A stretch of DNA of 64,000 bases from Salvelinus alpinus (taxonomy: Eukaryota > Chordata > Actinopteri > Salmoniformes > Salmonidae): contig NC_092115.1 in assembly GCF_045679555.1 (NCBI RefSeq), forward strand, positions 38,128,728 to 38,192,727, written 5' to 3'. The notes beneath the pieces were generated by a model. That model had not been told where the DNA came from. It worked only from the letters and a program-made list of their open reading frames with translations, and ran no database searches. Of this stretch, positions 1-64,000 are shown piece by piece (within the stretch, counting starts at the first letter, position 1; each line of letters opens with the position of its first letter). Made by a program: the position numbers and the translations under genes.

Positions 1-252
1 AGGGTTCAGTGTTGAGCAATACAATATGAAGGACTCAAATTGTCAAAAGTCCCTGACTTATGAGCCCACACACACACACACAGAGTAGTTACTGTACAAT
101 GGTTGCCTGAGGCAGGGGTTTCTGGGGTAATTAAGGTCTTAATTGAAGTTGTATGGCGGCCTTCCAAATATGGGCGTTTTAAGCACATACAACACATGCA
201 TGCAGTGTTTAGTATGTTGTCTGCAGAATGTCAGCGTTTGGCACCATGAAAG

Positions 253-334
<82 letters not shown>

Positions 335-889
335 GCATTCCGCCTGTTCGAATGGCCTTTTTCCTACTTGTTATTGGCTGTATGGTCGGCGGGTCAGCTT
401 ATTAAACATTGAGGCCACGTTGAATGAGATGGGGGTCCCCATAACAGTCAGCCTATTACCGTAAAGAATAGTGTTATTAGTTATCTGATGCGTGGGTGAG
501 AATGTACTGAGCTGTGTATGTTTGCGTGTGTGCGTTGAATGAATTAACGCAGTGTTATACACTGTAACCAGCAGCTGCATTGAGAGGCCCAGTGACACCA
601 CAAAGAGAGGCTCACATATCTTTTTTAAAGGGTATTTTAAGGGTCAGTATGTTATTTCATGTAAAAAGAAAAAAGGCTGCCAATGACCCCCCCCCCCGCC
701 CACCCAGTAAATTAACTGCAGGCCAATAGTTTTGTTCCCTTACGTGGGCCATTTGTACAAAGGGAAACACACACGCATACAAACCCACGCTGTGAGTGTA
801 TGCGCGTACGTGTAGATGCGTGTGTGGGAGTCTGGGGAGAGGGGGAACCAAACCTGTGTAACTGGGTCAAAAGAGAGAGAGATCCTTCA
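1..889. other. No gene seen; short CA tracts and G/C runs
   Basis: No reading frame with recognisable protein content. A (CA)7 tract lies near 68-82, and the long microsatellite at 254-332 is listed separately. A poly-C run is at about 687-698. Frames that cross the CA tract only spell alternating Thr-His or Cys-Val. Confidence 0.6.
254..332. repeat. (AC)n microsatellite, about 39 units
   Basis: Uninterrupted alternating AC. It is nearly the same length as the second CA microsatellite at 5938-6015. Likely polymorphic in length. Confidence 0.98.
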
Positions 890-1034
890 AACCTGTTCCT
901 GGAGAGTTACTGTCCTGTAAGTTTTCACTCCAACCATAATCTAGCACACCTGATTCTAATAATTAGCTAGTTGACGAGGTAAATGGGGTTGGGGTGAAAG
1001 CCTACAGGAGGGTAGCTCTCCGGGAACAGGGGTT
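890..1034. mobile_element. Short MITE-like inverted-repeat element
   Basis: The left end (aacctgttcctggagag...ttcactccaacc) is the inverse of the right end (ggttggggtgaaag...ctctccgggaacaggggtt), about 46 bp each with a few mismatches, around an AT-rich centre. No coding capacity. I recall this as a common dispersed salmonid repeat but cannot assign a superfamily. Confidence 0.6.
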
Positions 1035-1312
1035 ATGCAACTAACAGTAACAGCATTGTGTAGCTGGAGAGAAGACGATGAAGTGATACGGAGTCTCATG
1101 CCTTTACGCATGTGACACTCATCTTGTGGATTACTTACACTCGTCCTTTTTCTACATTTGTTTGTTCCACTTTCCATTTGCGATGGCTCAGTTTAGCGTT
1201 GTGGGAGACAGTGAGTCAGCTAACCCAGGTCCTCTGTGTGTGTCTTTATTTTCACTGCATGGAGACCAATTGTCCACTTAAGAGAAAATAAGGAAAGTGA
1301 AAATGTACTGCA

Positions 1313-1477
1313 GAGGTTTTCAACCCTACGAGGTCCGAAGACTGCTGGTTTTCTGTTCTACCTGATAATTAATTGCACCCACCAGGTGTCCAAGGTCTAA
1401 ACCAGTCCCTGATTAGAGGGCAGCACTGGGGGGAAAACACAGTGGAACTGGCTTTGTGGTCCAAAGTGGAGTTTGAG
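1313..1477. mobile_element. MITE-like inverted-repeat element
   Basis: The ends form an imperfect inverted repeat built around ctgctggttttc on the left and gaaaacacagtgg on the right. The architecture resembles the better preserved element in intron 7 of the zinc-finger gene (31533-31733), so it may be a diverged relative. Confidence 0.4.
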
Positions 1478-2209
1478 GGATGTTTTGAATTGAGTAAATG
1501 TAATACAGTACATACTGAGTGAGTAGTGAGTAGAACAGTGAATCCAGACTACATTAGCTCACTGACCTACAGAACGCGCTTTTGTGTGGCACGCATGTCT
1601 GTCTGTGCATGTCTGCATGCTCAGCCCTGCTCAAGGTCAGCCCAGTTGTCCTTGCGATTCACAGTCTAAACAGAGGCTTTCAGACCACTGTCTCTGTCTG
1701 TCCCCATCACCAGTCCACTCATCTCCTCTGACAACACAGTCACAACCATGTCGGAGAGCACTGCTGAAATGACCTTATTTTCTCTCTCCGTCTCCCCCCC
1801 CCCTCCCTCATCTGTGTGTGTGTTCTGTCCCAAGGCAGGACATTTTAAATCAGGCGTCCGAGGGGGAAACTGATATCGCTATATTTAAAAACCGATTTAT
1901 TCCTTATCTGGAGCAGCAATACAGAGTGGAAGCCGTGACAGAGGTTTAGAGAGCGAGAGAGAAAGAGAGGTTTCAGGGACTTATTCAGTGAGGACCACCC
2001 CACTAATAGGTCATACAGTACCAAGGCCAGAGCTCCAGATACTGTTCATTCTAGGTAACTACACTGACCTCCTCAATCAAACACAGGGGTTCCCCCCCTT
2101 CCAGCATTGGGGAACATCCCGCGCCCCCACCACGTCTATTTCTATGTGCACAAGCCCTGTTCATGACAGAAACTGTTCCCACCCGTCTGGTTGTCGGAGA
2201 GAACATATA
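1478..2209. other. No gene seen
   Basis: No exon-like signal or familiar repeat recognised; contains GA-rich and C-rich simple stretches near 1790-1805 and 1945-1970. Confidence 0.5.
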
Positions 2210-2988
2210 TACCAGTCAAACGTTTGAACCCACTTAATTTCTTTAATTACTTGTCACTTTTATCTCTTATTATTATCCATTTTTTTTTTAAACTGCGCTG
2301 TTGGTTAGGGGGACTCGTAAGTAAGGGACTCGTACCTGTTGTATTTGGCGCATGTGACTAATACAATTTGATTTGACCTACTCATTCAACAGTTTTTCTG
2401 TTTTACTATTTTCTACATTGTAGAATACTAGTGAAGACGTCAAAATGATGAAATAACACATATGGAATCATGTAGTAACCAAAAAAAGTGTTAAACGAAT
2501 CAAAATATATTTTATATTTGAGATTCTTCAAAGTAGCCACCCAACCCCATTGGGGTGAGGTCGGGTGGTTGTGGAGTCCAGTTCATCTGATACAGCACTA
2601 TATCACTCTCCTTCTTGGTCAAATAGCTCTTCCACAGCCTGGAAGTTTGTTTGGTCATTGTCCTGTTGAAAAACAAATTATAGTCCTACTAAGCGCAAGC
2701 CAGATGGGATGGCGTATCGCTGCAGAATGATGTGGTAGCCATGCTGGTTAAGTGTGACTTGCATTCTAAATACATCACTGACAATGTCCCCAAAAAAGCA
2801 CCCCCATACCATCACACCTCCTCCTCCATGCTTCACGTGGGAACTACACATGCAGAGATAATCCGTTCACCTACTCTGCATCTCAAGGACACAGCGTTTG
2901 GAACCAAAAATCTCAAATTTGGACTCATCAGACCAAAGGACAGATTTCCACCGGTCTAATTGCTCGTGTTTTTTAGATGGGCTTTTGA
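2210..2988 (-). mobile_element. Tc1-like element fragment, family B (accagtcaaaagttt terminus)
   Basis: The left end reads accagtcaaacgtttg and continues through the diagnostic ctacattgtagaata and gagattcttcaaagtagcc blocks. The rest is reverse-strand transposase relic (for example catcagaccaaaggacagattt). At about 2250-2390 it is interrupted by a dispersed repeat ending ggcgcatgtgactaatac. No open frame survives. The element passes into a family C fragment near 2989. Confidence 0.7.
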
Positions 2989-3570
2989 CAATTGACCTCA
3001 GGATCTCGTCACGGTATCTCTATGCATTCAAATTGCCATCGATAACATGCAATTGTGTTTGTCCGTAGCTTATGCCTGCCCATATCATAACCCCACTGCC
3101 ACCATGGGGCACTCTGTTCACAACGTTGACGTCAGCAAACCGCTATACACGTGGTCTGCGGTTGAGGCCGGTTGGACCTATTGCCAAATACTCTAAAGCG
3201 ACATTGGAGGCGGCTTATGGTAGATAAATTAATATTAAAATTCTCTTGCAACAGCTCTGGTGAACATTCCTGCAGTAAGCATGTCAAACTGCACATTTTA
3301 GAGTGGCCTTTTATTGTCCATAGCACAAGGTGCAACTGTGTAATGATCATGCTGTTTAATCAGCTTCTTGATATGCCACACCTGTCATGTGGATGGATTA
3401 TCTAGGCAAAGAAGAAATGCTCACTAACAAGGATGTAAAGAAATATGTGCACAAAATTGAGAAATAAGCTTTTTGTGCACATGGAAAAATGTTGGGATAT
3501 TTCATTTCAGATCATTAAACATGGGACCAACACTTTACATGTTGCGTTTATATTTTTGGTCAGAGTATAT
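2989..3570 (-). mobile_element. Tc1-like element fragment, family C
   Basis: Matches in order the element at 48961-50418: ctcaggatctcgtcacggtatc, the gcattcaaattgcc block, gcacattttagagtggcc, caaggtgcaactgtgtaatg and the subterminal gggaccaacactttacatg. It carries the right end of the family, joined to the left part of family B. Confidence 0.75.
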
Positions 3571-3573
3571 GAT

Positions 3574-3790
3574 TTTTGGGGGGAGCCCCCCTTGCCGACA
3601 GCTCACGCCCCCGCCAGAGGGCACGCCCCACAGTTCGCGAACCACTGATCTAGCAGACCATAGACAACCAATTGCGTGATCTGAGTCACGGCATCAATGC
3701 GACCCACCCGGTATTGAACCCGGGTCGACCATGCTCTTTCAGACCATGTTAGCCCACAGAATGTGAAACAAGTGACTTGGAACCAGTGAT
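3574..3790. repeat. Transposon end plus tRNA-like SINE relic
   Basis: 3574-3647 ends in gttcgcgaaccactg, which looks like a hAT terminus in reverse (cagtggttcgcgaac). At 3705-3730 the reverse strand carries a B-box-like gacccgggttcaatacc inside an imperfect T-arm, so a decayed tRNA-derived SINE on the minus strand is likely. The stem has a mismatch; it is not a tRNA gene. Confidence 0.35.
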
Positions 3791-4208
3791 GTATGTGTTA
3801 GCGTTTTACAAGCTTATCCACAGGATCCTCCCTCCCCTGTGCCTCATGCTCTACTCAAATGATCAAATGTAGGTCATTTGTTCATTTGGGTGGGTTTTGT
3901 GTTTGTTTGGCTCGTGGCGGAGTGTACGTTTTAGATCCTCTCTGGCGTAAACCGTCAAGATAAATTATCCAGCAGGCTGTTGGCCCACAAACGGATGTAA
4001 CTGTCAAACTTATGAGAATCTCCCTCTAAATTATCTTCTTATCTTCATAAAAGCATTATGTGTGTTTTTCTGTGTACTGTATATCAGCTCTTTCTCTCAG
4101 GGGTTGCTATGATTTGATTTAATTGATCCGATCAACAACAACAAAAATAACGTTGAGGAATGAATCCCTAAATCCCAGGATCTGTAAATATGCTAATTTA
4201 CTGGTTTG
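3791..4208. other. No gene seen
   Basis: AT-rich sequence without recognisable coding or repeat signals. Confidence 0.5.
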
Positions 4209-4216
4209 ATTCTAAG

Positions 4217-4823
4217 CAGTGATGTAAAGTACTTAAATAAAAATACTTTAAAGTACTACTTAAGTAGTTTTGGGGGGGTATCTGTACTTTACTATTTATA
4301 TTCTTTGACAACTTTTACTTTTACTTCACTACATTCCTAAAGAAAATCATGTACTTTTTACTCCATACATTTTCCCTGACACCCAAATGTACTAGTTACA
4401 TTTTGAATGCTTAGCAGGACAGGAAAATGGTCACACACTTATGGTCACACACTTATAAATGGTCACACACTTATAAAGAGAACATCCCTGGTCATCCCTA
4501 ATACCTGATCTGGCGGATTCACTAAACAAAAATGCTTTGTTTGTAAATTATGTCTGAGATAGTTGGAGTGTGCCCCTGGCTATCTGTTTGGTTTACTTAA
4601 TATAAGGAATTTGGCATAATTTATACTTTTACTTTTGATACTTTAAGTGCATTTTAGCAATTACATTTACTTTTGATACTCAAGCGTATTTAGAACCAAA
4701 TACTTTTAGAGACTTACTCAAGAAGTATTTTACTGGGTGACTTTCACTTTTACTTGAGTCATTTTCTATTAAGTATCTTTACTTTTACTCAAGTATGACA
4801 ATTGGGTACTGTTTCCACCACTG
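4217..4823. mobile_element. hAT-type MITE with perfect 8-bp target-site duplication
   Basis: Starts cagtgatgtaaagtactt and ends gggtactgtttccaccactg. Flanked on both sides by attctaag (4209-4216 and 4824-4831), an exact 8-bp duplication as expected for hAT transposition. The inner ends are full of agtactt/aagtact subterminal motifs on opposite strands. It has no transposase frame. A short tandem repeat of ggtcacacacttata lies at about 4428-4476. A second, broken copy of the family spans 11672-15458. Confidence 0.9.
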
Positions 4824-4841
4824 ATTCTAAGCTACATACGG

Positions 4842-4961
4842 CGACAGGTAGCCTAGCACTTAAAGCATTGGGCAAGTACGTAACTGAATGGCCCTTTAAC
4901 CCTAATTGCTTCTGTATGTCACTCTGGATAAGCGTCTGCTAAATCACTCAAATGTAAATGT
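4842..4961 (+). repeat. tRNA-derived SINE fragment
   Basis: The head ggtagcctagcacttaaagc resembles a SINE A-box region. The tail ctctggataagcgtctgctaaat is the HpaI/RSg-1 type tail common in salmonids. The middle is degraded. Confidence 0.65.
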
Positions 4962-5932
4962 TATCTGATAAAGCATTCCTGAATAAAGTTAGGCAAAATG
5001 TTGTCTTTTAGAAAATAGTATTTTTGTTTGAATAATATACTGTTGTTAATGTGTCTCCTTTGAGCTAATGCGCTCATTGAATGATGATTCACAAAATGCA
5101 AGTATATCCCTATCAGTCAGTGAGCACATGGCATAGTAAGGTACAGTATATTGAGAGGTACAGGGGAGGGCATACGTGTCTCAAGAGAGAATCACAAAAC
5201 AGAAGCAGCAGTTTGGACTGAGACCTGCGCTCAGCTCAGGAGGTCCCTAGGGCCTGGTTCCATTTTTGGCGAGAGCTCCTCACATCTGCTCCTGTTCTCC
5301 TCCCACATGGCTACATTCCAAACCAAACAGTTATTGCCTTCCCTCTGCCCTTGGTGAAACCCCAGGTAGATCTGTAGGTAAGAGTAGGTAGAGTAGGTAC
5401 AGTAGGTAAGAGCAAGTGATGGTCCGAAAATACTGAATAGAGCTTCTACCATGTCTGTCCATCTGTCTTTCAGTCAAATCAAATTAGAGGGAGCAAATCA
5501 TCAAGGACACTTTTGAATGGAGCCCAGACCCTGATCGCTACAACACAATGAGCCAACCCCTTTACCCCAGGTGCAGAATGGGGAAGAATACTACCCACCA
5601 TGCACCACAGCGATTGGAACCCCCCACTCTATGGCCATTGGCTCTCTGCGTGTGCGTGTGTTTCGTTGGTGAGCTTGGATTTACACATTCTGTGGACTGT
5701 TATTGGTCAATATTGGCTTTATTTGGGTTTCTAACTGAGCCTTCTCCTCTGTGAAATGACTGAACACACCAGCATTCTCAAACTTGTTCAAGTAGTGAAG
5801 CTTTGCATACCAATGATAAGAGTAAAAATACAACCATAATGGCTCAGATTCAGCAGCGTTAGAATAACAGGCATCCATACATGTCTAATAAGTCCCATGG
5901 TGTCTTTTCGTAAATAAAAGAACTAGGCACAG

Positions 5933-5937
<5 letters not shown>
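4962..5937. other. No gene seen
   Basis: No exon or familiar repeat recognised. A short gtaagagtaggta-type repetition lies at 5375-5412. Confidence 0.5.

Positions 5938-6015
<78 letters not shown>
5938..6015. repeat. (CA)n microsatellite, about 39 units
   Basis: Perfect alternating CA, uninterrupted. Confidence 0.98.
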
Positions 6016-6017
<2 letters not shown>

Positions 6018-6529
6018 GTCGAGGTTCACGGCAATCTTTCCCCAGCGGTCCCCTGAGTTCCCATCATCTTCTCACAAACACTCTGAAGAGGAAAACTGGG
6101 AATTTATCCACCGAAATAAAATAACAATTACATCCAAGAGCTTTTGAATTATTCATGAGTCATTGTCTGAGAGATGCTGTGTGTGTGTTTTTAGAGAGAT
6201 TGTGTCGTTTAAAAAAAAAAAGTGTGCTAGATTTAGGGTCCTGGCGGAGAGTAAAATAACGCATGTGTGCAAGAGAGCGCATGCAGACACATGGTGCACA
6301 GTGCCACACTGTGGAGGAATGTGTAACTGTCTGCTCTGGGACTTGGATGAAATGACAGGTATGACAAATCCATAGCTGATATGAACGGACTGGACAGTAA
6401 GCATATTGTAGTAACTTCATATTGCCTTGATAGTCTAAGTGGAATTTTACCATATTGATTATACGATTGCGCTTATAAGACACTATTTGCTGTATCCACA
6501 TAAAATGATCGTACTTATGCACACACGTC
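6016..6529. other. No gene seen
   Basis: A minus-strand frame of 120 codons at 6160-6522 has no recognisable domain and no splice context; I treat it as chance. Confidence 0.5.
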
Positions 6530-7617
6530 TAGTACCAGTCAAAAGTTTGGACACACCTACGCATTCAATGTTTTTTATTTATTTTTTAACAATTTTCTAC
6601 ATTGTAGAATAATAGTGAAGACATCAAAACTACTCTTGGAATTCTCTCAACCAGTTTCACCTGGAATGCTTTTCCAACAGTCTTGAAGGAGTTGGCTGCT
6701 TTTCCTTCACTCTGCGATCATCCGTTCACCTACACTGCGTTTCACAAAGACACGGCGGTTGGAACCAAAAATCTTAAATTTAGATGGATTTCCACCGGTC
6801 TAACGTTCATTGCTTGTGTTTCTTTGCCAAAGCAAGGCTCTTCTTATTGGTGTCTTTTAGTAGTGGTTTCTCTGCAGAAATACGACCATGAAGGCCTGAT
6901 TCACGCAGTCTCCTCTGAACAGTTGATGTTGAGATGTGTCTGTTACTTGAACTCTGTGAAGCATTTATTTGGTCTGTAATCTGAGGCTGGTAACTCTAAT
7001 GAATTTATCCTCTGCAGCAGAGGTAACTCTGGGTCTTCCTTTCCTGTGGAGGTCCTCATGAGAGCCAGTTTCATCATAGCGCTTGATGGTTTTTGTGACT
7101 GCACTTGAAGAAACTTTCAAAGTTCTTGAAATGTTCCGGATTGACTGACTTTCATGTCTTAAAGTAATGATGGACTGTCGTTTCTCTTTGCTTTTTTAAG
7201 CTGTTCTTGCCATAATATGGACTTGGTCTTGAAGACCAGATATGGCGATCTTCTGTATACCAACCCTACCTTGTCACAACACAACTGAAACACATTAAGG
7301 AAAGAAATTCCACAAATTAACTTTTAACAAGGCACACCTGTTAATTGCAATGCATGCCAGGTGACTACCTCATGAAGCTGGTTGAGAGAATGCCAAGAGT
7401 GTGCAAAGCTGTCATCAAGGCAAAGGGTTGCTATTTGAAGAAACTCAAATATAAAATATTTTGATTTGTTTAACACTTCTTTGGTTACTATATGATTCCA
7501 TATGTGTTATTTAATAGTTTTGATGTCTTCACTATTATTCTACAATGTAGAAAATAGTAAAAAATAAAGAAAAACCCTTGAATGAGTAGGTGTACTAAAA
7601 CCTTTGACCGGTAGTAT
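6530..7617 (-). mobile_element. Tc1-like element, family B, internally deleted
   Basis: Left terminus agtaccagtcaaaagtttgg; right terminus cctttgaccggtagtatag. Both contain the ctacattgtagaata block in inverted orientation. The interior retains reverse-strand transposase N-terminal coding (for example gactgactttcatgtctt, the helix-turn-helix region) but has lost much of the catalytic region. Non-autonomous. Confidence 0.8.
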
Positions 7618-7771
7618 AGGTTGTAATAGACCTATGGCTTTTTTCTGGTTTGGCTTCCCCGTGATTTTACCCACGCACCACTACTGCATTGTAAGGGGTT
7701 GGTTTGAGGAATTTTAAGCAGCAGAGAAGGTAATTTAGAGACCAGTCCCTGTGTACTACTATGAATAAATA

Positions 7772-8084
7772 CACTGAACAAAAATATATAATGCAACATG
7801 TAAAGTGCTGGTTTTATGAGCTGAAATAAAAGATCCCAGAACTTTTCCATTCGCACAAAAAGCTTATTTCTTACAATGTTGTGCACAAATGTGTTTACAT
7901 CCTGTTAGTAAGCATTTTCTCATTTGTCAAGATAGGCCACATCTGTGGATGGATTATCAAGAAGCTGATTAAACAGCGTGATCATTACACAGTTGCACCT
8001 TGTGCTGGAGACAATAAATGACCACTCTATTTGCAGTTTTGTCAATGTCACAGATTGAGGGAGAGTGCAATTGGCATGCCTCTT
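7772..8084 (-). mobile_element. Tc1-like element fragment, family C left end
   Basis: Starts right after a TA with cactgaacaaaaatatat and continues with gcttatttcttacaatg, gatggattatcaagaagctg and caccttgtgctggagac, as in the subterminal part of the 48961-50418 element. It is joined at about 8085 to the right end of family B. Confidence 0.75.
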
Positions 8085-8270
8085 GAAGCTGGTTGAGTGA
8101 ATGCCAAGAGTGTACAAAGCTGTCATCAAGGCAAAGGGTGGCTACTACATGACTCCATGTGTTATTTCATAGTTTTGATGTCTTCACTATTATTCTGCAA
8201 TGTAGAAAATAGTAAAAATAAAGAAAAACCCTTGAACGAGTAGGTGTGTCCAGACTTTTGACTGGTTCTG
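8085..8270 (-). mobile_element. Tc1-like element fragment, family B right end
   Basis: gaagctggttgagtgaatgcc, ctgcaatgtagaaaatag and cttttgactggttctg match the right 180 bp of family B. Together with 7772-8084 this makes an element with one terminus from each family. Confidence 0.75.
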
Positions 8271-8762
8271 TGTGTATTCCGGACTCCGACATTGCTCGTC
8301 CAAATATTTCTACATTTCTTAATTACACGTGTGTTAATTATAATTATATGTGTGTATTGTTAGATATTACTGCACTGTTGGAGCTAGGCACACAAGCATT
8401 TCGCTCCACCCGCAATAACATCTGCTAAATGTCTATGCGACCAATACAATTGTATTAGATAAATAAAACTGATCCGATTATATAAAGTGATCTGTAACAG
8501 AGCTTTGGTCCGCGATGCTTTATGCTAGAAACAAGCTGTAAAATACCCGGTTAAAACGTGACTGTGACTGATGCATATGGGGATGTCATTGTTTCGCTTA
8601 TTTGACATTCAGGGAACGACTTTGCTTGGGAAGTAATCCAATTATGTCACTATCACTTGATTTAGCTATTCACTTTCTGTACAATAGAACATGTTTAAAC
8701 CCAGATAGCTTTTAGGGAAACACTTGTGAGTTAAAGCAGTTAAAGCTTACATGTTCTGCCTC
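8271..8762. other. No gene seen
   Basis: AT-rich; contains a short dispersed-repeat-like stretch near 8391-8460 (catttcgctccacccgcaat). Confidence 0.45.
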
Positions 8763-9108
8763 GGTAAGCCTACTCTGTCCGGGGTGGAAAGGTAAGCCTA
8801 CTCTGTCCGGGGTGGAAAGGTAAGCCTACTCTGTCCGGGGTGGAAAGGTAAGCCTACTCTGTCCGGGGTGGAAAGGTAAGCCTACTCTGTCCGGGGTGGA
8901 AAGGTAAGCCTACTCTGTCCGGGGTGGAAAGGTAAGCCTACTCTGTCCGGGGTGGAAAGGTAAGCCTACTCTGTCCGGGGTGGAAAGGTAAGCCTACTCT
9001 GTCCGGGGTGGAAAGGTAAGCCTACTCTGTCCGGGGTGGAAAGGTAAGCCTACTCTGTCCGGGGTGGAAAGGTAAGCCTACTCTGTCCGGGGTGGAAAGG
9101 TAAGCCTA
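8763..9108 (+). repeat. 28-bp minisatellite, 12 identical units plus a partial unit
   Basis: Twelve head-to-tail copies of a 28-bp unit beginning ggtaagcctactctgtcc and ending ggggtggaaa (8763-9098), then 10 bp of a thirteenth. I see no substitutions between units. Each junction reads gaaaggtaag, a good match to a vertebrate 5' splice site. A diverged relative of the unit core (cctactcttgtccacggtgg) lies at about 9404. Confidence 0.97.
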
Positions 9109-9526
9109 ACTTTTGGAAGTACCATGCTCAAGATTCCCAATGATGTCTCAGATGTAATTAATTGCAAACGGGCAGTTTCGTTGCAAACAAGACACATGGA
9201 TTTGGCATTGGAGAAATATGATAAGATAAACACAGGCCTATTTCTGTCCATTCTTAGCCTGTCATTTCAGTAATTTGTGTGGTATTAAAAAAAAAGATTC
9301 TGCTAACATGTAAAATTACATAGAATTGCATGATTTTTTTCAGACTTACAAATACAATGCTAGATTCATGCAATTCTTTTCCTATAAAAGGAGATCTTTC
9401 CACCCCTACTCTTGTCCACGGTGGCCTTCTGGCCTGCAGCCCTGTGCGCTATAAAAATTCCAGCCTTGCTATTTAATGCTTACAGGACTAATAATAGTTA
9501 GCAAAACTGTATATCTAAGTCTCTGG
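9109..9526. other. No gene seen
   Basis: No coding or repeat signal apart from the single diverged minisatellite-like core near 9404. Confidence 0.5.
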
Positions 9527-9870
9527 GCCCAGATTAACAAAACCTTAAGAATAAATGTCTTCTTAAGTATAGACTTATGAACAAAGTAAAGCAAATGTGC
9601 TATTCCTCAAAAAGGTTATTGAAAATGTTCTTGCGTTATTCATGTTTCTCCTTAAAAAATGTAATTCTTGAAGATAAAATGATTGAATTTGTTCTTAATT
9701 CCAAGATAGCTAAACCCCTGTCTTATAACTCTGGGCAGTGGGAGAATAAGTTAATGAAAGCAATGTTTAATTCACTCAAACTTCATCTGAAAGATGAAGT
9801 ATTGATTATTTGAAACCCAACGTGTCTCAGTATGAAATATGCCAACATGATTGCCATTGCTAGCTGGATA

Positions 9871-11506
9871 CAGTTGAAGTCGGAAGTTTACATACACCTT
9901 AGCCAAATACATTTAAACTCAGTTTTTCACAATTCCTGACATTTAATCCCAGTAAAAAATTCCCTTTTATGTCAGTTAGGATCATCACTTAATTTTAAGA
10001 ATGTGAAATATCAGAATAATAGGAGAGAATGATCTAGTTCAGCTTTTATTTCTTTCATCACATTACCAGCGGGTCAGAAGTTTACATACACTCAATTAGC
10101 ATTTGGTAGCATTGCCTTTAAATTGTTTAACTTGGGAAAAATGTTTCAGGTAGCTTTCCACAAGCTTCCCACAGTAAGTTGGGTGAATTTTGGCCCATTC
10201 CTCCTGACAGAGCTGGTGTAACTGTGACAGGTTTGTTGGCTTCCTTGCTCACACATGCTTTTCAGTTCTGCCCACAACTTTTCTATAGGATTGAGGTCAG
10301 GGCTTCGTGATGGCCACTCCAATACCTTGACTTTGTTGTCCTTAAGCCATTTTGCCACAACTTTTGAAGTATGCTTGGGGTCATTGTCCATTTGGAAGAC
10401 ACATTTGCGACCAAGCTTTAACTTCCTGACTGATGTCTTGAGATGTTGCTTCAATATATCCACGTAATTTTCCTGCCTCATGATGCCATCTATTTTGTGA
10501 AGTGCACCAGTCCCTCCTGCAGCAAAGCACCCCCACAACATGATGCCGCCACACCCGTGCTACACAGTTGGGATGGTGTTCTTCGGCTTGCAAGCCTCCC
10601 CCTTTTTCCTCCAACATAACGATGGTCATTATGACCAAACAGTTCTATTTTTGTTTCATCAGACCAGAGGACATTTCTCCAAAAAGTACGATCTTTGTCC
10701 CTATGTGCAGTTGCAAACCGTAGTCTGACTTTTTTATGGCGGTTTTGAAGCAGTGGCTTCTTCCTTGCTGAGCGTCCTTTCAGGTTATGTTGAGATAGGA
10801 CTCGTTTTACTGTGGATATAGAAACTTTTGTACCCGTTTCCTCCAGCATCTTCACAAGGTTCTTTGCTGTTGTTCTGGGATTGATTTGCACTTTTCGCAC
10901 CAAATTACGTTCATCTCTAGGACACAGAACGCATCTCCTTCCTGAGCGGTATGATGGCTGCGTGGGCCCATGGTGTTTATACTTGCGTACTATTGTTTGT
11001 GCAGATGAACGTGGTACCTTCAGGCTTTTGGAAATTGCTCCCAAGGATGAACCAGACTTGTGGAGGTCTACAATTTATTTTCTGAGGTTTTGGCTGATTT
11101 CTTTTGATTTTCCCATGATGTCAAGCAAAGAGGCACTGAGTTTGAAGGTAGGCCTTGATATACATCCACAGGTACACCTCCAATTGACTCAAATTATGTC
11201 AATTAGCCTATCAGAAGCTTCTACAGCCATGACTTAATTTTCTGGAATTTTCTAAGCTGTTTAAAGGCACAGTCAACTTAGTGTATGTAAACTTCTGACC
11301 CACTGGCATTGTGATACCGTGAATTATAAGTGAAATAATCTGTCTGTAAACAATTGTTGGAAAAATTACTTGTGTCCTGCACAAATTAGATGTCCTAACT
11401 GACTTGCCAAAACTATAGTTTGTTAACAAGAAATGTGTGGAGTGGTTGAAAAACAAGTTTTAATTTGACTCCAACCTAAGTGTATGTAAACTTCTGACTT
11501 CAACTG
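9871..11506 (-). mobile_element. Tss-type (Sleeping Beauty lineage) Tc1-like transposon, dead copy
   Basis: Complete from terminus to terminus: begins cagttgaagtcggaagttta after TA and ends ttctgacttcaactg before TA (1,636 bp). The inner direct-repeat copies (ggtcagaagtttacatacac; acttctgacccactgg) mark the IR/DR terminal structure known for this family. The transposase lies on the minus strand and is broken (separate entry). Confidence 0.95.
10096..11116 (-). pseudogene. Broken Tc1/mariner transposase (Tss type)
   Basis: The family start codon is at 11114-11116 (MGKSKEISQ). A stop follows after about 13 codons, where Lys has become TAA. A second frame (from 11044) runs through the paired-type DNA-binding region ([22 protein letters not shown]) to the first catalytic Asp ([11 protein letters not shown]). 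It then loses frame near 10600-10615 by a base loss after HRYV. The rest continues in another frame with [17 protein letters not shown], the second Asp ([11 protein letters not shown]) and the third acidic residue ([11 protein letters not shown]). With one stop and at least one frameshift it cannot be functional. Confidence 0.92.
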
Positions 11507-11932
11507 TAGGTTGCCTAGTGAATCTTAAGATAGTTAAGAAATTTGTGAGAAGATATTTTAGAAGTTCGTAAGAAAAACATTAAATGTTAAGATAGTTTAA
11601 GTGCAATTCCTCAACAATATCTTTTGAACTTCCTAAGAAGTGTTTTGTTAATCTGGGCCATGGTCTGTCATTTTTTGGGGTATCTGTACTTTACTATTTA
11701 TCTTTGACAACTTTTACTTCACTTCATTCCTAAAGAAAATAAGAAAATTATCCATACATTTTCCCTGACACCCAAAATTACTCATTACATTTTGAATGCT
11801 TAGCAGTACAAGAAAATTGTCCAATTAACGCATTTATCAAGAGAACATCACCTACGCAACATTGCAAAAATCTGAAACTTTCTGTCCAAAAATGATGCAG
11901 AAAAATGAATCCATGCTTTTGTTACTTCTAGG

Positions 11933-12382
11933 TTAGACTACTGCAATGCTCTACTTTCCGGCTACCCGGATAAAGCACTAAATAAACTTAATTTAGTGCT
12001 AAACACGGCTGCTAGAATCTTGACTAGAACCAATTTTTTAAATCATATTACTCCAGTGCTAGCCTCTCTACACTGGCTTCCTGTTAAGGCACGGGCTGAT
12101 TTCAAGGTTTTACTGCTAACCTACAAAGCATTACATGGGCTTGCTTCTACCTATCTTTCTGATTTGGTCCTGCCGTACATACCTACACGTACGCTACGGT
12201 CACAAGACGCAGGCCTCCTTACTGTCCCTAGAATTTCTAAGCAAACAGCTGCATGCAGGGCTTTCTCCTATAGAGCTCAATTGTTATGGAATGGTCTGCC
12301 TACCCATGTGAGAGACGCAGACTCGGTCTCAACCTTTAAGTCTTTATTGAAGACTCATCTCTTCAGTAGGTCCTATGATTGA
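11933..12382 (+). pseudogene. C-terminal part of L2-type ORF2
   Basis: Encodes the conserved LINE C-terminal stretch: LDYCNALLSG, then LNTAARILTRTNF, ITPVLASLHWLPVKARADFK, LLTYKALHG and LWNGLP, ending at TGA after FSRSYD. A stop and frame change just upstream (before LDYCN) and the 5' truncation remove the polymerase core, so this is a dead fragment. This C-terminal region is typical of L2/CR1-clade elements of fish. Confidence 0.85.
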
Positions 12383-12826
12383 GTGTAGTCTGGCCCAGGA
12401 GTGTGAAGGTGAACGGAAAGGCACAGGAGCAACGAACCACCCTTGCTGTCTCTGCTTGGCCGGTTCTCCTCTCTCCACTGGGATTCTCTGCCTCTAACCC
12501 TAATACAGGGGCTGAGTCACTGGCTTACTGGTGCTCTTCCATGCCGTCCCTAGGAGGGGTGAGTCACTTGAGTGGGTTGAGTCACTGACATGATCTTCCT
12601 GTCCGGGTTGGAGCCCCCCCTTGGGTTGTGCCGTGGCGGAGATCTTTGTGGGCTATTCTCGGCCTTGTCTCAGGTTTGTAAGTTGGTGGTTGAAGATATC
12701 CCTCTAGTGGTGTAGAGGCTGTGCTTTGGCAAAGTGGGTGGGGTTATATCCTGCCTGTTTGGCCCTGTCCGGGGGTATCGTCGGATGGGGCCACAGTGTC
12801 TCCCGACCCCTCCTGTCTCATAGGCT

Positions 12827-13466
12827 GACCACACCGCTCGCGTCGCGTGCGCTGCAAAATAAATTTAGAAATCTATGTTATTCAATTATTGAACCCACAT
12901 TGCTCACGAGCGTCTGCATTGCCAAGGGCTAAAATAGAACTCCTTTCTATTTCTGACGCAGATCGCGCTGCAAGTCCTGCCTCTCCCATCTCCTCATTGG
13001 TTTATAGAAGCAGGTACCCACGTGCCATCTCCTCATTGGTTATACCCAAGTGGGTGATTGAAAGACGAACTGTGTTGCCGGTCGTTGTAGTAATACTATG
13101 AAAGTTTAGATGCCAATCACCATATAAGTTTCGTTGATGACTAGAAACGATTCGGTTGACCGTTTTATGTGTGGATTAATTGTCGGAGTAGAGGACCTTG
13201 TGCATTTCAGGTAAAATAACAACTCAATGTTTATATCCCAGGACAAATTAGCTAGCAACAGCATGCTAGCTAAATAGGACAAATTAGCTAGCAAGTGCAA
13301 GATAACTAGCTAAATTGCCATAAATGTTTAATGCTTTTCGACTGTTCCCAAATTAATGTAATTGGTTCAGAGTTTGTTTTGATGTTTTAACCTGCGTGTC
13401 GTGATTGTGTTTGGTGTAGTGGGACAAAATAAATTTATGCAGGATGGCGCAGCCGGTTTGGGTTCC
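12827..13466. mobile_element. Unclassified dispersed repeat inside the LINE 3' UTR
   Basis: It interrupts otherwise continuous LINE UTR (cctgtctca ... tcagcctccagtatttatgc). It begins taggctgaccacaccgctcg, includes gacaaattagctagcaa in several near copies, and ends ggcgcagccggtttgggttc. I recall it as a frequent salmonid repeat. No protein; class not determined. Confidence 0.55.
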
Positions 13467-14177
13467 GTGTCAGCCTCCAGTATTTATGCTGCAGTGGTTT
13501 ATGTGTCGGGGGGGGTCAGTCTGTTATATCTGGAGTGTTTCTCCTGTCTTATGTGAATTTAGGTATGCTCTCTCTCTCTCGGAGGACCTGAGCCCTAGGA
13601 CCATGCCTCAGGACTACCTGGCCTGATGACTCCTTGCTGTCCCCAGTCCACCTGGCCGTGCTGCTGCACCAGTTTCAACTGTTCTGCCTGCGGCTATGGA
13701 ACCCTGACCTGTTCACCGGACGTGCTACCTGTCACAGACCTGCTGTTTTCAACTCTCTAGAGATAGCAGGAGCAGTAGAGATACTCTGAATGATCGGCTA
13801 TGAAAAGCCAACTGACATTTACTCCTGAGGTGCTGACCTGTTGCACCCTCTACAACCACTGTGATTATTATTATTTGACCCTGCTGGTCATCTATGAAAA
13901 TCTTAGACGTGTTCTGTTATAATCTCCACCCGGCACAGCCAGAAGAGGACTGGCCACCCCTCATAGCCTGGTTCCTTTCTAGATTTCCTCCTAGGTTCTG
14001 GCCTTTCTAGGGAGTTTTTCCTAGCCACCGTGCTTCTACACCTGAATTGCTTGGTGTTTTAGGCTGGGTTTCTGTACAGCACTTTGTGACATCAGCTGAT
14101 GTAAGAAGGGCTTTATAAATACATTTGATTGATTGATGGTCATCCCTACTGCCTGTGATCTGGCAGATTTACTAAAC

Positions 14178-14253
14178 ACAAATCAAATTTTATTGGTCAC
14201 ATACACATGGTTAGCAGATGTTAATGCGAGTGTAGAAAAATGCTCGTGCTTCT
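14178..14253 (-). repeat. Dispersed retroelement tail fragment
   Basis: caaattttattggtcacat ... gcagatgttaatgcgagtg; the same sequence recurs at 23070-23155. Probably the 3' end of a salmonid retroposon on the reverse strand. Confidence 0.5.
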
Positions 14254-14254
14254 A

Positions 14255-15105
14255 AACTCAGCAAAAATAGAAAAGTCCCTTTTTCAGGACCCTGTCTTTC
14301 AAAGATAATTTGTAAAATCCAAATAACTTAACAGATCTTCATTGTAAAGGGTTTAAACACTATTTCCCATGCTTGATCAATGAACCATAAATAGTTAATG
14401 AACATGCACCTGTGGAACGGTCGTTAAGACACTAACAGCTTACAGACGGTAGGCAATTAAGGTCACAGTTATGAAAACTTAGGACACTAAAGAAGCCTTT
14501 CGACTGACTCTGAAAAACACAAAAAGAAAGATGCCCAGGGTCCCTGCTCATCTGCGTGAAGGCATGCTGCAAGGAGGCATGAGGACTGCAGATGTGGCCA
14601 GGGCAATAAATTGCAATGTCAGTACTGTGAGACGCCTAAGACAGCGCTACAGGGAGACAAAATGGACAGCTGATCGTCCTCGTAGTGGCAGACCACGTGT
14701 AACAACACCTGCACAGGATCGGTACATCTGAACATCACACCTGCGGGACAGGTACAGGATGGCAACAACTGCCCGAGTTACACCAGGAATGCACAATCCC
14801 TCCATCAGTGCTCAGACTGTCTGGTCCTCACCAGACATCATTGGCAACAACGTCGCCTATGGGCACAAACCCACCGTCGCTGGACCAGACAGGACTGGCA
14901 AAAAGTGCTCTCCACTGACGAGTCGCGGTTTTGTCTCATCAGGGGTGATGGTCAGATTCGCGCTTATCGTCGAAGAAATGAGCATTACACCGAGGCCTGT
15001 ACTCTGGAGTGGGATCGATTTGGAGGTGCAGGGTCCGTCATGGTCTGGCGCGGTGTGTCACAACATCATTGGACTGAGCTTGTTGTCATTGTGTGGAGTG
15101 TACTA
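14255..15105 (+). mobile_element. Tc1-like element fragment, family A
   Basis: Starts at TA with aactcagcaaaaatag and continues into a transposase start at 14531 (MPRVPAHLRE). Relative to the intact copy at 54791-55807 it lacks four residues after LRE. It has a stop after QDRYI at about 14728-14730, an internal deletion of roughly 60 bp after SAQTV, and ends abruptly after the NIIGLSLLS-equivalent region. The right half of the element is missing. Confidence 0.88.
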
Positions 15106-15458
15106 TGGTGTTAAATGCTGAGCTGTATTCAATGAACAGCATTTTTACATATGCTTCCTTTGTAAATGATGTCAGTGATGGAGTGTGCCCCTGGCTTTCA
15201 GTAAATACATTTTTTTTTTTAAAGAGTAGTGCCATCTGGTTTTCTTAATATAAGGGATTTCAAATGATTTATACTTAGGTAACAAAATTAAAAGTAAGTG
15301 TTAGTAATTACTTTTGATACTTCAATATGTTTAAAACCAAATACTTTAGACTTTTACTCAAGTAGTATTTTACTGGGTGACTTTCACTTGAGTCATTTTC
15401 TAATAAGGCATCTTTACTTTCACTCCGGTATTACAATTGGGTACTTTTTCCACCACTG

Positions 15459-16111
15459 AATTTAACCTTAAATTGAGTGGGGGGAAGAGAGACAAGACTG
15501 AACTACAACTTTCGTTTAAGAACAAAACGGAACGCAACAGCATTTGGTGTAAACGGTTTCTGTTGCAAAACGTTTTGCAAGAGACGAACGGTTTTGCAAC
15601 AGAATATGTATAATGAGACCACCCCAGCTATGTTGTAAACTGACTGCCTGGAATGAAGTATTCTCAATTTTACAATTTACCAGCAAAATTGTTTTACGGA
15701 TTTTCCTCGTCGTCTACAATTGGTTATTTTCCACCCGTAAAAAATAAAATAATCTTCACTCACGTTTTCCCTCGTCTTTTTAAATCACATTTTCCGCACT
15801 TAAAAATCACGTGTTTGGAAGGTCCCCATTTGTCTTTCTACAATTTTGCCTGCAGTTTGAACCATTTGTTTAAACGATTATCTGCATAAACACAGTTGCA
15901 GAATTTAATGTATCATTATATAGGACATATTACAAATAACAACTGTGTAGCTTAAACATTTGTAACGTTGAACATGATAACATGGTAGAGAAAAACAGGC
16001 GTTTTTAATGTCGTACTATGCACCGTGTGATGCTGTAAACAAGATTTTCACGGACAGATCTGTGAAGAGATCTACTGTTGTTGGTGTAGCTAATGTTTAC
16101 GAAAGCACACA
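15459..16111 (+). promoter_or_regulatory. Upstream region of the TINF2_N/zinc-finger gene
   Basis: Lies 5' of the proposed first coding exon. No TATA box or CpG island stands out. 15540-15610 has repeated gttttgcaa motifs (acggtttctgttgcaaaacg, acggttttgcaacag), possibly from a transposon. An upstream ATG at 16093 is out of frame with the proposed start at 16112 and overlaps it. Promoter function is inferred from position only. Confidence 0.25.
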
Positions 16112-16136
16112 ATGCAAACGCTCCGGGAGGAACAGG
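16112..16136 (+). CDS. Inferred coding exon 1 (start codon)
   Basis: Encodes MQTLREEQ plus the first base of a Gly codon, then a donor (G|gtaatt). Chosen because it supplies a start codon in phase 1, which exon 2 requires, about 800 bp upstream of it. Another ATG at 16093 is in a different frame. The weakest exon of the model; a different upstream exon is possible. Confidence 0.45.
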
Positions 16137-19100
16137 GTAATTTATTAATATATTGCAATTAACTGTATAGGTGACATGTTGCAGTCTGCATTGCTGCCAC
16201 AATTTCAAGCTAGCTACCTTACTAGCTAGCTAGCCAACCACCATCTTTGCCAGTAGTCTCGCGGAAAGGGCTATAACAAAGATGGTTTATTTAGTGGCAA
16301 TACGGACTTTAAATATTTAATTTGATAATTGGTAAAACATTTGGTTGGGTCAAGGTTAAGGTAAGGGTCAGTTATAGATTTTGGCAAGTCGTTTTGCACG
16401 TCAGAACTATAGCCCTTCCCCACTTCTTCAGCCTGAAGCTGAAGCTGGGCCCTGGCTTGAGCCTTGGAACGTGTTTAAACCATAACCAATTTAGTAAAAT
16501 ACCCATATCCAGATAGAACATCATGCATTAGTATAAGAACTCAAGAATATGAGTCATTAGAAATGTTGTGCAACTCAGACAGTAATGTTTTTTTAGTGTA
16601 ATGTGTGTAGCCTAGAGTAATGTGTGTAGTAAATACTGTAACTTCCTCCATAGAATTAGGAATTCTAATAATTTAATAGGATTTCTATGGCTTCCTCGTT
16701 GATCAAGGCTCAGTTTTATTTCCAAAAGGTGTTCCCTCCCACTATTACTCATTATATATCTGACATGGATGGCACTGTTGTTTACACCTGCCTGTATCTA
16801 GAAGAGCTGGAAAGGGGCGTGAACAAGTGCAGAAAGGGTTGGGGCATTATATAAACTACTGCCCAAGTTATAGTAGCTAGCTTGCTTTTTCATTCATGTT
16901 ATCTTTGAATGCACATAATCTTCTCTTCTAGGTCTTCCTCTGTCGTCTCTGCGTCTTTTTGTTCCGCCCCTGCGGCTGGTGTGTGCTGCTCTGTGGCAGG
17001 TGATCGAGCGGAGAGACATCATGGACTATGGGCTGCTGGAGGAGTTTGCCACCACCGTGTTGGAAATAGTCCCTGAGCTGATGAGTTACAGAGAGAGGGT
17101 CCAACTTCTCATGGGACTAAGAGCACGGGTGAGTGGGGGTGACGAGGGAAAGACGTAGAAGTTGCCGCTAGGCACAGATCTAGGATCAGTGTACCGTCAA
17201 ATCTGAACCTTTTTTGAAGGAAACGCAAGATTTACCTTAGATAAGTATCTCGGGGAAACCTCAACCTACTTCAACATTAAACTCAACGATCACATACACA
17301 CCTGTTGCCATGAATACTCAATTCTCATTTTATTGACAGCTGGTCCTAGAGTTATGTCGCTGTGATGATGAGTTGTGTCGCCCTGACACCGTTCAGCCAC
17401 ACCTGAACAGGATGAGGAGCTGTATCTCCAATCATAAGGGAGAGGTGAGGACTACTCAGAGGAGGAACCGTGATTCTAATGGCTCAGTTGGTTGGAGTGT
17501 TGTCCTTGTAACATGGAACACAGTGCTTATAATGTGGGTTTTATTCCCACATTCGCCTCAAAATACTAAGTATACAGTATGTAAGGCTGTAAGTATATTT
17601 GCTAAATGGCATTATGGATGAACATTGTAAAGGATTAACCTATGTTGCTAACCAATGGTTAGTTATATTTATCCACTGTGCATTCTTGCTGCAGGTTTCA
17701 GATCCAAATGTGGAAGCATCAGAGGCGAACTTCACGAAGCTGATTGAAACCCTAATGGAGGAGCCAAAGGAGAGGGACCTCTTCTTCCAGGTCAGTGGCT
17801 GTGTCCCAATACCCATACTTGCATTCTAAATAGTAGGCATTTTGGGTATGCGAAAATAGTACGATTTATAGGTTGATTCCGTGTAAAAGTTCATCTTGAG
17901 CATGCACAAATAAAGTTAATTTCCAAATGAAACCATGTCATAATTATCCTTGAAGTCAATATGTTGGAGTTCAGGCTCTATTTGATACGTTTTTAAGTAG
18001 GAAATTGCATGAATTCTGACCGTTACACAGTAGTCAAAGGCTTTTCAGACAATCATATTTCATGGTTTTTAGACAGGGCTCACTGAGCTTGTTTTTCCAC
18101 TCACAGCTGTCTCCCAGTATTAGTATCAAAAGATGAGATGTTAATGAAAAACAATCCAAACCAAGTTGAAGTGTCTTGAATTTTGTTTGCATGTTCTACA
18201 GTCTTGTAAAGATAGGGGGGTGAATGGGACAGGCAAAGTTACATTCATGACTTTTTTTTAGGTTAAAAGTTTTTGTAAAACATGCACCTTTCATCGGATC
18301 TTGAAACTTAATCAGTATAGCTAACGTTCATCAAGGTTTTATATGGTCTATAAATGTACTTGAGTCCAGATTTTCATGACTTGTGACTCGACCGTTAGTG
18401 ACGTGGACTCGCCTTCTCGTGACTTATATTTGCACTTGAACTGAATAGGCTACTATGATAAGCAGAATATTAGCAAAACTGGGTGCGCAGAGCAGCGAGG
18501 GTTCTGTTCTCTGGCAGTGGGAAGGGTGCGGAACACACAGCCTACTTCAGCTGGTGAGCTGCAGCGAAGCAAGCGATGACTGTGGGCAGGCAGGCTCCGC
18601 TCCGCCTCCGATCATATGCTTCACATCACACAAGCGACTCTTGCTTCCCTATCACCAGTCACCAGCCTACTATTTGATTTTGCCTGTATGGCTACCCAAT
18701 ATGCATGGGGTCTATTGTTGCCCCATAGTGACGAAGGACTTGTTTTGATAGCTACGTTGCTCTACGTGGCTACATTAGCATCAACTTAGGGTAGCTACCA
18801 TGAGAGTGTTGATTTCTGTTAAAGGGTAGGTAGCATAAATGTAACATTTGGATTTGCATTAGTATACGCATCAAAAGTCCCAATGCAGTTTGATACAAAT
18901 CAGCTTAAGGTTGCTAGCCAAGTAGCCTGCTATCATTCGCCCTACTAGCCTGATAGCGTTAGCCCTACGAACCTGCTAACGTTAGCACTGCGTGAGTCAG
19001 CCAAGTTGCAATCAACACCTAACTTACACCTTCATTAAAGTAAACCAAAGTTTGCGAAATGCAGCGCTCTAAGGCACTGCATCTCAGTGCCAGAGGCGTC

Positions 19101-22100
19101 ACTACAGACCCTGGTTCGATCCCGGGCTGTATCACAACCTGCCGCGATCGGGGGTCCCATAGGGCGGCGCAAAATTGGCCCAGCGTCGTCCGGGTTAGGG
19201 GAGGGTCTGGCCGGGGTAGGCGTCATTGTAAAATAAGGATTTGTTCTTAACTGACTTGCCTAGTTAAATAAATAAAAAATAAAATCTAACCAGTTATCAA
19301 ATAATGTTACCGGTATATGCAGTTTTCTTAGCCAGCAAGCCAGCCAGCTGAAGTTTATTTTAGCCTGCTAGCTAGCCTAACCAGCTAACTAGCCTAGCTA
19401 ACCAACCACCACGGTCGACATAGCTAAGTAGTAAGCCAGAGAACAACTAGTCTAGCACAGGCAGGGACCCACAGAACACAACAACAACAAAAAAGCCAGC
19501 AGGTAAAAAGTAGAGAGAGGAGACTTCTCAATTGACGACTGAGTTAGCTACCAAGTTAAAGAAGAGCCAAGGAGAGGCCGTTTCACCAGTCGAGGGAGAG
19601 TTAGCTAATCCAATAGCGAAACAGGATGCACCTGAGCTCAATTTCGAGTCTCATAGCAAAGGGTCTGGATAATTATTTAAATAAGGTATTTTTAATTTTA
19701 TTTTTCTAAACCTGTTTTTGGTTTGTCATTATTGGGTATTGTGTGTAGATTGAGGTCATTTAAAAAATGTAATCCATTTTAGAATAATGTAATTTTTGGG
19801 GGGGAAGTCGAGGGGTCTGAATTCTTTCCGAAGGCACTGTAAGAACGGATAAGATTATGATCACGAGTATGACAAGTTCGGCACACCCCTAGTAAAAACT
19901 CATGCTACCTACCCTTTAACGTTACAATGAGGGAAGTAACTAGCTATCTATGAAACCGGTACACAGTGTACTTTGCCCATGAAGTAGCTCGTTATTTTCC
20001 AGTTGTTGACAAACAGTTTTCCATAACAGCTAAATAGCTTCTTTTAGTCGTTTGTCACCATGGACCTCGTGTGAATTTGGTAGTATGATCATGGGATACC
20101 CAATTCACACAGGGTCCATTGTTAACAAGGACGTAACGTTAACAGAAGTCCAATCTCTTGTGGTAGCTACTCATAGTTGACACTTGCCAAGCCACGTAGA
20201 GCCTGACATGACCAAAGCTATGTGGACAACTGCTCGTCGAACATCTCATTGCAAAATCATGGGCATTAATATGAAGTAGGTCCCCCCTTTTGCTGCTATA
20301 ACAGCTTCCACTCTTCCGGGAAGGCTTTCCACTTGATGTTGGAACATTGCTGCAGGGATTTGCTTCCACTCAGCCACAAAAGGTCGGACACTGATGTTGG
20401 GCGTTTAGGCCTTGCTCGCAGTCGGTATTCCAATTCATCCCAAAGGTGTTTTTTGGGGTTGAGGTCAGGGCTATGTGCAGAACAGTCAAGTTCTTCCACA
20501 CCGATCTCGACAAACCATATCTGTTTGGACCTCGTTTTAACGAGGGGCATTGTCATGCTGAAACAGGAAAGGGCCTTCGCCAAACTGTTGCCACAAAGTT
20601 GGAAGCACAGAATCGTCTAGAATGTCATTGTATGCTGTAACATTAAGATTTCCCTTCACAGGAACTAAGAGACCTTGCCTGAACCATGAAAAGAGCCCCA
20701 GACCATTATTCAATTTCCACCAAACGTTACAGTTGGCACTATGCATTGGGGCAGGTAGCGTTCTCCTGGCATCCACCAAACCCAGATTCATCCATCTGAC
20801 TGCCAGATGGTGAGGTGTGATTCATCACTCCAGAGAACGCGTTTCTACTGCTCCGGAGTCCAATGGCAGAAAGCCTTACACTTCTCCAACCGACGCTTGG
20901 CATTGGGCATGGTGATCTTTGGCTTGTGTGCGGCTTCTCGGCCATGGAAACCCATTTTGTGATGTTCTTGATGAATAGTTAAGTGCTGATGTTGCTTCCA
21001 TAGGCAATTTGGAACTCGGTAGTGAGTGTTGCAACTGAGGACAGACGATTTTTACGCTCAACACGCTTCAGCAATCGGCGGTCCCGTTCTGTGAGCTTGT
21101 GTGGCCTACCACTTCGCGGCTGAGCTGTTGTTGCTCCTAGACATTTCCACTTCAAAATAACAGCACTTACAGTTGACCGGGGCAGCTCTAGCAGGGCAAA
21201 ACATGTTACAAACTGATTTGTTGGAAAGGTGGCATCCTATGACTGTGCCACATTGAAAGTCACTGAGTGCTTCAGTAAAGCCATTCTACAGCCAATGTTT
21301 GTCTATGGAGATTGCATGGTTGTGTGCTCGATTTTATACGTCTGTCAGCAATAGGTGTGGCTGAAATAGCCAAATCCACTAATACTTATGTATATATAGT
21401 GTAGCTATCAAAACAACGTCATTCGTCACAATGGGGCTGATGGAATGAACCCAGTGCTCATTGGGTAGCCACACCTGATTAAGAAACACAAACTGCTTTA
21501 CGAAATTGAAAACAATAGTATTGAGTTAAATTGTTAAACAACAGTCTAGCTATTTGTCTCTCTCCTAGAGTATAAAAAAGTATTTAAATTTGTCATGTCT
21601 CTCTACCCTCTCAATTTCCCCCCTGCATCCCATAGCCAGGTTTCTTCTGATAAGTCTCCCTTTAGTTTTCACTCTGCAATAAAAAAAAAACATCCACAAA
21701 TATCAGTGGGCGATTACAAAAACGTAGCTGAGAAGCTGTTACAATTATTGCAAATAATAATCTCATCAATCTGACAGGAGCAATAGCCAACACTTATTCG
21801 TTTCATAGGCTATTGCATATTGCAGGCAATTATGACCATTGGGCAGGGAGAAAAATCTTTGCATTACTCTAATTCTCACATGAAAATCTTCCCGCCAGTC
21901 GTTGTTGCTAGGCGGATTTATTCGACCAAATCCGAGCCTAGCAACTCTGAATCATTTGTTTTGCTTTCAAACGTTTTTCAGCAGATGTTGCAAAGTGGGT
22001 GGCAGAATGTCAAATATGTAACAGAAAAATAGAAGAGAAGCTTCAAAACTCAGACCTACTGACTCAGACTTGAGCACTTGGACTCGGAGTCAAGGTTTAG

Positions 22101-25100
22101 TGACTCGACTACAAGACTTTATGATATCCGTAACATGTGGAAGTAATGGATATTGTTGTATCATATCTTGGCTTCAGAAGCTTGTGCATTCACCACATTT
22201 TGTGTGCTTGTTCTGGGATGTATTCTTCATACTTTTACCGACTAAATTGCTTATCTTAAAATTGTGTGTGTTAGCTAAGATTCTCTTGGAAAATATATGC
22301 TGAAATGCATTTCTCATACAGTTTTTTTTTTTTTTTAGATAAAAAGATGAGAAGAGTGTTTATCAACAATCTGTGAATAGTCCTGGAGTGTCTTTTTCAA
22401 TTGAAAGACCCCAAAATATACTGACTTCATCCAGTCTCCAGAAAAGTGGATTGGCAGTATAGGCACACATACAGTGCAGTGCATTCGGAAAGTATTCAGA
22501 CCCCTTGACTTTTTCCACATTTTGTTACATTACAGCCTTATTCTAAAATAGATTAAATAAAAATAATCTTCATCAATCTACACACAATACCCCATAATGA
22601 CAAAGCAAAATGTATTTAATAAAAAAACTGATTTTTTACGAGTATTCTGGCACACAATCCTGTCTCGGAGCTCTACGGACAATTCCTTCGACCTCATGGC
22701 TTGGTTTTTGCTCTGACATACACTGTCAACTGTGGGACCTTATATAGACAGGTCTGTGCCTTTCCAAATCATGTCCAATCAATTGAATTTACCACAGGTG
22801 GACTCCAATCATGTTGTAGAAACATCTCAAGGATGACCAATGGAAACAGGATGCACCTGAGCTCAATTTCGAGTCTCATAGCAAAATGTCTGACTACTTA
22901 TGTAAATATGGAATTTCTAAAAACCTGTTTTCTGCTTTGTTATTATTGTGTGGAGATTGCTGAGGGAAAATGTATTTAATCCATTTTAAAATAAGGCTGG
23001 AACGTATCAAAATGTGTAACAAGTCAAGGGGTCTGAATTCTTTCTGAATGCACTGTACATTGAAAGTAATCAAAATCAAATCAAATGTTATTTGTCACAT
23101 ACACATGGTTAGCAGATGTTAATGCGAGTGTAGCATAATGCTTGTGCTTCTAGTCTCAAGTAGCCTATTATTTGCATTTGTCACTATGACAAACACACAC
23201 AGAAAGCACAGAATGGTCTTGTTACCACTTGTATTAATAGTAGGATGCGTTGATCAGTTGATCGACAGGTGTAGGGACTATAGAACAATAAACTGTAAAC
23301 TTTCCTCTAGTGTGGATGCTCACAAACATTTTATAGTTAGGCTATGTAGCGTATAGTTTATCGTTACACTTACACTTGTTTACTTTTATGCTCTATAAAT
23401 TGACTCCTTCGAATAATTTACTACAGCAAGTTTGCCACCGCGCATCGTATCCATCACTTCTTTTGTTTGGCTGTGCCCATAGCAACGTTAGAAAATGAGG
23501 CGGATACTATTCAGGCAACCTATAATTATGCGATTCTAAAGTACTGTGCCTTCTGCTGACATTTTAAAAACATTCCAAATGACAACAAATGTTATGATAG
23601 ATTTTGATCAAGAAATCTATAAGATTTGAATGTCTATTTTAGACTCTTAACGTCTATAATGGAGGGTGTAACATCGTATGATGCCGGCAATTCTTAGTTA
23701 ATGGAAATCACAATCTTTTCAAAATTATCGCTTTTTATGTTCAGCCAAGCCTTTCCTTCGAAATGGCAATCCATGTTTTGACTTATGACTTACAAACTCA
23801 GACTTTTCCTAATACAGTCACCTGTATTAGGAAAGATGAGCCAGAAAAACTGTATAATATAAAAACAGACCTATATTGTATGCAGAAACAGGTGAAAATT
23901 ATATTGTTTTATTCTAATACAATTGCTCATTTCGTTTTTTCAAAAAGTTAGGTGTCAACATTTTTGGCACCCCTAAAGATTCTTTTAAATAAAATCAAAC
24001 TAAATAAAATCTGCATTAACATTCTACTTTTTAAAGTTAATCTCACCTTAAGGAACTGTGTTGTGGCCTTCCATGGCTCCCTGTTTTACTGTGGTATAAA
24101 AAATTAGGTAACAGGTAAAATCTCTTTGTCATCCATCACCATGGGGAAAGGCATAGAACTCACAAACAAAAAGAGGGTGTTGACCTTCATAAATCAGGCA
24201 ATGGGTTCATTTACCACTATTAGGGCAACAATTAAAGGGATAGTGACATTGGTTTCCTTACCTTGTCCATAGTCTGCTTACAGGGTAAATAGCATGATCA
24301 TTACACAGGTGAACCTTCTGCTGGCGACAAAAGGCAACTCTAAAATGTGCAGTTTTGTCACAACACAATGCTACAGATGTCTCAAGTTGAGGGAGCATGC
24401 AATTGACATACTGACTGCATGAATGTCCACCAGAGCTGTTGCCAGATAATTTAATGTTAATTTCTCTACCATAAGCCTACCAATGTCATTTTATGTCATC
24501 TACCAATGTCATTTTAGAGAATTTGGCAGTACGTTCAACCGGCCTTACAACCGCAGACCACATATAACCACGCCATCCCAGGAACTCCACATCCGGCTTC
24601 TTCACCTGCGGGATCATCTGAGACCAGCCACCCAGAAAGCTTATTAAACTGTGGGTTTGCACATCCAAAGAATTTCTGCCAAACTGTCAGATACGAACTC
24701 AGGGAAACTAATCTGCGTGCTCTATATATATATTTCTGTTTAATATAATTTGACCACATTTGTTACGATAATAATCCATATAAAGTACAGTAAATTGTCA
24801 AATTAGAGGGATGTGTGAAACCGTTGTTGAAATACTATAAAAGACTGAGATAATGGGAAATCGAATGGGAGATGGCTGATCTTGCTCTGTTGGAAAATGT
24901 GGCACATGCTGCATTTAGCAGAGAGTGTGTTTTTAGGAGGGTATCATTTCCCAAAATATCATTTCCCAAAGCCAATATTATTGGATTTATGCCAAGATTT
25001 AATACCTACTTTAGAAAGGCAAACAAAGAAAACGCATGCCATTCCGGTGCACATCCAAGTGCTATTCTCTAGTTTTTGGAAACAGCATTTTTCAGCTGGA

Positions 25101-28100
25101 GCTTGCCATTGGTTTGGCATCTCACAACCCTAGATGAGTCGATTCATGCCAGCTGTTTTGGATTGAATCATCAGCAAGGGCTACAGTTGCATCCAGTTAC
25201 CACCGTCGCACAAAAGGTTGAAGTCAAGAGGGGTTTGTTTGCCATCAACGGTTTCTGAAATACCATCACAGCAATAGATGATACCCACGTCTCGATAAAA
25301 GCACCATCCCAAAACGGGTTCAACTATGAACAGAAAAGTTTTCCGCTCAATGGATGTCATATGTGATGCTCAAAAGACGCTACTGAATGTGGTGGCCAGG
25401 TGGAACACACGACTCGCTCGTTCTGCAGAACAGCAATGTTGGCCTTCGCTTACAGGAGGGAGCTGTTGAGGATGGATGGCTTATTGGTGAGTGCCTACTC
25501 GTTTGAAGTATATTTGACATTGCTAAAGCAACTTGATTTGTCCTAATGGTTCTCTCTCTTTGTAGGACACAGAAGTTATCTGTTAAAACCCTGGCTGATG
25601 ACAAGGGTGGGAAATTAACTTTTTGGTCCACCAGCCACTGTGGCAGGTATATGAAAAAAATCTACCAGCTACTCAGATTTCTTTTTTATCAGCCGAAATT
25701 TGTTTTTCTGTAATTACACCAACAAAATCACAAAAACATGGATGAGCACACTTTCTAATGTTTCAAAGACAATACATGTACTAAAAGGAAGAAGTAATGG
25801 GGTATATTGCTTCATTTCATTTTATGACTTGCGTCTTTTAACCAATGTATGTTAAAAGAAATCATTTATATCCAATAATAAAAACAAGAACATCAAGAAC
25901 GTCTACAACTGAACATCAAGAACCAACAAAGTGCCCTGCCACAAAATGCTGAGTGATACGACTAATTTATTATTATAGTTCAGGGCTCTACGCTGACATT
26001 TTTCACAAGGAGTACATGATGTGATCCTAAGTAGAAATGTAGAAGCACACAAATAAATCTAGGAGAACAATGACTAAATGTTAATGAATATTTTTGTTTT
26101 GGTAGTGATCCATTCTCAATCAAGCACAATCATTAGATGAGACCAAAATGTTCAGCTTACCCCTTAAGGAACAGGCTGCTACTGTGGTAACTTGGCAAGT
26201 CAGTTAAGAACAAATTCTTATTTTCAATGATGGCCTAGGAACAGTGGGTTAACTGCCTTGTTCAGGGGCAGAACAACAGATTTTTACCTTGTCAGCTCAG
26301 GGATTCAATCTTGCAACCTTTCGGTTACTAGTCCAACGCTCTATCCACTAGGCTACTTGCCGCCTCGATATTGACCTGAAAAGGCTTTGCCATATTGTAA
26401 TGGCTTGCAGGGTGCTCCAAAATATGTCCATCAAGCCTGGCCTCCCTCTACAGCAGGTGGACCGACCTGACGACCCTATGCCTGATGCACAAATAGAATT
26501 TTATAGCCGAAGGAATTATTTAAAAGGCGCATACGTGAATGTAGTTTAGATCATTTGATTTGCACATGTGACCTGTTGCTTTAGTGAATCATTTATGTTA
26601 TTTAATGCCTTCCTCAATTGATTGTTTATTTCAAGGATGGAGTTATTGATGTCGTCTTGTTTTTTCAGGACCGCGTCAGTCAGTACCGTTGGCTCCCGAC
26701 TTGATGTGGCACGAGTTGACTTCCCCTGGTTGGCACTGTCACCAGTTCCCCTGGGTGGCACGGTGACTGGATCTCTGCCAGTCACTATCCGCAATAGATG
26801 TTCTTTTGTGTGTATTAATGACTTGTCGTGTTATTGTTTGATTCGTTTTGTTCCGAATCATTAGCCTACAATTATTTGTTTTAAACACAGGACAACGAAA
26901 AAACGACTTGTTTTCAATATCGTGATAAATAAATATGAATTGAATGAAATTGATATGCTGTATCCTTACCTTCAACCTGAACTTGCGATGGCCTTGAGTC
27001 AGACACCGGGCTGGGGGTCACTGTCACCCCCCAGTAGTATCCCTTACAGTAGTGGTTCTAACCAGTGGTACTAGGAGCCCTGGGGGTACTTGGTCAATCC
27101 ACAGGGGTACTTGAGAAGACTCATGAGACCATAGGCCTACTGGTAAAATGCACATGAGGGGGTACTTCAGGGGTACTCCGGGCAGAGCAAAATTCAGTTG
27201 GTGGTACAGTAACCAAAAAAGGTTGGGAACCACTGCCGTATGATGCCGGCAATTCTTAGTTCTAGAGGAGAGAGGCTCATCTCACTCAAATAACATTTTA
27301 TTTGTCACACGCGCTGAATACAACAGGTGTAGCCCTTACAGTGAAATACTTACTTACAAGCCCTTAACCAACAATGCAGTTTTAAGAAAAATACCTAAAA
27401 AATTTTTGAAATAAAAGTAACAAATAATGAAAGAGCAGCAGTAAAATAACAATAGCGAGGCTATATACAGGGAGTACCGGTACAGAGTCAATGTGCGGGG
27501 GTACCGGTTAGTCTAGGTAATGGAGTAATATGTACATGTCGGTAGAGTTATTAAAGTGACTATGCATAGATAATAACAGAGAGTAGCAGCAGTGTAGAGG
27601 AGGGGGCGGGCAGTGGAAATCGTCTGGGCAGCCATTTTGATTAGATGTTCAGGAGTCTTATGGCTTGGGGGTAGAAGCTGTTTAGAAGCCTCTTGGACCT
27701 AGACTTGGCGCTCCGGTACAGCTTGCTGTGCGGTAGCAGAGAACAGTCTATGACTAGGGTGGCTGGAGTCTTTGAAAATTTTAGGGCCTTCCTCTGACAC
27801 CGCCTGGTATAGAGGTCCTGGATGGCAGGAAGCTTGGCCCCAGTGATGATCTGGGCCATACGCACTACCTGCTGTAGGGCCTTGTGGTCGGTGGCTGAGC
27901 AGTTTCCATACCAGGCACTGATGCAACCCGTCAGGATGCTCTCGATGGTGCAGCTGTAGAACCTTTTTACGTTCTCTGCCACCCTCCAGTTGCACCAATG
28001 TCCTGTCTGTGAACTATTAGTGCCTTTTTGGCATTTAACTTAAGATCAAACCACTTTACTTTATCTCCACCACTGACCGGCATTCTGAAGAGGCAGCATT

Positions 28101-31100
28101 CACTGCAATTCCTACTTTCTCCCACACTATGTTTGTATTTTTACTGGTCAAGCCACAACTGAGCGAGCCAAGTAAAATGTTTTGGTTGCACTCAACCTCT
28201 GACACTAGCACCTTTTATTACAGTCTCGGATCAACAACAACAAAAATATTTTCCTTTTGTGGTTGAGCCATTGTATTTCATGGTACGGGGTTGTATCTTC
28301 GCGACGGGCTAGAAAGGGATGATTTTCATCATATATGGTTAACTATGGGCGTTTCAAAATGCAAATAGCAAGGCTGTGCACAAGCACTGGGGCTGAAAAC
28401 AATGGTGATCGACCACCTGTGTGTGTGTATGACGCTCGTAGGATTGTTTGATAAATCACTATGCATACGAACATTCTAAATTCCTTCCGTATGTATTATT
28501 TTAGAATAGTTACGACGTAATATTGATAAATGAATCCCCTGGAGTTTGCTAAATGGCATTGGCACTTGGAATGAAACTGGTGCGAGCTTCACATTCTACC
28601 TGGTCACCTCAATCAAAACGTCCCATTTTTGGGGCGGATAAATCCATGAATTTGATCAACAGTAAATGACATTATCCACATGATTCCCTGCCGCTGTGCC
28701 TTCCTGTTTCGCTGCAGCCGGCTGCTGTAATGAGTGAGTTCTGAAATGTTCTCACACTCTCCCTGCCCCTCGTGAGTGTATAACATTTCAAAATGCAATT
28801 ACGGGGGTAAAAAACTACTTTGGAAACAACTAGTTGTCCATATTCAAGAGAGGATGGTCAGCTTTCTGTAGTTATAACTTTGTATTTCTCAACGATCATT
28901 ATTGAGCTCAAAGCACACTGTTTTACCATCAAGATATCTGATATAGCTTTGAAATCCAAAGCGTGCAAAATGAAGCATCGGCCATCGCGAGTGCACTAGG
29001 CCTCATTGCTAAGTGTTTTTAGTACATTGCATTTACACTTGCGAAATGCACTCATTAAAAATAACCTCTGTGATCTCCATCTCGCTAGTTCATCTTTTTT
29101 ATTTTATTCAAGCGGATAAGGTAGTGATGTAGGCCGTGACGTGGCCACAATTGAAACCAGAACCTAGTCATTGTTGCCTAGGGTCAGGTGTTCAAAAATG
29201 TAGTATATTTTAAAACACCAGGATGTCATACTCATTGCGGCTTTTCGTCTAGTAGAATTTGCCGCACACGATTGAGGAAGATAATCAAGATAAGGTGATG
29301 CGCTGTACCAAAATTAACCAACGGCAGGAATCAACTCAATCGAACATTAGATGAGGTATTATCAGTATGAATAAGCCTGGTATGTTGATATTTGTTGCTT
29401 ACTGCATTCGTTTTTACGTAGGAGTACATTCTAATTAGCATGTAGTATGATTAGTACACAGTATATCGTTTTAGTAAGTAGTAGGCGAGACAGATTTTGG
29501 ACACGGCCAGTGTCAAAATATGCTGGGGAAAAGTGAAATGATTGCATTTCATTGCTTCCTGTTCCAATCTGGTGCCAGTGAGCCATTCATTTCAATGGAA
29601 CTCGTTTTTTTCCCATGAATAGCAAACCAATAACCATATTTCTAGGCTTGTGTTATAGAGACATAATTGATGTATGTACTTTTGACTGTCATCTGCTTGC
29701 CCTGTATTTTAGAATGTTTTTCCAGAGGAGTTTGGCCCCAAGTATGACTCAACACTGCAGATTCTTGTGTGGGAGTTCCTGTCCAGACTGGAGAAACTGC
29801 TTCCTGCTCCAAACATTAAACAGGTATTATTTTACTGTACATCATTTGAGGTATGCATTACGGATGGGCATTTGAAAGAATTTCTGTGTTTGAGTACTCA
29901 AGTACTTAAATGTCAGCGTGAAAGGGGGATGAATGCAAAACGTTTATGGTATGCTATCGGTTGCTACAATTTCTGGTTGTTCTGATACAACTGAAAACGA
30001 AATGTAACATTTTCACTGCACTTGACATATATCCCACAAATAATGAACACGTCTTAGAGTTTGAAATGTTGTCAGTGGTTTTAATGTAACCTGCTACTTA
30101 ATAGAATTTGTACATGTATGATTAGCAATCAAATACAAACCTTGAATCGAGTGCTTGCGCACCATACCTAGTATGCATGCGGATCTCAAGTAATTATTTG
30201 GCCCAAAGTGCCTTTGATTCCAGTCAAGACCTTGAAACGCCATTTTTACTTTCTCCACCTCTTAGACTGCATCGTGGCTCAACCTTGCCCCTGCTCTCTT
30301 AGAGGAGTGTGTGCAGTCTGTGGCTCACCCTGAGCCATTACAGGCACTCCTCCATCACCATAAAAATGGAAAACAGTTAGACACCAATGGTAGGTGGGGT
30401 ACAGGATTTGTAAATAATTGACTTGCCTGAATTTCTATATTTATGGGTAGAAATTAGGAAATGCAGGAAATGAAGGAAAAAGTTATCATTGATCTCAATA
30501 GTTATTCCTGATGTTTACTCGTGATGCTCTCCTTGTTTCTAGCTCTAAGGTCGACTGGTGGTGACTACATCCTCTCTTCACTGTCTTCCCCTTCCTCTGT
30601 GAAGGAAGAAAGTGCCTCTTACCAAGCTGGCCCAGAGAGACAGTCCTATCCCACCATGCAGGGATATCAAAGCCCTTTCCCATGTGATGAACCAGAGATG
30701 AGTTGGGACTGCCGAATGGCAGATTGTAGGGTCTGGACTGTAAAGCCACCAGCCGGTTCTGCTTCTGTGGAGGTAGAGGTCGAGACTATAGAGGACGCCA
30801 CTGATATAATGGTTAAACGCAAGACAATCGACAAAGAGTCGATAAAAGAGACGAGGAGAGAAGAAGCTGTTTTCTGCCCTCAGACACGCAGCGGACTGAA
30901 AACCAGCCGCTTGACAGCTGCCTGTCTGCGCCGTCAGCCTGTACTGCGTTTGAACAGGCTTGACATTAGCAATATGCCATTACCCAAGTCCTTGCTAACA
31001 CTGATTCTAAGGAGAGGGAGACTGCAGGCTGAGGTGACAAGACGCCCAGGACCGAAAAGAAGAGGCAGAAAGAAGAAACGGAGACGAGGACGGGGTGTTG

Positions 31101-34100
31101 CAAACGAGAAGATTGAAACAGACACACTTGACGTGAGCGATATGCCGCTACCCAAGTCATCACTAACGCTGACTCTAAAGAGAGGGATAGTGCAGGCTGA
31201 GGCGACGAGTTCCCAAGTACCGAAGAAAAGAGGCAGAAAGAAAGGACAGAAAATAGGACCTGGTATCACAAGATTAAAGATTGAAAATGTTGGAGTACAT
31301 ACGCTTGACATTAGCGATATGTCATTACCCAAGACCTCGCTAAAGCTGATCATACGGAGAAGGAAACTGCAGGCTGAGGCAACGGACAGAAAAGAAGGAC
31401 AGAAAAGAAGAGGCAGAAAGAAAAAATGGAGAAGAGGACGTGATGTCAGAAATGAGAAGACTGAAGCAAAGGGTGTGAAAAGAGAGCGGTCACCTGAAAC
31501 TGAGTGAGTGTCAGCTGTGGAACAGACGTATTCAAATCCAGGCCTCAAGGTCTGCAGTGCTGCTGGTTTTCTTTTCTCCCAGGTAGTAAATTGATTTATT
31601 AATATAATTGATTGACCAGAGAATACAGTCACCTAGTGTACAGAGAGGACTGAATCGGTCCCTGATTCGAGGGGTATTAGGGGATGGATGAAAACCAACA
31701 GTGGTGCAGACTTCAAAACCCAGATTTGAAGGCCCCTACAGTATTGGCTACCCAGCAAACCAAAAGTGGTTCTATGAAAGTTCCCAGAATATTTGTTAGG
31801 TTGCCACAAATGTTCTCATAACACAAAAACTGTCCAGTTATACTGATGATTATACAATGTTTGTATAAAATATTTGCCTGCTGTTGCAAGAACGTTCCCA
31901 GAACGTTGCTCATATATTTTGCTGCCGCACTATGTTCTGAAAAACATTACTGGTACATTTTGTTATTACATAACCTGGAGAACGTTTGGGGAATGTTCTG
32001 TGGTGGTTGTTACAGATTTTGTGCACAACATTTTAGTGAATGTTAGGACATTCCAAGGATATTTCATTTAAAACGTTTTCTGAACAAACAAACAAAAACT
32101 GTTATGAAAAACAGTATTTGAATGTTTTTGGAATGTTAACCTAATGTTATATAAAAAACCCTAGCTTATGTTCTGGGAATGTTCTCAGTTTGCTGGGTAG
32201 GACCTTGGCAATGAACTCGAATATTGAAAATCATAACTGACTTTAATTTTGGACTCTTCTCAGGGAAGATGCCGAACCATCAGATAATGAACTTTGGACC
32301 ACTGTCAATAAAGGGGCCACTGTCGATGAGTCTGGTAAGAAAAGTTCCTTAGTGAGTGTAGAGCAGTGAACGTCCAGCTCCTTAGATATACACAACTCCT
32401 GAATAAAGAAGAAGAAACTAGAAATGACACGCTTAAAGATGCAAAGAAAGTGGTTACTAGACCTAAATGTCCATGATATTCTGCTGTGAGAATAGCTAAG
32501 TGCTTATCATTCCATTGCGAGTTCAGTAAACACTTTCTCTGCATCTATAAGGCTGCAGTACCTTGTTCTTTATTTTAGGAAAGTTCTGTATCCCTTCACT
32601 TTATTGAGCTTTGTTCAAATGTGGTCTATTCTATTTTTATCAAGCACCAGATCTGTCTTACTTGTGCTCTTTGACTTTGATTGAGTTCATGTCAATATGG
32701 AGATGTCTTGCTCACTTCTGTCTTTTCAACACTAGGTGGGGTCCGTGCTTCTCCTCATTGTCCATCATCTCATAAGAGGGAGGAGGAATTGCAACAGCCC
32801 ATACAGCACTTTCACTCAGAGGAGCACGGGGGTCATATGGCCAAAGGGCAGAACAGAGAAGAACACTCAGAGAGTGTACCTCAGGACTCTCAAACTCTTG
32901 AGCCATCCAACAGCTCTCACAAAAGAAGCTTTCGCTCAGAGGAGCACAGAGGTCATATGGCAGAAGGGCAGAACAGAGAAGAATGCTCAGTTAGTGTACC
33001 TCAGGACTCTCTAACTCCTGAGCCATCCAACAGCTCTCACAAAAGAAGCTTTCGCTCAGAGGAGCACAGAGGTCATATGGCAGAAGGGCAGAACAGAGAA
33101 GAATGCTCAGTTAGTGTACCTCAGGACTCTCTAACTCCTGAGCCATCCAACAGCTCTCACAAAAGAAGCTTTCGTTCAGAGGAGCACAGAGGTCATATGG
33201 CAGAAGAGCAGAACAGAAAAGAACGCTCAGTTAGTGTACCTCAGGACTCTCTAACTCCTGAGCCATCCAACAGCTCTCACAAAAGAAGCCAACGCGTCAA
33301 AGCATGCTCTTTCTGTGGCAAGACTTTCACTGACACACTGGGCTTGACAAGACACATGCGATCTCACATTGAGCAGATGTCACATCAATGCACCCAGTGT
33401 GGGCAAGAGTTTGAATTCAGTGAGGACTTAGAGGAACACCAGAAGCATGGCTGTGAGGAAATGAACAAAAAGGATAATAGTGAGGAAAATGGTGATGACT
33501 ACTGTGGGAGAACTGTACAGCAAAAACCTGATCTGAAAAAAAAAACTGATCTAAAAAGAGACAAAAAACCTGATCTAAAAAGAGACAAAAAACCTGATCT
33601 GAAAGGAGACAAAAAACCTGATCTGAAAGGAGACAAAAAACCTGATCTGAAAGGAGACAAGAGACCTGATCTGAAAGGAGACAAGAAACCTGATCTGAAA
33701 GGAGACAAGAAACCTGATCTGAAAGGAGACAAGAAACCTGATCTGAAAGGAGACAAGAAACCTGATCTGAAAGGAGACAAGAAACCTGATCTGAAAGGAG
33801 ACAAGAAACCTGATCTGAAAGGAGACAAGAAACCTGATCTGGAAGGAGACAAGAAACCTGATCTGGAAGGAGACAAGAAACCTGATCTGGAAGGAGACAA
33901 ACAACCTGATCTGAAAGGAGACAAACAACCTGATCTGGGAGGAGACAAACAACCTGATCTGAAAGGAGACAAACAACCTGATCTGAAAGGAGACAAACAA
34001 CCTGATCTGGGAGGAGACAAACAACCTGATCTGGAAGGAGACAAACAACCTGATCTGAAAGGAGACAAACAACCTGATCTGAAAGGAGACCTAAAACAAC

Positions 34101-35479
34101 ATGTAAAAGGAGACACACAAGACTGCTCCATAAAGTGCCATGTGTGTGGGAAAATAACTACTCGTATGCTGGGTTTGCGAAGACACCTTCTACTTCACTT
34201 CAACAATGGAGCATACAAGTGCTCTGCGTGTCCAAAGACTTTTATATCAAATGCTGATTTGAGATCGCACCTGAGATCAAAAAGATCTTGTAGGGAGAAA
34301 TGTTCTGATGAAGTAATTACTACCGGGCTCCACCTCAAATCTGTCCCTGGTGAGTACAAGTGTCCTTACTGTGGGGACACTTTCCAGCTCCCAGATGATC
34401 TGAGAGGACACACAAAAGACTGTTCCAGAAAGTGCCATGTGTGTGGGAAAACTACTGCTCGAATGCTGGATATGCGAAGGCACATGTTAAAACACAACAA
34501 CAATGGCCCATACAAGTGCCCGGTGTGTCCAAGGACTTTTATATCCCATACTGATTTGAAGATGCACCTAAAAACAAAAAAACTTTGTAGGGAGAAATGT
34601 TCTGATGTAATGATGAATGAATTACTTTCTTCAGGAGATGGTAAATGTAGGGAAAATGTCAATGAAACAGGAGTCATGACAAGGTGCCAACAACCAAGCT
34701 CTAACAACATAGCCAGGCCTTTGAAGAGCATTGAAGAGTTCTTTGAAGAATTCTCTCATGACTTGCAGCAATCCGATAACAGCATAAGTAGTGAAGTGAA
34801 CCTGAATAGCCTGAATAGCCTCGATGAAGACTACAGTGACGAGATCAGTCAATACCAACCCATGAAGGATGTTGACCTGAATAGCCTCCATGAAGACTCC
34901 ATAATGACCACTGAAGACTACAGTGACGAGATCAGTCAATACCAACCCATTAAGGATGTTGACTTGAATAGCCTCCATGAAGACTACAGTCAGGCAGAGA
35001 TCAGTCAATACCAACCCGTTAAGGATGTTGACTTGAATAGCCTCCATGAAGACTACAGTCAGGCAGAGATCAGTCAATACCAACCCGTTAAGGATGTTGA
35101 CTTGAATACCCTCCATGAAGACTACAGTCAGGCAGAGATCAGTCAATACCAACCCGTTAAGGATGTTGACTTGAATACCCTCCATGAAGACTACAGTCAG
35201 GCAGAGATCAGTCAATACCAACCCGTTAAGGACGTTGACCCAGAGGAGGACAGAAGGTCTGTGGATGATTCAGGGGGAAATGAGATGGCCAATGACAAAG
35301 AACCAAACTCAACCGAATGCTTAACAGAGGAGCAGGTGTCACACACTGAGGCATGCCCTCTCCAGGATTCTCAATCAGAGACAAGCGGAGAAGTGAAGAA
35401 CGAGATACAGGTGATACCGGTATCAACAATAGATACGACAATACTAAAGGCACTCCAATTTGAGGTTTTAAGAAAATGA
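16112..35479 (+). CDS. TINF2_N-domain, multi-zinc-finger protein (nine inferred exons)
   Basis: Joining the nine exons below gives 4,434 nt, i.e. 1,477 codons plus stop, with every intron phase consistent (1,0,0,0,0,1,2,1). Residues about 9-210 resemble the TIN2 (TINF2) N-terminal domain: GLRARLVLEL matches the TIN2 region after its YRHHERL stretch, and [19 protein letters not shown] with LSRLEKLLP matches the TIN2 helix before its linker. Residues about 359-540 hold three basic repeats. About 590-750 is a 40-residue repeat (x4), 754-1180 seven zinc fingers around an eight-residue repeat array, and 1250-1400 a 23-residue acidic repeat (x6). TIN2 itself is a shelterin scaffold without zinc fingers, so this is a fusion or a separate fish family. 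No clear TRF1-binding FxLxP motif was found. Nuclear, nucleic-acid-binding role inferred. Confidence 0.75.
16932..17128 (+). CDS. Exon 2, TINF2_N domain part 1
   Basis: Acceptor ctcttctag, donor cgg|gtgagt, 197 nt, phases 1 to 0. Encodes [15 protein letters not shown], then [20 protein letters not shown] and [18 protein letters not shown]. The WQV...YR(E/H)R...MGL(R/K)A(R/K) pattern is what ties the protein to the TIN2 N-terminal domain. Confidence 0.85.
17340..17444 (+). CDS. Exon 3, TINF2_N domain part 2
   Basis: Acceptor ttgacag, donor gag|gtgagg, 105 nt, phase 0 at both ends. Encodes [16 protein letters not shown] followed by [23 protein letters not shown] continues the MGLRAR of exon 2, as GLKAKVVVEL does in TIN2. 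Confidence 0.85.
17485..17620 (+). repeat. tRNA-derived SINE relic in intron 3
   Basis: A-box-like tggctcagttggttggag, a perfect T-arm-like stem around gtgggttttattcccac, and a tail with tatatttgctaaatggcat. Resembles the HpaI-type SINEs elsewhere in the window. Confidence 0.65.
17695..17790 (+). CDS. Exon 4, TINF2_N domain part 3
   Basis: Acceptor ttgctgcag, donor cag|gtcagt, 96 nt, phase 0 at both ends. Encodes [20 protein letters not shown] and [12 protein letters not shown], corresponding to the DPKATKQDLRKIL region of TIN2. It is followed by the roughly 12-kb intron 4. Confidence 0.83.
17791..19058. other. Intron 4, first part: no gene seen
   Basis: Apart from a stretch near 18365-18425 (gtgactcgac ... 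ggactcg) that is weakly inverted relative to 22058-22112 (cttggactcggagtc ... tgactcgactac), nothing recognisable. Those two stretches could be ends of an old DNA transposon. Confidence 0.4.
19059..19290 (+). repeat. SINE with tRNA-Leu-like head (SlmI-like)
   Basis: Head gcgctctaaggcactgcat and B box ggttcgatcccgggc, body cccatagggcggcgcaaaat, tail gatttgttcttaactgacttgcctagttaaataaa. The tRNA-Leu-like head fits the salmonid SlmI family; the name is from memory. Confidence 0.8.
19291..19621. other. No gene seen
   Basis: Rich in ctagctaa/agccagcc motifs, common in non-coding salmonid DNA. Confidence 0.4.
19622..19839. mobile_element. Tc1-like element, family D, right-end fragment
   Basis: Shares aggatgcacctgagctcaat and the terminal ggggtctgaattctttccg with the complete non-autonomous copy at 22472-23055; ends aaggcactg before TA. 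Confidence 0.75.
19840..20216. other. No gene seen
   Basis: No recognisable feature. Confidence 0.4.
20217..21410 (-). pseudogene. Tc1-like element, family E, with dead transposase
   Basis: Reverse-strand transposase pieces in several frames: [16 protein letters not shown] (near 20790), LFQHDNAPR containing the second catalytic Asp (near 20540), and [18 protein letters not shown] (near 20450). There the expected catalytic Glu in NPIE is Lys. Frames change repeatedly. The right terminus near 21390-21410 reads ttatgtatatatagtgta; the left terminus is truncated. Confidence 0.8.
21411..22471. other. No gene seen in intron
   Basis: Contains a poly-T run at 22321-22337. No coding signal. Confidence 0.4.
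22472..23055. mobile_element. Tc1-like element, family D, non-autonomous full length
   Basis: Between TA dinucleotides; left end cagtgcagtgcattcggaaa then gtattcagacccc, right end ggggtctgaattctttctg then aatgcactg. 584 bp, so most of the transposase is deleted. Confidence 0.88.
23066..23155 (-). repeat. Dispersed retroelement tail fragment
   Basis: caaatgttatttgtcacat ... gcagatgttaatgcgagtg, the same repeat as 14178-14253. Confidence 0.55.
23156..23941. other. No gene seen
   Basis: Includes the first copy (23675-23699) of a 25-bp exact direct repeat whose second copy is at 27237-27261. A palindromic stretch ttcctaatacag...ctgtattaggaa lies at 23805-23833. Confidence 0.45.
23942..24240 (+). 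mobile_element. Tc1-like element 5' fragment
   Basis: Subterminal ggtgtcaacatttttggcac, then leader tggcctt-ccatggctccctg, and a start-like [13 protein letters not shown] at 24141. Only the first part of a transposase is present. Confidence 0.5.
24268..24715 (+). mobile_element. Tc1-like element fragment, family C, N-terminal part
   Basis: Contains gcatgatcattacacaggtg, gagggagcatgcaattgac and gagaatttggcagtacgttc, the family C transposase N-terminal region on the plus strand. A local 20-bp duplication (ctaccaatgtcatttta) is present near 24477-24515. Confidence 0.65.
24872..26545 (+). pseudogene. PIF/Harbinger transposase relic
   Basis: Plus-strand pieces recall HARBI1-type nucleases. [20 protein letters not shown] (about 25275-25330) corresponds to the DxIHVxIKAP motif with the first catalytic Asp. 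It is followed by NGCHM and, after 25555, [13 protein letters not shown], and by [15 protein letters not shown] near 26396-26440, matching the C-terminal ACCVLHNI region. Frames change and a SINE is inserted at 26197-26372, so the gene is dead. A companion protein fragment lies downstream on the opposite strand. Confidence 0.7.
26197..26372 (-). repeat. tRNA-derived SINE, reverse orientation
   Basis: In plus orientation: gcaagtcagttaagaacaaa (tail), gcagttaacccactgttcc in reverse, and the head aacctttcggttactagtcc/ctaggctacttgccgcc. Head and B box are on the minus strand. Shares its tail with the SINE at 19059. Confidence 0.82.
26546..26797 (-). pseudogene. Possible Harbinger-associated Myb/SANT-like protein, C-terminal piece
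   Basis: A minus-strand frame ends with [19 protein letters not shown] and LKQQV, a hydrophilic coiled-coil-like tail. Divergent arrangement beside the nuclease relic is how Harbinger elements carry their second (Myb-like) gene. Assignment rests on context; the SANT domain itself was not identified. Confidence 0.4.
27048..27236. mobile_element. hAT-type MITE
   Basis: Starts cagtagtggttctaaccag, ends ggttgggaaccactg; the inverted ends share gtggttc(c/t)(c/t)aacc. No clean 8-bp duplication found. It abuts the second copy of the 25-bp direct repeat at 27237. Confidence 0.7.
27290..28005 (-). mobile_element. LINE 3' end (clade not assigned)
   Basis: Reverse-strand frame at 27641-27982 encodes the C-terminus of a non-LTR ORF2: [49 protein letters not shown] and [12 protein letters not shown]. 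Its 3' UTR follows to about 27290 (aggctatatacaggg, gtacatgtcggtag). 5'-truncated. A second copy of the same 3' end is at 51102-51495. Confidence 0.85.
28006..29712. other. Intron 4, last part: no gene seen
   Basis: Only a small Tc1-like scrap (28547-28590, gtttgctaaatggcattgg) is recognisable; its relative is the fragment at 48357-48744. Confidence 0.45.
29713..29823 (+). CDS. Exon 5, TINF2_N domain part 4
   Basis: Acceptor ctgtattttag, donor cag|gtatta, 111 nt, phase 0 at both ends. Encodes [31 protein letters not shown] and APNIKQ. This is the segment most like TIN2 (EQEYGEPF ... FEYLCQLEKALPTP). Confidence 0.88.
30266..30389 (+). CDS. Exon 6, end of TINF2_N domain
   Basis: Acceptor cacctcttag, donor aatg|gtaggt, 124 nt, phases 0 to 1. 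Encodes [20 protein letters not shown] and [17 protein letters not shown] falls where TIN2 has LSWMQ. Confidence 0.8.
30543..31503 (+). CDS. Exon 7, three basic AT-hook-like repeats
   Basis: Acceptor ttgtttctag, donor actga|gtgagt, 961 nt, phases 1 to 2. After about 140 residues of Ser/Glu-rich linker come three repeats starting at 30959, 31127 and 31304. Each reads LD(I/V)S(D/N)M(P/S)LPK(S/T) and is followed by a basic patch ([38 protein letters not shown]). The RGRK cores resemble AT-hooks but lack the canonical RGRP. The last repeat is the point where the downstream duplication begins. Confidence 0.85.
31533..31733. mobile_element. MITE in intron 7
   Basis: Ends form a terminal inverted repeat of about 40 bp: caaatccaggcctcaagg + tctgcagtgctgctggttttc against gaaaaccaacagtggtgcag + acccagatttgaaggcc. 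Copied with the gene duplication to about 36520-36690, where the right end is truncated. Confidence 0.75.
31748..32200. mobile_element. Second MITE in intron 7
   Basis: Begins ctacccagcaaac and ends gtttgctgggtag, a perfect 13-bp inverted repeat; the interior has repeated gttcccagaa/ttctgggaa motifs. The duplicate gene copy has a different inverted-repeat insertion at the same place. Confidence 0.75.
32264..32334 (+). CDS. Exon 8
   Basis: Acceptor cttctcag, donor tctg|gtaaga, 71 nt, phases 2 to 1. Encodes [15 protein letters not shown] and NKGATVDES, an acidic linker. Repeated nearly unchanged as 37233-37303. Confidence 0.85.
32736..35479 (+). CDS. Exon 9, seven zinc fingers and three repeat arrays
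   Basis: Acceptor caacactag, 2,744 nt, ends TGA at 35477-35479. The frame is open upstream to 32681, but that part is intron and the phase from exon 8 fixes the junction. Fingers by first Cys: CSFC...H-x3-H (C2H2), CTQC...H-x4-C, then after the array CHVC (C2H2), CSAC...H-x6-C, CPYC...H-x3-C, CHVC (C2H2), CPVC...H-x6-C. C2H2 and C2HC types thus intermix. All have the 12-residue Cys-His spacing. The region before finger 1 has four 40-residue repeats; the C-terminus has six acidic SQYQP...LHEDY repeats. Confidence 0.9.
32810..33289 (+). repeat. 120-bp coding tandem repeat, four units
   Basis: Period 120 bp (40 residues: F(H/R)[16 protein letters not shown] ... SNSSHKRS). Units 2 and 3 are almost identical. 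The duplicate gene copy has only one unit. Confidence 0.95.
33545..34096 (+). repeat. 24-bp coding tandem repeat, 23 units
   Basis: Twenty-one units of (K/Q/R)PDL(K/E/G)GDK beginning at 33593, spaced exactly 24 bp, preceded by two KRD-type units. Ten KGD units are followed by three EGD units and then a Q-type mixture, showing stepwise expansion. The repeat is open in all minus-strand frames, which creates long false antisense frames. Absent from the duplicate copy. Likely a flexible charged linker between fingers 2 and 3. Confidence 0.97.
34795..35230 (+). repeat. 69-bp coding tandem repeat, six units
   Basis: Units of 72, 87 and 4 x 69 bp encode variants of [20 protein letters not shown] followed by PVK. 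The last four are almost identical. Acidic, Gln/Tyr-containing; could be an activation-type or interaction tail (inference). Confidence 0.93.
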
Positions 35480-35550
35480 TGGACTGCAACAACTTCCTAC
35501 CACTTTCCCTATATTTCATTGTATTATATGGCCATAGCTCTCCTAAACCT

Positions 35551-35675
35551 GGGGCTGTATTCACAAAGTGTCTCAGAGTAGAAGGGATCTAGAATAAGTT
35601 TTTCCTTTCAGATCAGAATAACTAAGAGGATCAGCATTCCTACTCTGAGAAGCGTTAGGAATATGGGCCCAGATT
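35551..35675. mobile_element. MITE in 3' flank of the gene
   Basis: gggctgtattcacaaagtg ... tcagagtag and ctactctgagaagcgttagg ... aatatgggcccag form an inverted repeat. A relative is found in the duplicated flank near 47066-47140. Confidence 0.6.
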
Positions 35676-36347
35676 GGAAGGCAAATGGAGCACCAACATG
35701 TTGCTGTAAGCGAGTGAGTTCCATCTCACCCTCTCTCTGTTACACAACCCTTGGCACTGAAGTCAACCGTGCTGACAGACGGAGCTTGTTACTCAATGAG
35801 AAATAGTTGCCGTGAGATCTCGGCGCGGGTGACATCACCCCATGACGGCTACCAATTCCAGCCTGCTAGTTCCACATCCACTACACTCACTCCCTAGTAG
35901 TCTGCTACAGCCGATTTGTAATCTCGAGTCACGGCACCATTGTACCAGAGTGAGTTCTGTCCCCACCTGGGGGGCAAACTCAGCGTTGCCTTTGGACTGG
36001 GCTGAAATGACATTACTTTTTTTGTTTGTTTTTGTTTTTACTTAATGTAAAAATGTGACAACTATATCATTCCCCTTTCTCTCCCTCGCTATCATTAATT
36101 ATCCACTTTTATAACACTTTTATAACACGTTAATATCATGTGATGTCACTGTATACTGTAAGTTACTTTGGATAAGTGTCTACGCCGTCTAGTATTATCT
36201 ATCTAGTATTATCTACATGTTTATCCACCTTGTTTTGAAGTTTTACATAGGTGTGATACATTTAAATTCATTAAAGAAAACATATGAAAAGGCATGGCTT
36301 TGAGTCAGACTGTGCATTTTTATGACTATCATATATATTGTATACAG
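35676..36347. other. 3' flank of the gene; ancestral end of the duplicated unit
   Basis: 36020-36347 (gtgacaactatatcattccc ... gtgtgatacatttaa ... tgcatttttatgactatc) is repeated at 47160-47726, showing that the duplicated unit ends here. Its last bases, ttgtatacag, now form a splice acceptor for exon 7'. Confidence 0.7.
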
Positions 36348-36490
36348 AGAGGGAAACTGCAGGCTGAGGCCACGGGATCCCAAGGACAGAAAAGAAGAGG
36401 CAGAAAGAGAAAACAGAAAAGAGGACGTGGTGTCAGAAATGAGAAGACCGAGGCAAAGAGTGTGAAAAGAGAGCACTCACCTGAAACTGA
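36348..36490 (+). CDS. Exon 7' (truncated copy of exon 7 with a new acceptor)
   Basis: Starts after tatacag and ends actga|gtgagt. Encodes [20 protein letters not shown] then [18 protein letters not shown], i.e. the last third of the third basic repeat. The acceptor comes from unit-end sequence and has a weak pyrimidine tract, so use of this exon is uncertain. Confidence 0.5.
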
Positions 36491-39400
36491 GTGAGTGTCA
36501 GCTGTGGAACAGACGTATTCAAATCCAGGCCTCAAGGTCTGCAGTGCTGCTGGTTTTCTTTTCTCCCAGGTAGTAAATTGATTTATTGATATAATTAATT
36601 GACCAGAGAATACAGTCACCTAGTGTACAGAGAGGACTGAATCGGTCCCTGATTCGAGGGGTATTAGGGGAAGGATGAAAAACAGATTTGAATGTCGCTA
36701 CAGTGGTGGCTAGTGAAATCGAAAACAAGCTATAATATATTGAAGGATAATTCACTTACATTTTTTTCTACCAAGCTAAATTATTTCATGTCATTGGCAG
36801 ATAATTTTGCTTATTTTAACTTTAAAAAAGGCTTAATACAATATATGGTCCTGTGTGGCTCAGTTGGGTAGAGCATAGCGCTTGAAACACCAGGGTTGTG
36901 GCTTCAATACCCACAGGGGACGAGTATGAAAAGGGGAAACAAATCTGAAAATGTATGCACTCACAATTGTAAGTTGCTCTGGATAAGAGCGTCTGCTAAA
37001 ATGTAAATGTTATTAAGGGAAAATATATTGAATTAAGATAAATTACTTGTATTATGCCTTTTTTTTGGTTAACATAAGCCAAATTATTTGCCAATGACGT
37101 TATATAATTTAACTTATCACTCAATATAAGATATTATGGCTTGCTCAGATTTCACTTTTTGCACTGTGGGATCTTGGCAGTGAACTTACCCATTGAAAAT
37201 CATACCTGACTTTCATTTTGGTCTGTCCTCAGGGAAGATGCTGAACCATCAGATAAAGAACTTTGGACCTCTGTCAATGAAAGGACCTCTGTCAATGATT
37301 CTGGTAAGGAGTGTTCCTTAGTGTTTAGAACACTGAACGTCCAGCTCCTCATGCAAAACTTCTGAAATAATGAACAAACAAGAAATGACAGTGTTAAAGA
37401 TGCGGGAAAAATGGTTACTATACCTAAACGTCCATGCTATTCATGCCTAGTGCTTATCATACCCTTGCGAGTTCAGTAAATACTTTCCTTGCGTCTACAG
37501 GGAGCTCCCAAAGTATTGAGACAGTGACACAGTTTTTGTCTTCTTTTTTGTTTGTCTCTGTACTCCAGCACTTTGGATTTGAAATGGTGCAGTGGTACCA
37601 CTATGAGGTTAAAGTGTAGAGTGTCAGATTTAATTTGAGTTTTTTTTAATCTATATCGAGTGAACAATTTAGAAATTACAACTTTTTTTAGTGCCCCATT
37701 TTAGGGGACCAAAGTTATTGGGACAGATTCACTTATGTGTATTAAAGTAGTAAAAAGTATTTGGTCCCATATTCATAGCACGCAATGACTACAAATCTGT
37801 TGGGTACATTTGCTGTTTGTTTCAGTTGTGTTTCAGATGATTTTGTGCCCAATAGAAATTAATGGTAAATAGTGTCATTTTGAAGTCACTTTTATTGTAA
37901 ATAAGAATATATGTTTCTAAAAACTTCTACATTAATGTGGATGTTCCAATGATTACGGATAATCCTGAATGAAGTGAGAAAGTGACAGACGCACAAATAT
38001 AATACCCCAAAGACATGCTAACCTCTCACCATTACAATAACAGGGGAGGTTAGCATTTTTGGGGGGTATAAAATTTGTGCGTCTGTAACTTTCTCACTCA
38101 TCATTATTCAAGATTCATTCAAGATTATCCGTAATCATGGCAGCTAGGCTTGGGCGGTATACCATATATAGCGTTTACCGTGGTATTTGGAAATAGCCAC
38201 GGGATGGTGTTTCAATACCGTTGAAACTTTTTTTTAATACATTTTCATATTTGCAGCCACTTTTTAAGTCAATACCTGCAGGTCAACTTGTGCAATACGT
38301 TAGCAGATTGCGTTCTTCGTTTCCCAGGTCACATTATTTTACATTATCAAGCTTATCATAGTTCCCCAGAACAGTTGAGCCAGTTACGTGTTTGTTTGTA
38401 AATAGCACAATGGGAGAAAGCGGTAGCAGGTGAGTCCAGCTGTGTATTGACAGGGGTCGCTTTTTATCTTGAAAGTCAACAGAGTGATCAGGCACATTCA
38501 ACTATAGTTTTCCTTCACAGAAAATATATTAGTGCAACACATTTGGCAGAAAATAGCTTCATTTTCATCAGATGACAACAGAAGTGCAACGCTATTTGGT
38601 TTGCAGCCACACAAGTAAATGAGCTTACAATGAAAAAGCTAAGTATTTTTTGCAAAAACGATGCATGGCCATCATATTTATAATGTTTATCACAGAAAGA
38701 CTGTAGCCAGCTACATTTCCTAAAGTTAATCTTGCATTTTACCAGAGAAAAGTACCAGAGAAAAATAGCTACACATCAGTCAGAGTGCTGTCTGCTGATA
38801 GAATGCCCATTCGTGAATTCTCATCTGAGTGAATTGCAACGGAATCAATTTTTTTTAACTGAAATTATAATAAGAAGCATTTTAGATCTGATTTACAAAA
38901 CACAGCAAGAGATTTCTTATGCGTTCTTTTTTTCCTGCGTGAAATATTAATAATTCTGCATTAACGTGACACCTAAGTTTAACTTGCTAGTTATCGAAGT
39001 AAGTTACTGAATTAAGGGAGAATCATATTGTGTAAGATTTCTGCCGTGTTTGAGAAGTCAAAGCTCTTTGTACAGTTGCCACTGCGATCTTTTGATTTCC
39101 TTGCATTTTTTCTCCTCTCCATTCTTGGCCAGTCTGCTCCTCCCCCATCTTCACAAGCAGAACAGGCAGGCCTGTTGCCCTAGAGACTCCAGACTCCATA
39201 CAGACACAGTGTGTACACATGCTGCTTCAGAGACAGTTCTTCCTTCAGACAAGCATGTTAATTTGCGCAATGTCTCTCGTTTGCACTCATCATCTTTAGC
39301 TAGCAGCCTCCATGGACATTCGTTATTACTTGTGCTAATCTTGTTAGCATTCTGGTAACAGACGCCCAATGGTCTTTTTAGCATGCTTTGGCGCCCCCTT

Positions 39401-42400
39401 GTGTACTAAACTGGTAATAATATAAATCCCAGGATGAGAGAAGGATGGTATGACCAGTGGCGGATTTAGGCATAGGCGACATGGGCAGCCGCCCAGGGCA
39501 GCATCTTGCCGGGGGCGGTATGGGGCGCCCGCACCAACAAAACAAAAAAATATATATAAATACATTTAGAATGGTGACATTTGCGCAATCGGTTTTCTAT
39601 CGCTCATTTGCACGTTGCGTCAATGATATCATGTCACCGTGTGGGACTGTGGGTCAATTAACCTTGTCGGAGTGGGTGCCCTGATTCTAGTTTGAGCTAG
39701 GCAGGCTACTGCAATTTAGTTTTATTTGTGTTTTTTTTGTTAGCAATAGGGTAATGGGGTAATAATTAAATTCTCTTTTTTTATTTGTATTTATATACTA
39801 CAATTTGTTACCTCTTTTTGATATTTATGAGTTATTTTTTTATATATTTTTATATTTATATAGTTTTAAATGTTATGATTTTTTATTTGTGTTGGTCCAA
39901 ATGTGGTAATAAAAATGACAGTTAGTGCAGAATGGTGCTTTTTGTTTTGTTGGGGGGCTGAAGGGGGGGCTCGCCCAGGGAGCCATACAAGCTAGAACTG
40001 CCACTGGGTATGACGATGTGGACATCTGGATACTGCCCAACCCTAGTAGCATCCACATTAATGTAGAAGTGTTCAGAAACATATTCCATTGTTATTTACA
40101 ATAAAATAGACTCCAAAATGACACAATACATTATTTACCATTCATTTCAATTGGGCACAAAATAATCTGAAACACTTCCAAAACAAACAGCAAATGCATC
40201 GAACAAATGTATGAAGTCATTGCGTGTTATGAACATGGGACCAAATACTTAACTTTTTACTACTTTAATACACATATAAGTGAATTTGTCCCAATACTTT
40301 TGGTCCCTTAAAATAGGACTATGTACAAAAAGTGCTGTAATTTCTAAACGGTTCAACCGATATGGAGGAAAATACCCCCAAATTAAAGCGGACAGTCTGC
40401 ACTTTAATCTCATAGTCATTGTATCATTTCACATCCAAAGTGCTGGAGTACAGAGCCAAAACAACATGTCACTGTCCCAATAGTTTTGGAGCTCACTGAT
40501 GTTTTTTTGGAGGAATTTCACTTTATTCTATTCGTACCTGCATTGAGATGTGTTCTATTCTATTGTTATGAAGCACTGGATCGGTCTTGTTTTCTGACTG
40601 AGTTCATGTCCATTTTTAGATGTTTTTCTTACTTCTTGATGTTTATTTGAGGAAAGTTCAGTATCCCTTTACTGTATTAAGCTTCAAGCACTAAGCTGTG
40701 CTCTTTGACTTTGATTGAGTTCATGTCAATATGGAGATGTCTTGCTCACTTCTCTCTTTTCAACACTAGGTGGAGTCCGTGCTTCTCCTCATTGTCCATC
40801 ATCTCATAAAAAGGAGGAGGAATTGCAACAGCCCATACAACACTTTCACTCAGAGGAGCACAGGGGTCATATGGCCAAAGGGCAGAACAGAGAAGAACAC
40901 TCAGAGAGTGTACCTCAGGACTCTCTAACTCCTGAGCCATCCAACACCTCTCACAAAAGAAGCCAACGCGTCAAAGCATGCTCTTTCTGTGGCAAGACTT
41001 TCACTGACACACTGGGCTTGACAAGACACATGCGATCTCACATTGAGCAGAGATCACATCAATGCACCCAGTGTGGGCAAGACTTTGAATTCAGTGAGGA
41101 CTTCGAGGAACACCAGAAGCATGGCTGTGAGGAGAAGAAGAATGAGGATGGAGGGAACAATAACGAGAACGGCGAGGACAATGGGGATGACTACTGTGGA
41201 GAAAGTGTCCAGCAAAAAACTGAATTGAAAAAAAATCGTGATCTGCAAGGAGACCTAAAACAACATGTAAAAGGAGACACACAAGACTGCTCCATAAAGT
41301 GCCATGTTTGCGGGAAAATAACTACTCGTATGCTGGGTTTGCGAAGGCACCTTCTACTTCACTTCAACAATGGAGCATACAAGTGCTCTGCGTGTCCAAA
41401 GACTTTTATATCAAATGCTGATTTGAGATCGCACCTGAGATCAAAAAGATCTTGTAGGGAGAAATGTTCTGATGAAGTAATTACTACCGGGCTCCACCTC
41501 AAATCTGTCCCTGGTGAGTACAAGTGTCCTTACTGTGGGGACACTTTCCAGCTCCCACATGATCAGAAAGGACACACAAAAGACTGTTCCAGAAAGTGCC
41601 ATGTGTGTGGGAAAACCATCTTGAAGGTATGTGACATGCGAAGGCACATGTTAAAGCACAACAACAACGGCCCCATCAAGTGCCCGGTGTGTCCGAAGAC
41701 TTTTATATTCCATACTGATTTGAAGACGCACCTGAAAATGAAAATACTTTGTAGGGAGAAATGTTCTGATGTGACGGCGAAGGAATTACTGTCTCCCGTA
41801 GATGGTAGATCAAGGGATTTTTTTCATGAAACAGGTGTCATGACAAGGTGCCAACAACCAAGCTCCAGCAACACAGGTGGGCCTTCAAAGATCGGGCCTG
41901 TGTTGGGTTTGAAGAGCTTTGAAGAGTTCTTTGAAGATCTCTCTCATGACTCCGATATCAGCATGAGTAGTGATGTTAACCTGAATAGCCTCCATGAAGA
42001 CTACAGTCAGGAGGTCAGTCAATATCAACCCATGAAGGACATTGATCAATCCAACCCTGGTGAATACAAGTGTCCTCACTGTGGGGACACTTTCCAGTTC
42101 CCACATGATCTGAAAGAACACACAAAAGACTGTTCCAGAAAGTGCCATGTTTGTGGGAAAACAACTTCGAAGACATGTGACATGCGAAGGCACATGTTAA
42201 AACACTACGATGGCCCCATGAAGTGCCCGGTGTGTCCGAAGACTTTTATATTCCATACTGATTTGAAGAAGCACCTGAAAACGAAAAGACTTTGTCGGGA
42301 GAAATGTTCTGATGTAATTGTAAAGGAATTACTGTCTACAGTAGATGGTAGATGTAGGAAAAACGTCAGTGAAACCGGAGTCATGACAAGGTGCCAACAA

Positions 42401-42700
42401 TCAAACAGTTTGAAGAGCTATGAAGAGTTCTTTGAAGAGCTCCCTCGTGACTCAGATAAGAGCATGAGTAGTGATGTGAACCTCTATAGCCTCCATGAAG
42501 ACTACAGTCGGGAGATCAGTCAATACCAACCCATGAAGGATGTTGACCTGAATAGCCTCCACGAAGACTACAGTGATGATATTAGTCAATACCAACCCAT
42601 TAAGGACATTGACGCAGATGAGGACAATAAGTCTTTGGATGATTCAGGGGGGAATGAGATGCCCAATTGTCAGACCCTGGACGAAAGGGGCTGTGACTAA
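36348..42700 (+). CDS. Duplicated 3' part of the zinc-finger gene (exons 7', 8', 9')
   Basis: Direct duplicate of the end of exon 7, exon 8 and exon 9, with splice sites conserved and frames open: exon phases 0/2, 2/1 and 1/stop. It has no TINF2_N exons or promoter of its own. Phase analysis allows exon 8 to splice to exon 9' in frame, and exon 5 to exon 7', so it may be an alternative 3' end of the gene; otherwise it is a headless duplicate kept open by selection or recency. It differs from copy 1 in having one 40-residue unit, no PDLKGDK array, three extra fingers and a truncated C-terminus. Confidence 0.65.
36849..37008 (+). repeat. HpaI-type tRNA-derived SINE in intron 7'
   Basis: tgtggctcagttgggtagagc (A box), gtggcttcaatacccac (T-arm/B box), tail gctctggataagagcgtctg. 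Lies inside a larger AT-rich insertion (about 36710-37165) whose ends share agtgaaatc/gatttcact in inverted orientation. Confidence 0.85.
37233..37303 (+). CDS. Exon 8'
   Basis: Acceptor ctgtcctcag, donor tctg|gtaagg, 71 nt like exon 8. Encodes EEDAEPSDKELWTSV and NERTSVNDS. Confidence 0.75.
38145..40045. mobile_element. Inverted-repeat element nested in the foldback element
   Basis: Ends taggcttgggcggtatacc and atactgcccaaccctag form an imperfect 17-bp inverted repeat. It splits the foldback sequence between cgtaatcatgg and tagcatccaca. No transposase recognised. It itself carries the hAT MITE at 39455-40006. Confidence 0.6.
39455..40006. mobile_element. hAT-type MITE with perfect 8-bp target-site duplication
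   Basis: Starts cagtggcggatttaggc and ends gaactgccactg; flanked by ggtatgac at 39447-39454 and 40007-40014. AT-rich interior, no protein. The third level of nesting. Confidence 0.9.
40770..42700 (+). CDS. Exon 9', ten zinc fingers
   Basis: Acceptor caacactag, 1,931 nt, TAA at 42698-42700. Fingers 1-7 correspond to those of exon 9 (CSFC, CTQC, CHVC, CSAC, CPYC, CHVC, CPVC). Fingers 8-10 (CPHC, CHVC, CPVC from about 42068) are a second copy of the 5-7 block, offset about 544 bp. Between fingers 2 and 3 there is only a short KTELKKNRDLQGDLKQ linker. The final residues CQTLDERGCD are encoded by the LTR-like insertion that starts at 42668. Confidence 0.8.
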
Positions 42701-43204
42701 GCTCAGTCATTATCATAGATCAGACTACACCACCCTATGTTTACACTAAGAATAGGGAGCTCTGAATAACAGTTCTACCATAGACAACACCGGTTCTTTT
42801 AGTTTGGGTTTGAGTAGAAGAACATGGAAGAATGGTCAATCTCAGTTTCCATGAACCACAGTAGCGTAAGCTTTTGTTCAGCACAAGATGGAGGATACAC
42901 CATAAAACAAGTAACACCATCAAATAACAACAACAGGTTTCAGTTCAGGTGGAAGGTAATACTTCTCTTAGTAAAACCAAGGCTTCCGAAGGAGCTCGGC
43001 CACAGCTTCAACACAAACACAGCTTCCCTCTCACCTGCACCTTCCCCAAGGCGGCCGCACCCCAAACAGAAAGGGTTATAAAGGGGCAGGGAAACACAGG
43101 GAGACAATCACATCTTTCATTTAATCACGGAGTTAACAAATACTAAATTAGGAGCACCTGGGCCAAAGCATGCACAGTATAGGGCATTCGTCACACCTGT
43201 GACA
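42668..43204 (+). mobile_element. Solo-LTR-like insertion that ends the exon 9' frame
   Basis: 537 bp starting tgtcagaccctgg and ending cacctgtgaca (TG...CA), flanked by caat on both sides (42664-42667, 43205-43208). The flanks join to give the exon 9 sequence (ccaat|gacaaag), so the insertion is precise. TATA-like ggttataaagg at 43074. Confidence 0.65.
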
Positions 43205-43306
43205 CAATGACAAAGACCAAACTCGACCAACAGCTTAACAGGGAAACACTGACCCAAGCCCTCTCCAGGATTTAATCTGAGAGAAGAATGAGATACAGGT
43301 GATACC
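43205..43306 (+). pseudogene. Stranded C-terminal coding remnant of exon 9'
   Basis: gacaaagaccaaactcgacc ... ctctccaggattt ... gagatacaggtgatacc matches the last coding part of exon 9 (35296-35418) but lies beyond the LTR-like insertion and carries frame-breaking differences. Interrupted again by the element at 43307. Confidence 0.75.
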
Positions 43307-43393
43307 AACCTGGTCTCAGTATTTCGTATTATTCTTTACGTAAATTCGAGACACCCCATTTAGTATGATATGTTACATTTCGAATGGTATGTA

Positions 43394-44994
<1,601 letters not shown>

Positions 44995-45530
44995 TATTCG
45001 TGAATGTCCATCATCCATTTCATATGATATGTTACGAATAACAATTTGTATATGTTATGGATTTGCAAAACTTAAAATATATGTAACAAATTTGCAAAAT
45101 GTACAATATGTTACGAATTTGCAAAACGGATGATATGTTACGAATTCCAATTTGTTGTGGCTGTAATTAGCTAGGTGGCTAATGCTAATGTTTCCTAGCT
45201 GGAAGACGTTAGCTAGGCTAGGGTTTAGGAGTTAGGTTAAAGGGTTAAGTTTAGGGTTAGCTAACATGCAAAGTAGCTAAAAAGTAGTAAGTAGATGAAA
45301 AGTTGCCAAAATGCTGAACTTATCCATGATGATATTCAAACATGCAATCTTTGGGTTGCTAGACGTTTGCGTTATACGCCCATCCATCCACCCTGACCAA
45401 CCACCCTCCTTCCATTTTTTTCTTCAAGTCATTTTCTGTCATACGTAACCATGCCAAAACCTTAATTTCAGGGTCACAGATTTACATTTAGTATGTTATG
45501 TCTAGTCTATGAGACCAGGCTGGTGATACC

Positions 45531-45639
45531 AGTAACTACAGTAGATACAACTAACTATACTAAAGGCACAATCATTTACAGGTTGACATTTTTTTTTTTT
45601 AAGAAACAACTTCCCTATATGTCTTTGTTTTTTTTCTAG
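45531..45639 (+). pseudogene. Last 3' remnant of exon 9' homology
   Basis: actatactaaaggcac and aagaaacaacttccctatat match the end of exon 9 and its 3' UTR (35440-35515), with decay. Confidence 0.6.
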
Positions 45640-47030
45640 ATGTTGTTATAGTATAGGTTAGGTAGTTAAGTTGTACGAACACAAAATAAAAAGGGGGAAA
45701 GAAATATAAAAAGTTTGGAAAATTCCGGAAACTACATAGTCGTGACTATGTGAGTTTAAAAAAAATATATTTCTTTTTGGAGGATGTGTTATGGGGAAGG
45801 TGTTTGTTATTTAAGCAAGCATGAACACACTTTGACACTACACTGGCATTTCCACACTCCATCCCCAGGGGGCAGCAGCAACTGGGTCCAGGTGCTGAGC
45901 GAGGCTTTGATAAGCCCACAGGTGCAGGTAATCAGGAGGATTTTCAAACCGTGAGAGTGCGGTGGCTAAGTAGCCTGCCATTTTTTGTTTGAGTTACCTT
46001 TTTAGTTTTGGGCCTGCCTTGTACTATCGTTTTTGTTTATATTTATTTTGTCACCATGAACTGGACAAGTCAAGAATCAGCTTGGGATGCTGACCCAAGG
46101 AATCATTACTGAGCTGGACCAAGGTAAGGTTGCTGTCTCTAAGGGGCACATGCAAACAACACAGTTTGCATACTCTTACTTATTACATAAATGCACACAT
46201 TACATCAGGTTGCAGACTATTTAGCTAGGCCTAGGACCCCTAGACATAACGAGTGTAGCAAAATCAGTAGGGTAGTTAATCGGTTTCATAACATAATTGG
46301 AGCTCGTCCAGGCATAAATGTTGGCATTTGGGTGCTCATGTGGGGCAGGTGTTAAGTCTGGGTGGATTTGAACCGGTTGAGCTCGCATGCTAGGAGAGGT
46401 TTCCAGCAGCGCAAGTGTGGTTTTCAGTTTGTTAGTTAGTAAGATAGCTGATATTATTGGTCAACAAAACATTTTGGGCTGTCGGCCAAGAGGTTAGTCC
46501 AATTGTTTCCAGCTGGTATTCGTTATCTACTGTAGGGCTGGTGAGTGTTTTGCTCGTGGGCAGAAACATTTTCTGTTGAGTTAATTACTAGTTAATTACA
46601 AAGGTTTTCTGTGGTAAACTGTTGAATATTTGCCTGTTGAAAACCACAACTTCCTACTAAGTCCCACTGTTTGTGCTGCTTGATTTGATTTCTCTCTAAA
46701 AACTGCACTTTGAGCTCACAAAAAATGGAATTCAAATAATTGAATCAATCAATTCGTTTTTTTAAACTGAAAATAAACCAACATTTCGGCTAATCCCTCA
46801 GCACTAGTGTACATATTGGTACTTAGTTAAGGAAGTTTTATTAAAATAAAAAATAAAGATTAAAAGTTTGAAAAAATTCAGGAAAATAGATAGTGGTGAC
46901 TGAGGTTTTCTTTTCTTGTTGGGGCAGGTGTTCTGGAATATGTTTGGTAGTTAAGTAAGTAGGCCGAGGACCTCTGGACATCATGAGTGTAGCAAAATCA
47001 GTAGGCTAGTTAATCGTTCGTAACAATGTG
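45640..47030. other. Insertion into the duplicated flank, no gene seen
   Basis: Has no counterpart in copy 1. Contains internal partial direct repeats: aaaaagtttggaaaattcc (45708) with 46864, and gtgtagcaaaatcagtag at 46254 and 46988. May be one or two retroelements; not identified. Confidence 0.4.
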
Positions 47031-47729
47031 TAGGAATAGGAATATGGCTGTAGCTCTCCTAAACCTGGGCCTCTATTCTCAGAGTAGGAGTGTTGATCTA
47101 TGATCAGTTTTGTCTTTCAGATCATAATAAATTAGATAGGGAGGACAAATGGTGACTTTTGTTTGTTTTTGTTTTTACTTTGTCAAAATGTGACAACTAT
47201 ATCCCATCTTTCCCCTTTCTCTGCCTCTCTTTATCATTATCCACTTTTATAACATGATTATAATACTTATCATGTATTGTCACTATACACTTTGGATAAA
47301 AGCTATGGGTTTCCACTGGACCGGGCTGAAGCGACCATCGTTTTTGTTTGTTGTTTTTGAACTATGAGTTCTGTGCCACCCGGGACGCAAACTCTTGGTT
47401 GGCTCTCGACTGAGCTAATTCCTTTTTTTGTTTGTTTTTACTTTACGCCAAAATGTGACAACTATATATCTCTTTTTTCTCCTTTCTGTCCCTCTCTATA
47501 TCATTATTATCCACCTTTATAGCATGTTTATAATACTTAAATATTATGTAAAGTCACTGTACACTGTAAGTTACTTTGGATAAAAGCATCTACGACTCTT
47601 GGAATTATCTACATGTTTATACATCTTGTTTTCAAATTCACATTGGTGTGATACATTTAATGTATTAAAGAAGAAAAATGAAAAAGCGTGGATTTGGAGA
47701 GTGCATTTTTATGACTAATATATACAGTG
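47031..47729 (+). repeat. Duplicated 3' flank (end of unit 2, stub of unit 3)
   Basis: 47040-47110 matches 35528-35600; 47160-47290 and 47420-47726 both match 36020-36347. The stretch up to atatatacag aligns with the bases just before exon 7', so a third unit once began here. It is cut off by the hAT-type end at 47730. Confidence 0.7.
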
Positions 47730-48356
47730 CAGTGGCGGTCGGTGCCGTTTAAGATGACGGGGGACCATTCATATTCCATTCACCCAGTTCATTGTAATTT
47801 TCCCTATACCCATCATGATGTTGCTACAACCTAGCCTATGAATGAAAGTTTACAACGTAGGTGCACACAAGTCGAGAGAAAAATTTGAGGCGATGGACAG
47901 TGACACATGGACAGACTGTGACGCATTCAATACCGCCATGCACACTCGTGCCTACATCTAGCTGATCTAGGGTGTAATCATTAGTCCAACAGTTGCAAAC
48001 GAGAGTTTCTATTGGACAAATTCAGGTATGTTTATCCCCTTCCGTTTGCTTCTATTTAATAAACGTTTTTCAACAATCGGCAGAATGAATACATCCCTGA
48101 TCACAGGTAAAAACAGTTCACTTTCATAGCAGCCACGTATTACGTCTCGCATCTACATGCTCTCCTCCTCTCCCATTTTCCCTTCGCTTGTGGACTTCTA
48201 TGCACAACACATCAGCTCTATATGACCAGGCGAAAAATCCTTTCCAAGTAAAACCATATCATAACCGCAACACACAGCCTACATCATTGTCACCATATTA
48301 GCTAAAGTAATGTCATAGTCAACATAGCTAATAGAACTAACACGTTAGTAAACCCT
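47730..48356. mobile_element. hAT-type element, left end only
   Basis: Starts cagtggcggtcggtgccg, a known-looking hAT terminus. The right end is lost at the junction with a Tc1 fragment. No open frame. Confidence 0.5.
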
Positions 48357-48744
48357 TTACAAACTCTATTTTCATCTCATCTGACCATAGCACCGCCTGA
48401 AGTTTGCTAAATGGCTTTGGCACTTGGATTGGAACCAGTGCTATGATCAAATTACATGAAAATAGAGGCTTTTGGCCACACACACCAGCAGTGAGTTTGT
48501 CATTCAAAAGAACAATTTATAGGCAGAAAATACCTCAACCCTACTGTAAAATATGGTGGTGGAGCTTTGATGTTATGGGGCTATTTTGCTACAACTGGTC
48601 CTGGGGCCCTTGCTAAGGTCAACAGCATCATGAACTTTATCAAGTACCAGGACATTTAGCCAAAAACCTAGATGCCTCTGCCAGGAGGCTGAAAGTTGGC
48701 CGCAAGTGGATCTTCCAGCAAGACAACCCATGTCTACCTCAGAT
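48357..48744 (+). mobile_element. Tc1-like transposase fragment, another family
   Basis: gtttgctaaatggctttggc, then coding-like YCKIWWWSFDVMGLFCYN in one frame and gccgcaagtggatcttcc before the second catalytic motif. Internal part of a transposase only. Confidence 0.65.
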
Positions 48745-48960
48745 CAGCCTTTCAGAATAGTACTAAAAACCAAATAAATTGAAAAAAATAACCCATATTA
48801 ACATATGTAGCCTGCAAAACAAGGTTAATGAAATTGACAATTTACTAACATATATTCTAGCCATCTCTGAAACACACATAATTCCTTTGATGCAGTAGTA
48901 GCTATACTGTACATGGTTATACAGGAAATATAGAAATGCAAATGGAGGTGTTGCTATATA

Positions 48961-50418
48961 CACTGAACAAAAATATAAACGCAACATGCAACAATTAGAA
49001 AGATTTTACTGAGTTACAGTTCATATAAGGAAATCAGTCAACTGAAATACATACATTAGGCCCTAATCTATGGATTTCATATGACTGGGAATAGAGAGCT
49101 TTAAAAATTTAAAAAAGTAGTGGTCTAGATCAGAAAACCAGTCAGTATCTGGTGTGACCATTTCCCTCATGCAGCACGACACATCTCCTTCGCATAGAGT
49201 TGATCAGGCTGTTGATTATGGCCTGTGGAATGTTGTCCCACTCCTATTCAATGGCTGTGCGAAGTTGCTGGATATTGGAGGGAACTGGAACATGCTGTCG
49301 TACATGTCGACCCAGAGGATCCCTAACATGCTCAATGTCTGGTGAGTATGCAGGAAATGGAAGAACTGGGTGTGCAGACTATTTCAGCTTCCAGGAATTG
49401 TGTACAGATCCTTGTGACATGGGACTGTGCATTATCATGCTGAAACGAGGTGATGGCGGCGGATAAATGGCACGACAATGGGCCTCAGGATCTCATCTCG
49501 GTATCTCTGTGCATTCAAATTGCCGTCGATAAAATGCAATTGTGTTTGTTGTCTATAGCTTATGCCTGCCAATACCATAAACCCACCGACACCATAGGGC
49601 ACTCTGTTCACAACGTTGACAGCAAACCCCTTGCCCACACGTCTGCCATCTGCCCGGTACAGTTGAAACCAGGATTCATCTGTGAAGAGCATACTTCTCC
49701 ACTGTGCCAGTGGCCATCGAAGGTGAGCATTTGCACACTGAAGTCGGTTACGACGCCGAACTGCGGTCAGGTCAAGACCCTGGTGAGGATGACAAGCATG
49801 CAGATGAGCTTCCCTGAGACAGTTTCTGACAGTTTGTGCAGAAATTCTTCAGTTGTGCAAACCTACAGTTTCATTAGCTGTCTGACTGGCTGGTCTCAGA
49901 CGATCCTGCAGGTTAAGAAACCAGATGTGGAGGTCCTGGGCTGGCATGGTTACACATGGTCTGCGGTTGTGAGGCAGGTTCGACGTACTGCCAAATTCTC
50001 TAAAATGACGATGGAGGTGGCTTATGGTAGAGAAATTAACATTCAATTCTCTGGCAACAGCTCTGGTGGACATTCCTGCAGTCAGCATTGCAATTACACG
50101 CTCCCTCAAAACTTGAGACATCTGTGGCATTGTGTTGTTTGACAGAACTGCACATTTTAGAGTGGCCTTTTATTGTCCCTGGCACAAGGTGCAAGTGTGT
50201 AATGATCATGCTGTTTAATCAGCTTCTTGATATGCCACGCCTGTGGCAAGATGGATTATCTTGGCAAAGGTGAAATGCTCACTAACAAGGATGTAAACAA
50301 ATTTGTGCAGAAAATTTGAGAGAAATAAGCTTTTTGTGCGTATGGAACATTTTTGGGATCTTTTATTTCAGTTCACGATACATGGGACCAACACTTTACA
50401 TGCTCTTTTTTTTCAGTG
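48961..50418 (-). mobile_element. Tc1-like element, family C, complete copy
   Basis: Between TA dinucleotides (48959-48960, 50419-50420): cactgaacaaaaatataaac at the left, ttttttttcagtg at the right. 1,458 bp. It splits the LINE endonuclease region, which resumes at 50421. Confidence 0.9.
49142..50130 (-). pseudogene. Broken family C transposase
   Basis: Starts at 50130 with MPQMSQVLRERVIAMLTAGM and [19 protein letters not shown] (helix-turn-helix region) to about 49849. After frame breaks the first catalytic Asp appears in LFTDESWFQLYRADGRRVG (49692 down). Further down the reverse strand encodes SPDIEHV in place of NPIE, and ends GHTRY at 49142. Multiple stops and frameshifts. Confidence 0.85.
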
Positions 50419-50648
50419 TATGTCCAGAGTCATATTCCTGTTAGGCTGAGAGACAATCTCATCACATGATGGCTACAGGTTCATCTGCCTTACGTGAAGC
50501 CTATTCTTGTAGGAAGTTGCTAAAAGTCAGTATTTGGACTATATGTGTGAAATGTATGTGATATCAACAGAGGTATATATTCTGGGTGACATAAAAATGG
50601 ACTGGTTGTCATCAAGCTGTCCACTCAAAAAAAGCTTTAAGCTGTAAC

Positions 50649-50989
50649 TGTAAGGTTCATTTTTTATTTTCTTAGTCAACCTTGTGTTCTTTTTCTTTGT
50701 GTTCTTGAACGTAGCCCTGTTTCTTTGTGTTCTGGAATGTAGCCCCGTCTTTCATTTTTGTTCATTGATTTCACCTGCATTCGTTTCTCACCTGGTCTCA
50801 TCAGCTTCCTATTTAGTTCAGTTCTTTCTGTTTGTATGCTTGTGAGGTATTGTTTGTTTTTGACTGCCTACCTGTGTTTGACCATTGCCTGCCTGTGACC
50901 ACAATTCCTGCCTTCTGTGAAGGCTTAATAAACATCTGCCGCGCATTGCGTGTGAATCTACACCTTTTTCTCCCTGAGTATTCATTACA
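50649..50989 (+). mobile_element. Solo LTR with perfect 5-bp target duplication
   Basis: Starts tgtaaggttc and ends tattcattaca; flanked by gtaac at 50644-50648 and 50990-50994. Contains aataaacatctg, a polyadenylation-type signal near the R region. Inserted in the LINE. Confidence 0.9.
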
Positions 50990-51101
50990 GTAACTGATGC
51001 CTGCAATCTGGTTCAGGTTATCAGTCAACCAACCAGGGTTTTTACAAACAGAACAGGAAATAAATCATGCATGTGTAAATCTTTTCTAAAGCAGTATCCA
51101 A

Positions 51102-51495
51102 ATAAAATGTTATTTGTCACATGCTCCGAATACAACAGTGAAATGCCAGCAATGCCGTTTTAAGAAAATAGAGTTCAGAAAATATTTACTAAATAAATAA
51201 AGTTAAAAAAGTAATACAATAAAATAACGAGGCTATATACAGGGCGTACTGGTAGTGAGTCAATGTGCGGTGGTACAGGTTAATTGAGGTAATTTGTACA
51301 TGTAGATAGGGGTAAAGTGACTATGCATAGAAAATAAACAGCAAAGTATAGGCAAATAGTCTGGGTGGCCATTTCATTGATTGTTCAGCAGTCTTATGGC
51401 TTGGGGGTAGAAGCTCTAAAGGAGCATTTTGGACCTAGACTTGGAGCTCCGGTACTGCTTGCCGTGCGGTAACAGAGAGAACAGTCTATGACTTG
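51102..51495 (-). mobile_element. LINE 3' end, same family as 27290-28005
   Basis: Shares gttatttgtcacatgctc, aggctatatacaggg and cttatggcttgggggtagaa. The reverse strand ends at the RSKxxx region of the ORF2 C-terminus. Inserted in the plus-strand LINE. Confidence 0.82.
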
Positions 51496-51686
51496 AAACT
51501 TCAACAAACTTGAAGCATTTATGAAATTGCTCCTTCCTGTTACTGATAGGCATGCGCCCATCAAGAAACGGACCGTTAGAACCGCCAAATCCCCATGGAT
51601 AGATGATGAATTGAAACTGTATGGCTGAGAGGGGAAAGGGAATAGCAAATAAGTCTGATAAAACAGCAGATTCTCAAACATACAGT

Positions 51687-51831
51687 CCCGTGTGGCTCAG
51701 TTGGTAGAGCATGGCGCTTGCAACGCCAGGGTTGGGGACCCACGGGGGGACCAGGATGAATATGTATGAACTTTCCAATTTGTAAGTCGCTCTGGATAAG
51801 AGCGTCTGCTAAATGACTTAAATGTAAATGT
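51687..51831 (+). repeat. HpaI-type tRNA-derived SINE
   Basis: gtgtggctcagttggtagag (A box), gccagggttggggacccac (B box region), tail ctctggataagagcgtctgc. The best-preserved of the SINEs with this tail here; inserted in the LINE. Confidence 0.9.
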
Positions 51832-52632
51832 AATACAGTAAATTGAGAAATCACTTAACTAAGCTTAACAAAAAGAAAAACTATACTATGGAACAAATAT
51901 AAATTATATAAAGAATGACAGTAAAATGCTCTGGAGTACCTTAAATGAAATTCTAGGCAAAAAAGTTAACTCTGCTCCATCCTTCATTGAGGCAGATGGC
52001 ATGCCAACCACTTGAATAACTTTTTTGTTGACACGATTAGCATACTTAGGCATGACATGCAAAGAACAAACGCTGAGCATTCATATTCATGCATAACAGA
52101 CCAAATCATTATTACAAGCACTGTAGTTTTGAGTTCTGCAAAGTTGGTGTGAAAGAGGTGAAAATATTGTTGCCATCTATCAATAAGGACAAGCCACCTG
52201 GTACCGACAACCTGGGTGGTAGGTAAATTGCTGAAGTTGCGACTCTTGTTTGCCACATCTTCAATTTAAGCCTAGAAGATGATGTGTGCCCTCAGGACTG
52301 GAGGGTGCAACGGTCATTCCGCTGCCCCAGAATAGCACCCTTTAATGGTTCAAACAGCCAAACAATCAGCTCCTTACCGATGCTTAGCAAACTTTTGGAA
52401 AAAAATGGTGTTTGACCAAATACTTTCGGTTTGACCAATTATTTTGACCAATTATTTTATGAAAAACAAAATTAACAAACTTTCAGCATGCTTATAGGGA
52501 AGGGCACTCAACATGCTCGGCACTGACATAAATGACTGATGATTGGCTGAAAGAAATTAATAAGAAGATTTTGGGAGATGTTTCGTTAGATTTCAGTTTT
52601 TGATATCATTGATTATAACCTATTGCTGAAAA

Positions 52633-52770
52633 TAGGTATTTTATTAGCATCCACATTAGCTGTTGCAAAAGCGGCAGCTACTCTTCCTGGGGTCCACACA
52701 AAACATTACATAATACAGAACATTAATAGACAAGAACAGCTCAAAGACAGAACTAAATACATTTTTTTAA
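52633..52770 (-). mobile_element. LINE 3'-end fragment, reverse orientation
   Basis: attttattagcatccacatt ... cagctactcttcctggggtc is the reverse of a LINE 3' end of the same kind as that at 54280-54310; inserted in the RT region of the plus-strand copy. Confidence 0.65.
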
Positions 52771-53337
52771 TGGGTGGAAAGTCACCTATCTAATAGAACA
52801 CAGAGGGTTTTCTTTAATGGAAGCCTCTCTAATGCAAATTTGTTTGACTGTGGTGTATCGCAGGGCAGCCAGCTTGGGCCGTTATTTTTTTCTGTTTTTA
52901 CCAATGACCTTCCACTGACCTTGAATAAAGCCTGTGTGTCTATGTACACTGATGACTCAACCATGTACATATCAGCTACGTCAGTAAAATAAATAACTGA
53001 CACACGTAACATAGAGCTCCAGTCAGTTTTAGAATGGTAACTAGCAATAGGCTGGTGCTAAATATCTTAAAAACTAAAAGCATTGTTTTTGGGACAAATC
53101 ACTCACTCAACCCTAAACCTCATCTGGATCTATTACAGAATCATGTTGCAAATTGAGCAAGTTGAGGAGACTAAACTGCTGGGTGTTACCCTAGATAGCA
53201 AGCTGTCATGGTCAAACATATAGACTCAATCGTTAATAAAATGGGAAGAGGTCTGTCCATGATAAGTCGTTGCACTACTTTCTAAATCAACCAGGCAGGT
53301 CCTATAGGCCCTAGTTTTGTCGCACCTGGACTAATTC

Positions 53338-53433
53338 ATCCACTGTTAACCCACTGTTCCTAGGCCGTCATTGCAAATAGGAATTTGTTGTTAATTGACT
53401 TGTCTAGTTAAATAATGGTTAAATAAATATAAA
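53338..53433 (+). repeat. SINE tail fragment
   Basis: gttaacccactgttcctagg ... aatttgttgttaattgactt, the same tail as the SINE at 26197-26372. Confidence 0.75.
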
Positions 53434-53930
53434 AAGTATGCCCAGCTGTGTGGTCATGTGATGCAAAGAAGTACATAGGCAAGTTGCAGTTGGTCCAGAA
53501 CAGAGCAGCACTTATTGCACTTAGATGTACACAGAGGGCGAATGTCAGTGGTATGAATGTCAATCTCTCCTTGCTCAAAGTTTAGGAGAGATTGACTGCA
53601 TCACTATTGGTGGTTGTGTGAGGTATTGATGTGTTAAAGGTACTGAACTGTCTGTTCAAGCAGTTGGTACACAGTTCGGACACTCATCGGTACCACACAA
53701 GACATGCAGCCAGAGGTTTCTTTACAGTCCCCAGGTCTAGAACAGAGACTGGGAAACGGTATTAAATAGAGCCATGACTACATGGAACTCTCTACCACCC
53801 CAGGTAACTCAAGACAGCAATACCAGATTAAAAAAACGGATTAAAGAACACCTTTCGGCATACCTGGACTGTGTAGAGACAGACATTTTGTGTTATATTT
53901 GGCACTGTATTATGTATTGTATTATATAGG

Positions 53931-54225
53931 TGCAACGTGTACGCTGAGAGTCGGGAAGCAAGTACAGGGAGTGTATTTAATAAATAAACAAACATGGACC
54001 AAATCAAGAAACACGGGTAGCGTACAGACATGAAACACTGGAACAGAAACAATAACGCCTAGGGAAAAAACCAAAGGGAGTGACGTATATAGGGAAGGTA
54101 ATCAGGGAGGTGATGGACTCCAGGTGAGTCTGATGAGGCGCTGGTGCGCATAACGATGGTGACAGGTGTGCGTAATAATGAGCAGCCTGGTGACCTCGAG
54201 CGCCGGAGAGGGAGTATACGTGACA
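53931..54225 (-). mobile_element. Solo LTR with perfect 5-bp target duplication
   Basis: Starts tgcaacgtgtacgc and ends gtatacgtgaca; flanked by atagg at 53926-53930 and 54226-54230. A tttaataaataaac stretch near 53974 read on the plus strand suggests the LTR lies in reverse. Inserted just before the LINE 3' end. Confidence 0.85.
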
Positions 54226-54589
54226 ATAGGGTTATATATTTTATGAATTTGTTCTGTTTTGTTTCCGGCTTTGGAACCCAGGAAGACTAGGGGATCCTAA
54301 TCAAATACTAAATAAATCCAAGCATACATCAAATCCACAAATAAATAGTTAATTGACCACAAAATCAACATTTTGCAATGGCCATCTTAGTCTCCAATTG
54401 TAATTGTATTAGTATTATATATATATATATATACACACTACCAGTCAAAAGTTTTAGAACAACTACTCATTCAAGGGTTTTTCTTTATTTGTACTATTTT
54501 CTACATTGTAGAATAATAGTGAAGACATCAAAACTATGAGATAACACATAATGTAGTAACCAAAACAGTGTTAAACAAATCAAAACATA

Positions 54590-56031
54590 AACTCAGCAAA
54601 AAAAGAAACGTTCTCTCACTGTCAACTGCGTTTATTTTCAGCAAACTTAACATGTGTAAATATTTGTATGAACATAACAAGATTCAACAACTGAGACAGA
54701 AACTGAACACGTTCCACAGACATGTGACTAACAGAAATGGAATAATGTGTCCCTGAACAAAGGGAAGGGGGTCAAAATCAAAAGTAACAGTCAGTATCTG
54801 GTGTGGCCACCAGCTGCATTAAGTATTGCAGTCCATCTCCTCATGGACTGCACCAGATTAGCTAGTTCTTGCTGTGAGATGTTACCCCACTCTTCCACGA
54901 AGAAACCTGCAAGTTCCCGGACATTTCTGGGGGGAATGGCCCTAGCCCTCACCCGCCGATCCAACAGGTCCCAGACGTGCTCAATGGGATTGAGATCCGG
55001 GCTCTTTGCTGGCCATGGCAGAACACTGACATTCCTGTCTTGCAGGAAAACATGCACAGAACGAGCAGTATGGCTGGTGGCATTGTCATGCTGAAGGGTC
55101 ATGTCAGGATGAGCCTGCAGGAGGGGTACTACATGAGGGAGGAGAATTTCTTCCCTGTAACACACAGCGTTGAGATTGCCTGCAATGACAACAAGCTCAG
55201 TCCGATGATGCTGTGACACACCCCCCCAGACCATGACGGACCCTCCACCTCCAAATCGATCCCACTCCAGAGTACAGGCCTCGATGTAACGCTCATTCCT
55301 TCGACGATAAATGTGAATCCAACCATCACCCCTGGTGAGACAAAACCGCGACTCGTCAGTGAAGAGCACTTTTTGCCAGTCCTGTCTGGTCCAGCGATGG
55401 TGGGTTTGTGCCCATAGGCGATGTTGTTGCCGGTGATGTCTGGTGAGGACCTGCCTTACAACAGGCCTACAAGCCCTCAGTCCAGCCTCTCTCAGCCTAT
55501 TGCGGACAGTCTGAGCACTGATGGAGGGATTGTGCATTCCTGGTGTAACTTGGGCAGTTGTTGTTGCCATCCTGTACCTGTCCCGCAGGTGTGATGTTCG
55601 GATGTACCGATCCTGTGCAGGTGTTGTTACACGTGGTCTGCCACTGCGATGACGATCGGCTGTCCGTCCTGTCTCCCTGTAGCTCTGTCTTAGGCGTCTC
55701 ACAGTACGGACATTGCAATTTATTGCCCTGGACACATCTGCAGTCCTCATGCCTCCTTGCAGCATGCCTAAGGCACATTCACGCAGATGAGCAGGGACCC
55801 TGGGCATCTTTCTTTTGGTGTTTTTCAGAGTCAGTAGAAAGGCTTTCATAACTGTGACCTTAATTGCCTACCGTCTGTAAGCTGTTAGTGTCTTAATGAC
55901 CGCTCCACAGGTGCATGTTATTTAATTGTTTATGGTTCATTGAACAAGCATGGGAAACAATGTTTAAACCATTTACAATGAAGATCTATGAAGTTATTTG
56001 GATTTTTACGAATTATCTTTGTAAGACAGGG
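54590..56031 (-). mobile_element. Tc1-like element, family A, right terminus missing
   Basis: Left end aactcagcaaaaaaagaaac follows TA inside family B. The right side runs gaagttatttggatttttac ... gtaagacagg and then meets family B directly. Comparison with the left end of the 14255 copy shows the last 30-35 bp of the right inverted repeat, and the TA, are gone. Carries a complete transposase frame. Confidence 0.88.
54791..55807 (-). CDS. Tc1/mariner transposase, complete DD34E frame
   Basis: 338 residues from the family start MPRVPAHLRE; the frame is open 14 codons further upstream, but other copies start here. N-terminal helix-turn-helix domains at about 5-120 include a GRPR motif at about 56-59. 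Catalytic triad D151 (LFTDESRF), D241 (LQHDNATS) and E276 (LNPIEHVWD), with exactly 34 residues between D241 and E276. Ends GGHTRY. It would bind terminal repeats and cut and paste DNA at TA. No stop or frameshift, unlike every other transposase in the window. The host element lacks its right terminus, so it is probably immobile itself but might act in trans if expressed. Confidence 0.92.
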   Translation of the reverse strand: MPRVPAHLRECALGMLQGGMRTADVSRAINCNVRTVRRLRQSYRETGRTADRHRSGRPRVTTPAQDRYIRTSHLRDRYRMATTTAQVTPGMHNPSISAQTVRNRLREAGLRACRPVVRQVLTRHHRQQHRLWAQTHHRWTRQDWQKVLFTDESRFCLTRGDGWIHIYRRRNERYIEACTLEWDRFGGGGSVMVWGGVSQHHRTELVVIAGNLNAVCYREEILLPHVVPLLQAHPDMTLQHDNATSHTARSVHVFLQDRNVSVLPWPAKSPDLNPIEHVWDLLDRRVRARAIPPRNVRELAGFFVEEWGNISQQELANLVQSMRRWTAILNAAGGHTRY

Positions 56032-56070
56032 TTTTTTATATTTGAGATTCTTCAAATAGCCACCCTTTTT

Positions 56071-56520
56071 CGGTCATCATTGATGACATATTCTAATAAA
56101 GTAATACACGCTCGGCACACTCCTTCAAAGTTAGCTGCTTCAAGATGTTGATGCATGCCTTGGAGCTCCGGTTTCAAACGTAACATCAATAGGACTTAAT
56201 AGAGCAATGGTAACGATTTTTGGTGTGCTGAGACATGTAATGTGTGTGTTTTGGTAAATTCAATTAACCAAAGGTAGCTAGGTCAAATCCTGGACTGCTA
56301 TTTTTACACCACGTTGTTGATAGGTACAACGGTCAACTCTGTCCGATGTGGAACACTTGCCAGGCAGTTCAGGGAAATTAGCTAGCTAGCTGTTAGCCAG
56401 CCAGCTAACTTAGTTTCAACTTGTCAGATGTCCGCAAACAAACTAGCTAGCTAGCTAATGGTCATTTCTGAAATTATGACCTCTGTTTCATAAAGTTTCA
56501 AGTCTCAGTATTGTTGTGCT
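56071..56520. repeat. 450-bp segment, copy 1 (inside family B)
   Basis: Near-identical to 58716-59155 (starts cggtcatcattgatgacat, ends agtattgttgtgct). Includes gctagctagctgttagcc. It replaces about 80 bp of family B sequence. Confidence 0.93.
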
Positions 56521-56590
56521 TTTCCGACAGTCTTGAAGGAGTTCCCACGTATGCTGAGAACTTATCCCAAACCATCTCAAATTGGTTGAG

Positions 56591-57955
56591 GTATTTGTAT
56601 TTTGTATTTATTTGCTGGGGTCCAGCAAAATTAAGGCAGTTCATACAATTTTAAAAAATTACAATACATTCACAGATTTCACAACACACTGTGTGCCCTC
56701 AGGCCCCTACTCCACCACTATCACATATCTACATTACTAAATCCATGTGTATGTATAGTGCGTATGTTATCGTATGTGTGTGTGTGTGTGTATATGCATG
56801 TGTCTGTGCCAATGTTTGTGTTGCTTCATAGTCCCGGCTGTTCCATAAGGTGTTTTTTTAATCTGTTTTTAAATCAAATTTTACTGCTTGCGTCAGTTAC
56901 TTGATGTGGAATAGAGTTCCATGTAGTCATGGCTCTATGTAGTATTGTGTGCCTCCCATAGTCTCTTCTGGACTTGGGGACTGTGAAGAGACCTCTTGTG
57001 GCATGTCTTGTGGGGTATGCATGGGTGTCCGAGCTGTGTGCCAGTAGTTTAGACAGACAGCTCGGTGCATTCAACATGTGAATACCTCTAATAAATAAAA
57101 GTAGTGATGAAGTCAATCTCTCCTCCACTTTCAGCCAGGTGAGATTGACATGCATATTATTCATATTAGCTCTCTGCATACATCCAATGGCCAGCCGTGC
57201 TGCCCTGTTCTGAGCCAATTGCAATTTGCCTAAGTCCTTTTTTGTGGCACCTGACCACAAGACTGAACAGTAGTCAAGGTGCGACAAAACTAGGGCCTAT
57301 AGGACCTGCCTTGTTGATAATGTTGTTAAGAAGGCAGAGCATTGCTTTATTATAGACAGACTTCTCCCCATCTTAGCTACTACTGCATCAATATGTTTTG
57401 GCCATGACAATTTACAGTCCATTGTTACTCCAAGCAGTTTAGTCATCTCAACTTGCTCAATTTCCACATTATTTATTAGAAGATTTAGTTGAGGTTTAGG
57501 GTTTAGTGAGTGTTTTCTTCCAAATACAATGCTTTTAGTTTTAGAAATATTTAGGGCTAACTTATTCCTTGCCACCCACTCTGAAACTAACTGCAGCTCT
57601 TTGTTAAGTGTTGCAGTCATTTCAGTTGCTGTAGTAGCTGACGTGTATAGCGTTGAGTCATCCGCATACAAAGAAACTCAGTGGCATGTCGTTAGTAAAC
57701 ATTTTAAATAGCAAGGGGCCTAAACAGCTACCCTGGGGAATTCCTGATTCTAACTGCATTATATTTGATAGGTTTCCATTAAAGAACACCCTCTGTGTTC
57801 TGTTAGACAAGAAACTCTTTATCCACATTATAGCAGAGGGTGTAAAGCCAGAACACATACGTTTTTCCAGCAGTAGACTATGATCAATAATGTCAAAAGC
57901 TGCACTGAAGTCTAACAAGACAGCCCCCACAATCATTTTATCATCAATTTCTCAG
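56591..57955 (-). mobile_element. 5'-truncated LINE inside family B
   Basis: Reverse-strand reverse transcriptase: LDFSAAFDIIDHSLLLEK, GIPQGSCLGPLLF (57658-57936), then in a shifted frame YADDSTLYTSAT with the catalytic Asp pair and KLLGVTMDCKLSW (57297-57671), then HLDYCSVLWSGATKKDLGKL (56874-57287). The 3' UTR extends to 56591. Truncated before RT motif 1. A (GT)n tract lies at 56776-56792. Confidence 0.87.
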
Positions 57956-58528
57956 GGGATTGTGGAGGCCAGGTCATCTGATGCAGTATTCCATCACTCT
58001 CCTTCTTGGTAATATAGCCCTTACACAGCCTGGAGGCGTGTTGCGTCATTGTCCTGTTGAAAAACAAATGATAGTCCCACTAAGCCCAAACCAGATGGGA
58101 TGGCGTATCGCTGCAGAATGCTGTGGTAGCCATGCTGGTTAAGTGTGCCTTGAATTCTAAATAAATCACAGACAGTGTCACCAGCAAAGCACACCTTAAC
58201 ACCTCCTCCTCCATGCTTTAGATCATCCGTTCACCCACACCGCGTCTCAGAGACAAATCTCCAATTTGGACTCCAGACCAAAGGACAAATTTCAACCGGT
58301 CTAATGTCCATTGCTCGTGTTTCTTGGCCCAAGCATGTCTCTTCTTCTTTTACCAAATTGAAGAATCTGAAATATAAAATATATTTTGATTTGTTCAACA
58401 CTTTTTTGGTTACTACATGATTCCATGTGTTATTTCATAGTGTTGATGTCTTCACTATTATTCTACAATGTAGGGAGAAAAAAAAAAACTTGAATGTGTA
58501 GGTGTGTCAAAACTTTTGACTGGTACTG

Positions 58529-58715
58529 TATGTTCAGTGTAATTTACACATTTGCGAATCATACTTGCAACCACAAATCTCAATGTGCGAGCACGAAATT
58601 CAAAATCCAAACTCTCATACAGTAGTTCTGTCATCATTATCATCCCTTAGAAATCAGTGTGATCTCGCATTTTTGCAACACACAGTTTGAAAAAGCAGAT
58701 GAGCAAACAAAGCTT
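58529..58715. other. Spacer between family B end and the 450-bp repeat
   Basis: No recognisable feature. Confidence 0.4.
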
Positions 58716-59155
58716 CGGTCATCATTGATGACATATTCTAATAAAGTAATACACGCTCGGCACACTCCTTCATAGTTAGCTGCTTCAAGATTTTTATGCC
58801 TTGGAACTCCGGTATCAAACGTAACATCAATAGGACTTAATAGAGCAATGGTAACGATTTTTGTGTGCTGAGACATGTAATGTGTGTGTTTTGGTAAATT
58901 CAATTAACCAAAGGTAGCTAGGTCAAATCCTGGACTGCTATTTTTACACCACGTTGTTGATAGGTACAACGGTCAACTCTGTCCGGAACATTTGCCAGGC
59001 AGTTCAGGGAAATTAGCTAGCTAGCTGTTAGCCAGCCAGCTAACTTAGCCTCAACTTGTCAGCTGTCCGCAAACAAACTAGCTAGCTAGCTAATGGTCAT
59101 TTCTGAAATTATGACCTCTGTTTCATAAAGTTTCAAGTCTCAGTATTGTTGTGCT
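58716..59155. repeat. 450-bp segment, copy 2
   Basis: Direct repeat of 56071-56520 with small indels (for example the loss of gatgtggaac near 58984). Flanks differ completely from those of copy 1. No coding content. Confidence 0.93.
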
Positions 59156-60526
<1,371 letters not shown>

Positions 60527-60528
60527 TA

Positions 60529-60774
60529 TATCACAAAAGAGTGTCGTAAAACATTACTCAAACCCACATCAGTGCATCTTCCTTTTTCCCACAAACATAT
60601 ACACATTTGATCAACAAGCAATGCCAATTCACAAATTCATCCCTGTTCCAATATGGTCATTAGTGAAATATCAAAACAACACCAAGAACTCAGTGAGTCC
60701 GCCTCTGTCTTTGGTCCATTGAACATCACCTCTGAATAGTCCGTCTTTCTGGAGGCCTGCACTGTGTCATTAGC
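60529..60774. other. No gene seen
   Basis: No recognisable feature before the minisatellite. Confidence 0.4.
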
Positions 60775-62250
60775 TACTGTCACACTCCCAGTACCTGGTA
60801 TCAAATAAACATCCCCACTACTGTCACACTCCCAGTACTTGGTGTCACATAAACATCCCCACTACTGTCACACTCCCAGTACCTGGTATCAAATAAACAT
60901 CCCCACTACTGTCACACTCCCAGTACCTGGTATCAAATAAACATCCCCACTACTGTCACACTCCCAGTACCTGGTGTCACATAAACATCCCCACTACTGT
61001 CACACTCCCAGTACCTGGTATCAAATAAACATCCCCACTACTGTCACACTCCCAGTACCTGGTGTCACAGAAACATCCCCATTACTGTCACACTCCCAGT
61101 ACCTGGTGTCAAATAAACATCCCCACTACTGTCACACTCCCAGTACTTGGTGTCACAGAAACATCCCCAGTACTGTCACACTCCCAGTACCTGGTGTCAA
61201 ATAAACATCCCCACTGTCACACCCCCAGTACCTGGTATCACAGAAACATCCCCACTACTGTCACACCCCCAGTACCTGGTGTCACAGAAACATCCCCACT
61301 ACTGTCACACTCCCAGTACCTGGTATCAAATAAACATCCCCACTACTGTCACACCCCCAGTACCTGGTGTCACAGAAACATCGCCACTACTGTCACACCC
61401 CCAGTACCTGGTGTCACAGAAACATCCCCACTACTGTCACACTCCCAGTACCTGGTGTCAAATAAACATCCCCACTACTGTCACACCCCCAGTACCTGGT
61501 GTCACAGAAACATCCCCACTGTCACACCCCCAGTACCTGGTGTCACAGAAACATCCCCACTACTGTCACACTCCCAGTACCTGGTGTCAAATAAACATCC
61601 CCACTACTGTCACACCCCCAGTACCTGGTGTCACAGAAACATCCCCACTGTCACACCCCCAGTACCTGGTGTCACAGAAACATCCCCACTGTCACACCCC
61701 CAGTACCTGGTGTCACAGAAACATCCCCACTACTGTCACACCCCCAGTACCTGGTGTCACAGAAACATCCCCACTGTCACACCCCCAGTACCTGGTGTCA
61801 CAGAAACATCCCCACTACTGTCACACCCCCAGTACCTGGTGTCACAGAAACATCCCCACTGTCACACCCCCAGTACCTGGTGTCACAGAAACATCCCCAC
61901 TGTCACACCCCCAGTACCTGGTGTCAAATAAACATCCCCACTACTGTCACACCCCCAGTACCTGGTGTCACAGAAACATCCCCACTACTGTCACACTCCC
62001 AGTACCTGGTGTCACAGAAACATCCCCACTACTGTCACACCCCCAGTACCTGGTGTCACAGAAACATCCCCACTACTGTCACACCCCCAGTACCTGGTGT
62101 CACAGAAACATCCCCACTACTGTCACACTCCCAGTACCTGGTGTCACAGAAACATCCCCACTACTGTCACACTCCCAGTACCTGGTGTCACAGAAACATC
62201 CCCACTACTGTCACACCCCCAGTACCTGGTGTCACAGAAACATCCCCACT
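60775..62250. repeat. 44/41-bp minisatellite, 34 units
   Basis: Counting the gtac(c/t)tggt core gives 34 units. Most are 44 bp (acatccccactactgtcac ... cagtac(c/t)tgg ... caaataa or cacagaa); a subset lacks three bases (ccccactgtcac) and is 41 bp. The acagaaac and caaataaac variants alternate in blocks. Open in all plus frames, which produces false frames of up to 411 codons. The right edge runs into a Gypsy-type pol frame on the minus strand. Confidence 0.97.
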
Positions 62251-64000
62251 TGTTTCTTGTTCCTGTGTGTCCAGTGGCAGTATGCCTGTGTCCGGAGCGT
62301 CTTCAAATGTCTCCTGTGTCCTCAAAAGGTTTTGTCTATTGCGCCGATACACATCCCCATCTTCTGTCCTGATTGTATATGACCGAGGCACAACCTCCTC
62401 CAAGACAGTAGCCTTTCTATCCCATGAATCCGGACCCCGAATTCGAACCACATCCTGAGCTGCCAATGGTGGCAACACTCTACCAATTTTGTCAAAGTAG
62501 AGTTTTTGTCTTTCCTTCAACTGCAGGGCCCTGTCCTGCACAGCTGATGGGCAGTCATTCCTGCAGAGAACAGGCAACCTGGAACGCAACTTGCATCCCA
62601 TTAGGATTTCTGTAGGTGACCAGCCATACTTAGATCAGTCCCACTGTGTGCTGCCTTTTTAAAGAGTCTTTTCACGATTTGCACACCTTTTTCAGCCTTA
62701 TCATTACTTTTAGGATATAGTGGACTAGAGGTTATATGTCTGATCTCATAATGCTCTGCAAAAATCTTAAACTCACTGCAAGCAAATTGGGGTGCATTAT
62801 CAGAAACCACCACTAGGGAGAGCCCATGCCCAGCAAAACATTATTTCAAATGCAAAATGACAGTCGTTGCTGTAGTGCTGGACAGGAGTGCAATTTCCGG
62901 GTAATTTGAGAAGGAGTCGATAGTTAACAAATAGTCCTTATCATTGCAGTGAAACAGGTCAACTCCATCCTTCTCCCAGGCTGTAGTGGGTACCTTTCCC
63001 ATAACCATGGGCTCCTTGGGCTGTCTATAATTACATTTGAGACGTGTCACAATTTCCCACCATTTGCTCAATGTCCAAATTTATATTTGGCCAATAAAGG
63101 AAATCTGGCCCTTATCTTACATTTCTTAGCTCCCAAATGTCCTTCATGCACTCTCTGTAGCATCTCCTGATGCATTGAAGTGGGTATCACCATTCTGTTT
63201 GTCTTCAACAGCACACCGTCGACCACTGACAGCTCTGCACTTAGTGGGAAGTACTGCCAGCCATTTTCCAGATTCTGGATCACCTTGCAAAGATTGGGAT
63301 CTTTTGTGGTCTCTTCAGCTATTTTCCTTAGTTGCTGCTCAGAAACAGGAAATGACCATGACCATATCCACCATGACCATATCCACCTGCAAGGCAACCT
63401 CCTCCATAGACTCCTGACTGATGCTGATTTGGGTCACCACTGGTGGAGCCCTTGAGAGGGCATCTGCTACCACTAAAATTGACCCCAGGCACATAGGTTA
63501 GAACAAAATCATAGCGTTGCAACCTCATCATCATCCTTTGAATATGAGGAGGCGGGTCATTCAGATTCTTTAAAGGGATTGGAATAAGTGGTTTATGGTC
63601 TGTTTGTAGAATCAGCTTTGGTAAGCCATGAATGTAACAGTAAAACTTCTCACAGCCAACAACCAATCCTAGGCACTCCTTTTGTATTTGAGCTTAATGC
63701 TGTTCAGCATCGGGAACGGGCTTCCACATATCTTGATGCTCCTGAATCAGCACTGCTCCAATGCCATCTTTGGAGGCATCCGTGAACACTTTCGTAGGCC
63801 TGTCAGGTTCTACAAAAGTTAGCACTGTCTCTTCAGCTAAAATGTTCTTTACTATCTTTCATGTTCTCTGTTCCATGAGAACTCTTTCTTGTCCTGAAGG
63901 AGTGTCCTTAAGTTCACTGTTTTAGCTGACAGGTTAGGTACAAACTTCTCCAAATAATTGACCATGCCCAAAACACACTGACTGCCTTTCCTATCAGTGG
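62188..64000 (-). pseudogene. Ty3/Gypsy-type retrotransposon pol, decayed, cut by the window end
   Basis: Read on the minus strand, from the window end: RNase H C-terminal region (LQTDHKPLI, 63328-63666), integrase zinc-binding region (VHEGHLGAKKCK, 63068-63397), integrase core with DGVDLF and TIDSFSNYPE (62841-63071), the second core motif in VVSDNAPQF (62601-62813), and the integrase C-terminal region (62188-62601). The order is that of Ty3/Gypsy pol. Several frame breaks separate the blocks. Reverse transcriptase and gag lie beyond the window. No LTR recognised here. Confidence 0.85.

What the first reader, a model, noticed from the sequence alone, without database searches (positions are those of the whole stretch)
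16112..35479. TIN2-like N-terminal domain fused to AT-hook-like repeats and seven zinc fingers
Seen: nine exons with fully consistent phases join a region whose spaced motifs match the TIN2 N-terminus ([19 protein letters not shown]...[10 protein letters not shown]) to three RGRK-type basic repeats and seven C2H2/C2HC fingers in a predicted 1,477-residue protein. Known: TIN2 is a shelterin hub that works through protein partners and has no fingers. Inference: this fish protein could link shelterin-like contacts directly to DNA or RNA, or be a distinct zinc-finger family that shares the domain.
Basis: partly seen in the sequence, partly recalled or inferred. Interest (0 to 1): 0.8.

Follow-up and report, generated by a model that had tools for sequence, protein, structure and literature searches.

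The report
TIN2-derived zinc-finger gene in charr
This is a real fish gene in which a protein-docking domain related to that of the chromosome-end protein TIN2 is joined to zinc fingers, one of a large and apparently undescribed fish gene family.

Summary

A 12-exon model (16112-42700) reproduces, letter for letter, a deposited Salvelinus alpinus protein of 2,169 aa with 17 fingers and four RGRK blocks.

It is not TIN2. In a bootstrapped tree two other genes of this genome join fish TIN2 (98/88), while the window gene lies in a separate clade (99/99) with TINF2_N zinc-finger and Myb/MADF proteins. That family occurs across teleosts; this genome has about 60 first-exon matches (hand count). I found no paper describing it (open-licence library).

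Most likely it works like other accessory-domain zinc-finger proteins: fingers bind nucleic acid, the TIN2-type domain docks a partner. That mechanism is inferred. AT-hooks are not supported.

The parts
16112..16136 (+). exon 1, first coding exon (aa 1-9)
   Evidence: exact match of the 12-exon translation to P0122
16932..17128 (+). exon 2; TINF2_N begins at 16994
17340..17444 (+). exon 3 (TINF2_N)
   Evidence: splice sites kept in the C23 copy
17695..17790 (+). exon 4 (TINF2_N)
   Evidence: weak TINF2_N match alone
29713..29823 (+). exon 5; TINF2_N ends at 29823; holds the W-E pair aligned with human TIN2 F152-E153
30266..30389 (+). exon 6
30543..31503 (+). exon 7: linker and three RGRK-type basic repeats
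32264..32334 (+). exon 8
32736..35410 (+). exon 9: seven fingers (33305-34588) and a coding 24-bp minisatellite; donor at 35410|gtgata in the long form
   Evidence: same ending in P0131, P0132, P0138
36348..36490 (+). exon 10: fourth RGRK block (second module)
37233..37303 (+). exon 11 (copy of exon 8)
40770..42700 (+). exon 12: ten further fingers (40979-42295) and the stop of the 2,169-aa form

Best explanation
The gene is a paralogue, not an orthologue, of tinf2. A tinf2-like duplicate kept the TIN2-type TRFH-like domain and carries C2H2/C2HC finger exons behind it. In teleosts this gave a large family in which the TIN2-type domain plays the part that KRAB, SCAN, ZAD or FiNZ play elsewhere: an N-terminal accessory domain on a zinc-finger protein. 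In this member three to four basic RGRK blocks and 7 or 17 fingers, set in pairs or triplets, bind nucleic acid at chosen sites. The all-helical N-terminal domain docks a partner that carries a short peptide motif, as human TIN2 does with TPP1 and TRF2. Shown here: gene structure, domain identity, predicted fold, paralogy, purifying selection on the domain, partly conserved finger contact residues. Inferred: the direction of the change (tinf2 duplicate gaining fingers), nucleic-acid binding, the partner, and a role in gene or chromatin regulation rather than in the shelterin core.
Against: No RNA, binding or localisation data could be obtained. The fingers are not a TGEKP-linked array, and 10 of 17 end in C rather than H, so DNA binding by all of them is not assured; Pfam jaz and zf-met matches allow RNA or protein binding. 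Many family rows differ at the W-E pair (145 of 207 have W, 112 of 207 have E), so the partner may have changed in the family. Finger contact residues are not all conserved: finger 1 differs (DLGR/DLDR), fingers 5-7 differ between S. alpinus and Esox, S. trutta has FEDD in finger 2, and the ohnologue-like P0139 differs in fingers 1, 3 and 4. No ray-finned fish outside teleosts and no tetrapod outside mammals was in the trees, so the age and direction of the fusion are not settled.
Confidence: 0.6

Rival explanations
1. A telomere protein: the TIN2-type domain still binds TPP1 or TRF2 and the fingers tie that contact directly to telomeric or subtelomeric DNA, adding a DNA-bound bridge to fish shelterin.
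For: TIN2 fold. W-E pair as in fish TIN2. [quoted passage not shown] Zinc-finger proteins at telomeres exist (ZNF524, ZBTB48; abstract starts in the listing). The lack of FxLxP here is weak evidence against it, since the fish TIN2 rows lack it too.
Against: Better tinf2 candidates present twice. About 60 first-exon matches argue for a general zinc-finger family. No [FY]xLxP in P0122. No TTAGGG-binding test.
Confidence: 0.14
2. A repeat-silencing factor of the KRAB-ZNF/FiNZ kind: the fingers bind transposons and the TIN2-type domain recruits heterochromatin machinery.
For: Large clustered family. FiNZ-ZNF knockdown derepresses transposons in zebrafish (PMC10547256, passages and Discussion). Transposon remains around the gene.
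Against: This copy is rather conserved: TINF2_N is 86% identical to Esox and the contact residues of fingers 2-4 are the same. Fingers are not in a long tandem array.
Confidence: 0.14
3. An RNA-binding or protein-binding zinc-finger scaffold: fingers in pairs with long spacers bind double-stranded RNA or proteins.
For: Pfam zf-met and zf-C2H2_jaz matches; paired fingers, 10 of 17 of C2HC type.
Against: Plain zf-C2H2 scores higher; Pfam matches between C2H2 classes overlap.
Confidence: 0.08
4. Two neighbouring genes (a TINF2_N gene and a zinc-finger gene) joined by mistake.
For: A 12-kb intron lies between exons 4 and 5. A TINF2_N-only form is deposited for S. namaycush (P0231). The deposited full-length forms are predictions.
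Against: TINF2_N itself spans the 12-kb intron. TINF2_N, RGRK blocks and fingers in one protein are deposited for several salmonids and Esox. The C23 copy keeps the splice sites.
Confidence: 0.02
5. It is simply the fish TIN2.
For: TINF2_N and a TIN2 fold; linker features of salmonid tinf2 recur in the family.
Against: Two other genes of the genome join fish TIN2 in the tree and the window gene does not; the tail of fish tinf2 is absent here.
Confidence: 0.02

Closest known systems
Human TIN2 (TINF2), TRFH-like domain, PDB 5xyf
   Different: No [FY]xLxP motif; carries basic repeats and zinc fingers.
Salmonid tinf2 (C31:17.898 Mb and C11:54.030 Mb of the same genome)
   Same: Same domain; linkers with LSLPPSGR, an RRGRKR patch and [QK]PRVLIPRL, features that recur in part in the family.
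   Different: The C11 gene has DSEDE plus a YYKTKH..YVPTL tail (not found in the C31 stretch); no finger pattern in six frames of either 8-kb stretch.
KRAB-, SCAN- and ZAD-type zinc-finger families; FiNZ-ZNFs of cyprinids (PMC10547256)
   Same: N-terminal accessory domain on separate exons, fingers at the C-terminal side, many copies in clusters (FiNZ features; KRAB, SCAN and ZAD recalled).
   Different: The accessory domain is a TIN2-type domain of about 150 aa over several exons; FiNZ is 28 aa in one exon. Fingers here are paired and partly C2HC.
Poz1 (fission yeast shelterin bridge, 5we0/5we1/5xxf; chain identities of 5we0/5we1 recalled)
   Different: 8% identity in that alignment; no fingers (recalled).
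ZNF524 and ZBTB48 (telomere-binding zinc-finger proteins)
   Same: Zinc-finger proteins with a telomere link (abstract starts in the listing).
   Different: Not known to carry a TIN2-type domain (recalled); telomere binding not shown for the window protein.

Membership tests
TIN2 / shelterin hub | TINF2_N (TRFH-like) domain | tested here: met
TIN2 / shelterin hub | orthology to tinf2 | tested here: not met
   window orthologues in the zinc-finger/Myb clade, 99/99; the C31 and C11 genes join fish TIN2, 98/88
TIN2 / shelterin hub | FxLxP TRF-docking motif (relaxed to [FY]xLxP) | tested here: not met
   none in P0122; mammal rows P0300 and P0316 have FNLAP, but 6 of 6 fish TIN2 rows also lack [FY]xLxP behind residue 170, so it does not separate the window gene from fish TIN2; the C31 tinf2 has YLLSP
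TIN2 / shelterin hub | C-terminal tail of fish tinf2 (DSEDE, YYKTKH..YVPTL; its likeness to human TIN2L is recalled) | tested here: not met
   absent from P0122; full pattern in P0253 only of 334 proteins, DSEDE in P0253 and P0086; present at C11
TIN2 / shelterin hub | TPP1-binding residues A15, F152, E153 (PMC8262337, passages) | tested here: inconclusive
   V, W, E in the window, the same three as in 6 of 6 fish TIN2 rows; binding not tested
TIN2 / shelterin hub | binds TPP1, TRF1 and TRF2 at telomeres | not testable with these tools
   needs protein experiments
Zinc-finger proteins with an N-terminal accessory domain | separate N-terminal domain and C-terminal C2H2 fingers in one protein | tested here: met
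   P0122 deposited (predicted) with both
Zinc-finger proteins with an N-terminal accessory domain | multi-copy family in clusters | tested here: met
   60 first-exon matches counted by hand among 125 matches, 24 on C11, 10 on C37, 6 on C3; whether each is followed by fingers was not tested
Zinc-finger proteins with an N-terminal accessory domain | long tandem array with TGEKP-type linkers (recalled) | tested here: not met
   gaps of 3, 6, 7, 23 and 57-415 residues; none of the printed linkers (under 12 residues) is TGEKP
Zinc-finger proteins with an N-terminal accessory domain | sequence-specific DNA binding | not testable with these tools
   needs SELEX or ChIP
FiNZ-ZNF | 28-aa FiNZ domain | not tested
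   no FiNZ profile at hand
AT-hook proteins | GRP core (recalled) / Pfam AT_hook | tested here: not met
   blocks read RGRK; no AT_hook at E<=1 in P0122; a short model, so weak evidence

The most novel reading that the evidence does not exclude
Teleosts turned the shelterin hub TIN2 into the accessory domain of a whole zinc-finger family. At least some members, this one included, still dock TPP1- or TRF2-type partners and place them on chosen chromosomal sequences: a DNA-bound extension of shelterin in animals whose TERF1 does not itself bind TTAGGG.
Probability: 0.14. Interest if true: 0.9.

Novelty: new variant of a known kind. Interest (0 to 1): 0.6.

Why it matters
TIN2 is thought of as a telomere scaffold (recalled). 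Here its docking domain is the N-terminal module of a teleost zinc-finger family with about 60 first-exon matches in one genome, and the searches made found no paper on it. It gives a new accessory domain to compare with KRAB and FiNZ. [quoted passage not shown] A practical consequence: of 17 fish rows that I had grouped as TIN2 by name or length, 11 fall in the zinc-finger/Myb clade, so fish tinf2 annotation needs care.

Tried and rejected

Literature: searches returned no paper; of the 13 papers none joins TINF2 with fish zinc fingers, by title and term counts; of the 43, 31 and 11 papers were listed and none of those titles treats this. The library lacks most subscription journals and all bioRxiv preprints. 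Papers: PMC10547256 passages and Discussion section; PMC8262337, PMC9943673 and PMC5309834 passages; ZNF524 (PMC10716145) and ZBTB48 (PMC5452029) abstract starts in the search listing only.

Full report
What is there. The window is the stretch C30:38128728-38192727 of a 2.37-Gb genome. Its contig is 47,366,167 bases long, the length listed for the contig of P0122, an uncharacterized Salvelinus alpinus protein, so the window is very probably Arctic charr. Exons 2-6 give one full TINF2_N domain (E 6.8e-49, positions 1-149 of 149), and human TIN2 (PDB 5xyf) is found by plain sequence (E 2.8e-13). Of the single frames, those of exon 2 (E 1.9e-13) and exon 5 (E 6.2e-12) pass the Pfam cut-off alone, that of exon 4 is weak (E 0.0015) and that of exon 3 gives nothing.

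The gene is longer. A translated search of the window with the 1,477-aa product showed a second copy of an RGRK block, of exon 8 and of the finger exon at 36342-42613, without a second TINF2_N. P0122 (2,169 aa) joins both modules. A 12-exon model, 16112-42700, translates to P0122 letter for letter. It holds 17 fingers by pattern (7 C2H2, 10 C2HC) and four RGRK blocks. These are deposited predictions; no RNA was seen here.

Family. One search (residues 1-220 in a 564-aa query) gave 283 proteins, search 2 (residues 1-760 of the 1,477 aa) 295, search 3 (five-row profile, only the 7,997 candidates sharing most words scored) 292; 120 were listed each time. Of the 223 distinct proteins of the first two lists, 193 have at least two fingers by pattern and 22 none; the length limits of the searches favour zinc-finger proteins, so these are not unbiased shares. 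The fish named include bonytongue, eels and relatives, herring, catfish, pike, salmonids and many percomorphs. Besides zinc fingers, some carry Myb/SANT (PF13837) or MADF (PF10545) domains. In a quick tree of 99 TINF2_N domains with mammal TIN2 as outgroup the fish TIN2 rows P0253, P0258, P0259, P0267 and P0268 form a clade (SH-aLRT 100), P0086 lies alone beside them, and the other 79 fish rows form a clade (99) in which the 15 window orthologues (salmonids, Esox, Dallia) are one clade (100). A bootstrapped tree of 58 rows repeats this: 39 zinc-finger/Myb/window rows 99/99, window orthologues 100/100. Long branches and open forks make the inner order unsure, and no fish outside teleosts and no tetrapod outside mammals was included.

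This genome. TINF2_N gives 125 exon matches in G000, a lower bound since 150 of 196 candidates were scored. Counting by hand the matches that start at profile positions 1-9 gives 60 first-exon places, among them the window gene, its C23 copy and two tinf2 genes; pseudogenes were not sorted out. With fish TIN2 (P0253) as query, C31:17.898 Mb and C11:54.030 Mb lead (73-81% identity; next in rank 57%). In the bootstrapped tree both join fish TIN2 (98/88). Neither 8-kb stretch shows a finger pattern in six frames. The C11 gene has DSEDE and an LFMKRYYKTKH..YVPTLREFW tail; the C31 stretch gave no tail hit; the window protein has neither element. The linkers of these genes carry LSLPPSGR, RRGRKR and [QK]PRVLIPRL. 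The pattern QPxVx[ILV]xR[LI] occurs in 32 of 331 family proteins against 0.05 in shuffled sequences, though not in P0122, where QPVLRLNRL stands in the like place. I read this as descent of the family, linker included, from a tinf2 duplicate; the direction is inference.

Selection and conservation. The nearest relative in the genome is on C23 (exon matches 17.857-17.876 Mb; finger exons in the stretch below), presumably the partner from the salmonid genome doubling (recalled). It keeps the donors and acceptors of exons 2-8, with exon 2 longer by six bases at its start and no gap in exons 3-6; exon 1 was too short to be found. Over exons 2-6, dS is 0.175, dN 0.047 and the ratio 0.27 (bootstrap 0.13-0.51). 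Against Esox P0133 the TINF2_N part is 86% identical (217 aligned) and the exon-7 part 79% (321 aligned). The -1/2/3/6 residues of fingers 2-4 are FEDE, RLGR and SADS in charr and Esox; finger 1 is DLGR in charr and DLDR in Esox and Dallia; fingers 5-7 vary; S. trutta has FEDD in finger 2, and the ohnologue-like P0139 has ELGR, FEDE, RVSR, LCDS. So this copy is fairly, not fully, conserved.

Does the docking surface survive? PMC8262337 (passages) reports that TIN2 A15R abolishes TPP1 binding and that F152A or E153A do too. In an alignment of the domains the window has V, W and E there, like 6 of 6 fish TIN2 rows; of 207 other family rows 169 have V, 145 W and 112 E. So this copy has the pair of fish TIN2 while many relatives differ. 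That is suggestive, not proof, of a TPP1-like partner. The TRF-docking motif [FY]xLxP is absent from P0122, but it is also absent behind residue 170 from the six fish TIN2 rows, some of them short isoforms; the C31 tinf2 has YLLSP in its linker.

Mechanism. I think it most likely (0.60) that the protein acts as a zinc-finger adaptor: fingers and basic blocks bind nucleic acid, the TIN2-type domain recruits a peptide-bearing partner, and the output is gene or chromatin regulation. A telomere role (0.14), transposon control (0.14) and RNA or protein scaffolding (0.08) remain open. Only the anatomy, the predicted fold, the paralogy and the selection are shown.

Novelty. Databases already show the domain pairing: Pfam matches are precomputed and UniProt names read 'TERF1-interacting nuclear factor 2 N-terminal domain-containing'. 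I found no paper on it (open-licence library, capped lists), and the main text of the metazoan ZNF survey PMC10547256 holds neither TINF2 nor TERF1. I rate it a new variant of a known kind: accessory-domain zinc-finger proteins, with a TIN2-type accessory domain.

Noticed in passing
33539-34115: Coding 24-bp minisatellite (24 copies, [12 protein letters not shown] octapeptide) inside exon 9; the number of octapeptides by pattern ranges from 0 to 23 among the 21 relatives.
   Followed up: partly
P0008, P0013, P0148-P0154 and others (salmonid paralogues): 25 salmonid paralogues carry [QR]Y[SP]L[AIV]P just before the first finger, a match to the [FY]xLxP pattern by which TIN2 docks TRF1; the window protein lacks it. 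A member that might bind TRF1 or TRF2.
   Followed up: partly
L019 (C31 tinf2), about 4937-4999: The C31 tinf2 linker reads DYLLSPLSLPPSGR, which holds a YxLxP match; the C11 copy reads DSILSSLSLPPSGR.
   Followed up: no
P0011, P0018, P0067, P0162, P0275 and others: TINF2_N also occurs fused to Myb/SANT (PF13837) or MADF (PF10545) domains in teleosts.
   Followed up: no
fish records such as P0229, P0242, P0262, P0284, P0297: Named 'TERF1-interacting nuclear factor 2-like' but placed within the zinc-finger/Myb clade: likely misnamed.
   Followed up: partly
10493-11074 (-), 54794-55867 (-), 44130-44519 (+): Tc1/mariner transposase frames (HTH_Tnp_Tc3_2, Sleeping Beauty HTH or DDE_3 matches); the one at 54794-55867 is open over 358 aa.
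   Followed up: partly
57300-57677 (-), 63331-63693 (-): Retroelement fragments: a weak RVT_1 match (below its cut-off) and an RT_RNaseH match.
   Followed up: no
8763-9108 and 60774-62250: Two long minisatellites: 28 bp x 12.4 copies at 100% match, and 44 bp x 34 copies at 93%.
   Followed up: no
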